From Haliclystus octoradiatus (Eukaryota; Cnidaria; Staurozoa; Stauromedusae; Haliclystidae): a stretch of 64,000 bases of DNA. The stretch is taken from the NCBI GenBank assembly GCA_916610825.1, contig OU744451.1:3394345-3458344 (forward strand), given 5' to 3'. Position numbers and translations under genes: made by a program. Shown piece by piece: positions 1-64,000 of this stretch (its first letter is position 1; every line of letters begins with the position of its first letter). Under the pieces are notes generated by a model. The model had not been told where the DNA came from, did no database searches, and saw nothing but the letters and a program-made list of their open reading frames with translations.

Positions 1-106
1 CTACTTCATGAATATCAAGATATGATGCTATATATGGCTTCGTAAATTTTTATTATTTATTACATATGAACTTTTTACTGAACTTTAATTTATTTCCGTT
101 TAAATC
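1..106 (+). repeat. Dispersed repeat, copy 1 (5' part)
   Basis: The window opens inside a repeat whose first ~80 bases recur nearly unchanged at 2733-2815. The copy is interrupted at 106/107 by the inverted-repeat element 107-753 and resumes at 754, where bases 762-822 match 2851-2925. The family is not recognised and no coding potential was seen. Confidence 0.7.
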
Positions 107-753
107 GGTTACCAGTCGTATCGTCCAGTAGTGATATCGTCCATTTCCAAGAACGTCCTACCGAATACCATAACGTCCAGTTTCGAAAAGGTCAAGGTTT
201 ACTAACAGCTATAGATAATTCACTACGTTATTTAATAAATCAAAAACGACAGTTTATATTGACATACATATTAATTATAAAACATGAATAACTCTCAAGG
301 GCATTAATATTAGTGTGTTGTTTTCGTCAATTTTCAAAATTTTACGCGTTCATTCCAATTAAGGCCAATGAAAGTTTGGTCAACTTACAATAAGTAAATG
401 ATGTATAAACCGTCTGTTTAATACTAGGTCTTGTGAAATCTCTTCTTTTAATTCTCTAAAACATGTGTTCAAGTTTGTAATACATTGGTCTATTTAGCGT
501 TGTAGTTTCATTGACTTGTTTACGAATTTTCACGCGATCGGCTTCCAGCGCGCATTTTGGTCAAGTTATAATTCTCATGATTAATATCTGATTTGATGCA
601 ATCACCTCCACTAGTATTCAATTCAAGAAGAATATATTTTTAAATTAATTAATTAATCCAGCTGGAAATGAAGAAATAACTTTTTTGTGACTGGACGTTA
701 TTGTAAACAAAGAATATGGACGATGTCCCGACTGGACGTTATGACCGGATACA
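107..753. mobile_element. Non-autonomous TIR transposon with 8-bp target duplication
   Basis: The two ends are inverted copies of each other over ~42 bp with no gap. The left end begins GGTTACCAGTCGTATCGTCC and the right end, reverse-complemented, begins TGTATCCGGTCATAACGTCC; both continue through ATCGTCCAT. The element is flanked by TTTAAATC at 99-106 and 754-761. The related repeat at ~2840-2855 keeps the unoccupied site. An 8-bp duplication fits hAT, Merlin or P-type elements, and the GG start would suit Merlin. No transposase ORF is present. Confidence 0.7.
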
Positions 754-835
754 TTTAAATCAGGGCAAACGGTTTAAAAGGAAATATCTAAACTGCTGCA
801 AGCGATATTTTACACGCGAAATGTTTTGTGCTTTA
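754..835 (+). repeat. Dispersed repeat, copy 1 (3' part)
   Basis: Continues the repeat interrupted at 106. The order of motifs (GGCAAACGG, then TTTTACACGCGAAAT) matches 2851-2925. Confidence 0.6.
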
Positions 836-1297
836 CAAAATAAGCTTCGATCGTTTCCTTTTATATATATCCCTTTGTGCGTTGATATTGTGATGTCCCA
901 TATGGTTAGAACTTTTATACAGCGTATGGTACCTGTTTGAAGGTCAAAATCGCTCTGTCATACCGAGTCGACTCTTTCATATAGAAATACTTTGTGCTTT
1001 ACAAAATAGGCTTCAATCGATTCCTTTTGTATATCCCCTTGTGTATTGATATTGTGATGTGGCATATGGTTTCTAGAAAATTTGCACAGCGTCTGGTACC
1101 TGTTTGAAGGTCAAAATCGCTCTGACACACCCATTCTGTGCTTGCTTTTAGTAATATTTTGTGCTTTTCAAAATGGGCTTCGACCGTTTCCTTTATATGT
1201 CCCTTTGTGTGTTCATATTGTGATGGGCCATATGGTTTCTATCAATTTTGCGCAGCATTTGCACCTGTCTGATGGACGCAATTGCACTGTCACTGAG
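820..1297 (+). repeat. Three-copy tandem repeat, ~165-170 bp unit
   Basis: Three successive diverged units start near 820, 990 and 1157. Shared landmarks in order are TTTGTGCTTTACAAAATA, GCTTCGATCGTTTCC, TTGATATTGTGATG, CATATGGTT, GTACCTGTTTGAAGGTC and AATCGCTCTG. The third unit is the most diverged. Short ORFs across it arise from the periodicity and are not taken as genes. Confidence 0.75.
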
Positions 1298-1775
1298 TAG
1301 GTGTTTATTATATTTTAAATTAAGATTCCCATGGTAGAGTGACATTTTTAAAAAAGTAATAGAAAAGAAGACGTTGAATTTACAGAAAAGTAATAGAAAA
1401 GCTATAATTTTAACGATAATGACACCTATTGCGTGTAGATTTCATCATGAAAAGAACAAATTTTATTTTAAAAAAAGAATCACTACAACACACATAATCT
1501 ACTATTATCATATGCTGAGATGTGATCTAATATTTTCAGTGATGCATCATTTTAACATAATTAATTCCATATAAATCAAATAATTTAATCCCGATTTAAA
1601 ATACATTTCCCATGGCAAAAGATTGAAATATGTTTCAGATTGATAAATCTTATTGTGATCAACATTTGCGCATATGTAATGAGGCTTTTTAAATAATTTA
1701 ATAATTTTTTACGTAATAGTTATTTTTTAAATAATTTATTTGATGCAGAGTATCAAATAATCAACCGAATTTTAG
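1298..1775. other. No gene seen
   Basis: AT-rich sequence with stops in all frames; nothing recognisable. Confidence 0.5.
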
Positions 1776-2125
1776 CTGTTATTAAAACTAATCAATCGTA
1801 ACGCAGGAAAATACATACAAGTTAATTAGTAGATTCTCGCAGGATTCTATCAGTATTGTATGTAGACGAAATAGACGGAGTGAAATCTAGAAAACTAGAA
1901 AAGATAATCATCATTTGAAAAGCTATAAAGAGTGTCCACAAGAAATCAAAGATAAAGATATGGGTATGTAGTATCAACACAAATTAGCAAATTATAAATT
2001 ACAAATTATAGCAATTAATTCCCCAGATTAATTCAAACGCATTTCATTGAAAAATGGTGTAAAAAGTATACATTTTTTACTCAAAGTGTTCTAATATGGA
2101 TAAATCGAATATAAGTCACAATGAA
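1776..2125 (+). repeat. Left arm of a long-range inverted repeat
   Basis: This 350-bp block matches the reverse complement of 62524-62875 in the same order: AAACTAATCAATC, AACGCAGG, GATTCT, ATCATTTGAAAAGCTAT, ATGGGTATGTAGTAT, CAAATTAGCAAATTATAAAT, GCATTTCATTGAAAA, TTACTCAAAGTGTTC and ATATAAGTCACAAT. These are most likely two opposite-facing copies of one repeat family. Confidence 0.7.
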
Positions 2126-2732
2126 TTCTTTCTCTTAAATCATGAATTTGAGAACGTCCGAATTGTGTTTAGAAGAGTTATCCTGTTTTTGAAATTTATT
2201 AGGTCGATGCAAGAAAAACCTCGATCATGTACTTTACTGAAGAAATATTTACTCTTTGCAAATTTTATTTCATAATTGACCCCTAGACTGTTCTGGTCGC
2301 GGCCGTAAATACATGCTTAGGACAGGGGGTTTCAGTTTTGAGGTGCTTCAATCAAATAATTGTGAGTTTCAGCACCCGGGGTAGGGACATCCATATCAAT
2401 TGGCTGTACGGGAGCGTGTAATTCTGAAAGGGTGATTTTTGAAGTTTTTAGTTCTTACTTTTACTCGCAAAAGCAAATTTTTCACTTCAAATCAACGATT
2501 TTAATGAAACAAAAATTCGAATGAAAATATCTTACTAAAAAATCCACTGAGAAAAAGTTGCAAAAAACATAACCACATATAACACTCACATACACACATA
2601 TTAAATAAATGCATTCGTTTGCAGTATAACATTTTGAAACTTACAATCTTTTCTCCGTTTTGTATTGTGTTCATGACAGCTATGCAACCTATATGCAATT
2701 TTACTTGATAATGTTAATGAACTGAAACATAT
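2126..2732. other. No gene seen
   Basis: A slightly less AT-rich patch near 2285-2420 has no open frame of note. The 65-codon minus-strand frame at 2501-2698 has no recognisable features. Confidence 0.5.
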
Positions 2733-2925
2733 CCTACTTCATGAATATCAAGATGTGATGCTATATATGGCTACGTACATTTTTATTATTTGTTACATAT
2801 GAAGTTTTTACTGAGATATAATATATTACAGTTTAAATTTGGCAAAAGGTTTAATCGAGAAATCTAAGTTCATGACAAAGTCATTAAACCTTTGCGAGCA
2901 ACATTTTACGCGCGAAATATTAATC
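2733..2925 (+). repeat. Dispersed repeat, copy 2 (uninterrupted)
   Basis: Matches 1-106 plus 754-835 but lacks the 647-bp inverted-repeat element, so it is the empty-site allele of that insertion. The junction reads AGTTTAAATTTGGCAAAAGG around 2837-2856. Confidence 0.7.
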
Positions 2926-3732
2926 TTCTGAATACCTAAATATTTCCATATCAACTTTGCTAATAAATTCTGGATAACTGCAAATCGGTTAAATGCAATT
3001 TACGCTTATCTGCAGACAATTTATTTCATTTATTCATTCAAAACCCGCTTATGTGCAAATATTTTGTTTAATTTCAAATTTCAATTGTTGTGAAAAATGT
3101 ATTTCAATGGTTTCAAATTATTTCATTTGTATGTGTTTGTGTTTGTCACATCCTTTACCTTTAAAACAACAGATTTTCTGTAGCGACACTTATGTGATGT
3201 AACTATTTATATATACAGCATAATTTATTTCACTTGATTGAAACTACTAATGTAAAAGTTTTAAATAGTAAATAATAATTAATAATGTTTTAGTTTTGCT
3301 TTGTATACTTTTGATACTATTTCTATGTTCAAAATCGAATCTAATGCTTTGTCCTCTGTTTGAGATTTTGAATTTATTTCGGTTTGTTTTTCCCATTTGT
3401 GACTCATGATTACGTAGAAGCCTCATATTCCCTCAGGGTCCTCATTTCCGCGTGGCGCTCCAGTGAGGGCCTAATATAGTTGCAGATTAAAAAGTGTGCC
3501 AGAAGCCAAAAATATGATGTGCCAAATCACAGCGCACCTCGTTATCACGTGTGTTTCCGCCAGGTGTTGGTTGGTCGGCTCATCGAATAACAATACAATG
3601 AGGTGTAATACCTTGCAGACAAACACGAATAGTTTCATCAGTATTGTTATATTTTAAACAAGAGTGTTGTACTGCTACATCACAGATAGATTAAACTTTT
3701 GGCTTTTGCAAAACATTCAAGCGTATTTCCTG
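2926..3732. other. No gene seen
   Basis: AT-rich non-coding sequence. A GC-richer patch at 3410-3560 carries no usable frame. Confidence 0.5.
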
Positions 3733-4115
3733 CTAGTCTGCGTTACAGACCGTGATTTATTCACAAAAGACTAGGTTCTGTGTGATTTGTGCAGTTCTCT
3801 GCCCTGCCACTTCTCAAAAACCTAGAGCGGAAGTTTCTGGTCGATGAATGGTAAATCTATTATTCTTAGTAAATAAATTCATCACCTCTGTTTGATCAAT
3901 TAATTGTCATAGTTACGAAGTCTAAAATAGAACTTATAGCAATCATGTCAAGTGAAGTAAACAAAGTAATGTGAGAATCCAGGTGAGAATCACCTTAATC
4001 TTGCATAATTATGTGACATCAATCTTTTTTGATACGAGGTCTGGACAGAGAAAACGAGAAATTCACACAGACCCTATTCTTTCGTGAATGAATCGTGGTC
4101 TGTAACGCAGGCTAG
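3733..4115. mobile_element. 383-bp MITE with ~55-bp terminal inverted repeats
   Basis: The left end (CTAGTCTGCGTTACAGACC...) and the reverse complement of the right end (CTAGCCTGCGTTACAGACC...) match through the TTCTGTGTGA / GTCTGTGTGA region. Outermost bases on both sides are CTAG. There is no ORF inside. A target duplication is not clear, so the superfamily stays open. Confidence 0.7.
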
Positions 4116-4807
4116 TTTGCTTCAAGTGTCCATCTGATCTCGTTATGATTAATTACGAAATTTTTTTACAGGTCCACAACAATAATACATAAACCTCCCG
4201 AAGGTGCTCATCCACGCAATGAATTTCAGATAGATGTTTTTATTAGTGACGAGCAGATTTGTAGGGAATAGACAAAAATTGTTGAATATATTTCACACAT
4301 AAACCCCAGAAATGTCTGAGGAATAACTCATTCGTAGTAACTTTTGAGAACAGCAGATTTATTTTCCCGTAAACTTACTTTCATCTTCATTGATGGACAA
4401 TTTTACATCAGTGTGTTTGATTGTGTGTGAAGGGTACCGATATCGTTAAACCACCTTTCGATTTGCAAATCCTTCAGCAATAGAACAACCACTTTCTTCA
4501 TCGCCTTTCACGTTGGAGAAATTCGAAGTGCTGAAAAGCACTGCTACTTAATTGAGCATCCATTTAAAATAATGGAATAGTCAAGTGAACTTTAACTAGA
4601 AAGCTTGAAGATATGAACGATGATAAAATTTGTATGATAGTCGACCGCGTTGTTGAAATCCCACTTGTAAAAATTGCTCGCATCATTCTATATCGGGTGG
4701 AGATCATGTGTTTCTGGAAAATCTCAAACAAAAACAATTTTCGTGCCCAGAATTTAGTTTCCAATCCCTATATTCTATAATCTATGAGCGGATCGAATGA
4801 TTAATTA
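4116..4807. other. No gene seen
   Basis: AT-rich. The minus-strand 66-codon frame at 4564-4764 has no recognisable features. Confidence 0.5.
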
Positions 4808-4880
4808 TCTATATACAAATAGAGCGTGAATCGCCGTGCCTGTCTGAACTTTTGTCCTCTTTTCACGCATTTATTATCTA
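4808..4880 (+). mobile_element. Helitron-like 5' terminus, first copy
   Basis: The sequence begins TCTATATACAAATAGAGCGT after an A and runs through CGCCGTGCCTGTCTGAAC, then TTTTCACGCATTTATT. The 5'-TC, the short AT tract and the CTGTCTG-type string are typical of invertebrate Helitron starts. A second version lies at 6056. A decayed Helitron N-terminal coding region lies between them, which supports the assignment. Confidence 0.5.
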
Positions 4881-5665
4881 TTGAAGTGTGATGATATTTA
4901 GTTCAAAATGATCTTAATAGTCCAAACAGTGAGCTAGGCTAATAACTTCTTCCATATTCGCCTTGCATAAAAAGATATCAAAGATTATCAACGAAATGTA
5001 TCTGATATTTGCAGCCTTAGCTTTGATGCTTTATAGTCAGTGGGTAATTATAGCCCGTTGTCATCGTGCTTCGCTTGAAAAATGCCACTATTTTTTTCGC
5101 CTAAATAAGCGATCTGTTCCATGAGGAAGCATTTAGCTAAATACTGAATTGACATATTTATAGAAACACACTGTTTAATGACTTGAGAAAAATTTATCAT
5201 CAACTTGCTTCCTATTTTATCTCATTTTCAATTAGAAAGGTGATGCATATTTCAAACGGTGGAGAAAACATTATTACATATACATGTTTGTGTGGTTTAT
5301 AAGATATCTATACCTTTTAAATGTCAAATAAAAAGATCTCCATTTTTATATAGTTGTTCAAAATAATAATAGAAATAGAAAGGAGTAAGAGACCACACAT
5401 TCCTATAATGTTACTTTAAGTTTTATGCTTTTATAGCAATCAGCAGACAGGAATCCTTTCTATTTCTATTATGATTATTTACAGCTTTGCCATTTATGAC
5501 ATTGAGCATTATATTCTTTGCTAATAGATAACATCTAATAATATGGTACCTAATAATTATATATATATTCACGTTTTTATATCGGTATATCAATATATCC
5601 ATGTTTATTGTATATATGTTCGATATATATCCATGTTCCGTATAAAAAAAATTCAAACACCAGAT

Positions 5666-6055
5666 ATGCCACGAACGCGTAAAAGCAATCTATCACATAG
5701 AACTGCTTCAGCGAAAAGAAAACGCACCGAGTGATGTGTTGAATCACCATTGACAAGAAACACACGGATAGAAAACAACAGAATTTCTGTATCACAATCA
5801 CATCAAGCTGAAACCCTAACTACAAGGTCACAGTGCCTCCGGCGAAACCGAATAATTACAACTTCATTACATCAAACACAAACGCCAACGACTAGATCAC
5901 GACATCTGTCAGCTGACGCCACTAGAAGAGCTTTTATACGCCAGTCGGAAACGCCAACAACCAGCCGCCGACGCTTGGATACCAAAAAACAAAACATTCA
6001 AATAGAAACATACTCGATAAATCCCCTACTTCCAGAAATTGCAGATTGTCAAGCA
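5666..6055 (+). pseudogene. Decayed Helitron replicase/helicase N-terminus
   Basis: The frame opens M-P-R-T-R-K-S-N-L-S-H-R-T, very like the conserved start of Helitron Rep/Helicase proteins of invertebrates. It continues, after one in-frame TGA at 5732-5734, as diverged ~22-residue repeats of the form E/Q-T-x-T-x-R-x-x-R-L (ESPLTRNTRIENNR, AETLTTRSQCLRRNR, SETPTTSRRRLDTKKQN). Such arginine-rich tandem units are characteristic of the N-terminal tail of these proteins. The Rep HUH motif and helicase are absent, so it cannot act. Similarity fades near 6050, where a second Helitron-like 5' end begins. Confidence 0.6.
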
Positions 6056-6345
6056 ATCTATAAAAAAATGGAGTGTAAATCGCTGTGCCTGTATGAATGT
6101 TTAAAAGCCCTTGAAAATAATAAAATATTAATTTGAATATCGATCTGTTTAGGAATGGAAGAAGAAGATTGTTTAGGAATATATTCTGTTGAGTCCGAGT
6201 TTTTCAAATATAACTAACTGGACTTCATGAAAAGTTTACCATGGTACTACATGCTCTACTTTTTAGTTAGATTAGTTTATTTAGTTAATTATTAACAAGG
6301 AAGTAGATTATGCTGTTTTCACGCATTTATTAATCCATGAAATGT
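6056..6345 (+). mobile_element. Helitron-like 5' terminus, second copy
   Basis: TCTATAAAAAAATGGAGTGT and then AATCGCTGTGCCTGTATGAA repeat the 4808 terminus with substitutions. The follow-on TTTTCACGCATTTATT appears at ~6317, about 200 bp further on than in the first copy, so this copy has gained an insertion. The base before the TC is an A, as expected for Helitron targets. Confidence 0.45.
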
Positions 6346-7892
6346 TCAGCTTATATTTGTTGAACATTCGTCTATAGATTATAGTGTTATCCAAAGTATG
6401 TAACTACCTTTTATAGCTATATATTCCCTTCGATTTATCGTCTTGGAAATGCCATCCCCCAATAGATATTTAATTATAGTATCCCCGATGGGGAAGGGAG
6501 CAATTATAATTGTGCTTAATGCATACAAGCAGTTTTACACAGTACATAATTAAATTCATTATAATATGAAAAATGTACAACCTGCAGATCATTTCGTCTG
6601 TCATAATGGAATCCAGCTGCAAATGGTATAGACCGCCGACATAATTAGATATCAATGAATTGAAAACATCTTAAAAAACTACTACAATTAACAAAAACAG
6701 TAGGCACTTCATTGTACAGTATTATAGCATCTATACGATTTATATGAAAGCTCAAGTTTGAATGGAATTATGTAATTTGCAACCTTTAAAATAAGCCCGG
6801 CATAAGATGCCTATACTGAAAATGAATATATAGCATAATTATACCCAGTAACAAGTATGTCCAGTCTTTCCTCATAAAGTGATGACATTGTGATTTCTAC
6901 TTCACAGCTTAAACCCCTCCCCCTTAGACACCAGAATGCAGGAAAGAGGCTTTATAAGCTAGATTTTCCATTTTTCTCAGGAGCCCCGCAAAGAGTAAAA
7001 GTTGTCGCCTCCCATGATTCTTTTCACACTAATTTACTCCATCGTTTGTAACTGGGCACTAGCATTGATAAATTACCACACGCATACATAGACATTGATT
7101 AGATGTATTTGATATACTAGTTGTAGCTGGCCACCAACAGGGATGGATGAATTAAGGATTAATATTGCCGTCGATAAACAGAGCCTCTAAGAAGGTGGAC
7201 CGGCTTTGCTAATAAAGATGTTTTCGTCACGAAGGGCAGACATGAAGAGAGTTATACATTACAGACAGTGATCTACATTTGCAAGGTATACGTGATTACA
7301 AACGGAAGCTCTACGGTTAACAAAGGAAATACATTTTGAATAAGACAACATACATACAACAATCCACTACATCTTCCAATTAGGTTTGGTTTAGGGGTGT
7401 AGCGTCTGTATCAGCCTATGGGGCTCGTGTCTGCAAAAATACTTTTTCCTTTTTGGCTCATGGTTACGAAGTATCCATGAGTCTATGGTATCATGATGGG
7501 AAAAGATTTGGTAAATCACGGCTACAAAAGCGTGATTGTTGGTGCGACTTATATATTCTGCTGCGACTACGTTTGCACAAATTGCCGCCGTGATTGTGAC
7601 CGTTACCGCGATATTTGTGTAAATAGCGAATCGCAGACTGCTTTGCCCGCAAGCGATACATAGACAATCAACGATAGTCAACGATTGCGCAATATATGCC
7701 TAGACTTCAATGAGTTATTGTTCAGGCTCTGGCATTGCGATGGCCATTGCATCACGGTTAGAAGCGTTTTCACCCAGGTGACATTTTTACTAAAATTTTC
7801 TGATGGCGACCATGCTGGTGTTTTCGCAGCTTAGCGAGATTACATCTGCATTATTAAATGAAATGTTTTCTAATAATCCTGGATTAGTTTTA
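6346..7892. other. No confident gene
   Basis: Mostly AT-rich. A less AT-rich block at 7400-7800 carries a 96-codon minus-strand frame (7391-7681) with one hydrophobic stretch. No family is recognised and no splice context supports it, so it is not called as a gene. Confidence 0.45.
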
Positions 7893-9309
7893 GACCGAGT
7901 ACCACAGAACTAAAACGGCAGGTTTCTCCGGACAACTTTTAATTTATGTAAAATGTTCATAAAAATACCATGAATATTTTCCGGTTTCTTGTTTTAGTCA
8001 AATTTTGTTTTGGAGCTCACCATAGATGAATTAACAAACACAAACCAATTCACGGTCAGAACCCTCTTGAATAGTTTCGAATGACCAGCAGCCTTTGCTT
8101 TGTTTTGTTGTTTTGATTACAAGAAACCAGGCTAATCCTCTGGAAAGTTACGTCAGCGCCTACGTCAGAGGATATTCCTGGTGGTTGTAGTCTTGTTTAT
8201 CAATTTCAGTTTTGGATAAATCTCAAATCTTAATTGTCGAAACACAAAGTCTATGGCTATAGATAGCCAACAAATGTATACTGCTCACAAATAAATAGCG
8301 GAATGGGATTCACAGTCCGATTATCTGTCTGACAAGTTTAAGGCAAATCAAAACAACTTGGATAAAATGTACTTTCAAATCAACACTAATTAAATTCATA
8401 TGATTCTTATTTTACAATTTACGTGCATAAATACTAGAGAAAAACAATGCAATATAAAACATAAACATAGGTATGTAACTAACTATTTTTAGACGAAGCC
8501 TACGTGTTTACAAACAAAATTTGCAGTCAATGATCAAAGTATCCGTATTAAAATACGAATTGACCTGGTATTATAATTTCATTTTGTTTCGGTGATAAAT
8601 TTCGATTTTGAATGCTAACAAATCTCTTCCCGCTCTTCAATCCCCAATATTCTTGTATCAAGTAAACACCAACATGAAATTTGGAATCAGTCGAGTTCAG
8701 TTGTAGTTCAGTTGTAGTTTTCAACTCTGTCTTCCCTCCTCAATTCGTATGACGCTAGTAGCAAGTGATTTGTTTTCATGGTACACATTTCTTCAAGCGT
8801 CGAAAGCCTTTACGATGTCCACCTATAGTAACTTCCAAACCAGTTGGTTGATAAATAACTTGGGAGAGATGCTTCCATGTTCGTTTTACGAAAAGTTTTG
8901 CAAAATCACGTGTGTGTGCAAAGGAGACACAAAGGAGGGTCGTGTATCATCACAACGAGTGGTTAAAATCTGAGTCCAGATCTCAAAGACAAAAATATAT
9001 AAAGCCTGCTGGTCATTCTATGGTTTTGAATTCATACAAATCCTGTTTTCGTCATGTTTCTTTGGACTCGAGTAATCTTGGGAGAACAAAAGAATCAAAG
9101 ACTATAAGCTAACATGCAGCATTTCCTACAAATGATAACAAGGCTTTTACCGTGAATCATGAAATATTTATTGGAATTTTGAAGGGTTTACAACATAATT
9201 TAATTGAAACAAGAAATATGTAATTATTTAGCATATTTTTATTAACACGTTTATTTGATTTTCTAGTTGCCCGGAGAAACATGCCGTTTTAGTTCTGTGG
9301 CGCTCGGTC
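7893..9309. mobile_element. ~1.4 kb inverted-repeat transposon, non-autonomous
   Basis: The left end GACCGAGTACCACAGAACTA and the reverse complement of the right end GACCGAGCGCCACAGAACTA match on through AAACGGCA(G/T)GTTTCTCCGG(A/G)CAACT, about 50 bp in all. TA flanks both ends (7891-7892 and 9310-9311), which suggests a TA target. The interior has only short frames (8749-8973, 8912-9112) with no transposase signature. Confidence 0.65.
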
Positions 9310-10370
9310 TATTTACATCGTGATTATCTCTTCATTGGTAGAACACATGATTGGTTTCTTCTTTTCATAATTTGAAATGCTTAATGAAAGGTTTTAACCG
9401 TTCTGCACCATCGCTATTTGAGGAGAAACTTGGAAGATAATTTTTATTGCGTTTTGACCGTGAGAACTTTAAATCTACAATTCATCATCTGTTTGGGGGC
9501 TTAATAGACAAGACAGTATTATATATTTATTGTTATTATTGTTTTCTGAAGTTATTTATTACATCAAACTGCTAAGCCATTCATCATGTTTTTATTTGGA
9601 TTATATTCTAAAGACCATTTGAACCAGTTTGGCCATGCGACAACAATAACAACGAGGCGATACTTAGAAGAGAAAATTTCACATCATTTACTGAACGTCA
9701 TAAACGTGCTCAAGGTTTTTCTTCGACTCTAGAAGTGGAATCTAGAGGACAACAAACAACGTTGATCATTGTACGTTGTCCAACTACACTATTGGAAGTT
9801 GTTTACTTGCCAAACTTCAACAACGTGCTGTTGTTTCTTGTCTAACCTCGGTCGTAGCAAAATTTTCGCCATTTTCTTACGAAGCAATTCGTCGAGAAAT
9901 TTGTCATTAATTCTCTATGTTTGTCTATATTCTCGCTATTATCTACTGCCTACTGCAGCTAGCAGGCCTGTTGTAATCCCATTATTTACCTTGTCTGTTT
10001 CAATATTAAGTATTACTGACCAAGTATGCTTGTTAATTTCAGGTGTTTAATTCTGCTTCGACAACAATAATAAAGCGAAGGGAAAATTTCATGTCATTTA
10101 CTCTATGTCATAAAATTGCGCCAGGCTCCTAGTATGATTAGGGAGAAATGAATATTCTTCTTTTACTAGTTTGCATGTTTGTTTGTTGTTTACATTCCTT
10201 AAAGTTGTTTATTAAATGTTTTAATTCTGCTGAAACATCTTAGCATGTCATTTACAACTCACACTTCTATTGTAAGCAGTGATAATCATTTGAGCTCTTC
10301 AATCTAGGTTTTCTCTAGTGGCGGAGCGCCTGTATCGAGCACATAGATTTCAACCGGAGCGGTTTACATA
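9310..10370. other. No gene; one diffuse direct repeat
   Basis: Bases ~9634-9700 and ~10052-10120 share CGACAACAATAA, AGAAAATTTCA, CATTTACT and GTCATAAA in order, 418 bp apart. This may be an old tandem duplication. The 93-codon frame at 9769-10050 has no recognisable features. Confidence 0.45.
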
Positions 10371-10489
10371 ACTATTTTTTATTTTTTTTTATTTGATTTA
10401 TTATTTGGATATATCACTTTTTTCTTATAGCTTTACTCTACTTTCTTTTTACTTTTTCCAACTTTTATTTTATTATTCAATTCTTAATA

Positions 10490-10700
10490 TCTGTCTCATA
10501 TGTTTTATTTATTTTATTAATCTAATTTATACAATAATTATTAGATTGCTTTGAATAATTTGTATTTTTTTTTGGAATTTTTTGTTTTAATTTATTTGAT
10601 TTGATTTTATTTTCGTTGCATGATGATTTGATATTTTATTGAATTTGATTTCAATTGATTTCCTTTGATTGTTATATCATTCACCTGGAGTCCGAGAGGA
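10490..10700 (+). repeat. T-rich flank of the satellite, left copy
   Basis: This block resembles 13305-13570 on the other side of the array. Shared strings in order are TTTTATTAATCT, CAATAATTATT, TTTTTTGTTTTAATTTATTT, TTGCATGATGATTTGAT and TATATCATTCACC...GAGTCC. The pair therefore frames the satellite and SINE as direct repeats. Confidence 0.6.
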
Positions 10701-12300
10701 GCGGAGCTATTTTTTATTTGATTTATTGTTTTATTTATTGAACTTTTATTTTATTATTTCATTCTTAATATCTATCTGACATTTTTTTTTATTTAATTTT
10801 TTAGTTGAATATATTTTTCTTCTAATAGTTTCACTCTACTTTCTGTTTACTTTTTTCAACTTTTATTTTATTATTCCATTCTTAATATCTATCTGACATT
10901 TTTTTTTATTTAATTTTTTAGTTGAATATATTTTTTTTCTGATAGTTGTACTCTACTTTCTGTTTACTTTTTTCAACTTTTATTTTATTATTTCATTCTT
11001 AATATCTATCTGACATTTTTTTTTATTTAATTTTTTAGTTGAATATATTTTTCTTCTAATAGTTTCACTCTACTTTCTGTTTACTTTTTTCAACTTTCAT
11101 TTTATTATTCCATTCTTAATATCTATCTGACATTTTTTTTTATTTAATTTTTTAGTTGAATATATTTTTTTTCTAATAGTTTTACTCTACTTTCTGTTTA
11201 CTTTTTTCAACTTTTATTTTATTATTTCATTCTTAATATCTATCTGACATTTTTTTTTATTTAATTTTTTAGTTGAATATATTTTTTTCTGATAGTTTTA
11301 CTCTACTTTCTGTTTACTTTTTTTAACTTTTATTTTATTATTTCATTCTTAATATCTATCTGACATTTTTTTTTATTTAATTTTTTAGTTGAATATATTT
11401 TTTTTTTGATAGTTTTACTCTACTTTCTGTTTACTTTTTTTAACTTTCATTTTATTATTTCATTCTTAATATCTATCTGACATTTTTTTTTATTTAATTT
11501 TTTAGTTGAATATATTTTTTTTCTAATAGTTTTACTCTACTTTCTGTTTACTTTTTTTAACTTTTATTTTATTATTTCATTCTTAATATCTATCTGACAT
11601 TTTTTTTTATTTAATTTTTTAGTTGAATATATTTTTTTTCTGATAGTTTTACTCTACTTTCTGTTTACTTTTTTCAACTTTCATTTTATTATTTCATTCT
11701 TAATATCTATCTGACATTTTTTTTTATTTAATTTTTTAGTTGAATATATTTTTCTTCTAATAGTTTCACTCTACTTTCTGTTTACTTTTTTCAACTTTTA
11801 TTTTACTATTCCATTCTTAATATCTATCTGACATTTTTTTTTATTTAATTTTTTAGTTGAATATATTTTTTTTCTGATAGTTTTACTCTACTTTCTGTTT
11901 ACTTTTTTCAACTTTTATTTTATTATTTCATTCTTAATATCTATCTGACATTTTTTTTTTAATTCTTTAGTTGAATATATTTTTCTTCTAATAGTTTCAC
12001 TCTACTTTCTGTTTACTTTTTTCAACTTTCATTTTATTATTTCATTCTTAATATCTATCTGACATTTTTTTTTATTTAATTTTTTAGTTGAATATATTTT
12101 TCTTCTAATAGTTTCACTCTACTTTCTGTTTACTTTTTTCAACTTTTATTTTACTATTCCATTCTTAATATCTATCTGACATTTTTTTTTATTTAATTTT
12201 TTAGTTGGATATACTTTTTTTCTGATAGTTTTACTCTACTTTCTTTTACTTTTTTTAGCTTTCATTTTATTATTCCATTAATATCTATCTAATCTTTTTT
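10701..12300 (+). repeat. 117-bp T-rich satellite array
   Basis: About 13 units spaced almost exactly 117 bp apart, judged from CTTAATATCTATCTGACATT at 10764, 10881, 10998, 11115, 11232, 11348, 11465, 11582, 11699, 11816, 11933, 12047 and 12164. Each unit also has TTTTTTAGTTGAATATATTT and CTCTACTTTCTGTTTACTTT. The top strand is strongly T-rich with few G or A runs. Units are nearly identical, which indicates recent amplification or homogenisation. Confidence 0.92.
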
Positions 12301-12790
12301 TTTTTAATTTGATTTATTAATTGGATATATTTCTTTTCTGATAGTTTACCTCTAATTTCTTTTTACTCTTTTCAATTTTTAATTTATTATTCCATTCTTA
12401 ATATCTAATAATATTACATTTTTTAGTTGATTTTTTAGTTGGATACATGTTTTTTCTGATAGTTCTACTCTACTTTCTTTTTACTTTTTTCAACTTTTAT
12501 TTGATCATTCCTTTCTTATTATCTATCTAATGTTATTTTTTTTTAATTTGATTTATTAATTTGATATATTTCTTTTCTGATAGTTTACCTCTAATTTCTT
12601 TTTACTTATTTCAATTTTTAATTTATTATTCCATTCTTAATATCTAATAATATTACATTTTTTAGTTGATTTTTTAGTTGGATACATGTTTTTTCTGATA
12701 GTTCTACTCTACTTTCTTTTTACTTTTTTCAACTTTTATTTGATCATTCCTTTCTTATTATCTATCTAATGTTATTTTTTTTTTATTTGA
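12301..12790 (+). repeat. Higher-order 249-bp dimer at the satellite edge
   Basis: Two diverged satellite units form a block of ~249 bp that is duplicated nearly perfectly. Landmarks CCATTCTTAATATCTAATAA at ~12392 and ~12641, and TTAGTTGGATACATGTTTTT at ~12432 and ~12675, set the period. Confidence 0.8.
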
Positions 12791-12930
12791 TTTATTAATT
12801 TGATCTAACTTTTTTTGTAATAGTTTTACTCTAAATTCTTTTACATTATTCAACTTTTATTTTATTATTCCATTCATCATTTTTATTTATTTTATTATTC
12901 TGTGGAGTATTGTAGTAATCTGTAGTAATC

Positions 12931-13300
12931 GTGGAGGATTAGCTCAAACGGCAGAGCAACTGAACTTCAGACTGGATCATTTCTGATCGACCGTGGTTCA
13001 AATCCCCCTATAAGGTCAACTCAGCCTTGACTTTATCTGAAACATCAAATGAGTACCATCTGAGGATGGCGGATGGACTCTGGTCCAGAGGGAATTGCAT
13101 TGTGAGTAGCTGCGGTGCATCGTTGCGCATTGACAATCAAGATCTATCTGCCATGAAATCTGTTGAAATTGATATGCAGTGTCGCGGCTGAAATCTACAA
13201 AGAGCGTTTAAAATCATTGCTTTCAGCGAAAAAAGCCACTCATCTAGAAATAGAGGAGTGGTACGGGTGCCTTCGGTAGGGCGACACCGTCTACATTACT
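12931..13300 (+). mobile_element. tRNA-derived SINE candidate
   Basis: The block is GC-richer than its surroundings and sits inside T-rich satellite-like sequence. It starts with a tRNA-like head: an A-box-like TTAGCTCAAACGG (~12939-12951) and a perfect B-box-like GGTTCAAATCC (12995-13005), spaced as in RNA polymerase III promoters. Between them is a hairpin GATCA-TTTC-TGATC that resembles a long variable arm. The putative acceptor arms do not pair, so it is not a functional tRNA. The body runs to about 13300, where T-rich sequence resumes. Confidence 0.5.
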
Positions 13301-13304
13301 ACAT

Positions 13305-13570
13305 TTTATTAATCTGTCTTATGCAATAATTATTGGTTTGATTAATTTTCTTTTGCTTAGATTTTTTTGTTTTAATTTATTTCATTTGATTGTTTATTTT
13401 ATGCCATTTTATTGAAGTTGATTTTTATATTTGATTTGAATTTGTATCATTCGATTGGATTAATTTTACTTTATTGAATTTTATTTTATTTGACTTTTCT
13501 TTGCATGATGATTTAATTGATTCATTTGATATCTTTTAATTATTATATCATTCACCATGAGTCCCTAGTA
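13305..13570 (+). repeat. T-rich flank of the satellite, right copy
   Basis: Partner of 10490-10700, somewhat longer through internal expansion of TTTGATTT-type runs. Confidence 0.55.
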
Positions 13571-14452
13571 AGCCATCTAAATAATTTTCTGATTAGTATT
13601 GTTTATGTTATTGATATGCTACTAACGTTCTTTACTCAGCGCAAGATCGTCCGTTTGTGCAATGTAGCGATCCATCAACCTTGCGCGGGGACATTGTCAG
13701 AGGAAATGAGTGAAAGAACAATCTCTTCAACAATCTCACTAGAAATTAGGAAGTCACGAGTCTCGTTTTAAGCGAAAAATCTTAGCTTGCTGATAAATTG
13801 GAGCAGCCTTTGAAGTGGCAGTTTCAATGAAAAAGGTGTATTTCAATGCTGCTTTAACATCACAAAGCTTTCTGTGCGCTTGACTTATAGTGATTTACAT
13901 GACAAGGTATATACGTGATAAAATACAATCCACTACAAACACTTTATGCTTCTAGTCATAGCGTACATTTTGATTTGAATAATCTCCATATGCCATGGCT
14001 GAAGTGCAGACAATACTATTTCGACTCAATTACAACTAAATTACAATTAACAAAATAAAATCTAGCGTAAGAACAAAATTGATAATACAATAAAGAATTA
14101 CTAAATTTAAGATATTGTGGATAAAGAACAACAAATCTTATACCTAAAATGTATGGGACAAAAATATTGGACAAGCGCTGTTGCATTCATAGCAATTGAA
14201 TTCGAAAGTAATATATGTATAGCTTGCAATGAATGTCATGGTAAATATCTTAATAAGTTATTGCAATATAGAGAAAATGTTCAAGTCTATATCGATAGAC
14301 ATAATAGAAAAGTACATTTAATTAAACATTAATATCTGTCTCTATTTGCCCCTTACGCTCCTGTAAGAATGAACGAGGTTAAAATGATAATGACCACACT
14401 GACTGCTAAAGTTGTGTAGGTTGGTCTCGGGAGACCATATCTGTGGTATGCC
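13571..14452. other. No confident gene
   Basis: The frame at 14117-14332 (71 codons, two C-x2-C-like pairs) is open, but I recognise nothing in it and see no splice sites or initiator context. Confidence 0.4.
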
Positions 14453-14480
14453 TTTATTTTTTCCCGTTTATGTACTGCAT

Positions 14481-14699
14481 TTATTTGGTTGCCCGGGATA
14501 CTTCTGTTGGAAGAACTATTGCTTGGGCTCGAGCATCGCTATAAAGTATACAGTAATAAAACAATAAAGGAAATTCATCGCCTTCAAAAATGGTACGTTG
14601 CAGCTCTATTGATGTATAATTTTGGATCAACACAGTAATCGCCGAAGTGAACACTGCGACCAAAATTCCCCAAATTGTATCAATTTTCCAGAATCCGCT
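14481..14699 (-). CDS. Possible last coding exon of a minus-strand membrane protein
   Basis: On the minus strand a possible acceptor AG (14701-14700) precedes an open frame in phase, starting S-G-F-W-K-I-D. A ~20-residue hydrophobic segment follows (WGILVAVFTSAITVLIQ), then a ~45-residue tail ending at TAA (14483-14481). An AATAAA lies just downstream (14458-14453 on this strand). The G-F-W-x-I-D...T-x-L-I-Q pattern is reminiscent of the last membrane helix of gustatory-receptor-like proteins, but this is a weak resemblance. The acceptor lacks a strong pyrimidine tract and no upstream exon was identified in the window. It could be a relic or chance. Confidence 0.25.
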   Translation of the reverse strand, partial: SGFWKIDTIWGILVAVFTSAITVLIQNYTSIELQRTIFEGDEFPLLFYYCILYSDARAQAIVLPTEVSRATK

Positions 14700-15101
14700 C
14701 TTGCAGGTACTTGTCTAGGAAATTCTCTTAAACATTTCTATATTTTTATAATTTTTTGCAAGTGAAATGATATCAATCACGAACATATTGGAAAAGATCG
14801 ATCCCGAGGCACCCGCTTGGGTATAATAGCACTTTCACAGTGCATCACAAGCAAACCGTCTTGCGATCTGAATTTTTAATGGTGCCGCCGCATGCGAATC
14901 GGCGAAGTTGACTTTGAGGGTAAATCGCATGCCATTTTTTCATTTGTTCTCAAATTTCTATTGTGAATTTCGGATAACTTCAACTAAAATCGGATGCAAA
15001 GTAGCTTTGCACTTATGCGGGTTACACTGTATAACTGATGTCATACATTATAAAGCAGCCTATACCAGTTAAACTATATTATATCTTCTATGTTTATTTC
15101 C

Positions 15102-15103
15102 AG
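15102..15103 (+). promoter_or_regulatory. Splice acceptor just upstream of the start codon
   Basis: A pyrimidine-rich run ending TTTATTTCCAG lies 29 bp before the ATG at 15133. It is either the acceptor of an intron in the 5' UTR or, if the host is a tunicate, a spliced-leader acceptor. The sequence alone cannot decide. Confidence 0.4.
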
Positions 15104-15132
15104 TTGTTCGACATAAACCTCAGGTCAAAAAA

Positions 15133-15450
15133 ATGAATATACAGAAAATGGCTAGATATCTGCCTCTCATGATCTTATTGTTGAGTATCGCATATGGTGA
15201 TCCACTATATTTACTAACAAAGCCACTGCCAAATCGTGACGTCCTGATCTACACGTCATCAATATATGTTACTGCCGTCTCCCAAGTACAATGCGGACTG
15301 AAATGTTCTTCATGGAAACATGAATGTGTTACAATCGAATGGAATCGTTTACAAAGTTTTGATGGAAACAGATGTCAAATTTTTCTTAATCAAATCAACA
15401 CGGAGGAAAAACGAATTGCAATTTACAATGAAAACAACAAAATTTTCACA
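15133..15450 (+). CDS. Exon 1: signal peptide and PAN/apple-like domain
   Basis: Begins M-N-I-Q-K-M-A-R; a hydrophobic core (LPLMILLLSIAYG) gives a cleavable signal peptide ending near residue 22. The following ~84 residues contain four cysteines in a C-x3-C-x6-C-x13-C arrangement (QVQCGLKCSSWKHEC ... NRCQI), typical of PAN/apple cores, which mediate protein or carbohydrate binding. The exon ends after ...K-I-F-T at a GTAAGA donor (15451), phase 0. The open frame continues into the intron to 15477, but the splice model is preferred because the next exon then joins in frame. Either Met 1 or Met 6 could start translation; both keep the signal. Confidence 0.75.
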
Positions 15451-18400
15451 GTAAGAAACAAATGTCTCATTAGATAATATTTTATTTTAATATTGTGTTT
15501 AATATTGTGATAAAAACAGATGCTTATTAGTTATATGTGTATTTTACCTACTGCTGGGCTTGACACTATTAAAACCACAACAACAACATCAATCGACTCC
15601 TTGTAATATCTGTTTCGCCTCCAAGAATTTCAGCACAACAGATCATTAAAAATGTTTCTCTAGCCTGTGTTACACGAATCTCAGTTTTAATGTAGAAAAT
15701 GGATAGAGGAACTTGCCTAAGATTTCATAATCAGATATTTCTCAAGATTAATATTTCTTTTTGATTTCTCTTTTCCAGGATCATCAACAATTAATTCCAG
15801 GTATACAGTAAAATTGAGTGCTTATGTGTTTATTTTCTAAATTATTAAATTATTTTAAATTCGAGAACAATAAATTGGAATCTGAAATATAAATAGGAAT
15901 TCTCATAAAACAGACGTGCATAATATCTTAGCATAAAATTTCCATCAAATTTAGTTTGAAATGATGAACTGTAACAAAATTTAAATATCAATATTAAGTC
16001 TTATAATGCTATAGACTCGTAAAATAGTTCTAAAAACAGTCCCCATAAAGTTAGAAGGAATTGAATTATTTGTAACAAAAGCCGATCAACCCTGCCAATT
16101 GGTAAGTGAATCGATAGAAAAGAAAACTTATATATTTATAGATTAATGTGATTATTGTTGTATTGAATATTTCATATAGTTCCAGGTGTATGGTCAGAAT
16201 GGATTACATCTGGGTCATGCGATGCAAGCTGTGGCGGAGGAGCTCAACTGAAAAATCGTAATTGTGATAATCCTCCTCCTTCAAATGGAGGTCCTACGTG
16301 TTCTGGAATCAATGAAAAGACGGTAACCTGCAATGAAAATCCTTGTCCAGGTAGGTCAGGCTTATGAGTTTGGAAATCTAAATACCAATTTTTATTCTTA
16401 TAATGCTATAGACTCGTAGAATCGTTTTGAAAACAGTCCCCATACAGTAAGATGGAGTCATTTATTTGTAACAAAAATTGGCTAACACTGCTTATTGGTA
16501 AGTAAATCGATTGAAAGGAATACTTCTCTATTTAAACTAATAATACTGTCTGTTTATATATCACTATATTTCGATTTTTCGATATTTTCTGTGTCTGTCG
16601 GCTACTTATGTACGTCTTACTGGCGACAAAATACAGATAATCCGTTCTCGGGAAATTATGCAAACATTTGTGTCTAGATAGCCGTGTACAGTAACAAATT
16701 TTTTGTATGAAAAGTATGGGTCTATGACGTTGTTTTTAAATAATATACTTCATCTGATTTTTTGCTTGGTATCATTGCATTGAAAAATTGAGGGATTTGA
16801 AACATTTCATAGGTCGATAATCTAGCGGGCAGCCAAATCGAATTCCAATTGAAATCTCCAGACCAAAAATACTTCGCTTTGAATTTAAAATCTGCATGTA
16901 AATATTTTTAAAAAGTGAAACTAGAAACTGAATCAGTTTTACGTTTATGACTAGTCTTAAATTCAAAATATAAACAATTCACTTTTAAAAAGGCTATTTT
17001 AATATATAATTTTTGAAAACACTGATAAAACAGCCTGTTTTGAAATCAACAATCTATCGCGTGGCAAGAAAACAAATGAAATTGCAAGAAATTTCAAAAT
17101 GACGTTGGCGTTCGACTAATTCGAAAAAATATTCAAAGTTCGAAGAGATTATCAGTCTACAGTCTAAAATTACAGAATTCAGAATCAATCAAGGCATTGG
17201 ACAAAACTGTTTTTATAATTAATTATTTAATATAAAAATATGAATCATTTGATTATGAGCGGGCAGGCTATTATTTTCAGATTTTTCTTTCATAATTAAC
17301 AAAGAAATTGTAAACATCGATTAAAATTAAAAATTTCATTTTATTGATTTGCTATAAGAATAAGACACATTATGTTACTACAATTTCGAAAATAAAAACA
17401 GCGGTGTCTTGTTCTTATCGTTGATCAACATTTAATAAAGTAAAATTCAGGTATGTATAATTTAACAAAATTAAATTGAATTGAGCGTATGATATGTGAT
17501 AAATAATAATTATAATCGTTCTAGCGATCAAAAATGGCTTTCAACTTTAGAAACACAAAAACATAATTCAATAACATTTTAAAATAGTTAATACAGTTTG
17601 GATGAGTGTAACAAACCTTGTGTTACAAAAATAAAAAGTGAAAAGGTTGCATATAATAGTCGATCATAGCAAACATTATTTATTAAAATACAACTTACAA
17701 TTTTCCAAATGAGATCCAAATAAAAACTACGAGCGGTGTAATCTCCGAACAACATTTATATACATAATTGCAGGTTCTCTAAGTTAATACACCAATCAAT
17801 AATAAGTTGACAATCAAACCCATAGAGATGGCGGCGACTTATGGCGGCAACGATTTGTAACGCTCCCGCTAAATCTGAATTTTGATTATTGTTTTATATG
17901 TTTTTACGCTCGGTTTTTGAATTGTTATAGATTTCAAAAACATATAGTACCCTAAATGGCGGAGATAGTTGATTGTATGCACTGTAATAAAGCAACATCA
18001 TCAAATGAATCTGTTGCATGATTTTCGTGTAAGGCAGTAATTCATTTTGCTTGCCTGAAACTTGCAAAATATGTTGATCCGTTATGTAAATCTGATAATA
18101 TGCAATGGTTTCAAAACATGCTGCAAAGTGAGTTTTTTCGTTTTTTATGTAAATCTTGTGTAGAAAATCATGCATCTGATAGCTTGCCATCTATTTCACT
18201 CATGTTAAAACGTGTAACAAATATCGAAAATAACCTGGAGGTTTTGGCAAAGCGGAAGACATCTAACCCCCCCCCCCCCCCTACAGTCGAAATCGTTTGC
18301 TGAAATTGTAGCATCAAACGTTACAACTGTTGTGCAAAAGGTAACGAAAGAATGTTTAAACTAAAATGACCAAGAAAATATCAGATCAAGGATTTTAATT

Positions 18401-21400
18401 TTTGCAAACGTTCCTTCAAAATTTGGTGAAAACAGCCCTTTTCAATATTTATCTTGTGACAAAGATATTGCGAAAGAAATCATAAATTGTATTGTTTCCG
18501 ATGGTGCTTCCATGGTATCAGACATAACACGTCTGAATAATAATAATTCCAAAACAAACACGTTGCCGCTTGATGATATTCCATTGTTACATTGTTAAAG
18601 GTTACCGTAGTAACAGCAGAAGCTCGGACGAAGATATTGATGGCAAAGAGATTACTAGAGCACAATCCAGAGTTTATAGAAATAAAAATTGATCCATGTT
18701 TTAGTTACCAATGTTGACAACAGAAAGAGCTACTACAACATGCAGTTCGACTACAGTATGAAAACCAACCGTCTGCTGATCAACCAACCGTTGCCTACAA
18801 CATAAAAACAAATCAACTCGGTGTTTATCAAATGAAGCTAGATAAAAATAGAAATGTTGTGCAATGGCAAACAGGCCATCTAAAATTACCGACTGACATT
18901 TTAGCAACTGCAGAGAAGCAACTTGCAGCAGAACGCAGTATCCATTACAACCGTGATCGCCCATCATCAAGCAATGCACAATGAATACCCCTTAGTGAAA
19001 CAAATAATACAGAACATATGAAAGACATTTTATGTATTTATTTCAATGCTACAAGCCTCGGGAACAAGCTACCTGAATTACATATGCTGATCTCCGAAGA
19101 AAAATACGATGTTATTGCTGTTACTGAGTCGTGGTTAAATATATCAATTGTTTGCGATGCAAATGTTTGTCCTTCCGATAATTATAATTTATTTCGTTGT
19201 GATAGAAAAGAACGGCGCGGTGATGGAGTTATAGTTTTAGTCAAATCGACATTGCAATGTTTGCATATTAATTCTGAAACATTATTTCATTATATGGAAT
19301 TTATTGCCCTAGACATTGTAGATACAGAAAACACTAAATTAAGACTTCTTACGATTTATCGACCACCAGATTATTCTGATTCTCAATCCGAACTGTTGCT
19401 TAATTTGATCGAATTTTTTTGTGATGTTGATCATCCTACAATTAGTTGTGGTGATTTCAACTTTGCAGATATAAACTGGACACTCCAAGCTATAACTGCT
19501 TCGTCGTCTACTTTTAAAGAATTTATCTCACTTTTTCAGGAAAATAGTCTCACGCAATTTGTTTCAGAGCCTACAAGAGATTCTGCAATCTTGGATATTC
19601 TACTTACCAACGATGGTTTCATTTTATTTGATGTATCCGTATCTGATCCATTCTCAACTAGTGATCATGCAGCTATCACTTTTTCGCTGCAATTATCTAG
19701 ACACCATCAAAGCATTCCCAAGCTTAATTTTCCATAGGCTGATTACCAACATATAAATCATCAATTATCTATTATCGATTGGATATTGTTTTTCTCCGCC
19801 TGTTTTTCTCCGCCCGCCTCCTACAATTATGCTATGACAAGTTCTTATTTCTTTTACATCATTTAATTGAATAATATGTTCCTGTTAAAATACCCCGTAA
19901 AGGTTCTAAGGGCTATCCTTTGTACATTCAACGTTTAATAAAGAAAGAAAAAACGTCTATGGCGCTGCAGAAACAGCAGCAACTATAATTAATATAATAA
20001 ATGCGCTCGCGATGTAAGGAAAGCCATACCAAAATACAAGATAAATGTAGAGTAAAAAACAATATCAAGCAACAACACTAGAGCTTTTTATTCGTTTGTT
20101 ATTAAATCCGATAAATTAGATTAAGGAAGAAAACCGGCATTGCTCCTTTAAAAGATATTGATGGGAACCTCGTACTCGATGATATCGACAAAGCCCATCT
20201 TTTGTCTCAACAATTTTGCAGCGTATTTACTATTGATAATGGGTTGCTACCATATTTTCCATCACGCACTTCTAATGAATTAACTGACATTCAATTTGAT
20301 ATTTATGATGTTATTGTGGCTATTCAAAATTTTAATCCAAAGTTATCATCGCCTGCCGACGAATTACCAGCATTTGTTATTAAGAACATTTCTAATACTA
20401 TTGCTGAACCATTAAGTTATATTTTTAAACTTTCCTTCATGTCAGGACAGTTTCCAGATGTGTGGAAGATTGCAATAATTTGCCCGATTTTTAAGAAACC
20501 TCCTGCTGAAATTTCAGCAAATTACCGACCGATTTCACTCACCTGCGTCTGTTGTCACCTAATGGAGCTTATCATAAAAGATAATTTATTAGATTTTCTA
20601 CTGGCAAATGGTCTTCTGACTGAAGAGCAGCATGGATTTCTAAAATACCGTTCAACAACAACCCAACTATAAGATACATTAGGAGACTGGACCATTGCGT
20701 TGGAACATAGTAAATGTATCGATGCAATTTATTTTGATCTAGCTAAAGCCTTTGATTCAGTTCTACATCAAAAACTTTTGCTTAAATTACAAGCATATGG
20801 TGTCAAAGGTCATCAAAGCCAATGGATCAAGGAATATTTGTCTTTAAGAAAACAATCAGTCAGAGTTAGAACTTGCTTTTTGGATGAACTGCCATGCGTC
20901 AGTGGTGTCCCGCAAGGGTACGTGCTCGGACATCTTTTATTTTTAATTTATGTGAATGATGTACCTGACAACATCAAGGTAACGACATGCAAATTTTTTG
21001 CTGATGACGTGAAGCTGTATACTACCTATAGTTTACATGAGAATTATTACGCTGAAGCAAATAGGTTTCAATCAGCTATTGATGCTTTCTTGGTATGGGA
21101 AAATACATGGCAACTTACAGTTGCAGCAGAAAAATGTGGTGCTTTACATATTGGAAGAAATAACCCTAACATTATATACCACATTGTCGATTATGAAATA
21201 CCACATGTAACAAACTCTGTCCGTGATCTTGGCGTTATGATATCAAAAGATCTTAAATTCTCACTTCAATGTCACAAAATAGTTTCAAAAGCGTATTGTG
21301 TATCAAACTACTTATTAGAATCTCTAAAATGGAATGATGCTACTCATCTTATATCAAAGCTTTTGTTTTATACGTGCGCCCATTTCTTCAAGAAGATATT

Positions 21401-24400
21401 ATTCTTGTCGAAAATGTCCAGCGTCGATACACTTAAAGGGTATTTATTTGTTGCTTTAATGACCATACAACAGACTACTTGTCACGCATTACAAATCTAG
21501 GACTTCAATCTCCTGAACAACGACGTAAAGAATTCGACCTACAGTTTTTTGTCGTATAATCCACAACATTATTGATATTGACCTTCCAGACGACTTAATT
21601 AAGATTCCTACTTCTACCAGAAGTCATGACACCAAATTCTATATGGACTTAGCAAATAGCAACCATCGCTATCATTACTATTTTAATCGCGTTGTTAGAC
21701 TTTGGAATGCTTTAGCAGAAGAAAGAGTTCATTCAACTTCATTAACAGTTTTCAAGCTACAGCTCTCATCTTACTTTATACCATAACACTATTTATTCTA
21801 TTCTATTTATATTTTATTACTCATACAACTAATTATCATTATAAAGTATTCAAATCATTTGTAAAAAATTTAACCATATATTTTAAGTGTTGCTACAGTA
21901 TAGCAACCTTGTATGTGTGATGCTTTGGAAAAAAAATTTCGGAATAAAGATATATATATTATAAAGATATTATATCGAAGGAGAATGTAAACCCGATAAG
22001 AATAAAATATAAATTGTCTTTTATTAGAAATAATTCTTGCAAAGAGAAATTATTTCAACTCGCGATCAAATGCATGGTAAAGTCGATTCATTTTCTATAT
22101 AAGTAAATCCTTTTCATCATACATCATAACATGAGCATTTAAATATTACCATCGGCTATGGTATTTATATATCTTTGTAGCTGCACTTAACATTTCCACT
22201 CTATAAATCATCGCGTCCGTTTCAATAAACTCTGAATAAATATGCATATCACGAATCTGGCAAAATGAGTGTTTTCATTTTTCTATAAAAAAAAACTAAT
22301 TTATTCATAATCGTCTTTTCTTTCATTCGACATCTGTAATGTATTATAAATAGCCCCTAGAAATATTGACAAAAACATGTAACATAATATCAATATCAAA
22401 TTACTATAGCGATTTATTATAGAATTTTATTTCATTTTAAAATAATGTTGATGCTCCCATTCTTGAAAGTTTGATAACAAGAAGCACGATGAGGCTCATT
22501 TTTCACATCTTCTTTTTACTTTTAAAATTCTATTTTCAACGAACTCTTAGTATTTTGATATTTTGCCATGAAAATCACAGGCCTACTTGCTAAGATTGTT
22601 AAGATCAAAAATATATAGGCAAATATACTATCATATAATGTTAGAACATATCAAGGATCTTCTACGATTTATTCTTGCAATTTGATTTTTTAACAGCAAT
22701 AACGCCATTCTACAATAGCGGAGCTTAACCCCGTCGATTTCAAGAAACTTATGAGAATACCAAACAACCGATAATTATTTAAAAATGGCATTATAAACTG
22801 GCAAGTATTAAATAGTAAAAAGCAAAAAAAACATTGAATATTTGTAGAGTCATATACAATTTCATTGAGTTACTGTTTCATGCAGTTTCTCAGTTGTTCA
22901 AAATATATCAAATGGCTTGCAGGAGAAAAATCTGAGCCAGTAAACAAACATGTTTAAAGTGTATCGAGATATATTGCACAAATTAACAATTTAAAACCAA
23001 TTTGCCAAACGTTTACTGTATTGATAATTGTGAAAACATAACATAACATAGATTCATTTCATCAATGCATCCCCTCATCCTTTTATGTCCAATTTTTGCA
23101 AGTTCTTAGATATAAGTATAAGCACTAAATTCCTGGCATAGAAAGGAAAGCTTTCGATAAACTACCAAAACCAAAGCATAGGCTAAATAAATTCAATCGC
23201 TAAAATTTTAAAATAATTAAACCATTTATCCAAATGAAAGCTAGGAACATCAGATAATCAGTTAGCTAAAAAGTTATCACAAATTCAATAATCTGCTCTT
23301 TTAAATAGGCAATTAACAAACATTCAGTCAATAAATCTGTCTTTGTTTCACCGACTATTTATTTCTTATGCATTTAAAACATAGTTGTCAACAATCATAT
23401 AAGTCCAAGGTTACATAAACTGGTGGTACCTTATACGGTTTTTTCAATGTATGAGCGAAAACAATGAAAAAAGAAACTATTTTTTTTAATTTGCGGTCTG
23501 TTCTTGTGCGGTCTTCATGACTGTGAAATGAAAATGCAACAATTCTATGGCACTTGTCACACACAAGTTTCATATAAGTCAGTTTTCCATAATGAATAAC
23601 ACACACACAGGAAAATCCATGTGCTTAAATCAAGAAAAAAATTTCTTAAAATAAGTGAAATTTTGCTTGAAATAAGAATAAATGTACTTGTCCACATAGG
23701 AAGCAAATATTCCTACCCTAGAACAAATTTGCTTGTTATATTTTCTTATTTTAAGCACAAATTTGCTTGACATATTATTCTCTTTTCCAGCTTAAATTTC
23801 TTGAAATGAGCAAATTTTTGCTTAAAACAAGACCCTTTCTGCTTTCATTTCTGAAGATAGTGTGCAGTCAGAATTGTTGGATTCTTGAAATAAGCATATA
23901 TATGCTTGAAATAAGCAAACATTTTCTTGAAATAAGCATATATTTTCGTAAAATAAGCATATATTTTCTTGAATTAAGATAATATTTGCTAGCGCATTTG
24001 GAACTACAAATCAAATATTCTCATCAGATTCTTGAAACAAGAACATATTTTCTTGAATTAAGATATTTTTACGATTGCTTATCAAAATGTTGCACATATA
24101 GTCTAATCAAAATATTGTCTATACAATGTTAATCATCATATTACAGCACAATATTAATTTTAGATTACATTAAACATTTAATTTAAATCAATTACGATCT
24201 ATAATAAAGTCACACTGGAACCCTGACGAGAGCCAGTGCAACAATTCAATCGTAACAGAGTAATAGTTTGGATTCATCAGCTGGTCATTGAAAAAGATCA
24301 GTCCATCATAATAATACCCAAACGTCAATAATAATTCCAGAATACAACTGCATGTATAGATAATTGTAAAATAACAGCAGAAGATCCAAATGTTTAAGAG

Positions 24401-27400
24401 AAAAGTTGTTGTATAGCTTGTAAGTAAATTTCATCTGCATTTTGTGTTATTACATCCAGCAAGTAAAATCATCAATATTCAACCACATGTAATGTTTGAT
24501 GGTTTGTGAGTGTAACATTTCTTTAACATATGAGTGTATTTATTGCTACAGTGTATTAAAGTATTGCTCGTCAATTTTGAGATCCAGGATTTTCACTCTG
24601 AAAAACAAATGCATATAACACTGATCAGATAAGTAATAAAATATTAAATCTACATTAAGATGAAAGTGACAACTAGCAAAACACAGTGAAATCAGTTGCC
24701 GGCAACGCCGGTGAAATTTTAAAAAAAGGATGTTGTGGACAATGTGCCAATGTAGACGATATTACTTTGCTTGGTCATAAAAAAATAGAAAATTAATTAC
24801 TATCGTTCTGATGATGTGTGAACAGAAGTAAAATAAAAACATGCAGATTTTATTCTAAGTTTCAAAAGAAGTAGGATAGATCCTAATTATCAAATTAAAA
24901 TTGTCACGAACCCTCAGTCAATATCACATATTATATTATGATACAATGCCTTATAAAGAGCAATATATTGACAAGCTTAAATCAGTAGCAAAAATGCAGT
25001 CAAATTCCAAAACCATTATTCTCTGCTATGTATGTTGCTGTGTATGTTTTATCGGAAAATATTGATAGCGGTTCATAGACCTTCTGGCCCATGAAGTCCT
25101 ATGAGCTGCCGACAGCAGCTGCACCTAAATTACACTCTTACATCATAACTGTTTACTAGGAACAAAAAAAACAATCATAGCAAAAACAATCTCAAGAAAG
25201 CTTGTATACATATCTATGTAAATTTATGATTAACAATGCAACATTCTATGCATTATGTTAATCATGCGATACACTATTTTTCAACAATAATAATACAGAC
25301 AATGCACAATATTAACGGCAATACTCATGATACCCAACATTAGGCCTACTGACTGTTCTGGAACAGTGATGTGAGAAAATTTGAATATTTTCGCATTTGA
25401 TAAAAATTTTAACCTAATAACAACAATTAAGTAGGCTGTAGTTTTGATTTTAAAGGATTGGAACATAATCAAATAAATCCCTGTCAATATCATAATTATT
25501 CAAAAAAACATTTTTCAATTCCCATGCTAGACTGTGCAGATACACACTGGTATACAAGAATAAGCAGAAAAGATATATGGATATGTTTAAAAAACATTCA
25601 AATAAAATTACAGCAGTGTATTATATTCTTGAACAAAATTTGATTGATAAGAAAACTTTTCAATTTCGGATTATTATTTAGCCGTAAATATTCTACAACA
25701 CAATGGAATTGCAAGCGCAATTTCGATAACTGAAATCCCCGCACATATGCAACCTGGCTTTTAAAATCTATTGACTATTTTGTAGTCATGTCTCTTTTAA
25801 ACAATTTCAGGAATGCGCAAATTTGGATAACTGCAATGAAAATTGTTGACAATTTTGACTAGCACAGCGGGTTCCACTGTACTCTGTGGGATTAACAGAT
25901 GAAGTTACTTCAAATTAGTATTTAGTAGTTCATGGTTACAGTGACCAGGAAGAAAAACACCGGCAGTCGTAACAAGCTTAATTTTGATAACCTCAAATGT
26001 ACACAGTTGACACAGTAGGAATGGATGTTTTTTAACAGTTTGTATGATTTCATATTATTTTTTTGACATGGAGGTAATATTACTTCCAGACGTAATATTA
26101 TTTTTGTATAAAAAGCTTCAAGTGTTACATTGACAATTCACTGATATTAACTGTGGATTATGGATTAACAAATTGTGAAAGTAATCTTGAAGATTAAATT
26201 TTCTTTTCATAAAGAGGAAATATCTCATTTTCATTCATAACAAACACGGCAAAAATCCGTACATACAGAGATGTAACTGAAAAGGTTAGGTCAATTGTTA
26301 CAAATGAAGAAGGAAAGCCATAATTTCACTAAATCATTGCAAAACATATGTATTGCATTGACTCTGGGTTGTTATTTCCAAACATATGTACAGTTTTCTG
26401 ATAATAAAAAAGAGAATTGTTGTGAATCGAAAAGACAGACCATTACTAATTTATGAAAATCAATTATATTCCTATTTCGTAAAATCCAGGCAACGTAGAA
26501 CATCATTCCCTGTCTTTTTATCTGTAGGTCTATTATGAGACATTTAACAATAAAACATTAATAGGCTTAACATCTATCTCAACGTAGAATTCAGGATATC
26601 TGATTTAAGCGAAAATTTGTAAAAAAAGAGAATCTGATTAGAATTCTATAGGCTATGGGTACTAGACTGGTCCAAAAAACATGAAAGTTTGAAATTTTAT
26701 CGGATCCATCGATTTTCTTGTTCAGAATGCTTTGAAAATAAGTTGTGCACAAATTTTATTGTAATTTGACATTGAGAAATGGGGTCCCAAGGCCCCTCTA
26801 AATTAATACGTAAAGCTAATGGGGAAAACGTTGATATTTTGCAAACGAATATTTTGATATCGTAGTTTGAAGAAAGTTTGTACTGTAACTCGAGAAGGTC
26901 ATTCTGTTGAACGGTGGCTGTTTTATTGACACAATATGTCGTTAACTTGTTATTAAAATGTTCATTCTTGCTACCGCCGCTTTACTCAGATAGCAGAAAT
27001 ATTACTCAGAAAGCTGTTCATTTTGTTTCACTCAGTTAAAATTTATAACAGAACTAGCTGCCATTTGGGAAATAAAACTTCGGAAACAAAGGAGGTAATT
27101 ACTTGAAACTCAAAATGTTTGAAAACTTTTAAAGAGCTATATCCCTTGCTACGTGACAAAGAAATAATTCGATGTCTTCATAAATTCAAGCTTGAACATG
27201 TAGCTGCTCACATGTGACTTCCGAAAATGTATTCGTAAAATTCTTCATGGATTACTGAACTTTATCATCGTTCGACGTTTGGAACAGTTGATCGCTCGTG
27301 CTTCACCGTTCTCCATGGCCTAAAATTTATTAGATGTTTTATAAATTCGAATATAAATTAATGAATATGAATATGAATATAAATAGGAATCGACATACGA

Positions 27401-30400
27401 ATATATGCGATATCTTTGTTTGATTTCCAACGTTTTATTCGAAACTTTATTTAAACTTTATTCCATATTTTGTTTTATCTAAATAATAGCGACCGTAACA
27501 AAAATGAATATCTCAATAACAACATCAATATGATCTGAATCTATAAAACAGTCACTGTTCAACAGAATGACCTTCTCGAGTTACAAACTTTCTTCAAACT
27601 ACGATATCAACGGCGGTGACACCTTTCACGGAAATATTTTTAGATTGACAGATTGACAGCAGACACTTATAGATTAATCCTTTTTTTCAGCAGAAGCCAC
27701 GTTTTTTATGCATCGTATTCAACCCCATAGTTTTAAGGCAATGATAAAGATTCAAACATTTAAATTAATAAATTCAGATTATTCAGATCATTACCTCCAC
27801 AGCCATGTGAGCAAATTTTAGAATATGTTTTCACAAAGATGACGTATTAGCGTTTGAAAAATATCAGCGTTTTCCCCATTAACTTTACGTATTAATTTAG
27901 AGGGGCCTTGGGACCCCATTTCCCAATGTCAAATTACAATAAAATGTGTGCACGCATTCTGAACAAGAAAATTGATGGGCCCGACAACATTTCAAACTTT
28001 CATGTTTTTTGGACCAGTCTAGTGGGTACATAATCTTTTGCGATTTCAGTAGCTTTGGAATCCTGAAATGGAGTGAAAGAGGGTTGAACGCGTAAATCTC
28101 TTTTTACAAAAAAAATGAGAAACGCAATTTTCAATTTCCGAAATAACTACTTGGAAGTTTAGGAATCCTGAATTACAAACGTAGTACAGTTAAACATATA
28201 CCATGCCTACCTATTTTTAATTGGGTTGCATAGTCAGGCAAATGGTGACAAAACAATAGCCATGAATGTTTTTCAAATTCCCATCCAGCAAATTCCTATA
28301 GTTTGTATAGAAAAACACAACAAACAAGTTAAGATAACAAACCTATGCAGACAGTAGAATATCAAGATGCAAATCGTAGGAGAATATGTGATGTTTTGAC
28401 AAGGACTATATAGGTTTAGAGGCTGAGAACTCTTCAGATAGAATGTATTACAACTAATGATTACAATAAATCAGATATGTTTTGAAAAATATCAGCAACA
28501 CCAATTAGGAATAGCTATTACAGAAAGATTCAGTATAGCCTCAATTCAATACAGAAAATGTCGAAGCTCATATAATAATCTGCTTTGTAGCTCTAAGTGG
28601 ATCACAAACTGTGCGTAAGTGGGTCACATCGTAACTTCCTTGTACTTCTAAGTTGAATAAAGGCATTTAATAAATTCAATTGTGTTTTCAAGATATCATA
28701 TCTAAATAAAACGATGACCAGGATATTTTATGTTTTTCAGTCTGATTGGGGAACATGGCAGATTGCAGTAAGTGGGTTACGGCTTGTAAACTCATTCTAA
28801 TCTACTTGATTTTTCATATCTGTTAAATTATTTTGAATAATAATGTTCCCCTTATCATTTTAAACAACTGGTAACAGAAATGAAGCCAAATGTTAAAATA
28901 ATTTTAAAGCCCTGAAAGAAAACACTCTCAACCTTGTAAGTGGGTCACGATGGAATTGCCCTGGGCTAGAAACAAACTTGAGCCAAACATAACCTTTGCA
29001 GCACATAATTAATACTTTTTTACTGTCAGATATAAACATAAGAAAAATTTAAATCTTGGAAAGTATAGAAATATAACAAGCATATTAGATTAGCCCAATT
29101 CGAACAGTCAGGCTGAGTTAGTCTGCTGATCTGAACTGATTGGTCGACAAAAATATCAGGAATCTTATGATCTTCTGAAAAGAAATTCGAAGCTGGGGCA
29201 GCTTACAAAATAGACATAAACTACTTGCCAATACCGCAGCATATCTTTAATAACGATGTGTTTATTTATCTAGAAGGCCTGTTATCCTATGCTTTCGAAT
29301 TAAGATGGTGGATTAGCTAGCAATGATATCTTCCAAGTTCAATAGCCTAGTATAGTATTGCAGCAGTGCCATAGCAGCAACATAAGTCTTGTTGATATAA
29401 AGAAGCAATTGAAAGAAAACAGCAAATAAACTTACCTATAACATGTCCACTGTCGTAAATCGTACGATGTCGTAAAATACGTATTGACCATGACCGCCAA
29501 AACATTTCACCGAATCTCGCATGTTCAGAGCAAGTAGAAAAACAAACCATATTTCGTTTTGAACGGTAAAGTTAAAGAATTCGTTCCAGTGATAAGTTGT
29601 TGTGATATCGCAGTACATCATTTTATTACTTTCATCGTAGGCTAAACGTTCCTTATGTATCGGGGAAACAAATACTTGTAGTTGAATTCAGTTTGTAAAA
29701 CCATGGTAAAACAGTAAAATTCGTAAACTGACTGAGCTTTTCGTTTTCACACTTTTTCAAATTGGGGTCTGGATGCAAGAACGCTCGGGATTGGCTGTAA
29801 AGAAACTTCAAGAGCTGCCGACTATCGAGCAGCCTGCATGCAGACCAAAAATACACTTCAGTGTTCCCTTTACGTCTGCGTGTAGGCTCACTACTGTCAT
29901 AGCGATTTTTAGACTTTACGAATATTATAAAGTGCCTATAGAAAGCTTCCCAATATTTTCCATGTCAGATCATTGTAGAAAAATATCCCGAATGGGTTCG
30001 AATAAATTATTTTGTGACATATTGATTTGTTTATAAGAAACAGGCATTGTTTAATATAGAATCTATACACATAGCACATAATTGGAATTTCAGCTAATCA
30101 TTAAATTTTATGAACATAAATCATATTATCTATTTCATATAGGCTAAACTAACTAACTACCATGAGTAATTTTGCTAAATATTGTTGACTAGTTTTGAAT
30201 TTATGAGCAAATACCATTGTGAATTATTATGTTGATATTAACAAAATCAGTACCCTTAGCATAATTGGAATTTCAGCTAATTATTGAATTTTTTCAAAAT
30301 AAATCATATTTTCTATTTCACATAAGCTGAACTAACCGCCATGAGTAATTATGTCAAATAATATTGAGAAACTTTGAATTTATTAGCAAATAGCATTGTG

Positions 30401-33400
30401 AATTATCGTGTTGATATTTACAAAATCATTACCCTTAGCATAATTGGAATTTCAGCTAATTATTGAATATTTTCAAAATAAATCACATTTTCTATTTCAC
30501 ATAAGCTAAACTAACTACCATGAGTAATTTTGTCAAATAATATGGAGAAGCTTTGAATTTATTAGCAATTAGCAGTGTGAATTATCGTGTTGATATTAAC
30601 TAAATCGATACCCTTAACATAATTGGAATTTCAAGTAATCATTAAATTTTTTCAACATCAATCATATTATCTATTTCACCTAGGCTAAACTAACTACCAT
30701 AAGCAATTTCGCTGAATAATGTTGAGAAATTTTGAATTTATTAGCAAATAGCATTGTGAATTATTGTGTTGATATTCACAAAATCAGTACCTTAGCATAA
30801 TTGGAATTTCAGCTAATTATTGAATATTTTCAAAATAAATCACATTTTCTATTTCACATAAGCTAAACTAACTACCATGAGTAATTTTGTCAAATAATAT
30901 TGAGAAGCTTTGAATTTATTAGTAAATAGCATTTTGAATTATCCTGTTGATATTAACTGAATTGATACCCTTAACATAATTGGAATTTCAGCTAATCATT
31001 AAATTTTTTCAACATCAACCATATAATCTATTTCACATAGGCTAAACTAACTACCATAAGCAGTTTTGCTGAATAATGTTGAGAAGCTTTGAATTTATTA
31101 GCAATTAGCATTGTGAATTATCGTGATGATATTAACAAAATCAGTACCCTTACCATAATTGGAATTCCTGCTAATTATTGAATTTTTTCAAAATAAATCA
31201 TATTATCTATTTCACATAAGCTAAACTAACTGCCATGAGTAATTATGTCAAATAATATTGAGAAGCTTTGAATTTATTAGCAAATAGCATTGTGAATTAT
31301 CGTGTTGATATTTACAAAATCAGTACCCTTAGCATAATTGGAATTTCAGCTAATTATTGAATATTTTCAAAATAAATCACATTTTCTATTTCACATAAGC
31401 TAAACTAACTGCCATGAGTAATTTTGTCAAATAATATTGAGAAGCTTTGAATTTATTAGCAAATAGCAGTTTGAATTGTTGTGTTGATATTAACTGAATC
31501 GATACCCTTAACATAATTGGAATTTCAGCTAATCATTAAATTTTTTCAAATTCAATCATATTATCTATTTCACCTAGGCTAAACTAACTACCATAAGCAA
31601 TTTCGCTGATAATGTTGAGAATTTTTATATTTATTACCAAATAGCATTGTGAATTATCGTGTTGATATTAACAAAATCAGTAGGCCTACCCTTAGCATAA
31701 TTGGAATTTCAGCTAATTATTAAATTTTTTCAAAATAAATCATATTTTCTATTTCACTTAAGCTAAACTAACTACCATGAGTAATTTTGTCAAACAATAT
31801 TGAGAATTTTCGAATTTATTAGCAAATAACATTGTGAATTATCGCGTTGATATTAACAAAATCAGTACCCTTAGCATAATTGGAACTTCACCTAATTATT
31901 AAATTTTTTCAAAATAAATCATATTTTCTATTTTACTTAAGCTAAACTAACTACCATGAGTAATTTTGTCAAACAATATTGAGAATTTTTGAATTTATTA
32001 GCAAATAACATTGTGAATTATCGTGTTGTTATTAACAAAATCAGTACCCTCAGCATAATTAGAACTTCAGCTGGTCATTAAATTTTTTAACATAAGTTAT
32101 ATTATCTATTTCACATAGGCTAACTACAATGAGTAGTTTTGTTAAATAATTTTTAAAAGTTTTGATTTTATGAGCAAAAAGCATTGTGGATCTTCGTGAT
32201 GATATTTTGTGAACTATTCTGGATTGCTAGATTAATTTGGGCTAAATCTGTTATCTAAGACGTAAGATAATAGAAACTTCAATCAATATAAAAGTTTGCT
32301 GTATATTATAATTTCTACTTCAAGATCCATTATCTAACTGTTAAACAGTGTAGAATATTGAATTTATGAGCCAAGAGCACAAAACAGTATGAATTTATAG
32401 GGCTAATTTTAACAAAATTGATACTCTATATTTTTATAAATCAAATACATGACAGCAAGCAAATTTAAACTAGGCTAGCAAATTTCAATAATTCAAGCAA
32501 TTTTAGTCTAGCGTAGAAAATTTTTCTTGATTCAAGAAAATATATTCTTTATGAAATATTCACACCACTTATTTTCTTGTTTTAAGAAAATGTGTTGCTT
32601 AAAACAAGAATAAAAGCCTACCCTAGCAAATGGATTTTCCTGTGCACAAGAACATAGAAAATATTGCTTAAAGATAAGAATCAATGACTATGTAAGAAAA
32701 CGATTTTAAGCATCCATTCTTTTATTTCCAAGAAGAGAAATCCGAGAGAAATATAAATTTCTCGATATCAATTTTTCCTCCCAGCTTTTAGTTGATTTAA
32801 AAAAGGCAAGTGTACAGCTCTCTACTCAGCTTTCTTTCTGTGACATCATGAAAATAGGAGAATTAAATACTTGATCATGGATTGTAAAGATCAAAACATG
32901 CTCTGAAAAAACGTCACCAACAGTCACAAATCGGGGCTGGCTTAGTTCTAACCCAAATAGTTCATACTTTCTGTGAACTATGCTCTGATAGCACCACTCG
33001 AATCAATTCAGGAAAAACCTCGAAGGTGAAAATCACTCGCCGAAGCGGCTCGTAATTTTCTGATGCCTTCTCGTTTTCTCCTTACGTTCCTCCCTTGATG
33101 CTATCAGAGCATAGTTCACGGAAAGTATGAACTATTTGTTTAATATTATCAGAGGTTATCACTTATATACATAATACTGTCTGTTTATATATCACTATAT
33201 TTCGATATTTTGATATTTCTGTGTCTGTCCGCGACTTATGTACGTCTTACTGGCGATATAATACGGATAATCCGTTGTCGGGAAATTATGCAAACATTTG
33301 TGTCGAGATAACCGTGTACAGTAACAAATTTGTTGTATGAAAAGTATGGGTCTATGACGTTGTTTTAAAATAATATACTTCATCTGATATTTTATTTGAT

Positions 33401-36400
33401 ATCATTACATTAAAAAAATCAGAGATTTTGAAAAATTTCATAGGTCGATAATCTAGCGGGCAGCCAAATCGACTTCAAATTGAATTCTCCAGAACAAAAA
33501 TATTTTGCTTTGAATTTAAAAGCTGCGTGAAAATTGTTTGAACAAGTGAAACTTGAAACTGAATCAGTTTTATGATAATTAAAACAATACGAAATACTGA
33601 ATTACATTGAATTACCAGTATAACTAGGCCAGACAAAATATGTTTTGAAATCAAAGAAACGTAGACATATTTCATGTAGTGTTGATATCAGCAATACATA
33701 TAGCGCGGCACAAACGCTATGAAATTAAAGAGACTTGAGGTCTTAATTTAATTTATTAATGAAACAAAATGCCGTTCATTACTTTTCTCAAAATCGAGAT
33801 AAAACATTTCACTTTAAACAAGGCTATTTTGATATATAATTTGTGAGAACACTGAGCAAACAATCTGTTTTGAAATGAATAATCTATCGCGGGGCTTAAA
33901 AACAAATTAATTTGCAAGAATTTTCAAATTGACGTTGGCGTTCGACTAATTCGAAAAATATTCAAAGTTCGAAGAGATTATCTGTCTACAGTCTAAAATT
34001 AAAGAGTTTAGAATTAATCAAGGCATTGCACAAAAGTATTTCTATAATTTATTATTTAATATAAAAAAACGAATCATTTGGTTTTGAGCAGCAAGGCTTT
34101 TATTTTCAGATTTTGCTTCCATAATTAACGAAGGAATTATAGGCATCGATTAAAATTAAAATTTCATTTTGTTAACTTGCTATACGAATAAGACACAGTA
34201 TGTTACTACAGTTTCGAGAATAAAAATAGCGGTGTCTTGTTATTATCGTTGATCAACATTTAATAAAGTTAATTTCAGGTATATCAAATTCAACAAAGTT
34301 AAATTAAATTGAGCGTATGATTTGTAATAAATATTAATAATTATAATATTTTCAGCGTTCAAAATTTTTGCTTTGAAATTAAAAGCACAAAACCATAATT
34401 CAAAAACATTTTTAAATAGTTAATACAGTTTGGATGAGTGTAACAAACCTTGTGTTACCAAAATAAAAAGCGAAAAGGTTGCATGAAATAATCGATCATA
34501 GCAAACAATATTTATTAAAATACAACTTACCATTTTCCAAATGAGATCCAAATAAAAACTATACGAGCGGCATAATCTCCGAACAGCATTTAAATACATA
34601 ATAGCGGGTTCTCTGAGTTAATACACCAATCAATAAAAGTTAACAACCATATTTTATCGAAGGAGAACGTAAGCCCGATAAGAATAAATATATAAATTGT
34701 TTTTTATTCGAAATAATTCTGACAAAAATGATCATTTCATATCGCGATCAAATGCAAGGTAAAGTAGATTCATTTTCTATATAAGTAAATCCTTTTCATC
34801 AGACATCAGACATCATAGCATGAGCATTTAAATACTACCATCAGCTATGGTATTTTATATCTTTGAAGCTGCACTAAACATTTCCACTTTATAAACCATC
34901 GCGTCCATTCAAATAAATTCTGAATAAATATGCATATCAAGAATCTGGCAAAATGAGTTGTTTTCGTATTTCTATCAAAATAATTAATTTATTCATAATC
35001 GTCTTTTCTTTCATTCGACATCTGTAATGTATAGCGCGTAGAAATATTGACAACAAGATGTAACATAATATCAATATCGAATTAGTATAGCGATTTATTA
35101 TAGAATTTTATTTCATGTTAAAAGAATGTTGATGCTATTATTCTGGAAAATTTGATAACAAGAAGCACTATGAGTTCAACTTTTCACATCTTTTGTTTAC
35201 TTTTAAAATTTTATTTTCAACGAACTCTTAGCATTTTGATATACTGCCATGAAAATCACAGGCCTACTTGCTGAGATTGCAAAGATCAAAAATATATAGG
35301 CTCATATACTATCATATCATAATATTTTCAGATTATATATATAATTTGAAATTCAATACACGCGCTGTCGCCTTGTTCAATAATACTTTGTCGAAGCAGT
35401 AGGTTTGTTGATTAGTACAGTCCAAGCGCGTACTACAGTAAGTAAGGCGTTGGCTCATTGGTTAATGCTCTGGTCTTACAATATCAGGGTCTTCAATTCA
35501 AATCCGTCAGTCGGCAATTTTTATCAACGATTTTTCTGATTTTTTTTAATATGAAGCAGTAAATCTTTGTTAATTAACACAATATATCGTTTGATCATGT
35601 TAATAACAGAAATTAGTGGACCATGTGTCTTGTCAAAGCTAAATTAATTTAATACTGAATATATTGCATGCAATGCCACGAGTTTGACTGGCCACACCTT
35701 GACGGCGTTATTTTGTGAACACCACATTAGTGTTGTATATATTGCAATAAAGACTTATGAATTCGAACCGAATGCGATTCGATCATATCGGGTCAGATTC
35801 GGGTTAATATTTTAGGTCTTCGGATCGGTTCGGATTTGAAGTGATTTTTTATGGATAGTTTCAGATTTCGAAAATTGACTGAGTATTTGTAATTTATAAT
35901 AATTAATGTGTTTTGGCTTCCTTTCAGCACATAAAATATAGTTTTTCTATGTAGACAAAGCTACATTAAATTATACATTTCAATCGATTCAATTGATGTG
36001 AAATAAATTAAATTTTTATTTAATGGAATGATTAAGATGTATTGATTAATGCTACATCGTTTCAATGCGTATTGTGTCTCATGCTCTCCTTCAGAGTTCA
36101 TACTCCGTATTATACAGCGATAGTCAGCTTAGTCAATTGTTTAATTATCAGTGATCTGAAAGTTTTATCATAGAAGGTCCATAATGGACCACAACACTCA
36201 TTGCTAGTATATATATATTGCAATAAAGATTTGTGAATCCAAACAAAACGCGATCCGATCTTATCGTGTCGGAGTCAAATTGATATTTTAAGTCTTCGGA
36301 TCGGATCAGATTTGAAGTGCTTTTCTATTGATGATTTCATATTACGAAATTTGACTGATTATTTGTAATTTGTAATGATTAATGTGTTCATGGATTCCTT

Positions 36401-39400
36401 TCAGCGCATAAATTAAAGTTTTTCTGTGTAGATATAGCTACTTTAAATGTATTCATTTGACCGGTGGCCTCTATACATTTCAATCGACTCAATTGATGTG
36501 AAATGAATTGAATTTTTATAAAGGAAATGATTAAGATATCTTGAGTAATTTTAAAACGTTTCAATGCGTTTTGTTTCTCATGTTCTAAACCAAAGTTCAC
36601 TCTCCGTATTATACAGCGATATTAAGCTTAGTCAAATTGTTTAATTAATAGTGATCTGACCTGAAATTTTATTACACATGTTCCATTATGGACCAACACT
36701 AATTGCTAGTATATTTATAGATGTATGTGATTATTGTTGTATTGAATATTTGATATAGTTCCTTGAGTTCATACTCCGTATTATGCAGCGATAGTCAGCT
36801 TAGTCAATTGTTTAATTATAAGTGATCTGAAAGTTTTATCATAGAAGGTCCATAATGGACCACACTCATTGCTAGTATATTCATAGATGTATGTGATTAT
36901 TGTTTTATTGAATTTTTCATATAGTTCCTGGTGCATGGTCAGATTGGTTTACATTTGGGTCATGCGATGTTAGCTGTGGTGGAGGAACTCAACCGAGAAA
37001 TCGTAATTGTGACAGTCCTCCTCCTTCTTATGGAGGTCCTACGTGTTCTGGAATCAATGAAGAGACGGTAATCTGCAATGAAAATCCTTGTCCAGGTTAG
37101 TCAGGCTTATGAATTTGGAATTCTAAATACCAATATTTATCCTTATATATAATGCTATAGACTCACAGAATAGTTCTGAAAACAGTCCCCATAAAGTAAG
37201 ACAGAATCTATTATTTGTAACAAAAATCGGCTAACACTACTTATTTGTAAGTAAAATGATAGAAAAGAATACTTATCTACTTATATTAAAAATACTGTCT
37301 GTTTATATATCACAATATTTCTATCACTTATATACATAATACTGTCTGTTTATATATCACAATATTTCTATATTTCTATATTTCTGTGTCTGTCCGCGAC
37401 TTATGTAAGTCTTACTGGAGATATAATACGGACAATCCGTTGTCGGGAAATTATGCAAACATTTGTGTCGAGGTAACCATGTACGTAACAAATTTGTTGT
37501 ATGAAAAGTATGGGTCTATGACGTTGTTTTAAAATAATATACTTCATCTGATATTTTATTTGATATCATTGCATTAAAAAATTCAGAGATTTGAAAACTT
37601 TCATAGGTCGATAATCTAGCGGGCAGCCAAATCGACTTCAAATTGAAATCTCCAGAACAAAAATATTTTGCTTTGAATTTAAAAGCTGCGTGTAAATTGT
37701 TTGAACAAGTTAAACTTGAAAATGAATCAGATTTATGATAATTAAAACAATACGAAATACTGAATTACATTGAATTACCAGTATAACTAGGTCAGACAAA
37801 ATATGTTTTGAAATCAAAGAAACATAGACCTATTTCACGTAGTGTTGATATCAGCAATACATATAGCGCGGCACAAACGCTATGAAATTAAAGAGACTTT
37901 AGGTCTTAATTTAATTTATTAATGAAACAAAATGCCGTTCATTACTTTTCTCAAAATCGAGATACAAAACATTTCGCTTTTAAAAAGGCTATTTTGATAT
38001 ATAATTTGTGAGAACACTGAGCAAACAATCTGTTTTAAAATGAATAATCTATCACGGGGCATAAAAACATATTAACTTGCAAGAATTTCAAAATGACGTT
38101 GGCGTTCGACTAATTCGAAAAATATTCAAAGTTCGAATAGATTATCTGTCTACAGTATAAAATTATAGAGTTTAGAATCAATCAAGGCATTGCACAAAAG
38201 TATTTCTATAATTTATTATTTAATATAAAAATATGAATCATTTGGTTATGAGCAGGCAGGCTTTTATTTTCAGATTTTGCTTCCATAATTAACGAAAGGA
38301 ATTGTAAGCATCGATTAAAATTAAAATTTCATTTTGTTGACTTGCTATCAGAATAAGACACAGTATGTTACTACAGTTTCGAGAATAAAAATAGCGGTGT
38401 CTTGTTATTATCGTTGATCAACATTTAATAAAGTTAATTTCTGGTATATCAAATTCAACAAAGTTGAATTGAATTGCGCGTATGATTTGTGATAAATAAT
38501 AATAATTATAATTTTTCAACGTTCAAAAATGGATTTCAACTTTAAAAACAGAAAAGCATAATTCAAAAATATTTTTCAATAGTTAATACAGTTTGGATGA
38601 GTGTAACAAAACCTTGTGTTACAAAAATAAAAAGCGAAAAAGGTTGCATGAAATAATCGATCATAGCAAACAATATTTATTTAAGTACAACTTACCATTT
38701 TCCAAATGAGATCCAAATAAAAACAATACGAGCGGAATAATCTCCGAACAACATTTAAATACATAACACCGGCTTCTCGGAGTTAATACACCAATCAAGA
38801 ATAATTTAACAACCATATTTTATCGAAGGAGAATGTAAGCCCGATAAAAATATAAAATATAAATTGTCTTTTATTCGAAATAATTCTGACAAAAATGATC
38901 AGTTCATATCGCGATCAAATGCAAGGTAAAGTAGATTCATTTTCTATATTAGTAAATCTTTTCATCAGACATCATAACATGAGCGTTTAAATACTATCAT
39001 CGGCTATGGTATTTTATATCTTTGAAGCTGCACTAAACATTTCCACTCTATAAACCATCGCGTCTGTTTCAATAAATTCTGAATAAATATGCATATCACG
39101 AATCTGGCAAAATGAGTTGTTTTCATTTTTCTATCAAAATATTTAATTTATTCATAATCGTCTTTTCTTTCATTCGACATCTGTAATGTATTATAAATAG
39201 CGCGTAGAAATATTGACAACAACATGTAACATAATATCAATATCGAATTAGTATAGCGATTTATTATAGAATTTTATTTCATTTTAAAAGAATATTGATG
39301 GTATTATTCTGGAAAATTTGATAACAAGAAGCACTATGAGGCCAACTTTTCACATCTTCTTTTTACCTTTAAAATTTTATTTTCAACGAACTCTTAGTAT

Positions 39401-42400
39401 TTTGATAGACTGCCATGAAAATCACAGGCCTGCTTGCTGAAATTGCAAAAATCAAAAGTATATAGGCTCATGTACTATCATATCATAATATTTTCAGATT
39501 ATATATATAATTTGATTTTCAATTACACGCGCGTGTGCCGGCCTTGTTCAATAATACGTTGTCGTAGCAGTAGGTTTGTTGATGACGTCAGTCAAAGCGC
39601 CTTTAATAATAAGTAAGGCAGTGACTCATTGGTTACTGCTCTGGTCTCACAATATCAAGGTCGTCAGTTGAAATCCGCCCTTCGGCAACTTTTTATCAAC
39701 GGTTTTTCTTTCTTTTTTTTAATATGAAGCAGTAAATCATTGTTAATTAACAAAAGATATCGTTTGATCATGTTAATAACAGAAATTAGTGGACCATGTG
39801 TCTTTTCGGAGCTAAATCAATTTATTATTGAATATATTGCATGCAATGCCACGAGTTTGACCCGCCACACCTTGACGGCGTTATTTTGTAACACCAGTGA
39901 TGTGAGAATTACTTTTGAAAAGTAATAAATTACACTACAAATTACTTTTACTCGAAAGTAACTAATTACATTACTAATTACTTCAGCCAAAAAAGTAATT
40001 GATGACAATTACTAATTACTTTCCCAAAAAAAGTAATCAATTACTGATTACTCCATGATTACTTTAACTTGTGAAACAAAAGATATTGCCTCCCTTTCGA
40101 TAATGGTATGTCTCGTTTTGACAATCATGGCGGCCATCTTGTTTTTTTACGAAAGGAAACGATAGATTCAATAAATTTATTAATTTAATACTGGTGACTG
40201 CAGCAGAAGATAAATTGATGTTGAAAACTTTTTAATAAAGTTGACAAATAAATGGTTTCATTTGATTTATCAAAATGGTTTATTTTTGTAGGATCAATCT
40301 ATTCATATAGCCATAAATTTTATATCATCTTTTCAAATTCGAAAGTCACTCAAATAAAAAGTGAAAAACTATTGAATTTATTGATCAACAGAACAATGTC
40401 AGAACAGAGAAGAATAGGTTATGGGATAGGGTTTATTGGTCATATATCACACAATTCACCTGGTTTGAATAGCTCTCGTAAAAGATGCAAATAATGTGAG
40501 ATTTCATCGCAGACAGAACAATAAAAAGCGGAACTTCGTGACAGAAACGCCTTTGAAAATTATCACAAGACAACAAAGCAAATATTTTGTAATCATAAAA
40601 GTAATTTGAAAAGTAACGTCAATTACTTTCTCTCAAATAATACTAGTTACTTCAAAAAGTAATCAATTAGATTACTTATTACTTTTCTCAAAAAAGTAAC
40701 TATAATTACTCCTAAAATTACTCCAAAAGTAACGAGTAACGAGTAACGCGTTACTTTAGTAACGAGTATTTACAACACTGTGTAACACCACATTAGTGTT
40801 GTATATATTGCAATAAAGATTTATGAATTCGAACCGAACGCGATCCGATCGTATCGGGTCAGAGTCGGGTTGATATTTTAGGTCTTCGGATCGGATCGGA
40901 TTTGAAGTGATTTTTTATGAATAATTTCAGATTTCGAAATTTGACTGAATATTTGTAATTTATAATAATTAATGTGTTCTGGCTTCCTTTCAGCACATAA
41001 AATAAAGTTTTTTCTATGTAGATATAGCTACGTCAAATTATACATTTCAATCGACTCAATTGATTTGAAATAAATTAAATTTCTATTGAAGGAATGATTA
41101 AGATGTATTGATTAATGCTACATCGTTTCAATGCGTATTGTGTCTCATGTTCTCCTCCAGAGTTCATACTCCGTATTATACAGCGATAGTCAGCTTAGTC
41201 AATTGTTTAATTATAAGTGATCTGAAAGTTTTATCATAGAAGGTCCATAATGGACCACACTCATTGCTAGTATATTCATAGATGTATGTGATTATTGTTT
41301 TATTGAATATTTCATATAGTTCCTGGTGCATGGTCAGATTGGTTGACATCTGGGTCATGCGATGTTAGCTGTGGCGGAGGAACTCAACTGAGAAATCGTA
41401 ATTGTAACAGTCCTCCTCCTTCTTATGGAGGTTCTACGTGTTCTGGAATCAATGAAGAGACGGTAATATGCAATGAAAATCCTTGTCCAGGTTAGTCGGT
41501 CTTATGAATTTGGAAATCTAAATACCAATATTTATCCTTATATATAATGCTATAGATTCGTAGAATAGTTCTGAAAACAGTCCCCATAAAGTAAGACAGA
41601 ATCTATTATTTGTAACAAAAATCTGCTAACACTACTTATTTGTAAGTAAATTGATAAAAAAGAAAACTTTATATTCATAGATGTATTTGATTATTGTTTT
41701 ATTGAATATTTGATATAGTTCCTGGTGCATGGTCAGATTGGTTGACATCTGGGTCATGCGATGTTAGCTGTGGCGGAGGAACTCAACTGAGAAATCGCAA
41801 TTGTGACAGTCCTCCTCCTTCTTCTGGGGGTCCTACGTGTTCTGGAATCAGTGAAGAGACGGTAATCTGCAATGAAAATCCTTGTCCAGGTTAGTCGGGC
41901 TTATGAATTTGGGAATCTAAATACCAATATTTATCTTTATATATAATGCTATAGACTCGTAGATTAGTTCTGAAAACAGTTCCCATAAAGAAAGACAGAA
42001 TCTATTATTTGTAACAAAAATCGGCTAACACTACTTATTTGTAAGTAAATTGATAGAAAAAAAAACTTATATATTCATAGATGTATGTGATTATTGTTTT
42101 ATTGAATATTTCATATAGTTCCTGGTGCATGGTCAAATTGGTTGACATCTGGGTCATGCGATGTTAGCTGTGGCGGAGGAACGCAACTGAGAAATCGTAA
42201 TTGTGACAGTCCTCCTCCTTCTTATGGGGGTCCTACGTGTTCTGGAATCAGTGAAGAGACGGTAATCTGCAATGAAAATCCTTGTCCAGGTTTGTACACA
42301 TGAATCTAAAATTTGAAATATTTATTCTCATAATGCTGTAGACTAGTATAATAGCTCTAATACAGTCCCAATTAAGTTAGAAAAAATGATATTTATAACA

Positions 42401-45400
42401 ACAATAGGCCACCACTACTTATTGGTATATAAGTAAATCGATAGAAAAGAATACTTATAATTAATACTTAAAGTAGTCAAGGTTAGTACCAGGTTAGTCT
42501 AGATTCTTTTTGATAAAGATAAAATTAATGGTCTCCCAACAACACTTTGCTAAGCTTTAATATCTTTCAAAACTTGTTCCCGTGATGACTGCTTTCACAG
42601 GGACTAGATAAGAAATCAACGGCACCTTTGAAACTGATTCATTTCTGCTTTCTATCAAAACTTTATTCGAATATTTAGCATAGTTACCTCTTCTATCATT
42701 CAAGGAATTGTGCAAGTGTAGCGGATGTATGTTTTATTGATATTCTACTAATGTTGTTTTTTGCAATTTGCGATCAATTTCATTGACAGAGACAGTCCTC
42801 CAAATAATATGCTAATTAAATCATAAACATATACATCACAATATCAATTATCATTCGAATTTCCATTTCGCAGGTACCCCTTACCTTGCTGTTCAAGGAA
42901 ACGGGAACCGTCTATATGGTAAGTACGGTTTTAATTAGGGCACTCAAATAAGTCCTTAAATCTTTTACATAGATAACTGATGTTGAACCTGAATATGCGA
43001 AACCGATCAATTGATAAATGGAACAAGTGCATGTAATTTGAGCTCCATGAATCATTTGAAACAAATGACTATTAACCGGTTAAATACCACATTAAATATC
43101 TCATTGTATGTTTGTTGTAACGGTATGAATAAATATGCATTTTTCAAGCGAGTTTGTTATGATTTGGTAAAATAATACTAGGATCCTTACAGTTGTGCTT
43201 TTGAGAAGAAATATTTGACTTATTATTATTAATCAGCAGCGACGGCCATCATAATTATGATTCTAAAATTTACAAAAATAGTCTCGATGTTCCACAGGAG
43301 TGTCTGCCAAACTATATTTGTAGAAATCTACAAAATATATGTAAATTACCCATTTATTAATTGAGATATCCTCATGTCCAAAGTTTTCTAAATTAATGTG
43401 GTTCATTTTTATTGATTATTTTATTAAATGCTGAACTGTAAATTTTAGAAGCTTTCATTAGACCTTCAAAGATATACAAGAGCCAAAAATAATGTCGTTG
43501 GTTGATCTGAAACGAGAGAACACACATGTCACGTTTTTGGGGAAAGCTATCCTGTTATTTCTAAAATGGCTAGTACTCTTTCCCAAAATTAAAAAAACAT
43601 TAAGGAAATGTCACGAGAAAATATGGTCTTTGTACGTTCTATTTTATATCTATTTATCATAGTTTTCACGTTATTCAGAATATTCTATGAGAACGTTCTA
43701 ATCGGAGACCTGTTACGAGAATTGTTACCTCTCTCAGGAGCTGCTTTTAAATTTATAAATTACCTTTAAAAGGAATAAAATCATTAAAGCAGTTATTGAT
43801 TTCATCATTGAGTAAATCTTGAGGATAATCCATATATCCATCCAAACTATCAGCTACAGTATGACGATAGCCGCGACAAACCTTTCTATATATACTCCTG
43901 ACAAACCTTAGATTTGATATCATCCCGATATCATACATTATATATATTTACTGTATATATTTGTAGACGGTGTTGTTCAATTAATAATCAATGATGTTCA
44001 ATAGAAAAACCCATTGTTCTTACGTTTAATTGCATTTACAAACATAGATTTGAAATCTTGACTAGCATATGTACAACACTATTAAGATCAAAATTAACAA
44101 AATCATAGCAAAAACCATTGATGAATGTTCTCGCTACATGTTTTTAAATTCATCTTTTAACTTGTTTCATACTTTATAGTGGATTACCTGAGTGCTATTG
44201 AACACTGTACACTGGCTACTGCAAGTACCGCAACAGAAGAATTAGTGATTCAGACGCCAGATGATATAATATTGCCACCTATTTACTGGATAGACTGCCC
44301 ATTAACTTACGTATGTAAAAACTTGTTTTGATTACTATACGATATTTTGTAAATAGTAATATCAATATTAGCAAATATTGAAATCTTTCCTGTGCAAGGA
44401 GATTATATGGGCTACTATAAGAAATTCAAAAGTTTTAACATAATATTTGCCACGGCAATAATTGTGTAATTGATTAGCCTTGATAGACTTGTGTTTTCGA
44501 TCCTGCCGATGTTTGTGTACCTTTCAATTGGAATCGTTCGTTGATTTATACTAATTTTTATCAAAAAATTTGAATTATTCTGTGTGTATATAAAGGTCTG
44601 AAAAAGTCTTATTGGAGATGTAATACAGATAATCGGTTGTCGGGAAAGTATGCAAACATTTGTGTCGAGATAACCGTGTACAGTAACAAATTTGTTGTAT
44701 GAAAAGTATGGGTCTATGACGTTGTTCTAAAATAATATGCTTCATCTGATATTTCATTCGATATCATTGTATTGAAAAATTCAGAGTTTTGAAAAATTTC
44801 ATTGGTCGATAATCTAGCGGGCTGCCAAATCGAATTCAAATTGAAATCTCCAGAACGAAAATATTTCGCTTTGGATTTAAAGGCTGCGTGCAAATGGTTT
44901 GAACAAGTGAAACTTGGAACTGAATCAGCTTTACGATAATTAAAACAATACATACTGAATTACATTGAATTACCAGTATAACTAGGCCAAACAAAAATAT
45001 GTTTTGAAATCAAAGAAACATAGACCTATTTCATGTAAGGGTGATATCAGCAATACATATATAGCGCGGCAAAAACGCTATGAAAATTAAACAGACTTTA
45101 GGTCTTTAATGTATTAATGAAACAAAATGCCGTTCATCTCTTTTCAAAAAAATCGAGATACAAACATTTTACTTTTAAGAAGGCTATATTGATATATAAT
45201 TTATGAGAACACTGAGCAAACAATCTGTTTTGAAATGAACAATCTATCGCGGGGCATAAAAACAAATTAACTTGCAAGAATATTCAAAATGCCCTTGGCG
45301 TTCGACTGATTCGAAAAAATATTCAAAGTTCGAAGAGATTATCTGTCTACAGTCTAAAATAACAGAGTTCAGAATAAATCAAGGCATTACACAAAAGTAT

Positions 45401-48400
45401 TTCTATAATTTATTATTCAATATAAAAATATGAATCATTTGGTTATGAGCAGGCAGGCTTTTATTTTCAGATTTTGCTTCCATAATTAATGAAGGAATTG
45501 TAAACATGGATTAAAATTAAATTTCATTTTGTTGACTCGCTATAGGGAATAAGACACCGTATGTTACTACAGTTTCAAGAATAAAAATAGCGGTGTCTTC
45601 TTCTTATCGTTGATCGACATTTAATAAAGTTTAATTCACGTATATCAAATTCAACAAAATTAAATTGAATTGAGCGTATGATTTGTGAGAAATAATAATT
45701 TAATATAATATTTCCAGCGATCAAAAATGGCTTTCAACTTTAAAAACACAAAAACATAATTCAAGAACATTTTTCAATAGTTAATACAGTTTAGATGAGT
45801 GTAACAAACCTTGTACTACAAAAATAAAAAGCAAAAAAAGTTGGATAGAATAATCGATCATAGCAAACATTATTTATTAAAATACAACTTACCATTTTCC
45901 AAATGAGATCCAAATAAAAACTATACGAGCGGCATAATCTCCGAACAACATTTATAAACATAATTGCAGGTTCTCTGAGTTGATACAGTAGTCAATATTA
46001 AGTTAACAACCATATTTTATCGAAACAGAATGTAAATCCGATAAGAATAAAATATAAATAGTATTTTATTCGAGATAATTCTGACAAAGAAATATCATGT
46101 CATATCGTGATCAAATGCATGGTAAAGTAGATTCATTTTCTAAGTAAATCCTTTTCATCATACATCGTAACATGAGCATTTCAATATTACCTTCGGCTAT
46201 GGTATTTATATATCTTTGAAGCTGCACTAAACATTTCCACTCTATAAATTATCGCGTCCGTTTCAATAAATTCTGAACTAATATGCATATCACGAATCTG
46301 GCAAAATGAGTTGTTTTCGTTTTTCTATCAAAATAACTAATTTATTCATAATCGTCTTTTCTTTCATTCGACATCTGTAATGTATTATAAATAGCGCGTA
46401 GAAATATTGACAACAAGATGTAACATAATATCAATATCGAATTAATATTGCGATTTATTATAGAATATTATTTCATTTTAAAAGAATGTTGATGGTATTA
46501 TTCTGGAAAATTTGATAACAAGAAGCACTATGGGGCCAATTTTTCACATCTTTGTTTTACTTATAAAATTTTATTTTCAACGAGCTCTTAATATTTTGAT
46601 AGACTGCCATGAAATTCACAGGCCTACTTGCTGAGATTGCAAAGATCAAAAATATTTTAGAAAATATATACGCTCATATACTATCATATCATAATATTTT
46701 CATATTATATATATATATATATATATTTGCAACAGCAGCAGACAAGTACATGTTTCTGGCCATTAGCCTTCAGTGAAAGTGCTGCTGCTGCTTACAAATA
46801 GATCGGCGTATTCAAGGTGATAAGTGAATGTAAATTAGTTGCTATAATCGATCATGCTAGCTAGCCTCGCGACTAGCAGAAAATATGTGTATATAATGTG
46901 GTAATTTGAAATTCAATACACGCGCGTGGGTCGGCCTTGTTCAATAATACGTCATCGAAGCAGTAGGTGTGTTGATTACGTCAATCAAAGCGCCGATCAC
47001 AGTAAGTAAGGTATTGGGTTATAGGTTAATTCTCTGATGTTACAATATCAGGGTCGTCAGTTCAAGTTCGCCATTCGGCAATCTTTTAGCAACGATTTTT
47101 CTTTTTTTTTAATACGAAGAAGCAGTAAAATTATTGTTAATTAACAAAAGATATCGTTTGATCAGGTTAATAACACAAATTAGTGGACCATGTGTCTTGT
47201 CGAAGCTAAATTAATTTAATATTGAATAGATTGCATGCAATCTCACGAGTTTGACGGGCCATGACGGGCCTTGACGGCGTTATTTTGTGAACACCGCATT
47301 AGTGTTGTATATATTTCAATAAAGATTTATGAATCCGAACCGAACGCGATGCGATAGTATCGGGTCAGATTCGGGTTAATATGTTAGGTCTTCGGATCGG
47401 ATCGTATTTGAAGTGATTTTTATGGATAGTTTCAGATTTCGAAATTTGACTGAGTATTTGTAAATTATAATAATTAATTGTGTTCTGGCTTCTTTTCAGC
47501 ACATAAAAGAAAGATTTTCTATGTAGATATAGCTACGTTAAATGCATAAAATTGACCGGCGGCCTCTATACATTTCTATCGACTCAATTGATGTCAAATA
47601 AATTAGATTTTCATTAAAGGAATGATTAAGATGTATTGATTAATGCTAATCGTTTCAATGCATATTGTGTCTCATGTTCTCCTCCAGAGTTCATGCTCCG
47701 TATTATACAGCGATAATAAGCTTAGTCAATTGTTTAATTATAAGTGATCTGAAAGTTTTATCACACAAGGTCCATTATGGACCAACACTAACTGCTAGTA
47801 TAGAATACTACATCGTGAAATTGATTAAATAATGAAAAAGAATACACTTATGAACACAGAATTTCATCGTTCACAGATATACTCTGTTGAGTGATAAAGA
47901 GGAATATAAAGGAATGCTCTATCTTTTTAAATTGGATCGGTAACTAATAATGTATGTTTATTCCAAACAAAAGAGGTCTCAACTATCATGTATTCAAGTA
48001 AATAATAATTTTTTCAATCAATATAAAGGCCTGCTTCGTTGTAGGAATAATTAATATAGTATTCCAATATTCAAGTATGTATAACCTTCATAACTTAGAA
48101 ATATTTAATAATCTACTAACTAACCCGACAAAATATTAACTGGTATCACAGCTAAACAATGTTTAGTTGATTAAATTTTTCCTAAACACCGTTGAGATCG
48201 TTGAAAAAAGACAAGGGAAATGAAATATCAGTCAATGCTATTTATAGTGAGATTTTCTAATTGTTCTGTTGTGTTTTACTTATCTAGGACCCTGGTTGTG
48301 GCTGTTCATCTACAGAGGCTACCGTCATACAAAGACAGGCTGCAGGAGCTGTAAACTATTGGTGTGCACCAAAAGTTTATAAATTGTTTGTGATGTGTGC

Positions 48401-48413
48401 ATATAATGTTTAA
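15133..48413 (+). CDS. Secreted PAN + five-TSP1 protein (whole gene, nine coding exons)
   Basis: Predicted exons: 15133-15450, 15779-15800, 16180-16350, 36925-37095, 41320-41490, 41719-41889, 42119-42289, 42874-42918, 44180-44310 and 48288-48413, counting the five 171-bp TSP1 exons separately. The total is 1497 nt, exactly 499 codons including the stop, and every junction keeps frame with GT-AG sites. Order in the protein: signal peptide, PAN/apple-like domain, short linker, five thrombospondin type-1 repeats, and an unrecognised C-terminus with six cysteines. Known TSP1 and PAN modules bind glycans or proteins outside the cell, so a secreted adhesive or matrix role is inferred. The coding span is 33 kb because introns are filled with transposons. 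Transcript support is lacking; additional exons in the 20 kb intron 16351-36924 cannot be excluded. Confidence 0.75.
15779..15800 (+). CDS. Exon 2: 22-nt microexon linker
   Basis: Bounded by TCTCTTTTCCAG before and GTATAC after. It reads D-H-Q-Q-L-I-P plus one nucleotide, phase 0 in and phase 1 out, exactly what the following phase-1 TSP1 exon requires. Its small size makes it less certain than the TSP1 exons. Confidence 0.5.
16003..16179 (+). repeat. TSP1-module intron remnant upstream of exon A
   Basis: The stretch containing AATGCTATAGACTCGT, AACAGTCCCCATAAAG, TTTGTAACAAAA and GGTAAGT normally lies downstream of a TSP1 exon (compare 37150-37255, 41545-41650 and 41945-42055). Its presence before exon A suggests that an older upstream TSP1 exon has been lost. 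At 16130/16131 (ACTTA|TATATTTATAG) it shows an unoccupied Helitron target site. Confidence 0.6.
16180..16350 (+). CDS. Exon A: thrombospondin type-1 repeat 1
   Basis: 171 bp, phase 1 at both ends, 57 residues. Visible TSP1 hallmarks: W-S-E-W, C-D-A-S-C-G-G-G, L-K-N-R-N-C, then C at GGPTC, VTC and NPC, six cysteines in the expected order. Acceptor TTTCATATAG, donor GTAGGT. This is the most diverged of the five repeats (VWSEWITSG, AQLKNR, PPPSNGG, EKTVTC). TSP1 repeats bind glycosaminoglycans and matrix or receptor proteins; the W-x-x-W motif is a known C-mannosylation site. Confidence 0.92.
17956..18303 (+). pseudogene. LINE-1 ORF1, PHD-finger-like N-terminus
   Basis: From ATG 17956 the frame gives C-M-H-C, then (past an in-frame TGA near 18016) F-S-C-K-A-V-I-H-F-A-C, and finally W-F...L-C-K-S-C-V. 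The C-x2-C ... C-x5-H-x2-C ... C-x2-C layout resembles the PHD-type finger known in ORF1 of some CR1/L2-like LINEs. A run of 15 C at 18267-18281 follows and shifts the frame (N-P-P-P-P then stop at 18303). Downstream pieces of ORF1 continue in other frames at 18303-18360, 18395-18597 and 18600-18984. Confidence 0.6.
18395..18984 (+). pseudogene. LINE-1 ORF1, C-terminal pieces
   Basis: Broken frames read ...FGENSPFQYLSCDKDIAKEI..., ...EARTKILMAKRLLEHN... and ...ADQPTVAYNIKTNQLGVY..., typical of the variable C-terminal part of CR1-like ORF1. Several stops separate them. Confidence 0.5.
19018..19737 (+). pseudogene. LINE-1 apurinic-type endonuclease domain
   Basis: A 239-codon open stretch with the APE-like endonuclease motifs used to nick target DNA: F-N-A-T-S-L-G-N-K near residue 9, V-T-E-S-W-L (~35), R-G-D-G-V (~66), I-Y-R-P-P (~112), C-G-D-F-N-F-A-D-I-N-W (~143) and T-S-D-H-A-A-I (~222). 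It is intact as a domain but cut off from the reverse transcriptase by ~460 bp of frameshifted sequence (19738-20201). Confidence 0.85.
20202..21500 (+). pseudogene. LINE-1 reverse transcriptase, broken
   Basis: Two frames, 20202-20672 and 20700-21500, are separated by a stop/frameshift. Motifs in order: A-N-Y-R-P-I-S-L-T, L-T-E-E-Q-H-G-F, F-D-L-A-K-A-F-D-S-V, S-G-V-P-Q-G, and the catalytic F-A-D-D-V-K-L-Y. The G-P-L-L-F-L position carries H for P. A thumb-like region follows. After 21500 the C-terminal F-N-R-V-V-R-L-W-N-A-L motif (~21680-21715) is still readable in another frame. Confidence 0.85.
22641..23604. other. Intron sequence, nothing recognised
   Basis: AT-rich, stops in all frames. 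The 72-codon minus-strand frame at 23388-23606 has no recognisable features. Confidence 0.5.
23605..24075. repeat. CTTGAAATAAG-rich element with a 21-bp minisatellite
   Basis: The segment opens CACAGGAAAATCCATGTGCT and is full of CTTGAAATAAG / CTTATTTTAAG strings on both strands. At 23884-23985 five units of ~21 bp (CTTGAAATAAGCATATATTTT) repeat with period exactly 21. A related block in opposite orientation lies at 32515-32660 and ends AGCAAATGGATTTTCCTGTG. Probably a non-autonomous DNA transposon family; class not determined. Confidence 0.5.
24076..26656. other. Intron sequence, one transposon-end-like motif
   Basis: Mostly featureless. GCGGGTTCCACTGTA at ~25865-25880 reads, on the other strand, as TACAGTGGAACCCGC, like the TA + CAGTGGAACC ends of pogo/Tigger elements. 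A similar GCGGGTTACACTGTA lies at 15018-15032. No matching opposite end was found. Confidence 0.35.
26661..28023. mobile_element. Large fold-back/TIR transposon, 1.36 kb
   Basis: The ends ACTAGACTGGTCCAAAAAAC and its reverse complement at 28004-28023 begin an inverted repeat of ~190 bp (26661-26850 with ~27855-28023), including GGGGTCCCAAGGCCCCTCTA. It resumes as an inner arm (26857-26933 with 27539-27610, CTCGAGAAGGTCATTCTGTT). The right arm carries ~245 bp not paired on the left. GGGT directly flanks both ends (26657-26660 and 28024-28027), a possible 4-bp target duplication. No transposase frame. Confidence 0.75.
28028..30055. other. Intron sequence; scattered TAAGTGGGTCAC motif
   Basis: No exon could be supported. 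TAAGTGG(A/G)T(C/T)AC occurs at ~28592, 28615, 28769 and 28937. Short frames on both strands at 29347-30036 have no recognisable domains. Confidence 0.4.
30056..32200 (+). repeat. ~180-bp satellite array, about 12 units
   Basis: CATAATTGGAATTTCAGCTA recurs near 30077, 30260, 30439, 30618, 30796, 30977, 31154, 31333, 31517, 31697, 31877 and 32057, a period of ~180 bp. Each unit also holds ATTTCACATAAGCTAAACTA, ACCATGAGTAATT and TTGAATTTATTAGCAAATAG. Two variants alternate in part: TATTGAATATTTTCAAAATA and CATTAAATTTTTTCAACATC, so longer-period amplification is likely. Confidence 0.92.
32201..32514. other. No gene seen
   Basis: AT-rich, with faint echoes of the satellite (GAATTTATGAGCCAAGAGCA). 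Confidence 0.45.
32515..32660 (-). repeat. CTTGTTTTAAG-rich block, inverse of 23605
   Basis: Contains TTCTTGATTCAAGAAAAT, CTTGTTTTAAGAAAATG and CCTACCCTAGCAAATGGATT, and ends in TTTTCCTGTG. This is the reverse complement of the start of the 23605 element. Confidence 0.45.
32955..33137. mobile_element. 183-bp MITE with 39-bp inverted repeats
   Basis: Left end AAATAGTTCATACTTTCTGT through GAACTATGCTCTGATAGCA matches the reverse complement of the right end with a single C/T difference. There is no ORF. It lies directly before Helitron copy 2. Confidence 0.8.
35430..35525 (+). repeat. tRNA-like (SINE-like) block inside Helitron copy 2
   Basis: TGGCTCATTGG (35451-35461, A-box-like) and ATTCAAATCC (~35496-35505, B-box-like) are correctly spaced for a tRNA-type promoter. 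Cognate blocks lie at 39615-39690 and, more decayed, at 47010-47085 in copies 3 and 4. An ancestor of the Helitron probably picked up a tRNA-derived sequence. Confidence 0.45.
36706..36763 (+). pseudogene. Helitron end + host intron + 5-nt TSP1 exon relic
   Basis: CTAG (36706-36709) is followed by the same ~49 bp that precede exons B-E (TATATTTATAGATGTATGTG ... ATTTGATATAG). The first five bases of a TSP1 exon follow (TTCCT, 36759-36763), then an abrupt switch to internal Helitron tail (GAGTTCATACTCCGTATTAT). This is a chimeric junction that preserves the stub of a lost or captured TSP1 exon. Confidence 0.7.
36925..37095 (+). CDS. Exon B: thrombospondin type-1 repeat 2
   Basis: 171 bp, phase 1-1, acceptor TTTCATATAG and donor GTTAGT. 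Reads W-S-D-W-F-T-F-G-S-C with C-D-V-S-C-G-G-G, and carries proline in T-Q-P-R-N-R where C-E have leucine. All six cysteines are kept. Confidence 0.92.
37276..41270 (+). mobile_element. Helitron family copy 3, with both ends mapped
   Basis: 5' end TCTACTTATATTAAAAATAC follows ...AATACTTA. The 3' end has AAGGTCCATAATGGACC, spacer ACACTCATTG and CTAG (41267-41270), then TATATTCATAG. Removing 37276-41270 rebuilds ACTTA|TATATTCATAG, which is precisely the sequence at 42069/42070 and nearly that at 16130/16131. This gives Helitron-style A^T insertion without target duplication. A second 5' end (TCACTTATATACATAATACT) starts at 37324. Contains the hAT-like insertion 39895-40780; net length is ~3.1 kb. 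Confidence 0.78.
39895..40780. mobile_element. hAT-like element, 886 bp, 8-bp target duplication
   Basis: Left end CAGTGATGTGAGAATTACTT, right end ...TATTTACAACACTG. TGTAACAC is duplicated exactly at 39887-39894 and 40781-40788, and copies 2 and 4 of the Helitron show the empty site (TTTTGTGAACACCACATTAG). The subterminal regions are packed with AAGTAATTACTT-type repeats such as GTAACGCGTTACTTTAGTAA, a layout familiar from non-autonomous hAT elements. The 80-codon frame at 40252-40494 has no transposase features. Confidence 0.88.
41320..41490 (+). CDS. Exon C: thrombospondin type-1 repeat 3
   Basis: 171 bp, phase 1-1, acceptor TTTCATATAG and donor GTTAGT. Reads W-S-D-W-L-T-S-G, R-N-R-N-C-N-S-P-P-P, S-Y-G-G-S-T-C. 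Its intron to exon D is only 228 bp and lacks the Helitron. Confidence 0.93.
41719..41889 (+). CDS. Exon D: thrombospondin type-1 repeat 4
   Basis: 171 bp, phase 1-1. Differs from exon E in two residues only (W-S-D-W versus W-S-N-W; P-S-S-G-G versus P-S-Y-G-G). The whole exon + intron module repeats with a ~400-bp period (41320, 41719, 42119), a recent tandem duplication or gene conversion. Confidence 0.93.
42119..42289 (+). CDS. Exon E: thrombospondin type-1 repeat 5
   Basis: 171 bp, phase 1-1, donor GTTTGT, weaker than the others. Upstream ACTTA|TATATTCATAG (42069/42070) is an unoccupied Helitron site. Downstream, 42290-42470 is a diverged module intron (AATGCTGTAGACTAGT, ACAGTCCCAATTAAG). 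Confidence 0.93.
42874..42918 (+). CDS. Exon F: short linker exon
   Basis: 45 bp, phase 1-1, acceptor TTTCCATTTCGCAG and strong donor GTAAGT. Encodes T-P-Y-L-A-V-Q-G-N-G-N-R-L-Y after the shared glycine codon. Exact frame compatibility and strong splice sites support it. Confidence 0.65.
42930..44179. other. Intron F-G; one doubtful minus-strand exon-like frame
   Basis: On the minus strand 43897-43764 is open for 44 codons (IYRKVCRGYRHTVADSLDGY...), bounded by TTTGTCAG and a GTAATT donor. It looks more coding-like than its surroundings, but has no recognised family and no neighbours. Confidence 0.25.
44180..44310 (+). CDS. Exon G: C-terminal region, part 1
   Basis: 131 bp, phase 1 in and phase 0 out, acceptor ACTTTATAG and donor GTATGT. 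Encodes V-D-Y-L-S-A-I-E-H-C ... I-Y-W-I-D-C-P-L-T-Y, with two cysteines. The middle (TATASTATEELVIQTPDD region) is Thr/Ala-rich. No family recognised. Confidence 0.7.
44578..47798 (+). mobile_element. Helitron family copy 4
   Basis: Homology to copies 1-3 begins near TTCTGTGTGTATATAAAGG. The extreme 5' end is degraded, so the start is approximate. The 3' end is classic: AAGGTCCATTATGGACC, spacer AACACTAACTG, CTAG (47795-47798), then T. It lies between exons G and H, outside the TSP1 tandem, so it is an independent insertion and not part of exon duplication. It carries a ~200-bp insertion at 46703-46903. Confidence 0.72.
46703..46903. mobile_element. ~200-bp insertion in Helitron copy 4
   Basis: Absent from copies 2 and 3, which read ATTATATATATAATTTGA across the site. 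It holds AACAGCAGCAGAC ... GTGCTGCTGCTGCTTAC (a hairpin of ~75 bp) and CGCGACTAGCAG, and is bordered by TA repeats. Possibly a small MITE. Confidence 0.5.
48288..48413 (+). CDS. Exon H: C-terminal region, part 2 and stop
   Basis: 126 bp, phase 0, acceptor with long pyrimidine tract (GTTTTACTTATCTAG), stop TAA 48411-48413. Encodes D-P-G-C-G-C-S-S-T-E ... N-Y-W-C-A-P-K-V-Y-K-L-F-V-M-C-A-Y-N-V, with four cysteines. With exon G this forms a ~85-residue module with six cysteines, enough for three disulfides. No known domain is recognised. Confidence 0.75.
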   Translation, partial: DPGCGCSSTEATVIQRQAAGAVNYWCAPKVYKLFVMCAYNV

Positions 48414-50480
48414 CCACAATTTATAACAAAATAATCTAACGTATAGATAATTTTGCATCAGTTAAAAATAGTAGCGAGGGAGCATTTTAGTAAAACAAAA
48501 TTATAAAACGTCTCTGACAGACTGGTAGATGATTAATTTAAAACTAATAACTGATATATTAATATGATTTAGAATACTTTGATAGGTACTGCAATAACAA
48601 ATTATACAGCATCACATCAAAATAAGAAAATTACGTACTTTGTCTTTTAAATAAAGGTGTGTATGGTTTGCAACAGATTAATTAATTTAATTTGCAATTG
48701 AACATACTATTTAAATAACACATTCAAATAACACAGGATATGTTATCCCAATCAAAATCACAAATTTACTCAGACTAAAAAAATAATTAATTTATAAATT
48801 TAATTAGCATACTATTATGGAACATGGGTTACTATTTAAAAAATCCATTTAAATAACATATGATAGGTTATCCCAATAAAAATCATTAATCTACTCTGAC
48901 TAAAAAAAATAACATCATTGTTATGCCATGTCATTGTTAAGTCCATGTGCTACTTTAATCACAATTTATTTATCAAATTATCCATATGTTTGTAATTAAT
49001 AATACTATTACTGTATTCCTTTGTTCACTGAACAGAACTGACGACGGCTAATGGCAAGGAACTAGTAATTGTCTGCAACTAATAATACTGTTATAAATAT
49101 CATTGGAGATTTTGAGAAATCGCATCATCTATATATAATCAGATCTGATTTCCATTTAACTTTCAATAATCATGAAAACTGTTATTTGTGTACGACTTTA
49201 TATACTCCTTAAATTATCAGTAACTGAACAGTAATTAAACTCGTGAATTATTTATTCTGGTTTGCTTGTGATACTGTATTTTCTCGATTGACTTTAGAAG
49301 AGTAATAATAACAAATAATAAAATAAATATTATCAGATAATATTTAATCTCTTTCTCTCATAGCAAAACATAACGATTAATGTCAGCATTTGACAGATCA
49401 AGTTAACTATAACAATGAAGAGTGTTCACAAACTTCACATTATTAAATATTAAATTTAATACTGAAGATAATCATCAACAGACAGACAAGCTCAATAATG
49501 AAAACACACATCAATATTTGTATGTTGATTTATAAATATACTTTAAGTACATTTATGTGGATCCGTGAATGTTTTTGCATTATTTAGTTTATCTACATAA
49601 TGACATGTTTTATGTATATATAAAACTAGTATATAGTAACACTTAAGAATGCGTTAGAATAAATTTAATCAAGCGATTTATTCCATTGACATTATTACAT
49701 TACACTATTGATTCATACTATGCTGAACACAACACGAATATTATAATTTATCAAAAGATTTTTCATTGGGTCAATAATACACAAAACACATATATACATA
49801 GATGCATTTAAGACAGGTAAACTAATGTCAACACAGTTAATGGATACTGAAACGAAATTTTAAATTAAATGAAAAATTATACACATAAATTATGCTGCAG
49901 CTGCTGTAAAGCTTGAGTCATTTTTTTGTCAACACGTCATTCGTTATTCTTGATCTATCCAAACCCAGTTAGGATATTACAGAAACTCTATTCTTAGATT
50001 AATCATGAATTTTCTATTTGTTGGTATATTTTCCCATTTTGGTTGATAATTGGCCTTTTGGGGCATGCGCATTTGTGGATAGTTAATCACAAAGCAGTAT
50101 TGTTTTTATGCAAATATACCTATATGGTAACAGTGGTGATCAATGGTTATTTCTATTACATTCTTAACTATAAATCCATTGTTTTCTTAAATAGTTATAT
50201 AGTGAGAAATACAATAGATTAGATTTCTATTGAACAATTCATTTGAATTAAAACTGGTGTAAATAAATGTTCTAAATGTGCTATATATGTATATACATAT
50301 ATATTTGATGGGGCACAATAGGGTCAATGCATGGAAAGTCGAATATCAAACTTTTTATTTCAGCTGTTGTTGTACTAAGTGACTTGATTACTTTGCCAAG
50401 TTTTTCCGATAAACGAAACAAGTATTTCTATTAAGTTCCGTCAAAAGGATTGGAGATCCAGAAAACCCTCCTCTATTACT
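48414..50480. other. Intergenic, one short tandem duplication
   Basis: ~48700-48910 holds two diverged ~125-bp units (TACTATTTAAATAACA / GTTATCCCAAT..AAATCA / ACTCAGACTAAAAAAA). Otherwise AT-rich without recognisable features. Confidence 0.5.
48649..48654 (+). terminator. Poly(A) signal of the PAN-TSP1 gene
   Basis: AATAAA 236 bp after the stop, followed at once by a GT-rich stretch (GGTGTGTATGGTTTG), the usual downstream element. An inference from position and context. Confidence 0.5.
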
Positions 50481-51780
50481 TAGAATAAGGGATGTTGAAG
50501 AAAGAAACACTGTATTGGAAAACACGTTCAAGCTAAAATAGCAGAACCCAAGTTCTCAACAAATTGATATTTCACCCGATAATATAGACGAAATGAACAG
50601 CACCTTCTTAAAACTTTGAGAGAAAAGTGTCGTGACAAGAATGGAAGACTAACCTCTAACAAGCAAAAATACGTTATCAGGAGTTTCAAATCATCCTAAA
50701 AGACTTCAATCCTTCACGTTCAAACACAAACTTATTCTGACTATCCAAAACAAACAAGAATATGCACAGTAATATAAAGATAATTTCTATCAATGCACAG
50801 TCACTTACGAGAGAACAATTAACAGAACCAGACGAATTTACCCGGTTTAGTCTTTTCAAATGATTTGCGTTCAAAAAACATGATTTACAGAATTCCGTAG
50901 CAATATTGAGATTCCTGGATTTCAGCTTTTTAAAACTGATAGAACATCAAAACACGGAAGTATTGCAATTTACGTAAGAGATGGAATTAAAATCCAAACT
51001 GGGTAATGATTCACAACTCAATCTCATGGCATTTCCTATGAACGGCGGACAATGAAAATAAACTTACCACCAACACGATTTTATATAATCAATTGCTACT
51101 GTCCGAGAACACAAGTTTCAAATTATAATCAATCATTTATTACAGTTGGAGATTTTAATATTGACTTTATTCGGATTTCTCTCGAACGTAGTGCAATGAA
51201 ACAATTGATTAATGATTGACAAGTTTTTACATGTTTCTGAACCCACAAGAATAGCACATTATTCTAAAAGTCAGATAGAGTATGTAATAAGCTCGGTTGG
51301 CTTTCAATACTCAATTGGCAAATGTTCAACTTGGGAGAAAGTTCAAAATTCATGCACGTCTCAGAAGATACCATCAACAATCCCCATTGTATCACCTACT
51401 CTAAATTTTCACCAAACCACTGAAATAGACATCACCCCGGCATCACTAAAGCAGTGTCTCGGTTCTCACACTGGAGTAGATTGAATTGATGGATACATCT
51501 TAAAAACTTCACTACCTGCAACTATCACATCGATTACGTCTTTAATTAACCTTTCATTTGAACTATCCACTTTCCCAACGATATTTAAAACTGCTCAAAT
51601 CACACCAATTCTAAAAGTATCTGATACCACACTACCTGATCAACACCGTCCAATTTCATCATTACTATTGTCATCCAAGCTTACATCTAAGAAAAGTATC
51701 ATTTATCAAGAGCTATTTCATCATATGGAAGATTCTCTATCAAACTCTCAACATTGATATATGGTGAGATTTAGGACACC
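50480..51780 (+). pseudogene. Fossil LINE-2: endonuclease and RT fragments
   Basis: Readable only in pieces: S-I-N-A-Q-S-L (~50795), I-E-I-P-G-F-Q-L-F-K-T-D-R-T (~50910), G-S-I-A-I-Y-V-R-D-G (~50960), V-G-D-F-N-I-D-F (~51150), V-S-E-P-T-R-I (~51235), then RT-like F-K-T-A-Q-I-T-P-I-L-K and Q-H-R-P-I-S-S-L-L-L-S-S-K (~51590-51690). The motif order is that of a Jockey/CR1-type LINE. Many stops; both ends missing. Confidence 0.65.
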
Positions 51781-52122
51781 TTACGAAAGAAACTTAAGAC
51801 AGCAGCAGCTGAAGCTAAAATGTGAGGAAAAGCTGTAAGTGATTTAGAGTACAAATGGGTTTGGATGGGAAATTTGGAGTTTATGAAAAATGTTTTAGTA
51901 TAGGAAATGAGATTGACAACAGTTACTGAAGTAGTAGATAAGTAAAAATGAAATAGCATTAAGTAGCTCTGTAACCGAAGCTGATAACGAGACAGCCTAT
52001 CACAGTCAGATAGACCACAGTCAGATAATGAACTCGATTGTGCCACTTCCAACACAATCGATTCAGATACGGAGTAAACAGCTGATATTAATAGCAGAGA
52101 AACTACAGATGTACAGCAGAAG

Positions 52123-52545
52123 TTGAAAGAGTTAAGGTATGAAAGGTTGGTGAAGGATAAAAAATTGTTAAAGGAAAGAATAGAAACACTACTTTACGAA
52201 AAAGCCAAAATGACAACAAAAGCACGCGGTCTTGAGAAACAGGTACAAGATATGAAAGATGAGGCCAAGGAACTGGCTCAAATTGAGAAGGAGAATATAA
52301 ATAGAGAAAGGAAGCGTACCAATGAGCTAACTAAGAAAGTTCTTGGCCTAAAAGAGAACTTAAAGAAAGCAAGAAATAGTGATTTCTGTCAAAATCCTAC
52401 ATATGAACATAGCGAACACGCCGAATTGCTATTCATATTGATAAGGAAAGTGAATGAATCGATCCAAGGAAATGGGGAAAAAAATCGTAAAACAGGATTT
52501 AAAACCAACTGCACTTCAAGAACATGCACAATTGACATTGCATAG
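52123..52545 (+). pseudogene. LINE-3 ORF1, coiled-coil part
   Basis: 140 codons rich in K, E, L and R with heptad-like spacing (LKELRYERLVKDKKLLKERI..., LEKQVQDMKDEAKELAQIEK), a coiled coil expected to drive ORF1 multimerisation. Coding-like sequence reaches back to ~51790 with stops and forward in another frame to 52692. Confidence 0.6.
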
Positions 52546-52691
52546 ATAGAAAAATTGCATAAAAATGAAGAAAAATATTTAAGGCTACTCGAGAAAATGA
52601 AAATCGAGTTGAAACAGTATCAAGATCTGGTAGAAAAAATGTAGTTGAAAAATCAGCACATTCAGCAGAAAATAAGGAAATTGAGGAAATC

Positions 52692-53021
52692 ATGCAAATT
52701 GTAACTGAGATCAATAAGCACTTCGAAATCGAGCTAGTGAAGCTCAACAAACAAGGCAAAAATCTAAAGAGTACAATGTCCACTACAAGAAGCACAGATG
52801 AAAACTCAGAAAGCGTAAATCGCGCCAGAGTATGTCGAGACTATGCGAAGAATAAAAAATGCAGACACAAACACAAAATAATGTGCAAGTATTTTCTGAA
52901 AAGCAAATGCGACAACCAATCATGCAAATATACACACGATGAAAGTGTAGAGTGCAGATGGCATAACAATGGAAACTGTCGATTTGAAGACAGATGCAAA
53001 TTCATACATCGACAAACCTAA
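52692..53021 (+). pseudogene. LINE-3 ORF1, CCCH zinc-finger part
   Basis: Near residues 48-108: C-R-D-Y-A-K-N-K-K-C-R-H-K-H, then C-K-Y-F-L-K-S-K-C-D-N-Q-S-C-K-Y-T-H (C-x7-C-x4-C-x3-H), then C-R-W-H-N-N-G-N-C-R-F-E-D-R-C-K-F-I-H (C-x7-C-x5-C-x3-H). The last two are textbook CCCH fingers, which usually bind RNA; the first has lost its third Cys. A nucleic-acid chaperone or RNA-binding role replacing the usual CCHC knuckles is inferred. Confidence 0.65.
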
Positions 53022-53444
53022 ATTGATAAACCAGTGGAGGGTACCAAAGATGAAACAAATAATAAATCAGCCGGGATGGAAGACATTAATAAGGAAGCAA
53101 TTGCACAGATACGCTCACTGGAAATTCGACAAAAAGAATAGGAAGAAATTTGCAAGAAAAGATAAATCCAGCACTGCACGAGACAATTATCAAAGCTGTA
53201 TAACAGGCAAATACAAGAGGAGATATAAGGATTCAAGAATGATGTAAGGCAAGCAAAGTGAGAACGCAGCCAGTAAGTGGCAACCTATGCAGCAACCTGT
53301 GTATCCGATAAATAGAACAATGCCGTCGCTACAGCAGCATTGACAAGATGTGGGGAGGACAACGAAAAACTAAAACGTGCAAACAGAGAATAATAACAAT
53401 CACAAACGAAGGAGAAGGAGAAAAATAATAGAAAAAACTTAAAA

Positions 53445-54300
53445 TCATTGAAAGTGTACTATGTAAGCATCAGAGGATTAAAATCAAAACATGACAATCT
53501 ATCTGAAACAATACAAAGCATTGATGCAGACATAATCAGTATAGTAGAAACACATACTAGCAATACAGACAAGATAGAAATAGAAGGATATCGCATATAA
53601 AGAAATGATAGAAATGATGAAGGACGAGGAGTGTTGATTGCTGTGAAGGAAAAATATGAAAATGTCACAGTGGAGGTAAACAAAACAGAGAGCGGCATGG
53701 AAAGTCTGTGGATTACAGTTGGTACCAAGATTAAATATCGAGTAGGAGTTGCATATTTCCCTAATGGTGATCAAGAAACAAATAAAACACTCAAATCTCA
53801 GTACGAAGTGCTGAAAAGAGAAATTAACAAAGGTCAAGATTACAGGCAAAGAATTATTTTAAAGGGAGATTGTAATTGTAAAGTTGGTGAAATAATAACT
53901 GGAAACCACAGAGAGATAACAAAGGGTGGACGACTGATAAAAAAATTGATGATAGATTTTTAACGTGCAATTGTAAACAACTGGGGTAAATGCAAAAAAA
54001 TTTGGACAAGATGGGGAAAGAGCTAATCATTCAATATTGGACTATGCTTTTGTAGAAGAACAGTATTCAAGAAATTTAAAATCAGTATTGATAGATGAGG
54101 AAAAGTTACTTACCCCATATAGAGTCCTTAAAATAGACAAAGAAATAATACTAAGATATACCGATCATAGAGCCGTGATAATGGAATGTTACAGAGCAGT
54201 GTCACATGGTAGAGAAAGAGAACAGAATGGACTACTAACCAAAAGAAATTATGAAAAATTTAACAGCTTATAACAAAGGAACAAATTGTCCACATTATTT
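53445..54300 (+). pseudogene. LINE-3 endonuclease domain
   Basis: Reads V-S-I-R-G-L-K-S-K-H-D-N-L, I-I-S-I-V-E-T-H-T, G-R-G-V-L-I-A-V-K-E, E-S-L-W-I-T-V, L-K-G-D-C-N-C-K-V-G, L-D-Y-A-F-V and finally Y-T-D-H-R-A-V. These are the APE-type endonuclease landmarks, with D-C-N in place of D-F-N. Stops at ~53598 and frame changes after 53963 break it. Confidence 0.7.
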
Positions 54301-54598
54301 GATAGCCAGGAAGAAATACAAGTACAATACTCAGAATAGACAAAAAAAGTAATGTTGATCAAAGAAAAATGTAAAACAAAATTAAAAATAAAGCAATGTA
54401 CAAGCCAGCAAAGACTACTAATGGCTGCAAAGCGGAGTGTAAAATTACTAAACAAAAATGACAGCAATACAGAATTCTTCAAAGAAAGACAAAGACTCGT
54501 TACAAATCACAGCTGCGAAGAACAACATTCGTCACAGAAAAAGCAGATAAAAAATACAATAAATCTGTTAGAAAAAGGAGAAAATGAAATGAAAAAAG

Positions 54599-54600
<2 letters not shown>

Positions 54601-54649
<49 letters not shown>
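54601..54649 (+). repeat. (ATC)n microsatellite, left of LINE-4
   Basis: About 16 perfect ATC units in direct contact with the broken end of LINE-3. Confidence 0.95.
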
Positions 54650-54788
54650 AGTTATCGTCGTCAAGTTAAGTCACGAATAACAATCCTCGCTATTATCATA
54701 GTTATTACAACGATGATTTAGGTATAAATACCAATGGAAATATGCTTCTGAAAGGGTAAGAGTATCTTAAGTATTAGTTGTATATTGA

Positions 54789-55463
54789 TTGACAAAAATG
54801 ATGGAATGTGAAGAGCAAAACGATGAAAATTATTCTGACAGCCTAAACATTTTAAATAAAATGGCAAATAAACTTGATCCCGAAATTATTATTACCACTA
54901 ACATAGTGCCGAAATATAGAGATGGAGATGTATTACATCAAATTAAATTCAAAACTAACCAAAATGAAATATGGATGTCTGCATGTAAAATATACTTTGA
55001 ATCTTTGGGCATGATTCCATGGATAAAAGACACTAAGGGCGAAGGCCGAAAAGTTTTAGTCATTTCCCCAAGGTCAAATAAGAAACACAAAATTCTGACA
55101 ATGACATTTTTTTCAAGTGGAACAGTAATGACATCAGGGAAAGAGTTAACATTATTCATAAACAAATACTTTGACAAAATAAAAGAATCCCTTCACAAGG
55201 TATACACAGAAAACAATAGTAAAAATAAATTTATTGGAGATAGCGAACACAAAGAAGGATATTTGCTTGCAAAACCTTGTTACGAAACACCACGTGGGAA
55301 CACACCGACAAACACATTATCAACTCCTACGTCCACACCTAATACCCCGTCTCCTATTCAAAGACCTAATAAACAAAGTTTATCAGTGCAACGTTCATTA
55401 AGTTCCTACTCAGAAACAGAGGACGAAATATTTTCTTTCACAGTGAAAGTGAGGAAGAGCTGA
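54789..55463 (+). CDS. LINE-4 first ORF (224 aa)
   Basis: Acidic N-terminus, then a region (~35-135) with I-T-T-N-I-V-P-K-Y-R-D-G-D and L-T-M-T-F-F-S-S-G-T-V-M-T-S-G. The latter resembles the I-x-x-Y-x-T-G-T-V-M-V-Q-G segment seen in first ORFs of many invertebrate LINEs and adjacent RT-like proteins. The C-terminus is a Thr/Ser/Pro-rich low-complexity tail. Near 55420-55490 the +1 frame continues as S-E-S-E-E-E-L-S-Q-S-V-V-T-V, so a frameshift may have shortened it. Role in the element unknown; RNA binding is a guess. Confidence 0.55.
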   Translation: MTKMMECEEQNDENYSDSLNILNKMANKLDPEIIITTNIVPKYRDGDVLHQIKFKTNQNEIWMSACKIYFESLGMIPWIKDTKGEGRKVLVISPRSNKKHKILTMTFFSSGTVMTSGKELTLFINKYFDKIKESLHKVYTENNSKNKFIGDSEHKEGYLLAKPCYETPRGNTPTNTLSTPTSTPNTPSPIQRPNKQSLSVQRSLSSYSETEDEIFSFTVKVRKS

Positions 55464-55512
55464 GCCAATCAGTTGTTACGGTAAAAAAAATTTAAACACA
55501 CGGAAAAGTACG

Positions 55513-56850
55513 ATGACTATCCGCTCAGTCGATTCCGCGACCGTTACAACACCGGTCAATTCACAGCCAACAACAGGCCAATTGCGAAATCTTCAAACAG
55601 ACATTCTAACACTTAAGGAAACCTGCAGATTATACAGAAACACGATATCTAAAGTAGAGCAGGAAAATCAATCTCTGCAGGCCACTATTACTGATCTTAA
55701 GAATGAATTGAAGAACAACTCTTCAAAACACGACACTGAAATTAATCAGATCAAAAATCGCTTGTCTGCCACAGAAACAAGCATAGCTGAAATGAAACAT
55801 TATATGTCCAAAAAAACAACAACTACTTCTTCAACCCATATTAATCAGAATAGCACGCATGGAAACAATAACAATAACAATGTCAACAGCTCAAGGCCAC
55901 AAAGTCAAGTAGACAACACAGGCACCCCACTTGACCTTTTGATTGTAGCCGACTCACACATTCGTCACGTCATCCCTACAAAAATTGCAAAATCATCCAA
56001 AGCTAAAAAAGTCATCTGTCAGGGAATGCCCACTCACCAGTTTGTCACAGAAATAGAAAACATTGCAAAAACTAACACTAATTACAAATACATAATTCTT
56101 CATTTTGGCTCACATGATTCCCATGAAAAGATTGAGAAAGTATCTCTAGCCAACATTACTACGGCAATCATGAAAACAAAAACTTTATTCCCAAGTTCTC
56201 AAATTTATTATTCTTCAATGTTACCAAAGCCTGAAAATAGTTCAATATTAATAACAATGCGTCTAAATGATCAATTAGAAACATTTTGCACATCTAAAAA
56301 CATCACCTTCATTAACAACAGCAGGATATTTGTCACCAAGAATAACGGGACCCTAGAACAAAACAAACCACTTTTTTTACAGGATAGTATTTATACAAAT
56401 ACACACGGGACAAAGCTACTATCCAGAAACTTCATCAGAGCTATACACACCCAACAGCATGATATGATTACACCAAATATTCAACATATTCCGCAAATGA
56501 ATGTAGATCAAAGAATGCCTAGTATACCTCCTATGACCACCGAGTCCAACCAATCAGAATCGGTTATTCATCCATTAATGAGCCAACACCTAAAGCAACC
56601 CAATTATGTTATTCCACCGAGAAATGGAGAGGAGATAATGCAACAGACTCTTTCAGATTTCATGAAACTTTTTCATAACCGATTTAGTAATTCTGTCGAA
56701 TTTACGTCTACTATACCCCCTCAAGAAATGGCAAGACCATTAAACTTAATGCCTACTCTCCATCGCAGTACCGATAGAAGTTACGATGCTCATTCAGCAT
56801 GGGAAAATATTCCGCCACAAATATATCAACATCCACAAAGACATTATTAA
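55513..56850 (+). CDS. LINE-4 ORF1: coiled coil + SGNH-esterase domain (445 aa)
   Basis: Residues ~25-95 form a coiled coil (LKETCRLYRNTISKVEQENQ...), followed by an Asn-rich linker. From ~140 to ~315 comes an SGNH/GDSL hydrolase-like domain: L-I-V-A-D-S-H-I-R-H (block I, nucleophile Ser in A-D-S), L-H-F-G-S-H-D-S (block III, with S-H-D where N-D is usual) and F-L-Q-D-S-I-Y-T-N-T-H-G-T-K-L-L (block V, Asp...His). ES-type ORF1 proteins are established in CR1-like LINEs; the natural substrate is unknown. The C-terminal ~130 residues are Pro/Gln/Met-rich. The frame is uninterrupted. Confidence 0.72.
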   Translation: MTIRSVDSATVTTPVNSQPTTGQLRNLQTDILTLKETCRLYRNTISKVEQENQSLQATITDLKNELKNNSSKHDTEINQIKNRLSATETSIAEMKHYMSKKTTTTSSTHINQNSTHGNNNNNNVNSSRPQSQVDNTGTPLDLLIVADSHIRHVIPTKIAKSSKAKKVICQGMPTHQFVTEIENIAKTNTNYKYIILHFGSHDSHEKIEKVSLANITTAIMKTKTLFPSSQIYYSSMLPKPENSSILITMRLNDQLETFCTSKNITFINNSRIFVTKNNGTLEQNKPLFLQDSIYTNTHGTKLLSRNFIRAIHTQQHDMITPNIQHIPQMNVDQRMPSIPPMTTESNQSESVIHPLMSQHLKQPNYVIPPRNGEEIMQQTLSDFMKLFHNRFSNSVEFTSTIPPQEMARPLNLMPTLHRSTDRSYDAHSAWENIPPQIYQHPQRHY

Positions 56851-57108
56851 AAATGATTTACATATACAATTACAAGATTATTAAAAAGATATACATCAAG
56901 TACACGTTTATGAAGAATATCCATAGAAGTTACCATTCAGATAAGTTTATGTGTGATATCATTGATATCGTAGCTACAGAAACTAGCTATAGTAATGTTA
57001 AGAATAGTTTAAAAAATATTTTTATTAGAAATAGCGTTACAATAGATATAGTAAAGCCCTTACATTCGAGAGATGTGTCTCATCCCTCGAAATTCTCCAA
57101 TATAAACT

Positions 57109-58698
57109 ATGGAAATCCCTGAAAATCTTACTTTTACCTTTTGGAACATCAACGGTCTGGGCTCTAAGCTAGCGAATCCTGATTTTCAAAAATTTATAAA
57201 AAATGATGTCATTTTTCTTAGCGAAACATGGACTCAAAGGTCATCACATTTTCACCCTCCCCCAAATTATGATATAATTTATAAACATAGAACAAGTAAA
57301 CAACCAAATTGTAGTAGAGGTTCAGGAGGATTAGCAGTCCTCATAAAGTGTAATATTAAACATGCGTTTACCGAAATTCCGTCAAATTCAGAAGATATAA
57401 TGTGGTTAAAAATGAATAGGTTAGCTTTTGGTCTCAATAATGACTTGTATATTGCTTTCGTATATGTTAGTCCACAATACTCTTCGGTAAATCCTATTCA
57501 TAAAAATCAGGTATTTGAAATTTTGCAAAACGAATTGATAAATGTACCGGGTGGTTGCGATGTGCTGGTTGGCGGCGACTTCAATGCTCGACTAGGCAAA
57601 TTAAATGATTTTATTTCCAATGATGATGACTCCTTTTTTGATTTACCTCCAATGTATGTACCCGATTATCACAATTTAGTTCTAAGAAAAACTCGAGATA
57701 ATACAATCAACGATTATAGTAGACATTTAATCAGTATTTGCACTAGCAACCAACTTCGGATCCTTAACGGCCGACTAAAAGGTGACGAGGAAGGTGAATT
57801 TACATACCATGGTAATATTGGGTCTAGTCTCGTCAATTTTGTTTTGGCCTCAGAACAATTGTACTTACAATCACCATCAGTTCTCAAATCAATCAAAGTC
57901 GATAAAGATGCATTGCTACTTTCAGATCATTACTCAATTAATTTGTCTCTTAACGTTACTCTAAGGCATACCAACAATGATTGCTCAAGCATTCTTGTCG
58001 AAGAGAGACCACCCCGATATTTATGGTGCGACGAAAAGAAATCTGATTACGCGGAACGATTCTCTAGCGAATCTCATGAACGCCTTATTGAATCACTCTC
58101 TTCAGAAATATTAACATCAACTGAAGACATTGACCAGATCATCGATAAAATTTCGGATTTGCTCACAACGTCCGCTCAAGGCATTTTGAAATTAAAAACA
58201 TTTAAAAAGCAGAAACATGCTAGGCAATTCAAAACACGATGGTACACAAAATCATGTTCTCATATAAAATCACGACTAAATAACATCATCAGACTTTTGA
58301 AAAGGCACCCTAATGATCCATTTCTTCGAGGTAGGATTTGCCGGTTAAGAAAGCAATATAAAAAAGAAATCAAACTGTCAAAACGTCAACACAATGATAC
58401 TGCTTTGCATAATCTAAACAACGCCATGAATAACGATAAAAATAAATTTTGGCAATTAATGAAATCATTTCGAGCTTCTGAAAATAAAAATGAGACACTG
58501 CCTGATGCCTATGAGCTCCTATCTCATTTTAAGCAACTCCATGAAGAGAATCCTATCGAGTCAGATACTGTAGATGGGAATTATACTGTTATGCAATCCC
58601 AATCTGAATCCAATTTCGTGGGAGATCTCGACAGGGCAATAGACACAAGGGAAATTATCTCTGCCATGAAACTCTTAAAAAAAAAAATCACCTGGTAG
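57109..58698 (+). pseudogene. LINE-4 ORF2, endonuclease half
   Basis: 529 codons open. Endonuclease motifs: W-N-I-N-G-L-G-S-K (residue ~13), L-S-E-T-W (~37), R-G-S-G-G-L-A-V-L-I (~70), V-G-G-D-F-N-A-R-L-G (~155), I-L-N-G-R-L-K-G-D (~217) and L-S-D-H-Y-S-I (~270). A basic linker leads into the reverse transcriptase. The frame breaks at an 11-A run (58677-58687) just before the S-P-G-R-D-G motif of the RT, by a length change of the run. It could be a copying slip or a sequencing error. Confidence 0.85.
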
Positions 58699-58708
58699 GG
58701 ATGGGATA

Positions 58709-60616
58709 TTGGCAGAAATGGTCCATGCAACGGCAGATAAATTTATCGACGTTTACAAAAACCTATTCAATCAAATTTTTCAATCTGGCTACTTTCCAAA
58801 TTCTTGGAAAGAGTCTTTTATTTTACCCCTTTTTAAATCTGGGGACAAGCTCAACTCAAATAATTACAGAGGAATAAGCCTCACTAGTATTTTTGGTAAA
58901 TTGTTCTGTCTTATCCTCAATGAGAGGCTCAGGCATTTCCTTGACGAAAATGATATAATTCATGAAGCACAGGGTGGTTTTCAAAAAAATAAACGAACGG
59001 CAGATCATTTGTTTTGCCTTAAAACCCTTATTTCGAAGTATACAAAAAATAATAAAAAGCTTTTTACCTGTTTCATTGATTTGAAAAAGGCGTTCGACAC
59101 TGTTTGGCATCCTGGCCTTTTATTGAAGCTAAAGCAATTAAACATCGATGGAATTTTTTATAAAATAATTGACAACTTATATGTTCATAACAAAGCACAT
59201 ATCATTTACAACAATCTCTTGACTACGTCGATCTCACCCAGTGTTGGCGTTCGCCAAGGGTGAATCCTTAGTCCTAATCTTTTTAATATTTATATCAATG
59301 ATTTTGCAAAATCTTTAACATGTCAATCAACACATCCAGTTTTTCTTGCTGATAAGCCATTGAATTGTTTAATGCTTGCCGACGATATAGTCTTATTTTC
59401 TCAAACCAAAGAGGGTCTCCAAAAATGCATGGAGAAAGCATATCTTTACGCCGAGCAATGAAAGCTCAATATTAATTATGAAAAGTCAAAATGCATGATC
59501 TTCTCAAAAAAATATGTTGATGAGCAACATTTCTTTTCCATTAATAATACCCCCATCGAAATGGTCGACAATTACAAATATCTAGGTTTTTCGTTTCATT
59601 GCTCCTCAAAACAATGTTTTGGTATTAAGCAACTTTGCACAAAAGCCGAAAAAGCATGGGCAATAACACAGCGCTCTATGGGGCGGTCGTCAACCAGCTA
59701 TGTCGCAATTCACAAAACAATGTTTACTACCATGATAAAACCCATATTTCTCTATGCTAGTGATGTTTGGGGTGATTCTGTTACTCACATTGAAAATAAC
59801 CAAATAGAAACTGTACAGCGAGATATTATGCGGAAAATATTAAATGTTAGAAAGAATTCCAGTAAGATAGCTGTTAGAGCGGAATTGGGGATCATCCCTC
59901 TCCAGATTGACGTTAAAATTAATATGATCAAATTCCTTGTTAGAATGATTAACTCCAAAAAAAGTAGTTTACTGTACAAGGCATTTGGTGAACAAATCGT
60001 CAACAGTTCATCAACTTCATGGTTGGGTAAAGTTACACATCATTTGTCCGAAATAGGAATCAATTTACAGCTTTTGATCTCTAAAGAAACTAATCAAAAA
60101 TCTGATCAAATAAAACTAATCAACTCTATAAAAGATCAATTAAATAACGAATACAAAATCAACTTTGAGCAAACTAATCTAAACTCTAACACTCCAGGTC
60201 AATCGAACCAATTGAAATTCTACAAAACAATCAAACATAAATTTGAATTTGAAAATTATTTGCTACTTCCACACAAAAAGTCTAGGATAGCAATAACTCA
60301 GATCAGAATCAGTGCTCATAAGCTCGGAGTACAGACCGGACGATATTCTAACATTCCCTACGAGGACCGGCTATGTCCCCATTGCGATAGTGACAGACTC
60401 GACGATGAGATACATCTACTCTTTAACTGTAATATAAATAGTAACTTGAGGGTAGCGTTTTTTAATAAAATAGAAAAGTTGCATAACAACTTTCAGGTAT
60501 TCTCGGATACAGAGAAATTGGAACTGCTCTTTTCCCAAACAGAGTTACAAACAAAGAAACTGTTGGGAAGATTTCTTTACGAATCTTTGCAGAAACGCTA
60601 TAATAATTTGCAATAG
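58709..60616 (+). pseudogene. LINE-4 ORF2, reverse transcriptase half
   Basis: Same frame throughout 58690-60616, broken only by TGA at 59261-59263 (right after V-R-Q-G, where Cys is usual) and TGA at 59459-59461 (in Y-A-E-Q-x-K-L, where Trp is usual). RT landmarks: N-N-Y-R-G-I-S-L-T, E-A-Q-G-G-F-Q, F-I-D-L-K-K-A-F-D-T-V, V-G-V-R-Q-G, catalytic L-A-D-D-I-V-L-F and N-Y-K-Y-L-G. The C-terminal tail carries C-P-H-C ... D-E-I-H-L-L-F-N-C, a zinc-knuckle-like motif (C-x2-C-x11-H-x4-C). No RNase H. Confidence 0.87.
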
Positions 60617-60868
60617 TGAATAATAGAATGACCCATGTTTTGATAATTTTATAACTATATCGTGAATCAATATTATCTTAATACGTTGTTATTTAGAAGC
60701 AACAGGGATAAATAGGTTCTTATAACAACTATGCTAAATAAAAAATAAATAAAAATATATATATATATATACAAATATCGAATAACAACATAATAATATT
60801 AAATAATACTTACCACACACCTGTATCTATGTAAACTGGTATATTGGTATTAAATCAAAACAAACAAA

Positions 60869-60949
<81 letters not shown>
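60869..60949 (+). repeat. (ATC)n microsatellite, right of LINE-4
   Basis: About 27 ATC units with a single CTTCAT interruption; also the 3' tail of the minus-strand LINE-5. Confidence 0.95.
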
Positions 60950-61720
60950 TGATTCAGAACCTTTGAGTTATACAAACTATTTTTCAAAGGACTGATACAT
61001 AGCTAAGTTGACAGGAAAACAGACATTAAATAAAAAAAAAGGTATAAATAACAGGAAAGAGTGGTAAGCATAAAGTATATTAAGAACGTAAGTGCTTCTC
61101 AAGGAGACGTTTGAATGTAGGCCTGCTTTGGACTTCCTTCATTGCAGATGGTAGATCGTTCCACTTATGCGCACCAGCATCTTGAAATGAATGACGATGG
61201 CTCGACTTAATGTAAATGTCATTGTGGGCGTGACATCTTGTTCTGGTGGAATACGGCAGTTGGAAAAAGTCGGAAAGCAAAGGAGGAGCTTGTTTGAATT
61301 TAATTTTATGAGTGAACATTAGTTGATGCGATGTTATTCTGTCTCTAAACAGAAAGCCAATCTAGTTGGCTTTGCATATCAGGAACACGAGTGCGATAGT
61401 TACAACGGAGCACTGTTTTCATTCCTCTGTCTTGCAATCTCTGGAGGCTATCTAGATGTTCAGTTTTACAGTTCCCCCATACGACAGCGCAGTAGTCAAA
61501 GTGTGGCAAAACAATGGTGTTATAAATAGTTCTAGCTGCTTCTTGCGGTATGAAGCGTCTCACGTATTTCAAAACGCCCAAGCCTCTATTGATTTTCTTT
61601 CTTGATGAAAGATTCTGGGAGCTCCGAAGGAGAATAATAGGGAGACAGCTATAGCGATGGTTGTTACCAACGGTAGAAAGCAAGAACAAAAATTCCAAAT
61701 TCTGAAAATATTTCAAAGCT
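60950..61720 (-). mobile_element. LINE-5: minus-strand 3' end, 5' truncated
   Basis: On the minus strand from 61716: I-N-R-G-L-G-V-L-K-Y-V-R-R-F, L-P-H-F-D-Y-C-A-V-V-W-G, L-Q-R-L-Q-D-R-G, then after a 1-nt frame change near 61325-61345 F-T-H-K-I-K, S-S-H-R-H-S-F-Q-D-A-G-A-H-K-W-N-D-L-P, ending at 61080. This is the thumb and C-terminus of a CR1/Jockey-like RT. A ~130-bp 3' UTR follows, and the element ends in (ATG)n, the complement of 60869-60949. 5' truncation, as here, is usual for LINEs. Confidence 0.8.
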
Positions 61721-62039
61721 AAATATTACAAGAAATTCTTCAACAGAACAGAACCAACCAGAGCCATCTATTTGAAATGAAAGAGTTGGGACACGCATGC
61801 AATTTTTGTATTTTGGCCTGGAGACTCTTCTAGAAAGAATTCGGACGTTATTGAATTCAAGATTCATAATAAAAAAAATCCCTTGTGACTTATAAAACCC
61901 CAATAACAGTCTTCGTAGAAAAAAATTTGACGCAATAGCTAACAGCAGATAGATCTATTAATAAAGAACATCGTTTCTGGTTCTCAACTGAGCCCATTTC
62001 CAGGTTAAATACAAGATTAAAAAGTAATCTAATTTTTAG
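61721..62039. other. Nothing recognised
   Basis: Short minus-strand frames without domains. May be the 3' UTR of the Penelope remnant or older host sequence. Confidence 0.4.
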
Positions 62040-62490
62040 TTTAAAAATGCATCCATTGGGATAAAGTTTACGAAAACATTTTTGATCTTATACATTTCAG
62101 ATTGTCCATTAAGGCTAGGTTTCAGTTCCCTAATGAAAATCATTTTATAAACTAAACAATCGAATGTGTCCTTGAGTGGCGTAGAATGGAAAATTGATTA
62201 TCGATGTCCTAAGGGGCGAGACCGTGTGCGTTTTATAAATGTTGACCAACAGCAGAAGATTGGCTTAGCTGCTCTTTAACGCGTTCATGCAGATACGGAC
62301 AAGTAAAACCGACATAGTTTGCCTCTCACAAACTGCACTTAAATTGGTACACAACGCGTTGTTGATTTAAATTCTTTTGTTTTCTTTACGGTATCTGAGT
62401 TCATCGATAATTTTTGCACTTTTAAAAAAATGTTTAAAATTTGAGCTGATTTTGTTGCTTAATTGGCTAATTCTAGAACCAAAAACATTG
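62040..62490 (-). pseudogene. Penelope-like element remnant, GIY-YIG endonuclease
   Basis: In several frames on the minus strand: K-I-I-D-E-L-R-Y-R-K, V-V-Y-Q-F-K-C-S-L-C-E (GIY-like segment with the C-x2-C typical of Penelope), Y-V-G-F-T, Y-L-H-E-R-V-K-E-Q-L-S, S-A-V-G-Q-H-L, and the tail F-I-R-E-L-K-P-S-L-N-G-Q-S. This is the C-terminal GIY-YIG nuclease of Penelope-like elements, with at least three frameshifts. The RT part is missing. Confidence 0.65.
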
Positions 62491-62523
62491 TTCTTTATTA
62501 ATCAATCTATTTCCTGTTAGTTA

Positions 62524-62875
62524 TTGCAATAAATTGTGACTTATATTCGATCTATTCAAATTCGAACACTTTGAGTAAAAGATATATACTATTTAAAATG
62601 TTTTCAATGAAATGCATCTGCATTAATAGCTATAATTTGTAATTTATAATTTGCTAATTTGAGTTCATACTACATACCCATGCCTTATTCTTTTATTTTC
62701 TTGCGGGCACTCTTGATAGCTTTTCAAATGATGACTATCTATATTCTAGATTTCTAGATCGCCCTCACTCTATCTCGTCTCTATACTATACTGAGAAAAT
62801 CCTGGGAGAATCTATTGTTTAACTCGTATGTTGTTTTCCCTGCGTTATGATTGATTAGTTTCCATAACAACTAAA
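62524..62875 (-). repeat. Right arm of the long-range inverted repeat
   Basis: Reverse complement matches 1776-2125 (see there). It lies immediately upstream, on the minus strand, of the Penelope remnant. Confidence 0.7.
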
Positions 62876-64000
62876 ATTTGATTGATTGATTGACAATAAT
62901 GGTACTTGGTTGTTATTTTATTCATTGTTTTTATTATTCGCTGGCTGGTTGTCATCTATATTTGTCAAAGTTAATTTTATTTGTTACTCCTTGAAGTTGT
63001 CCGGATTTATTGTATCTGTCTCATTGTGGTGTCTTTAATATTTTATTGTCGGTATTACTTCATAGTCAACGTCGGTCCCTAACGTCATCGTGTGCCATGT
63101 CCAGCGCACATAGAGTGCAGCGCACTATCCTCGAAATAATTATATAAATTGTGAGTGAGGCTGTTTATTTTCCGGGAAATCTGAAAACGTGCTATGCAGG
63201 AAAATACAACTAAATTCATCATCCTTCAATTAATGGTCAATGAATTTAATAATCCTTTATCTTTTGATCCTTACACAAAGCTAACAAAATGTGTTCAATA
63301 TCACTTCAAAATTTCAATTAAGCTTTTATAAATTTACAATTGGTAGAATAGACAAAAATAAAAAAAGTGTAAATAATATAGTATCGTATGGCGTCAGCAA
63401 ACATCACTAAAATCACGCAGAACAAATAACTTTTTCAACTCGAAATGATTGTGCATCTTACTTGAAAATATACAAAAAGAAAACAACTAATAGACATATT
63501 AAGCTATATCACGTGACTTGTATCGCGTGTTTAGATGCAAAACGGACTTGCTCTTCATTTGTGAAACGTACGTTTGTAAATTGTAAACGTACATTTGTAA
63601 ATGTTGCTGCTGTAAATTTCATACAAAGTGCTGTGTTTCTTTGTTTTCAACTGATTTACGTTTTCAAAATGATTATATATTATTTCAACTATTCTTCCTA
63701 TTACTTGTACAATTTGGTAGACAAATACAGGAAAAAGAAACACAGGAGAGAAGAGTTACAAGTTTTATATGGAAAGTTACATTCATGATATTTTTATTGC
63801 TTAGCCTGGTGGCATTTATGTTGATGCTAGAGCAAAATTTTATCGCAGCGTGAAAAAGAATGAAGAGCCACATTTAATATATACATATATGTGTGTTACT
63901 GATAACGACGATATTTCAGTCATTTATAAAGCTCATTGCTGTAAGGCTGGCAGTGGGGGACTCTGCATCACGTATTTGGATTGCTGTTTCAACTTGGTGA
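62876..64000. other. No gene seen
   Basis: AT-rich. Overlapping short frames at 63462-63873 have no domain or splice context. A small duplication (ACGTACGTTTGTAAATTGTAA) occurs at 63567-63600. Confidence 0.45.

Follow-up and report, generated by a model that had tools for sequence, protein, structure and literature searches.

Two introns of a single TSP1 gene in the stalked jellyfish Haliclystus octoradiatus contain Helitrons at the same nucleotide, which raises the question of whether one insertion was copied along with the exons or one site was entered repeatedly. The 64,000-nucleotide stretch analysed here (the window) includes five similar TSP1 exons, A–E, each 171 nt long and lying within exon-plus-intron modules of about 400 bp. 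All are on the plus strand: A at 16180–16350 (phase 1-1; Pfam TSP_1, 1.8e-8), B at 36925–37095 (TSP_1, 5.6e-12), E at 42119–42289 (TSP_1, 5.3e-12) and, placed by module alignment, C at 41320–41490 and D at 41719–41889. A first-pass annotation had described the surrounding introns as copies of one module, and the intron modules of the window do align with one another. Module A diverges from B, C and D by 11.6–13.4%, and B, C and D diverge among themselves by 4.5–5.7%. The A/B intron is 20.6 kb long, the B/C intron 4.2 kb, and the C/D and D/E introns about 228 bp each. Splice-site sequences are preserved, so the visible effect of the insertions is intron growth.

Module alignment places the Helitron ends precisely at ACTTA|TATAT, as had been proposed, and reveals empty paralogous sites. 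The unoccupied sites expected upstream of exon A (16130–16131, plus strand; ACTTA|TATATTTATAG, ACTTA|TATATTTATA) and in the D/E intron (42069–42070, plus strand; ACTTA|TATATTCATAG, ACTTA|TATATTCATA) are both present; they fit the target rule described below, A|T-N6-ATA, and are unoccupied all the same. The near-match anticipated around 41668 in the C/D intron lies at 41669–41670 (plus strand; ACTT|TATATTCATAG, ACTT|TATATTCATA), where a single missing A breaks the rule. Genome-wide, a pattern joining Helitron end and intron (up to 3 mismatches) occurs at 3 places, all inside the window, and this pattern search found no other paralogous TSP1 array with an occupied site. In the arrays L006 and L008, script-picked introns pass through this point without a Helitron; ACTTA|TATAT is found in three introns of L006, and the sequence differs there in L008.

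The B/C insert, H2, is a 3,995-bp Helitron spanning TC at 37276 to CTAG at 41270 (plus strand; A|TC...CTAG|TATATTCATA), precisely at the homologous intron point, with no duplicated target in the alignment with empty modules. Its 3′ hairpin, GGTCCATAATGGACC (41242–41256, plus strand), lies 10 nt before CTAG. H2 contains a hAT-like insert (39897–40778, no strand assigned) with the direct repeat GTAACACCA on both sides; the insert is missing from another copy, H3. Further downstream is H4, a 5′-truncated Helitron copy (44604–47798, plus strand).

The best explanation of these sequences is a high-copy, non-autonomous Helitron family with the organization TC...hairpin...CTAG, and the unit is found genome-wide, beyond this TSP1 gene. 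The genome search for the 3′ end that the first-pass annotation had called for returned 533 exact ends, of which 529 are followed by T, 4 by A and none by C or G. Among 40 distinct 3′ ends that were fetched, 4 of them from the window itself, 39 adjoin T. On the 5′ side, A is the last base of the flank in all 21 copies of a filtered sample, which excludes copies outside the search expression and copies preceded at short distance by other family repeats or CTTAT. The 3′ hairpins of H2 (z −2.7), H3 and a truncated end described below fold better than shuffled sequences (z −2.7 to −3.2 overall), and that of the old copy H1 folds no better than shuffles (z −0.5). No target-site duplication is seen at the TSP1 sites, for which paralogous empty sites are available. 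Helitron identity, TC...CTAG boundaries, an A|T target and the lack of duplication, all predicted from the sequence, thus hold. For a Rep/helicase gene, no stop-to-stop open reading frame of at least 90 aa lies within H2 or H3; Helitron_like_N has 54 matches in the genome (Pfam, 6.8e-50), and 20 fetched loci of this kind with 1.5-kb flanks contain no match to the family. The TT target described for the Helentron/HINE group (PMC4067079) is not seen, the target here being A|T. The family is new among Helitrons and its target rule is notable; the system itself is of a known kind.

The earlier description of an approximately 3-kb TC...CTAG insert in both introns was right about the ends in B/C and wrong for A/B, where the insert is a nest of about 20.3 kb around the old Helitron H1. 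The 5′ part of H1 (16527–17816) starts with TC after ACTTC, one change from ACTTA with C as the host base. It is interrupted by a LINE (17817–21966; Exo_endo_phos and RVT_1, APE/RT type) at a point where H2 and the family copy L100 are continuous, and the middle part follows at 21967–22650 (right edge approximate). The interval 22640–23604 is mostly unmatched by the 23 places scored of 2,313 (matches start at query position 951 or later), a result of little weight given how few were scored. Beyond it lie part of another dispersed repeat (23605–30070, no strand assigned) and a 179-bp satellite (30077–32206). The repeat is high-copy and at least 6.5 kb long, mapped only as far as 30070, and is 95–98% identical at 22 other places among the best 23 of 2,313 first-look candidates. 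H3, a complete 3,049-bp Helitron with hairpin (33159–36207; A|TC...CTAG|TATATATATA), precedes the H1 3′ part (36208–36709), which ends in CTAG|TATATTTATA at 36709 and belongs to a subfamily other than that of H2. The idea that H3 and its left neighbour form one captured unit is unsupported, as the neighbour from 23605 is a separate high-copy repeat. H1 is followed by a 54-bp copy (36710–36763) of the 3′ end of the intron in the module entered by H1, including a second acceptor-like AG (36757–36758) and the first 5 exon bases. Finally, a truncated 3′ end of the young subfamily, with hairpin (36765–36875), adjoins the intron end before exon B by its CTAG, at the same A|T as H1 and H2. The LINE, the Helitron segments and the intron-end copy are all on the plus strand.

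The short end at 36765–36875 may have been copied with the surroundings of exon C after the arrival of H2, so that Helitron and exon moved together at this one place, and we give this reading a little under an even chance. The block shared between B and C has 2 differences in its first 171 bp versus 17 in the remaining 339, which speaks for such a transfer. However, exons C and E share an intron end, and two unrelated genome copies match the Helitron portion just as closely, so that a third insertion which was afterwards truncated fits equally well. Sequence comparison did not yield proof of copying from B/C, because the family is too uniform.

For the two longer elements, trees show H1 and H2 as separate insertions. 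In the tail tree, the H1 3′ end lies in another clade than that of H2 (SH-aLRT 100), with 94% identity to its nearest outside copy and 85% to H2. AU tests reject one clade for H1 and H2 both for the 3′ ends (p 2e-13) and for the 5′ parts (p 0.0013); the same A|T was therefore used at least twice. The tail trees (43 and 39 rows) excluded loci repeating the window and double-cut rows. The 5′ evidence for separate ancestry is, on these alignments, weaker than the 3′ evidence. A first head tree, with outside rows all fetched by H2 queries, grouped H1, H4 and H2. Addition of L100, whose head is about 91% identical to H1 and H2 and about equally close to both, changed this grouping, and a head grouping of H1 with L100 is neither established nor rejected (p 0.117). 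Pieces shorter than about 1,150–1,200 bases were dropped from the head trees; the second kept 35 of 40 rows and dropped L033, which had formed a long branch in the first.

Separate sequences could also arise at a single old insertion, if one co-duplicated Helitron stood in both introns and ectopic gene conversion, with a young copy elsewhere as template, afterwards replaced the whole of H2. Templates would be plentiful, the genome having many similar copies, but the conversion must replace the element to its outermost bases at both ends and leave both intron flanks untouched. The ends of H2 carry young-family bases at positions where H1 differs, and we regard this course of events as very improbable. 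Another alternative is a single Helitron entry followed by unequal crossing-over that duplicated exon and Helitron into A/B and B/C. The identical nucleotide and family in both introns, the first head tree and a 510-bp stretch that comprises a Helitron 3′ end and module sequence, with 96.3% identity between B and C, speak for it. The different subfamilies of the H1 and H2 3′ ends and the rejection of one clade speak against it, and the truncated 3′ end ahead of exon B differs at 1 position from H2 and likewise at 1 from two unrelated genome copies. We consider it very improbable overall; for H1 and H2, spread of one insertion by exon duplication is rejected by the trees and AU tests, which instead place separate Helitrons at one hot spot, a point missed in the first-pass annotation.

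Relative divergence does lend some support to the wider proposal that exon duplication and Helitron insertion were interleaved in this gene, whereas the trees argue against co-copying of H1 and H2. The private branches of H1 (0.058 tail, 0.085 head) and H2 (0.014 tail, 0.029 head), read beside the module divergences, would fit an order in which module A split off, H1 inserted, further modules were duplicated and H2 then arrived; gene conversion could distort both sets of values.

The most likely reason for the recurrent landing site is that the TSP1 spot fits a lopsided target preference of the family. ATA stands at +8 to +10 after 311 of 544 exact 3′ ends (two are the window's own, and the total includes segmental copies), against a background of 4–9%: 296 of the window's 7,478 A|T sites and 8.7% of 1,591 AT-rich sites. 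In 38 fetched flanks, a sample without window copies and without ends outside the search expression such as L011 (CTAG|C), 24 show the triplet at +8 (next-best offset, 11). With self-insertions and simple repeats removed it is at +8 in 12 of 21. The relatives analysed are the best matches to queries from the window (of 1,242–1,476 candidates, 40 were scored) and so form a non-random sample. The preference is not absolute: 233 of the 544 ends have no ATA at +8, nor do H4 and L100, and the two TSP1 sites upstream of A and in D/E obey the rule yet are empty. At many 3′ ends the adjoining sequence is a portion of the 5′ repeat of this same family (e.g. CTAG|TATTTCTATA), consistent with insertion of the family into its own 5′ repeats; such self-insertions make up 32 of 100 listed 3′ ends and contribute part of the ATA excess. 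With a 10-base profile built on the 38 flanks from outside the window, the TSP1 site comes out on top among 34 A|T in the D/E intron and among 25 upstream of A, and another site ranks first in C/D; with an 8-base profile, the D/E site is third and a neighbour 2 bp away first. The least probable account is that the same site was used twice by chance with no preference beyond A|T, since although Helitrons require A|T alone and the 226-bp intron has 34 of them (about 1 in 34), the measured preference lifts two-draw agreement to 0.19 (D/E), 0.21 (C/D) and 0.54 (upstream of A).

Overall, we think it probable that an asymmetric-target Helitron family re-used one hot spot in the duplicated TSP1 intron. 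The family inserts at an A|T step, probably by the usual rolling-circle route, and leaves no duplicated target. It favours sites with T as the first downstream base and ATA at +8 to +10, and the transposase itself may read the +8 triplet. One A|T in the repeated intron obeys this rule, and the module copies therefore present the same hot spot. It has been used at least twice, by the old H1 in A/B and the young H2 in B/C, and the truncated third 3′ end abuts it as well. Duplication of the exon modules would thus have created targets, some of which Helitrons filled later and at different times. Identical transposon positions in paralogues need not imply shared ancestry. The paralogous introns provide a natural replicate test, in which the same site is occupied, empty or disabled by one missing base.

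Helitron target choice is mostly described, in passages of PMC4778049, PMC4067079, PMC7492417, PMC5738225 and PMC5876387, as A|T in AT-rich DNA. The several hundred insertions here reveal a second, sharply defined position, +8 to +10, and yield a concrete biochemical prediction on how a rolling-circle transposase holds its target. According to extracts of PMC4778049, the bat Helibat/Helraiser elements have TC...CTRR ends and an A|T target without duplication, and 46 of 1,751 new Helraiser insertions lay outside AT. The present family shares with them 5′-TC and CTAG-3′ termini, a 3′ hairpin, insertion at A|T with no duplicated target and an AT-rich flank that is strongest on the 3′ side, but the Helraiser text describes general AT-richness within about 20 bp rather than a discrete ATA at +8 to +10. 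Tandem Helitron arrays are reported from bat, silkworm and plants (PMC4067079 and PMC5876387, in part) as head-to-tail copies about one element length apart, a likeness to the copies here; unlike those arrays, many 3′ ends here join a partial 5′ repeat of the family. Such junctions are consistent with entry into a copy already in place rather than with read-through or with circle joints (CTAG|TC). A parallel comes from barley, whose Helitrons were reported in 2017 to favour an AAA that begins 8 bp downstream of the A-T step entered; the authors propose a contact one helical turn away (PMC5738225, in excerpt). The offset and asymmetry are the same, with ATA here in place of the plant AAA, and the excerpt has no description of recurrent use of one paralogous site as seen in the TSP1 introns. 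By analogy, the asymmetric rule may be common to plant and animal Helitrons. Evenly balanced in our judgement is the broader proposal that plant and animal transposases share a code, A|T plus A-W-A one helical turn downstream (+8 to +10), that makes recurrent landing sites, leads copies to pile up within 5′ repeats of related elements and, time after time, adds length at one intron position shared by duplicated exons.

The window (C7:3394345–3458344, within a 262-Mb genome) contains five similar 171-nt TSP1 exons, one after another: A (16180–16350), B (36925–37095), C (41320–41490), D (41719–41889) and E (42119–42289). All three exons tested (A, B and E) match Pfam TSP_1, with E-values of 1.8e-8 to 5.3e-12. 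The exon and its intron form a module of ~400 bp (repeat period 399), and related sequence is also present at other places on contig C7 and on contigs C2 and C5. Module A differs from B, C and D by 11.6–13.4%, and these three differ among themselves by 4.5–5.7%. Module E is 12% from B, C and D over its whole length because the left half of its intron has diverged; outside that half the difference is 2.7–4.1%. A 117-bp tandem array of ~18 copies, strongly T-rich on the + strand, occupies 10730–12875.

The array introns share a site that reads ACTTA|TATATT(C/T)ATAG or a near variant. As the first-pass annotation described, this site is uninterrupted upstream of exon A (16130/16131) and in the D/E intron (42069/42070), and the near match that it placed around 41668 in the C/D intron is one A short at 41669/41670. 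Downstream of exon E the site reads ACTTATAATTAATAC and is divergent after that, and a second array at C7:3.365–3.368 Mb has ACTTA|TATAT uninterrupted in three introns. In the B/C intron, the Helitron copy H2 (3,995 bp) begins with TC at 37276 and ends with CTAG at 41270, precisely within the A|T step, in agreement with the boundaries proposed for it; no target duplication is seen at the array insertion sites. H1, the copy in the A/B intron, begins with TC at 16527, preceded by ACTTC, and its CTAG at 36709 adjoins TATATTTATAG. An additional Helitron 3' end (36765–36875) adjoins TATATTCATAG immediately upstream of exon B. A genome-wide search for a Helitron 3' end joined to the intron end (≤3 mismatches) returned these three array places only. 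At 36710–36763 there is an extra copy of the intron end, in which a TATAG resembling a 3' splice site is followed by only ~5 exon bases; this copy may serve as a decoy acceptor ahead of exon B.

The A/B interval is a nest of elements. H1 is split into segments 16527–17816, 21967–about 22650 and 36208–36709 by a LINE that carries APE and RT domains and by a second block, and L100, a relative elsewhere in the genome, is uninterrupted across both breaks. The second block includes, among its contents, a dispersed repeat from 23605, a 179-bp satellite and H3, a complete Helitron of 3,049 bp (33159–36207). The dispersed repeat is at least 6.5 kb long and occurs, 95–98% identical, at 22 other places among the 23 that were scored out of 2,313 candidates. 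The region that it occupies together with its neighbours (approximately 23605–33158) has inner inverted repeats at 26661–28023; beside the dispersed repeat lie the satellite array (30077–32206) and a hairpin (32954–33138). The insert length of ~3 kb proposed earlier holds for H3 and for the basic element, but not for the nested A/B interval. H2 contains a hAT-like non-autonomous insert of ~880 bp (39897–40778) with CAGTG/CACTG ends and GTAACACCA on both sides.

Comparison of their ends indicates that H1 and H2 are best read as having inserted separately into the same base step. The 3' end of H1 falls in a group with copies from other loci (SH-aLRT 100, highest identity 94%) and is 85% identical to that of H2, which itself reaches 98.6% identity with outside copies. 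Trees constrained to unite H1 and H2 are rejected for both the 3' ends (p-AU 2.0e-13; 39 tails) and the 5' parts (p-AU 0.0013; 35 heads). The tails outweigh the heads as evidence because an earlier head tree without L100 placed H1 and H2 together with H4, a 5'-truncated copy downstream (44604–47798), and because the L100 head is nearly equally close to H1 and H2. The private branches are 0.058 (tail) and 0.085 (head) for H1, and 0.014 and 0.029 for H2. Together with the module divergences, these lengths suggest that the splitting off of A was followed by H1, then by later module duplications and finally by H2, provided that gene conversion left the clock undisturbed.

That the same base step was hit repeatedly in paralogous introns is most likely explained by a sharp target rule, in which A|T is followed by ATA at +8 to +10. 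ATA stands at +8 in 24 of 38 outside flanks and at any other offset in at most 11; with self-insertions and simple repeats removed, the count at +8 is 12 of 21. Across the genome, ATA occupies +8 to +10 after 311 of 544 exact 3' ends, a count that takes in two window ends and any segmental copies, compared with 296 of the 7,478 A|T sites of the window (4.0%) and 8.7% of 1,591 AT-rich A|T sites. Of 100 listed flanks, 32 come from insertions into 5' repeats of the family itself; if this 32% share applies to all 311 and only those are removed, an estimated ~211 of 444 (48%) retain ATA at +8. At the TSP1 site, +1 is T and +8 to +10 read ATA. A 10-base profile of the 38 outside flanks gives it first place both in D/E, among 34 A|T sites, and upstream of A, among 25, and an 8-base profile, which includes just the first base of the triplet, ranks it third in D/E. 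With the 10-base profile, the probability that two draws agree is 0.19 in D/E, 0.21 in C/D and 0.54 upstream of A. In the C/D intron, one A short, this point no longer conforms to the rule.

The family occurs well beyond the TSP1 gene, as had been anticipated. Its 3' end, expected always to abut T, does so in 529 exact cases across the genome; the exceptions are four ends followed by A, and none is followed by C or G. Preliminary candidates numbered 1,242 and 1,476 for the two ends, with 40 scored for each. At the 5' end, ~47-bp repeats make up a variable array (37276–37371 in H2, and likewise in other copies), so the exact 5' start can move by one repeat. Many 3' ends read CTAG|TATTTCTATA or similar and some 5' flanks end in ...TATATCACAA|TC, joints that would be the expected trace of insertion into the 5' repeat of a resident copy, at a position which itself conforms to the +8 rule. 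Among the 100 of 529 places listed, 14 neighbouring same-strand pairs of 3' ends lie 2,996–3,070 bp apart, and no opposed-strand pair lies within 2.8–3.3 kb. Head-to-tail stacks with ~3.03-kb spacing are present at, for example, C1:26711548–26720647 and C2:21076388–21082537; the flanks suggest that copies inserted into 5' repeats of others already in place.

H2 and H3 contain no ORF of ≥90 aa. Helitron_like_N genes are present in the genome, and eight loci (L070–L077), seven of equal score (169.6 bits), have such frames long and open and are probably a recently active autonomous group. None of 20 fetched Helitron_like_N pieces matches the TSP1-intron family.

The family elements are ordinary Helitrons in kind, and the informative part is the reuse of a single base step by insertions in paralogous introns, together with the sharp +8 rule. 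A literature search found no second published case of this rule, and one may still be in print. Passages of PMC4778049 give an AT target for Helraiser (46 exceptions in 1,751), with flank AT-richness greatest on the 3' side, and tandem Helitrons are recorded from bats, silkworm and plants in passages of PMC4067079 and PMC5876387. Barley Helitrons are reported in PMC5738225 to favour AAA beginning 8 bp downstream of the insertion site, the same +8 offset on the assumption that the two registers are equal. The mechanism is already known in outline, and the +8 target rule, in a genome that is probably animal, seems to be a genuine addition.
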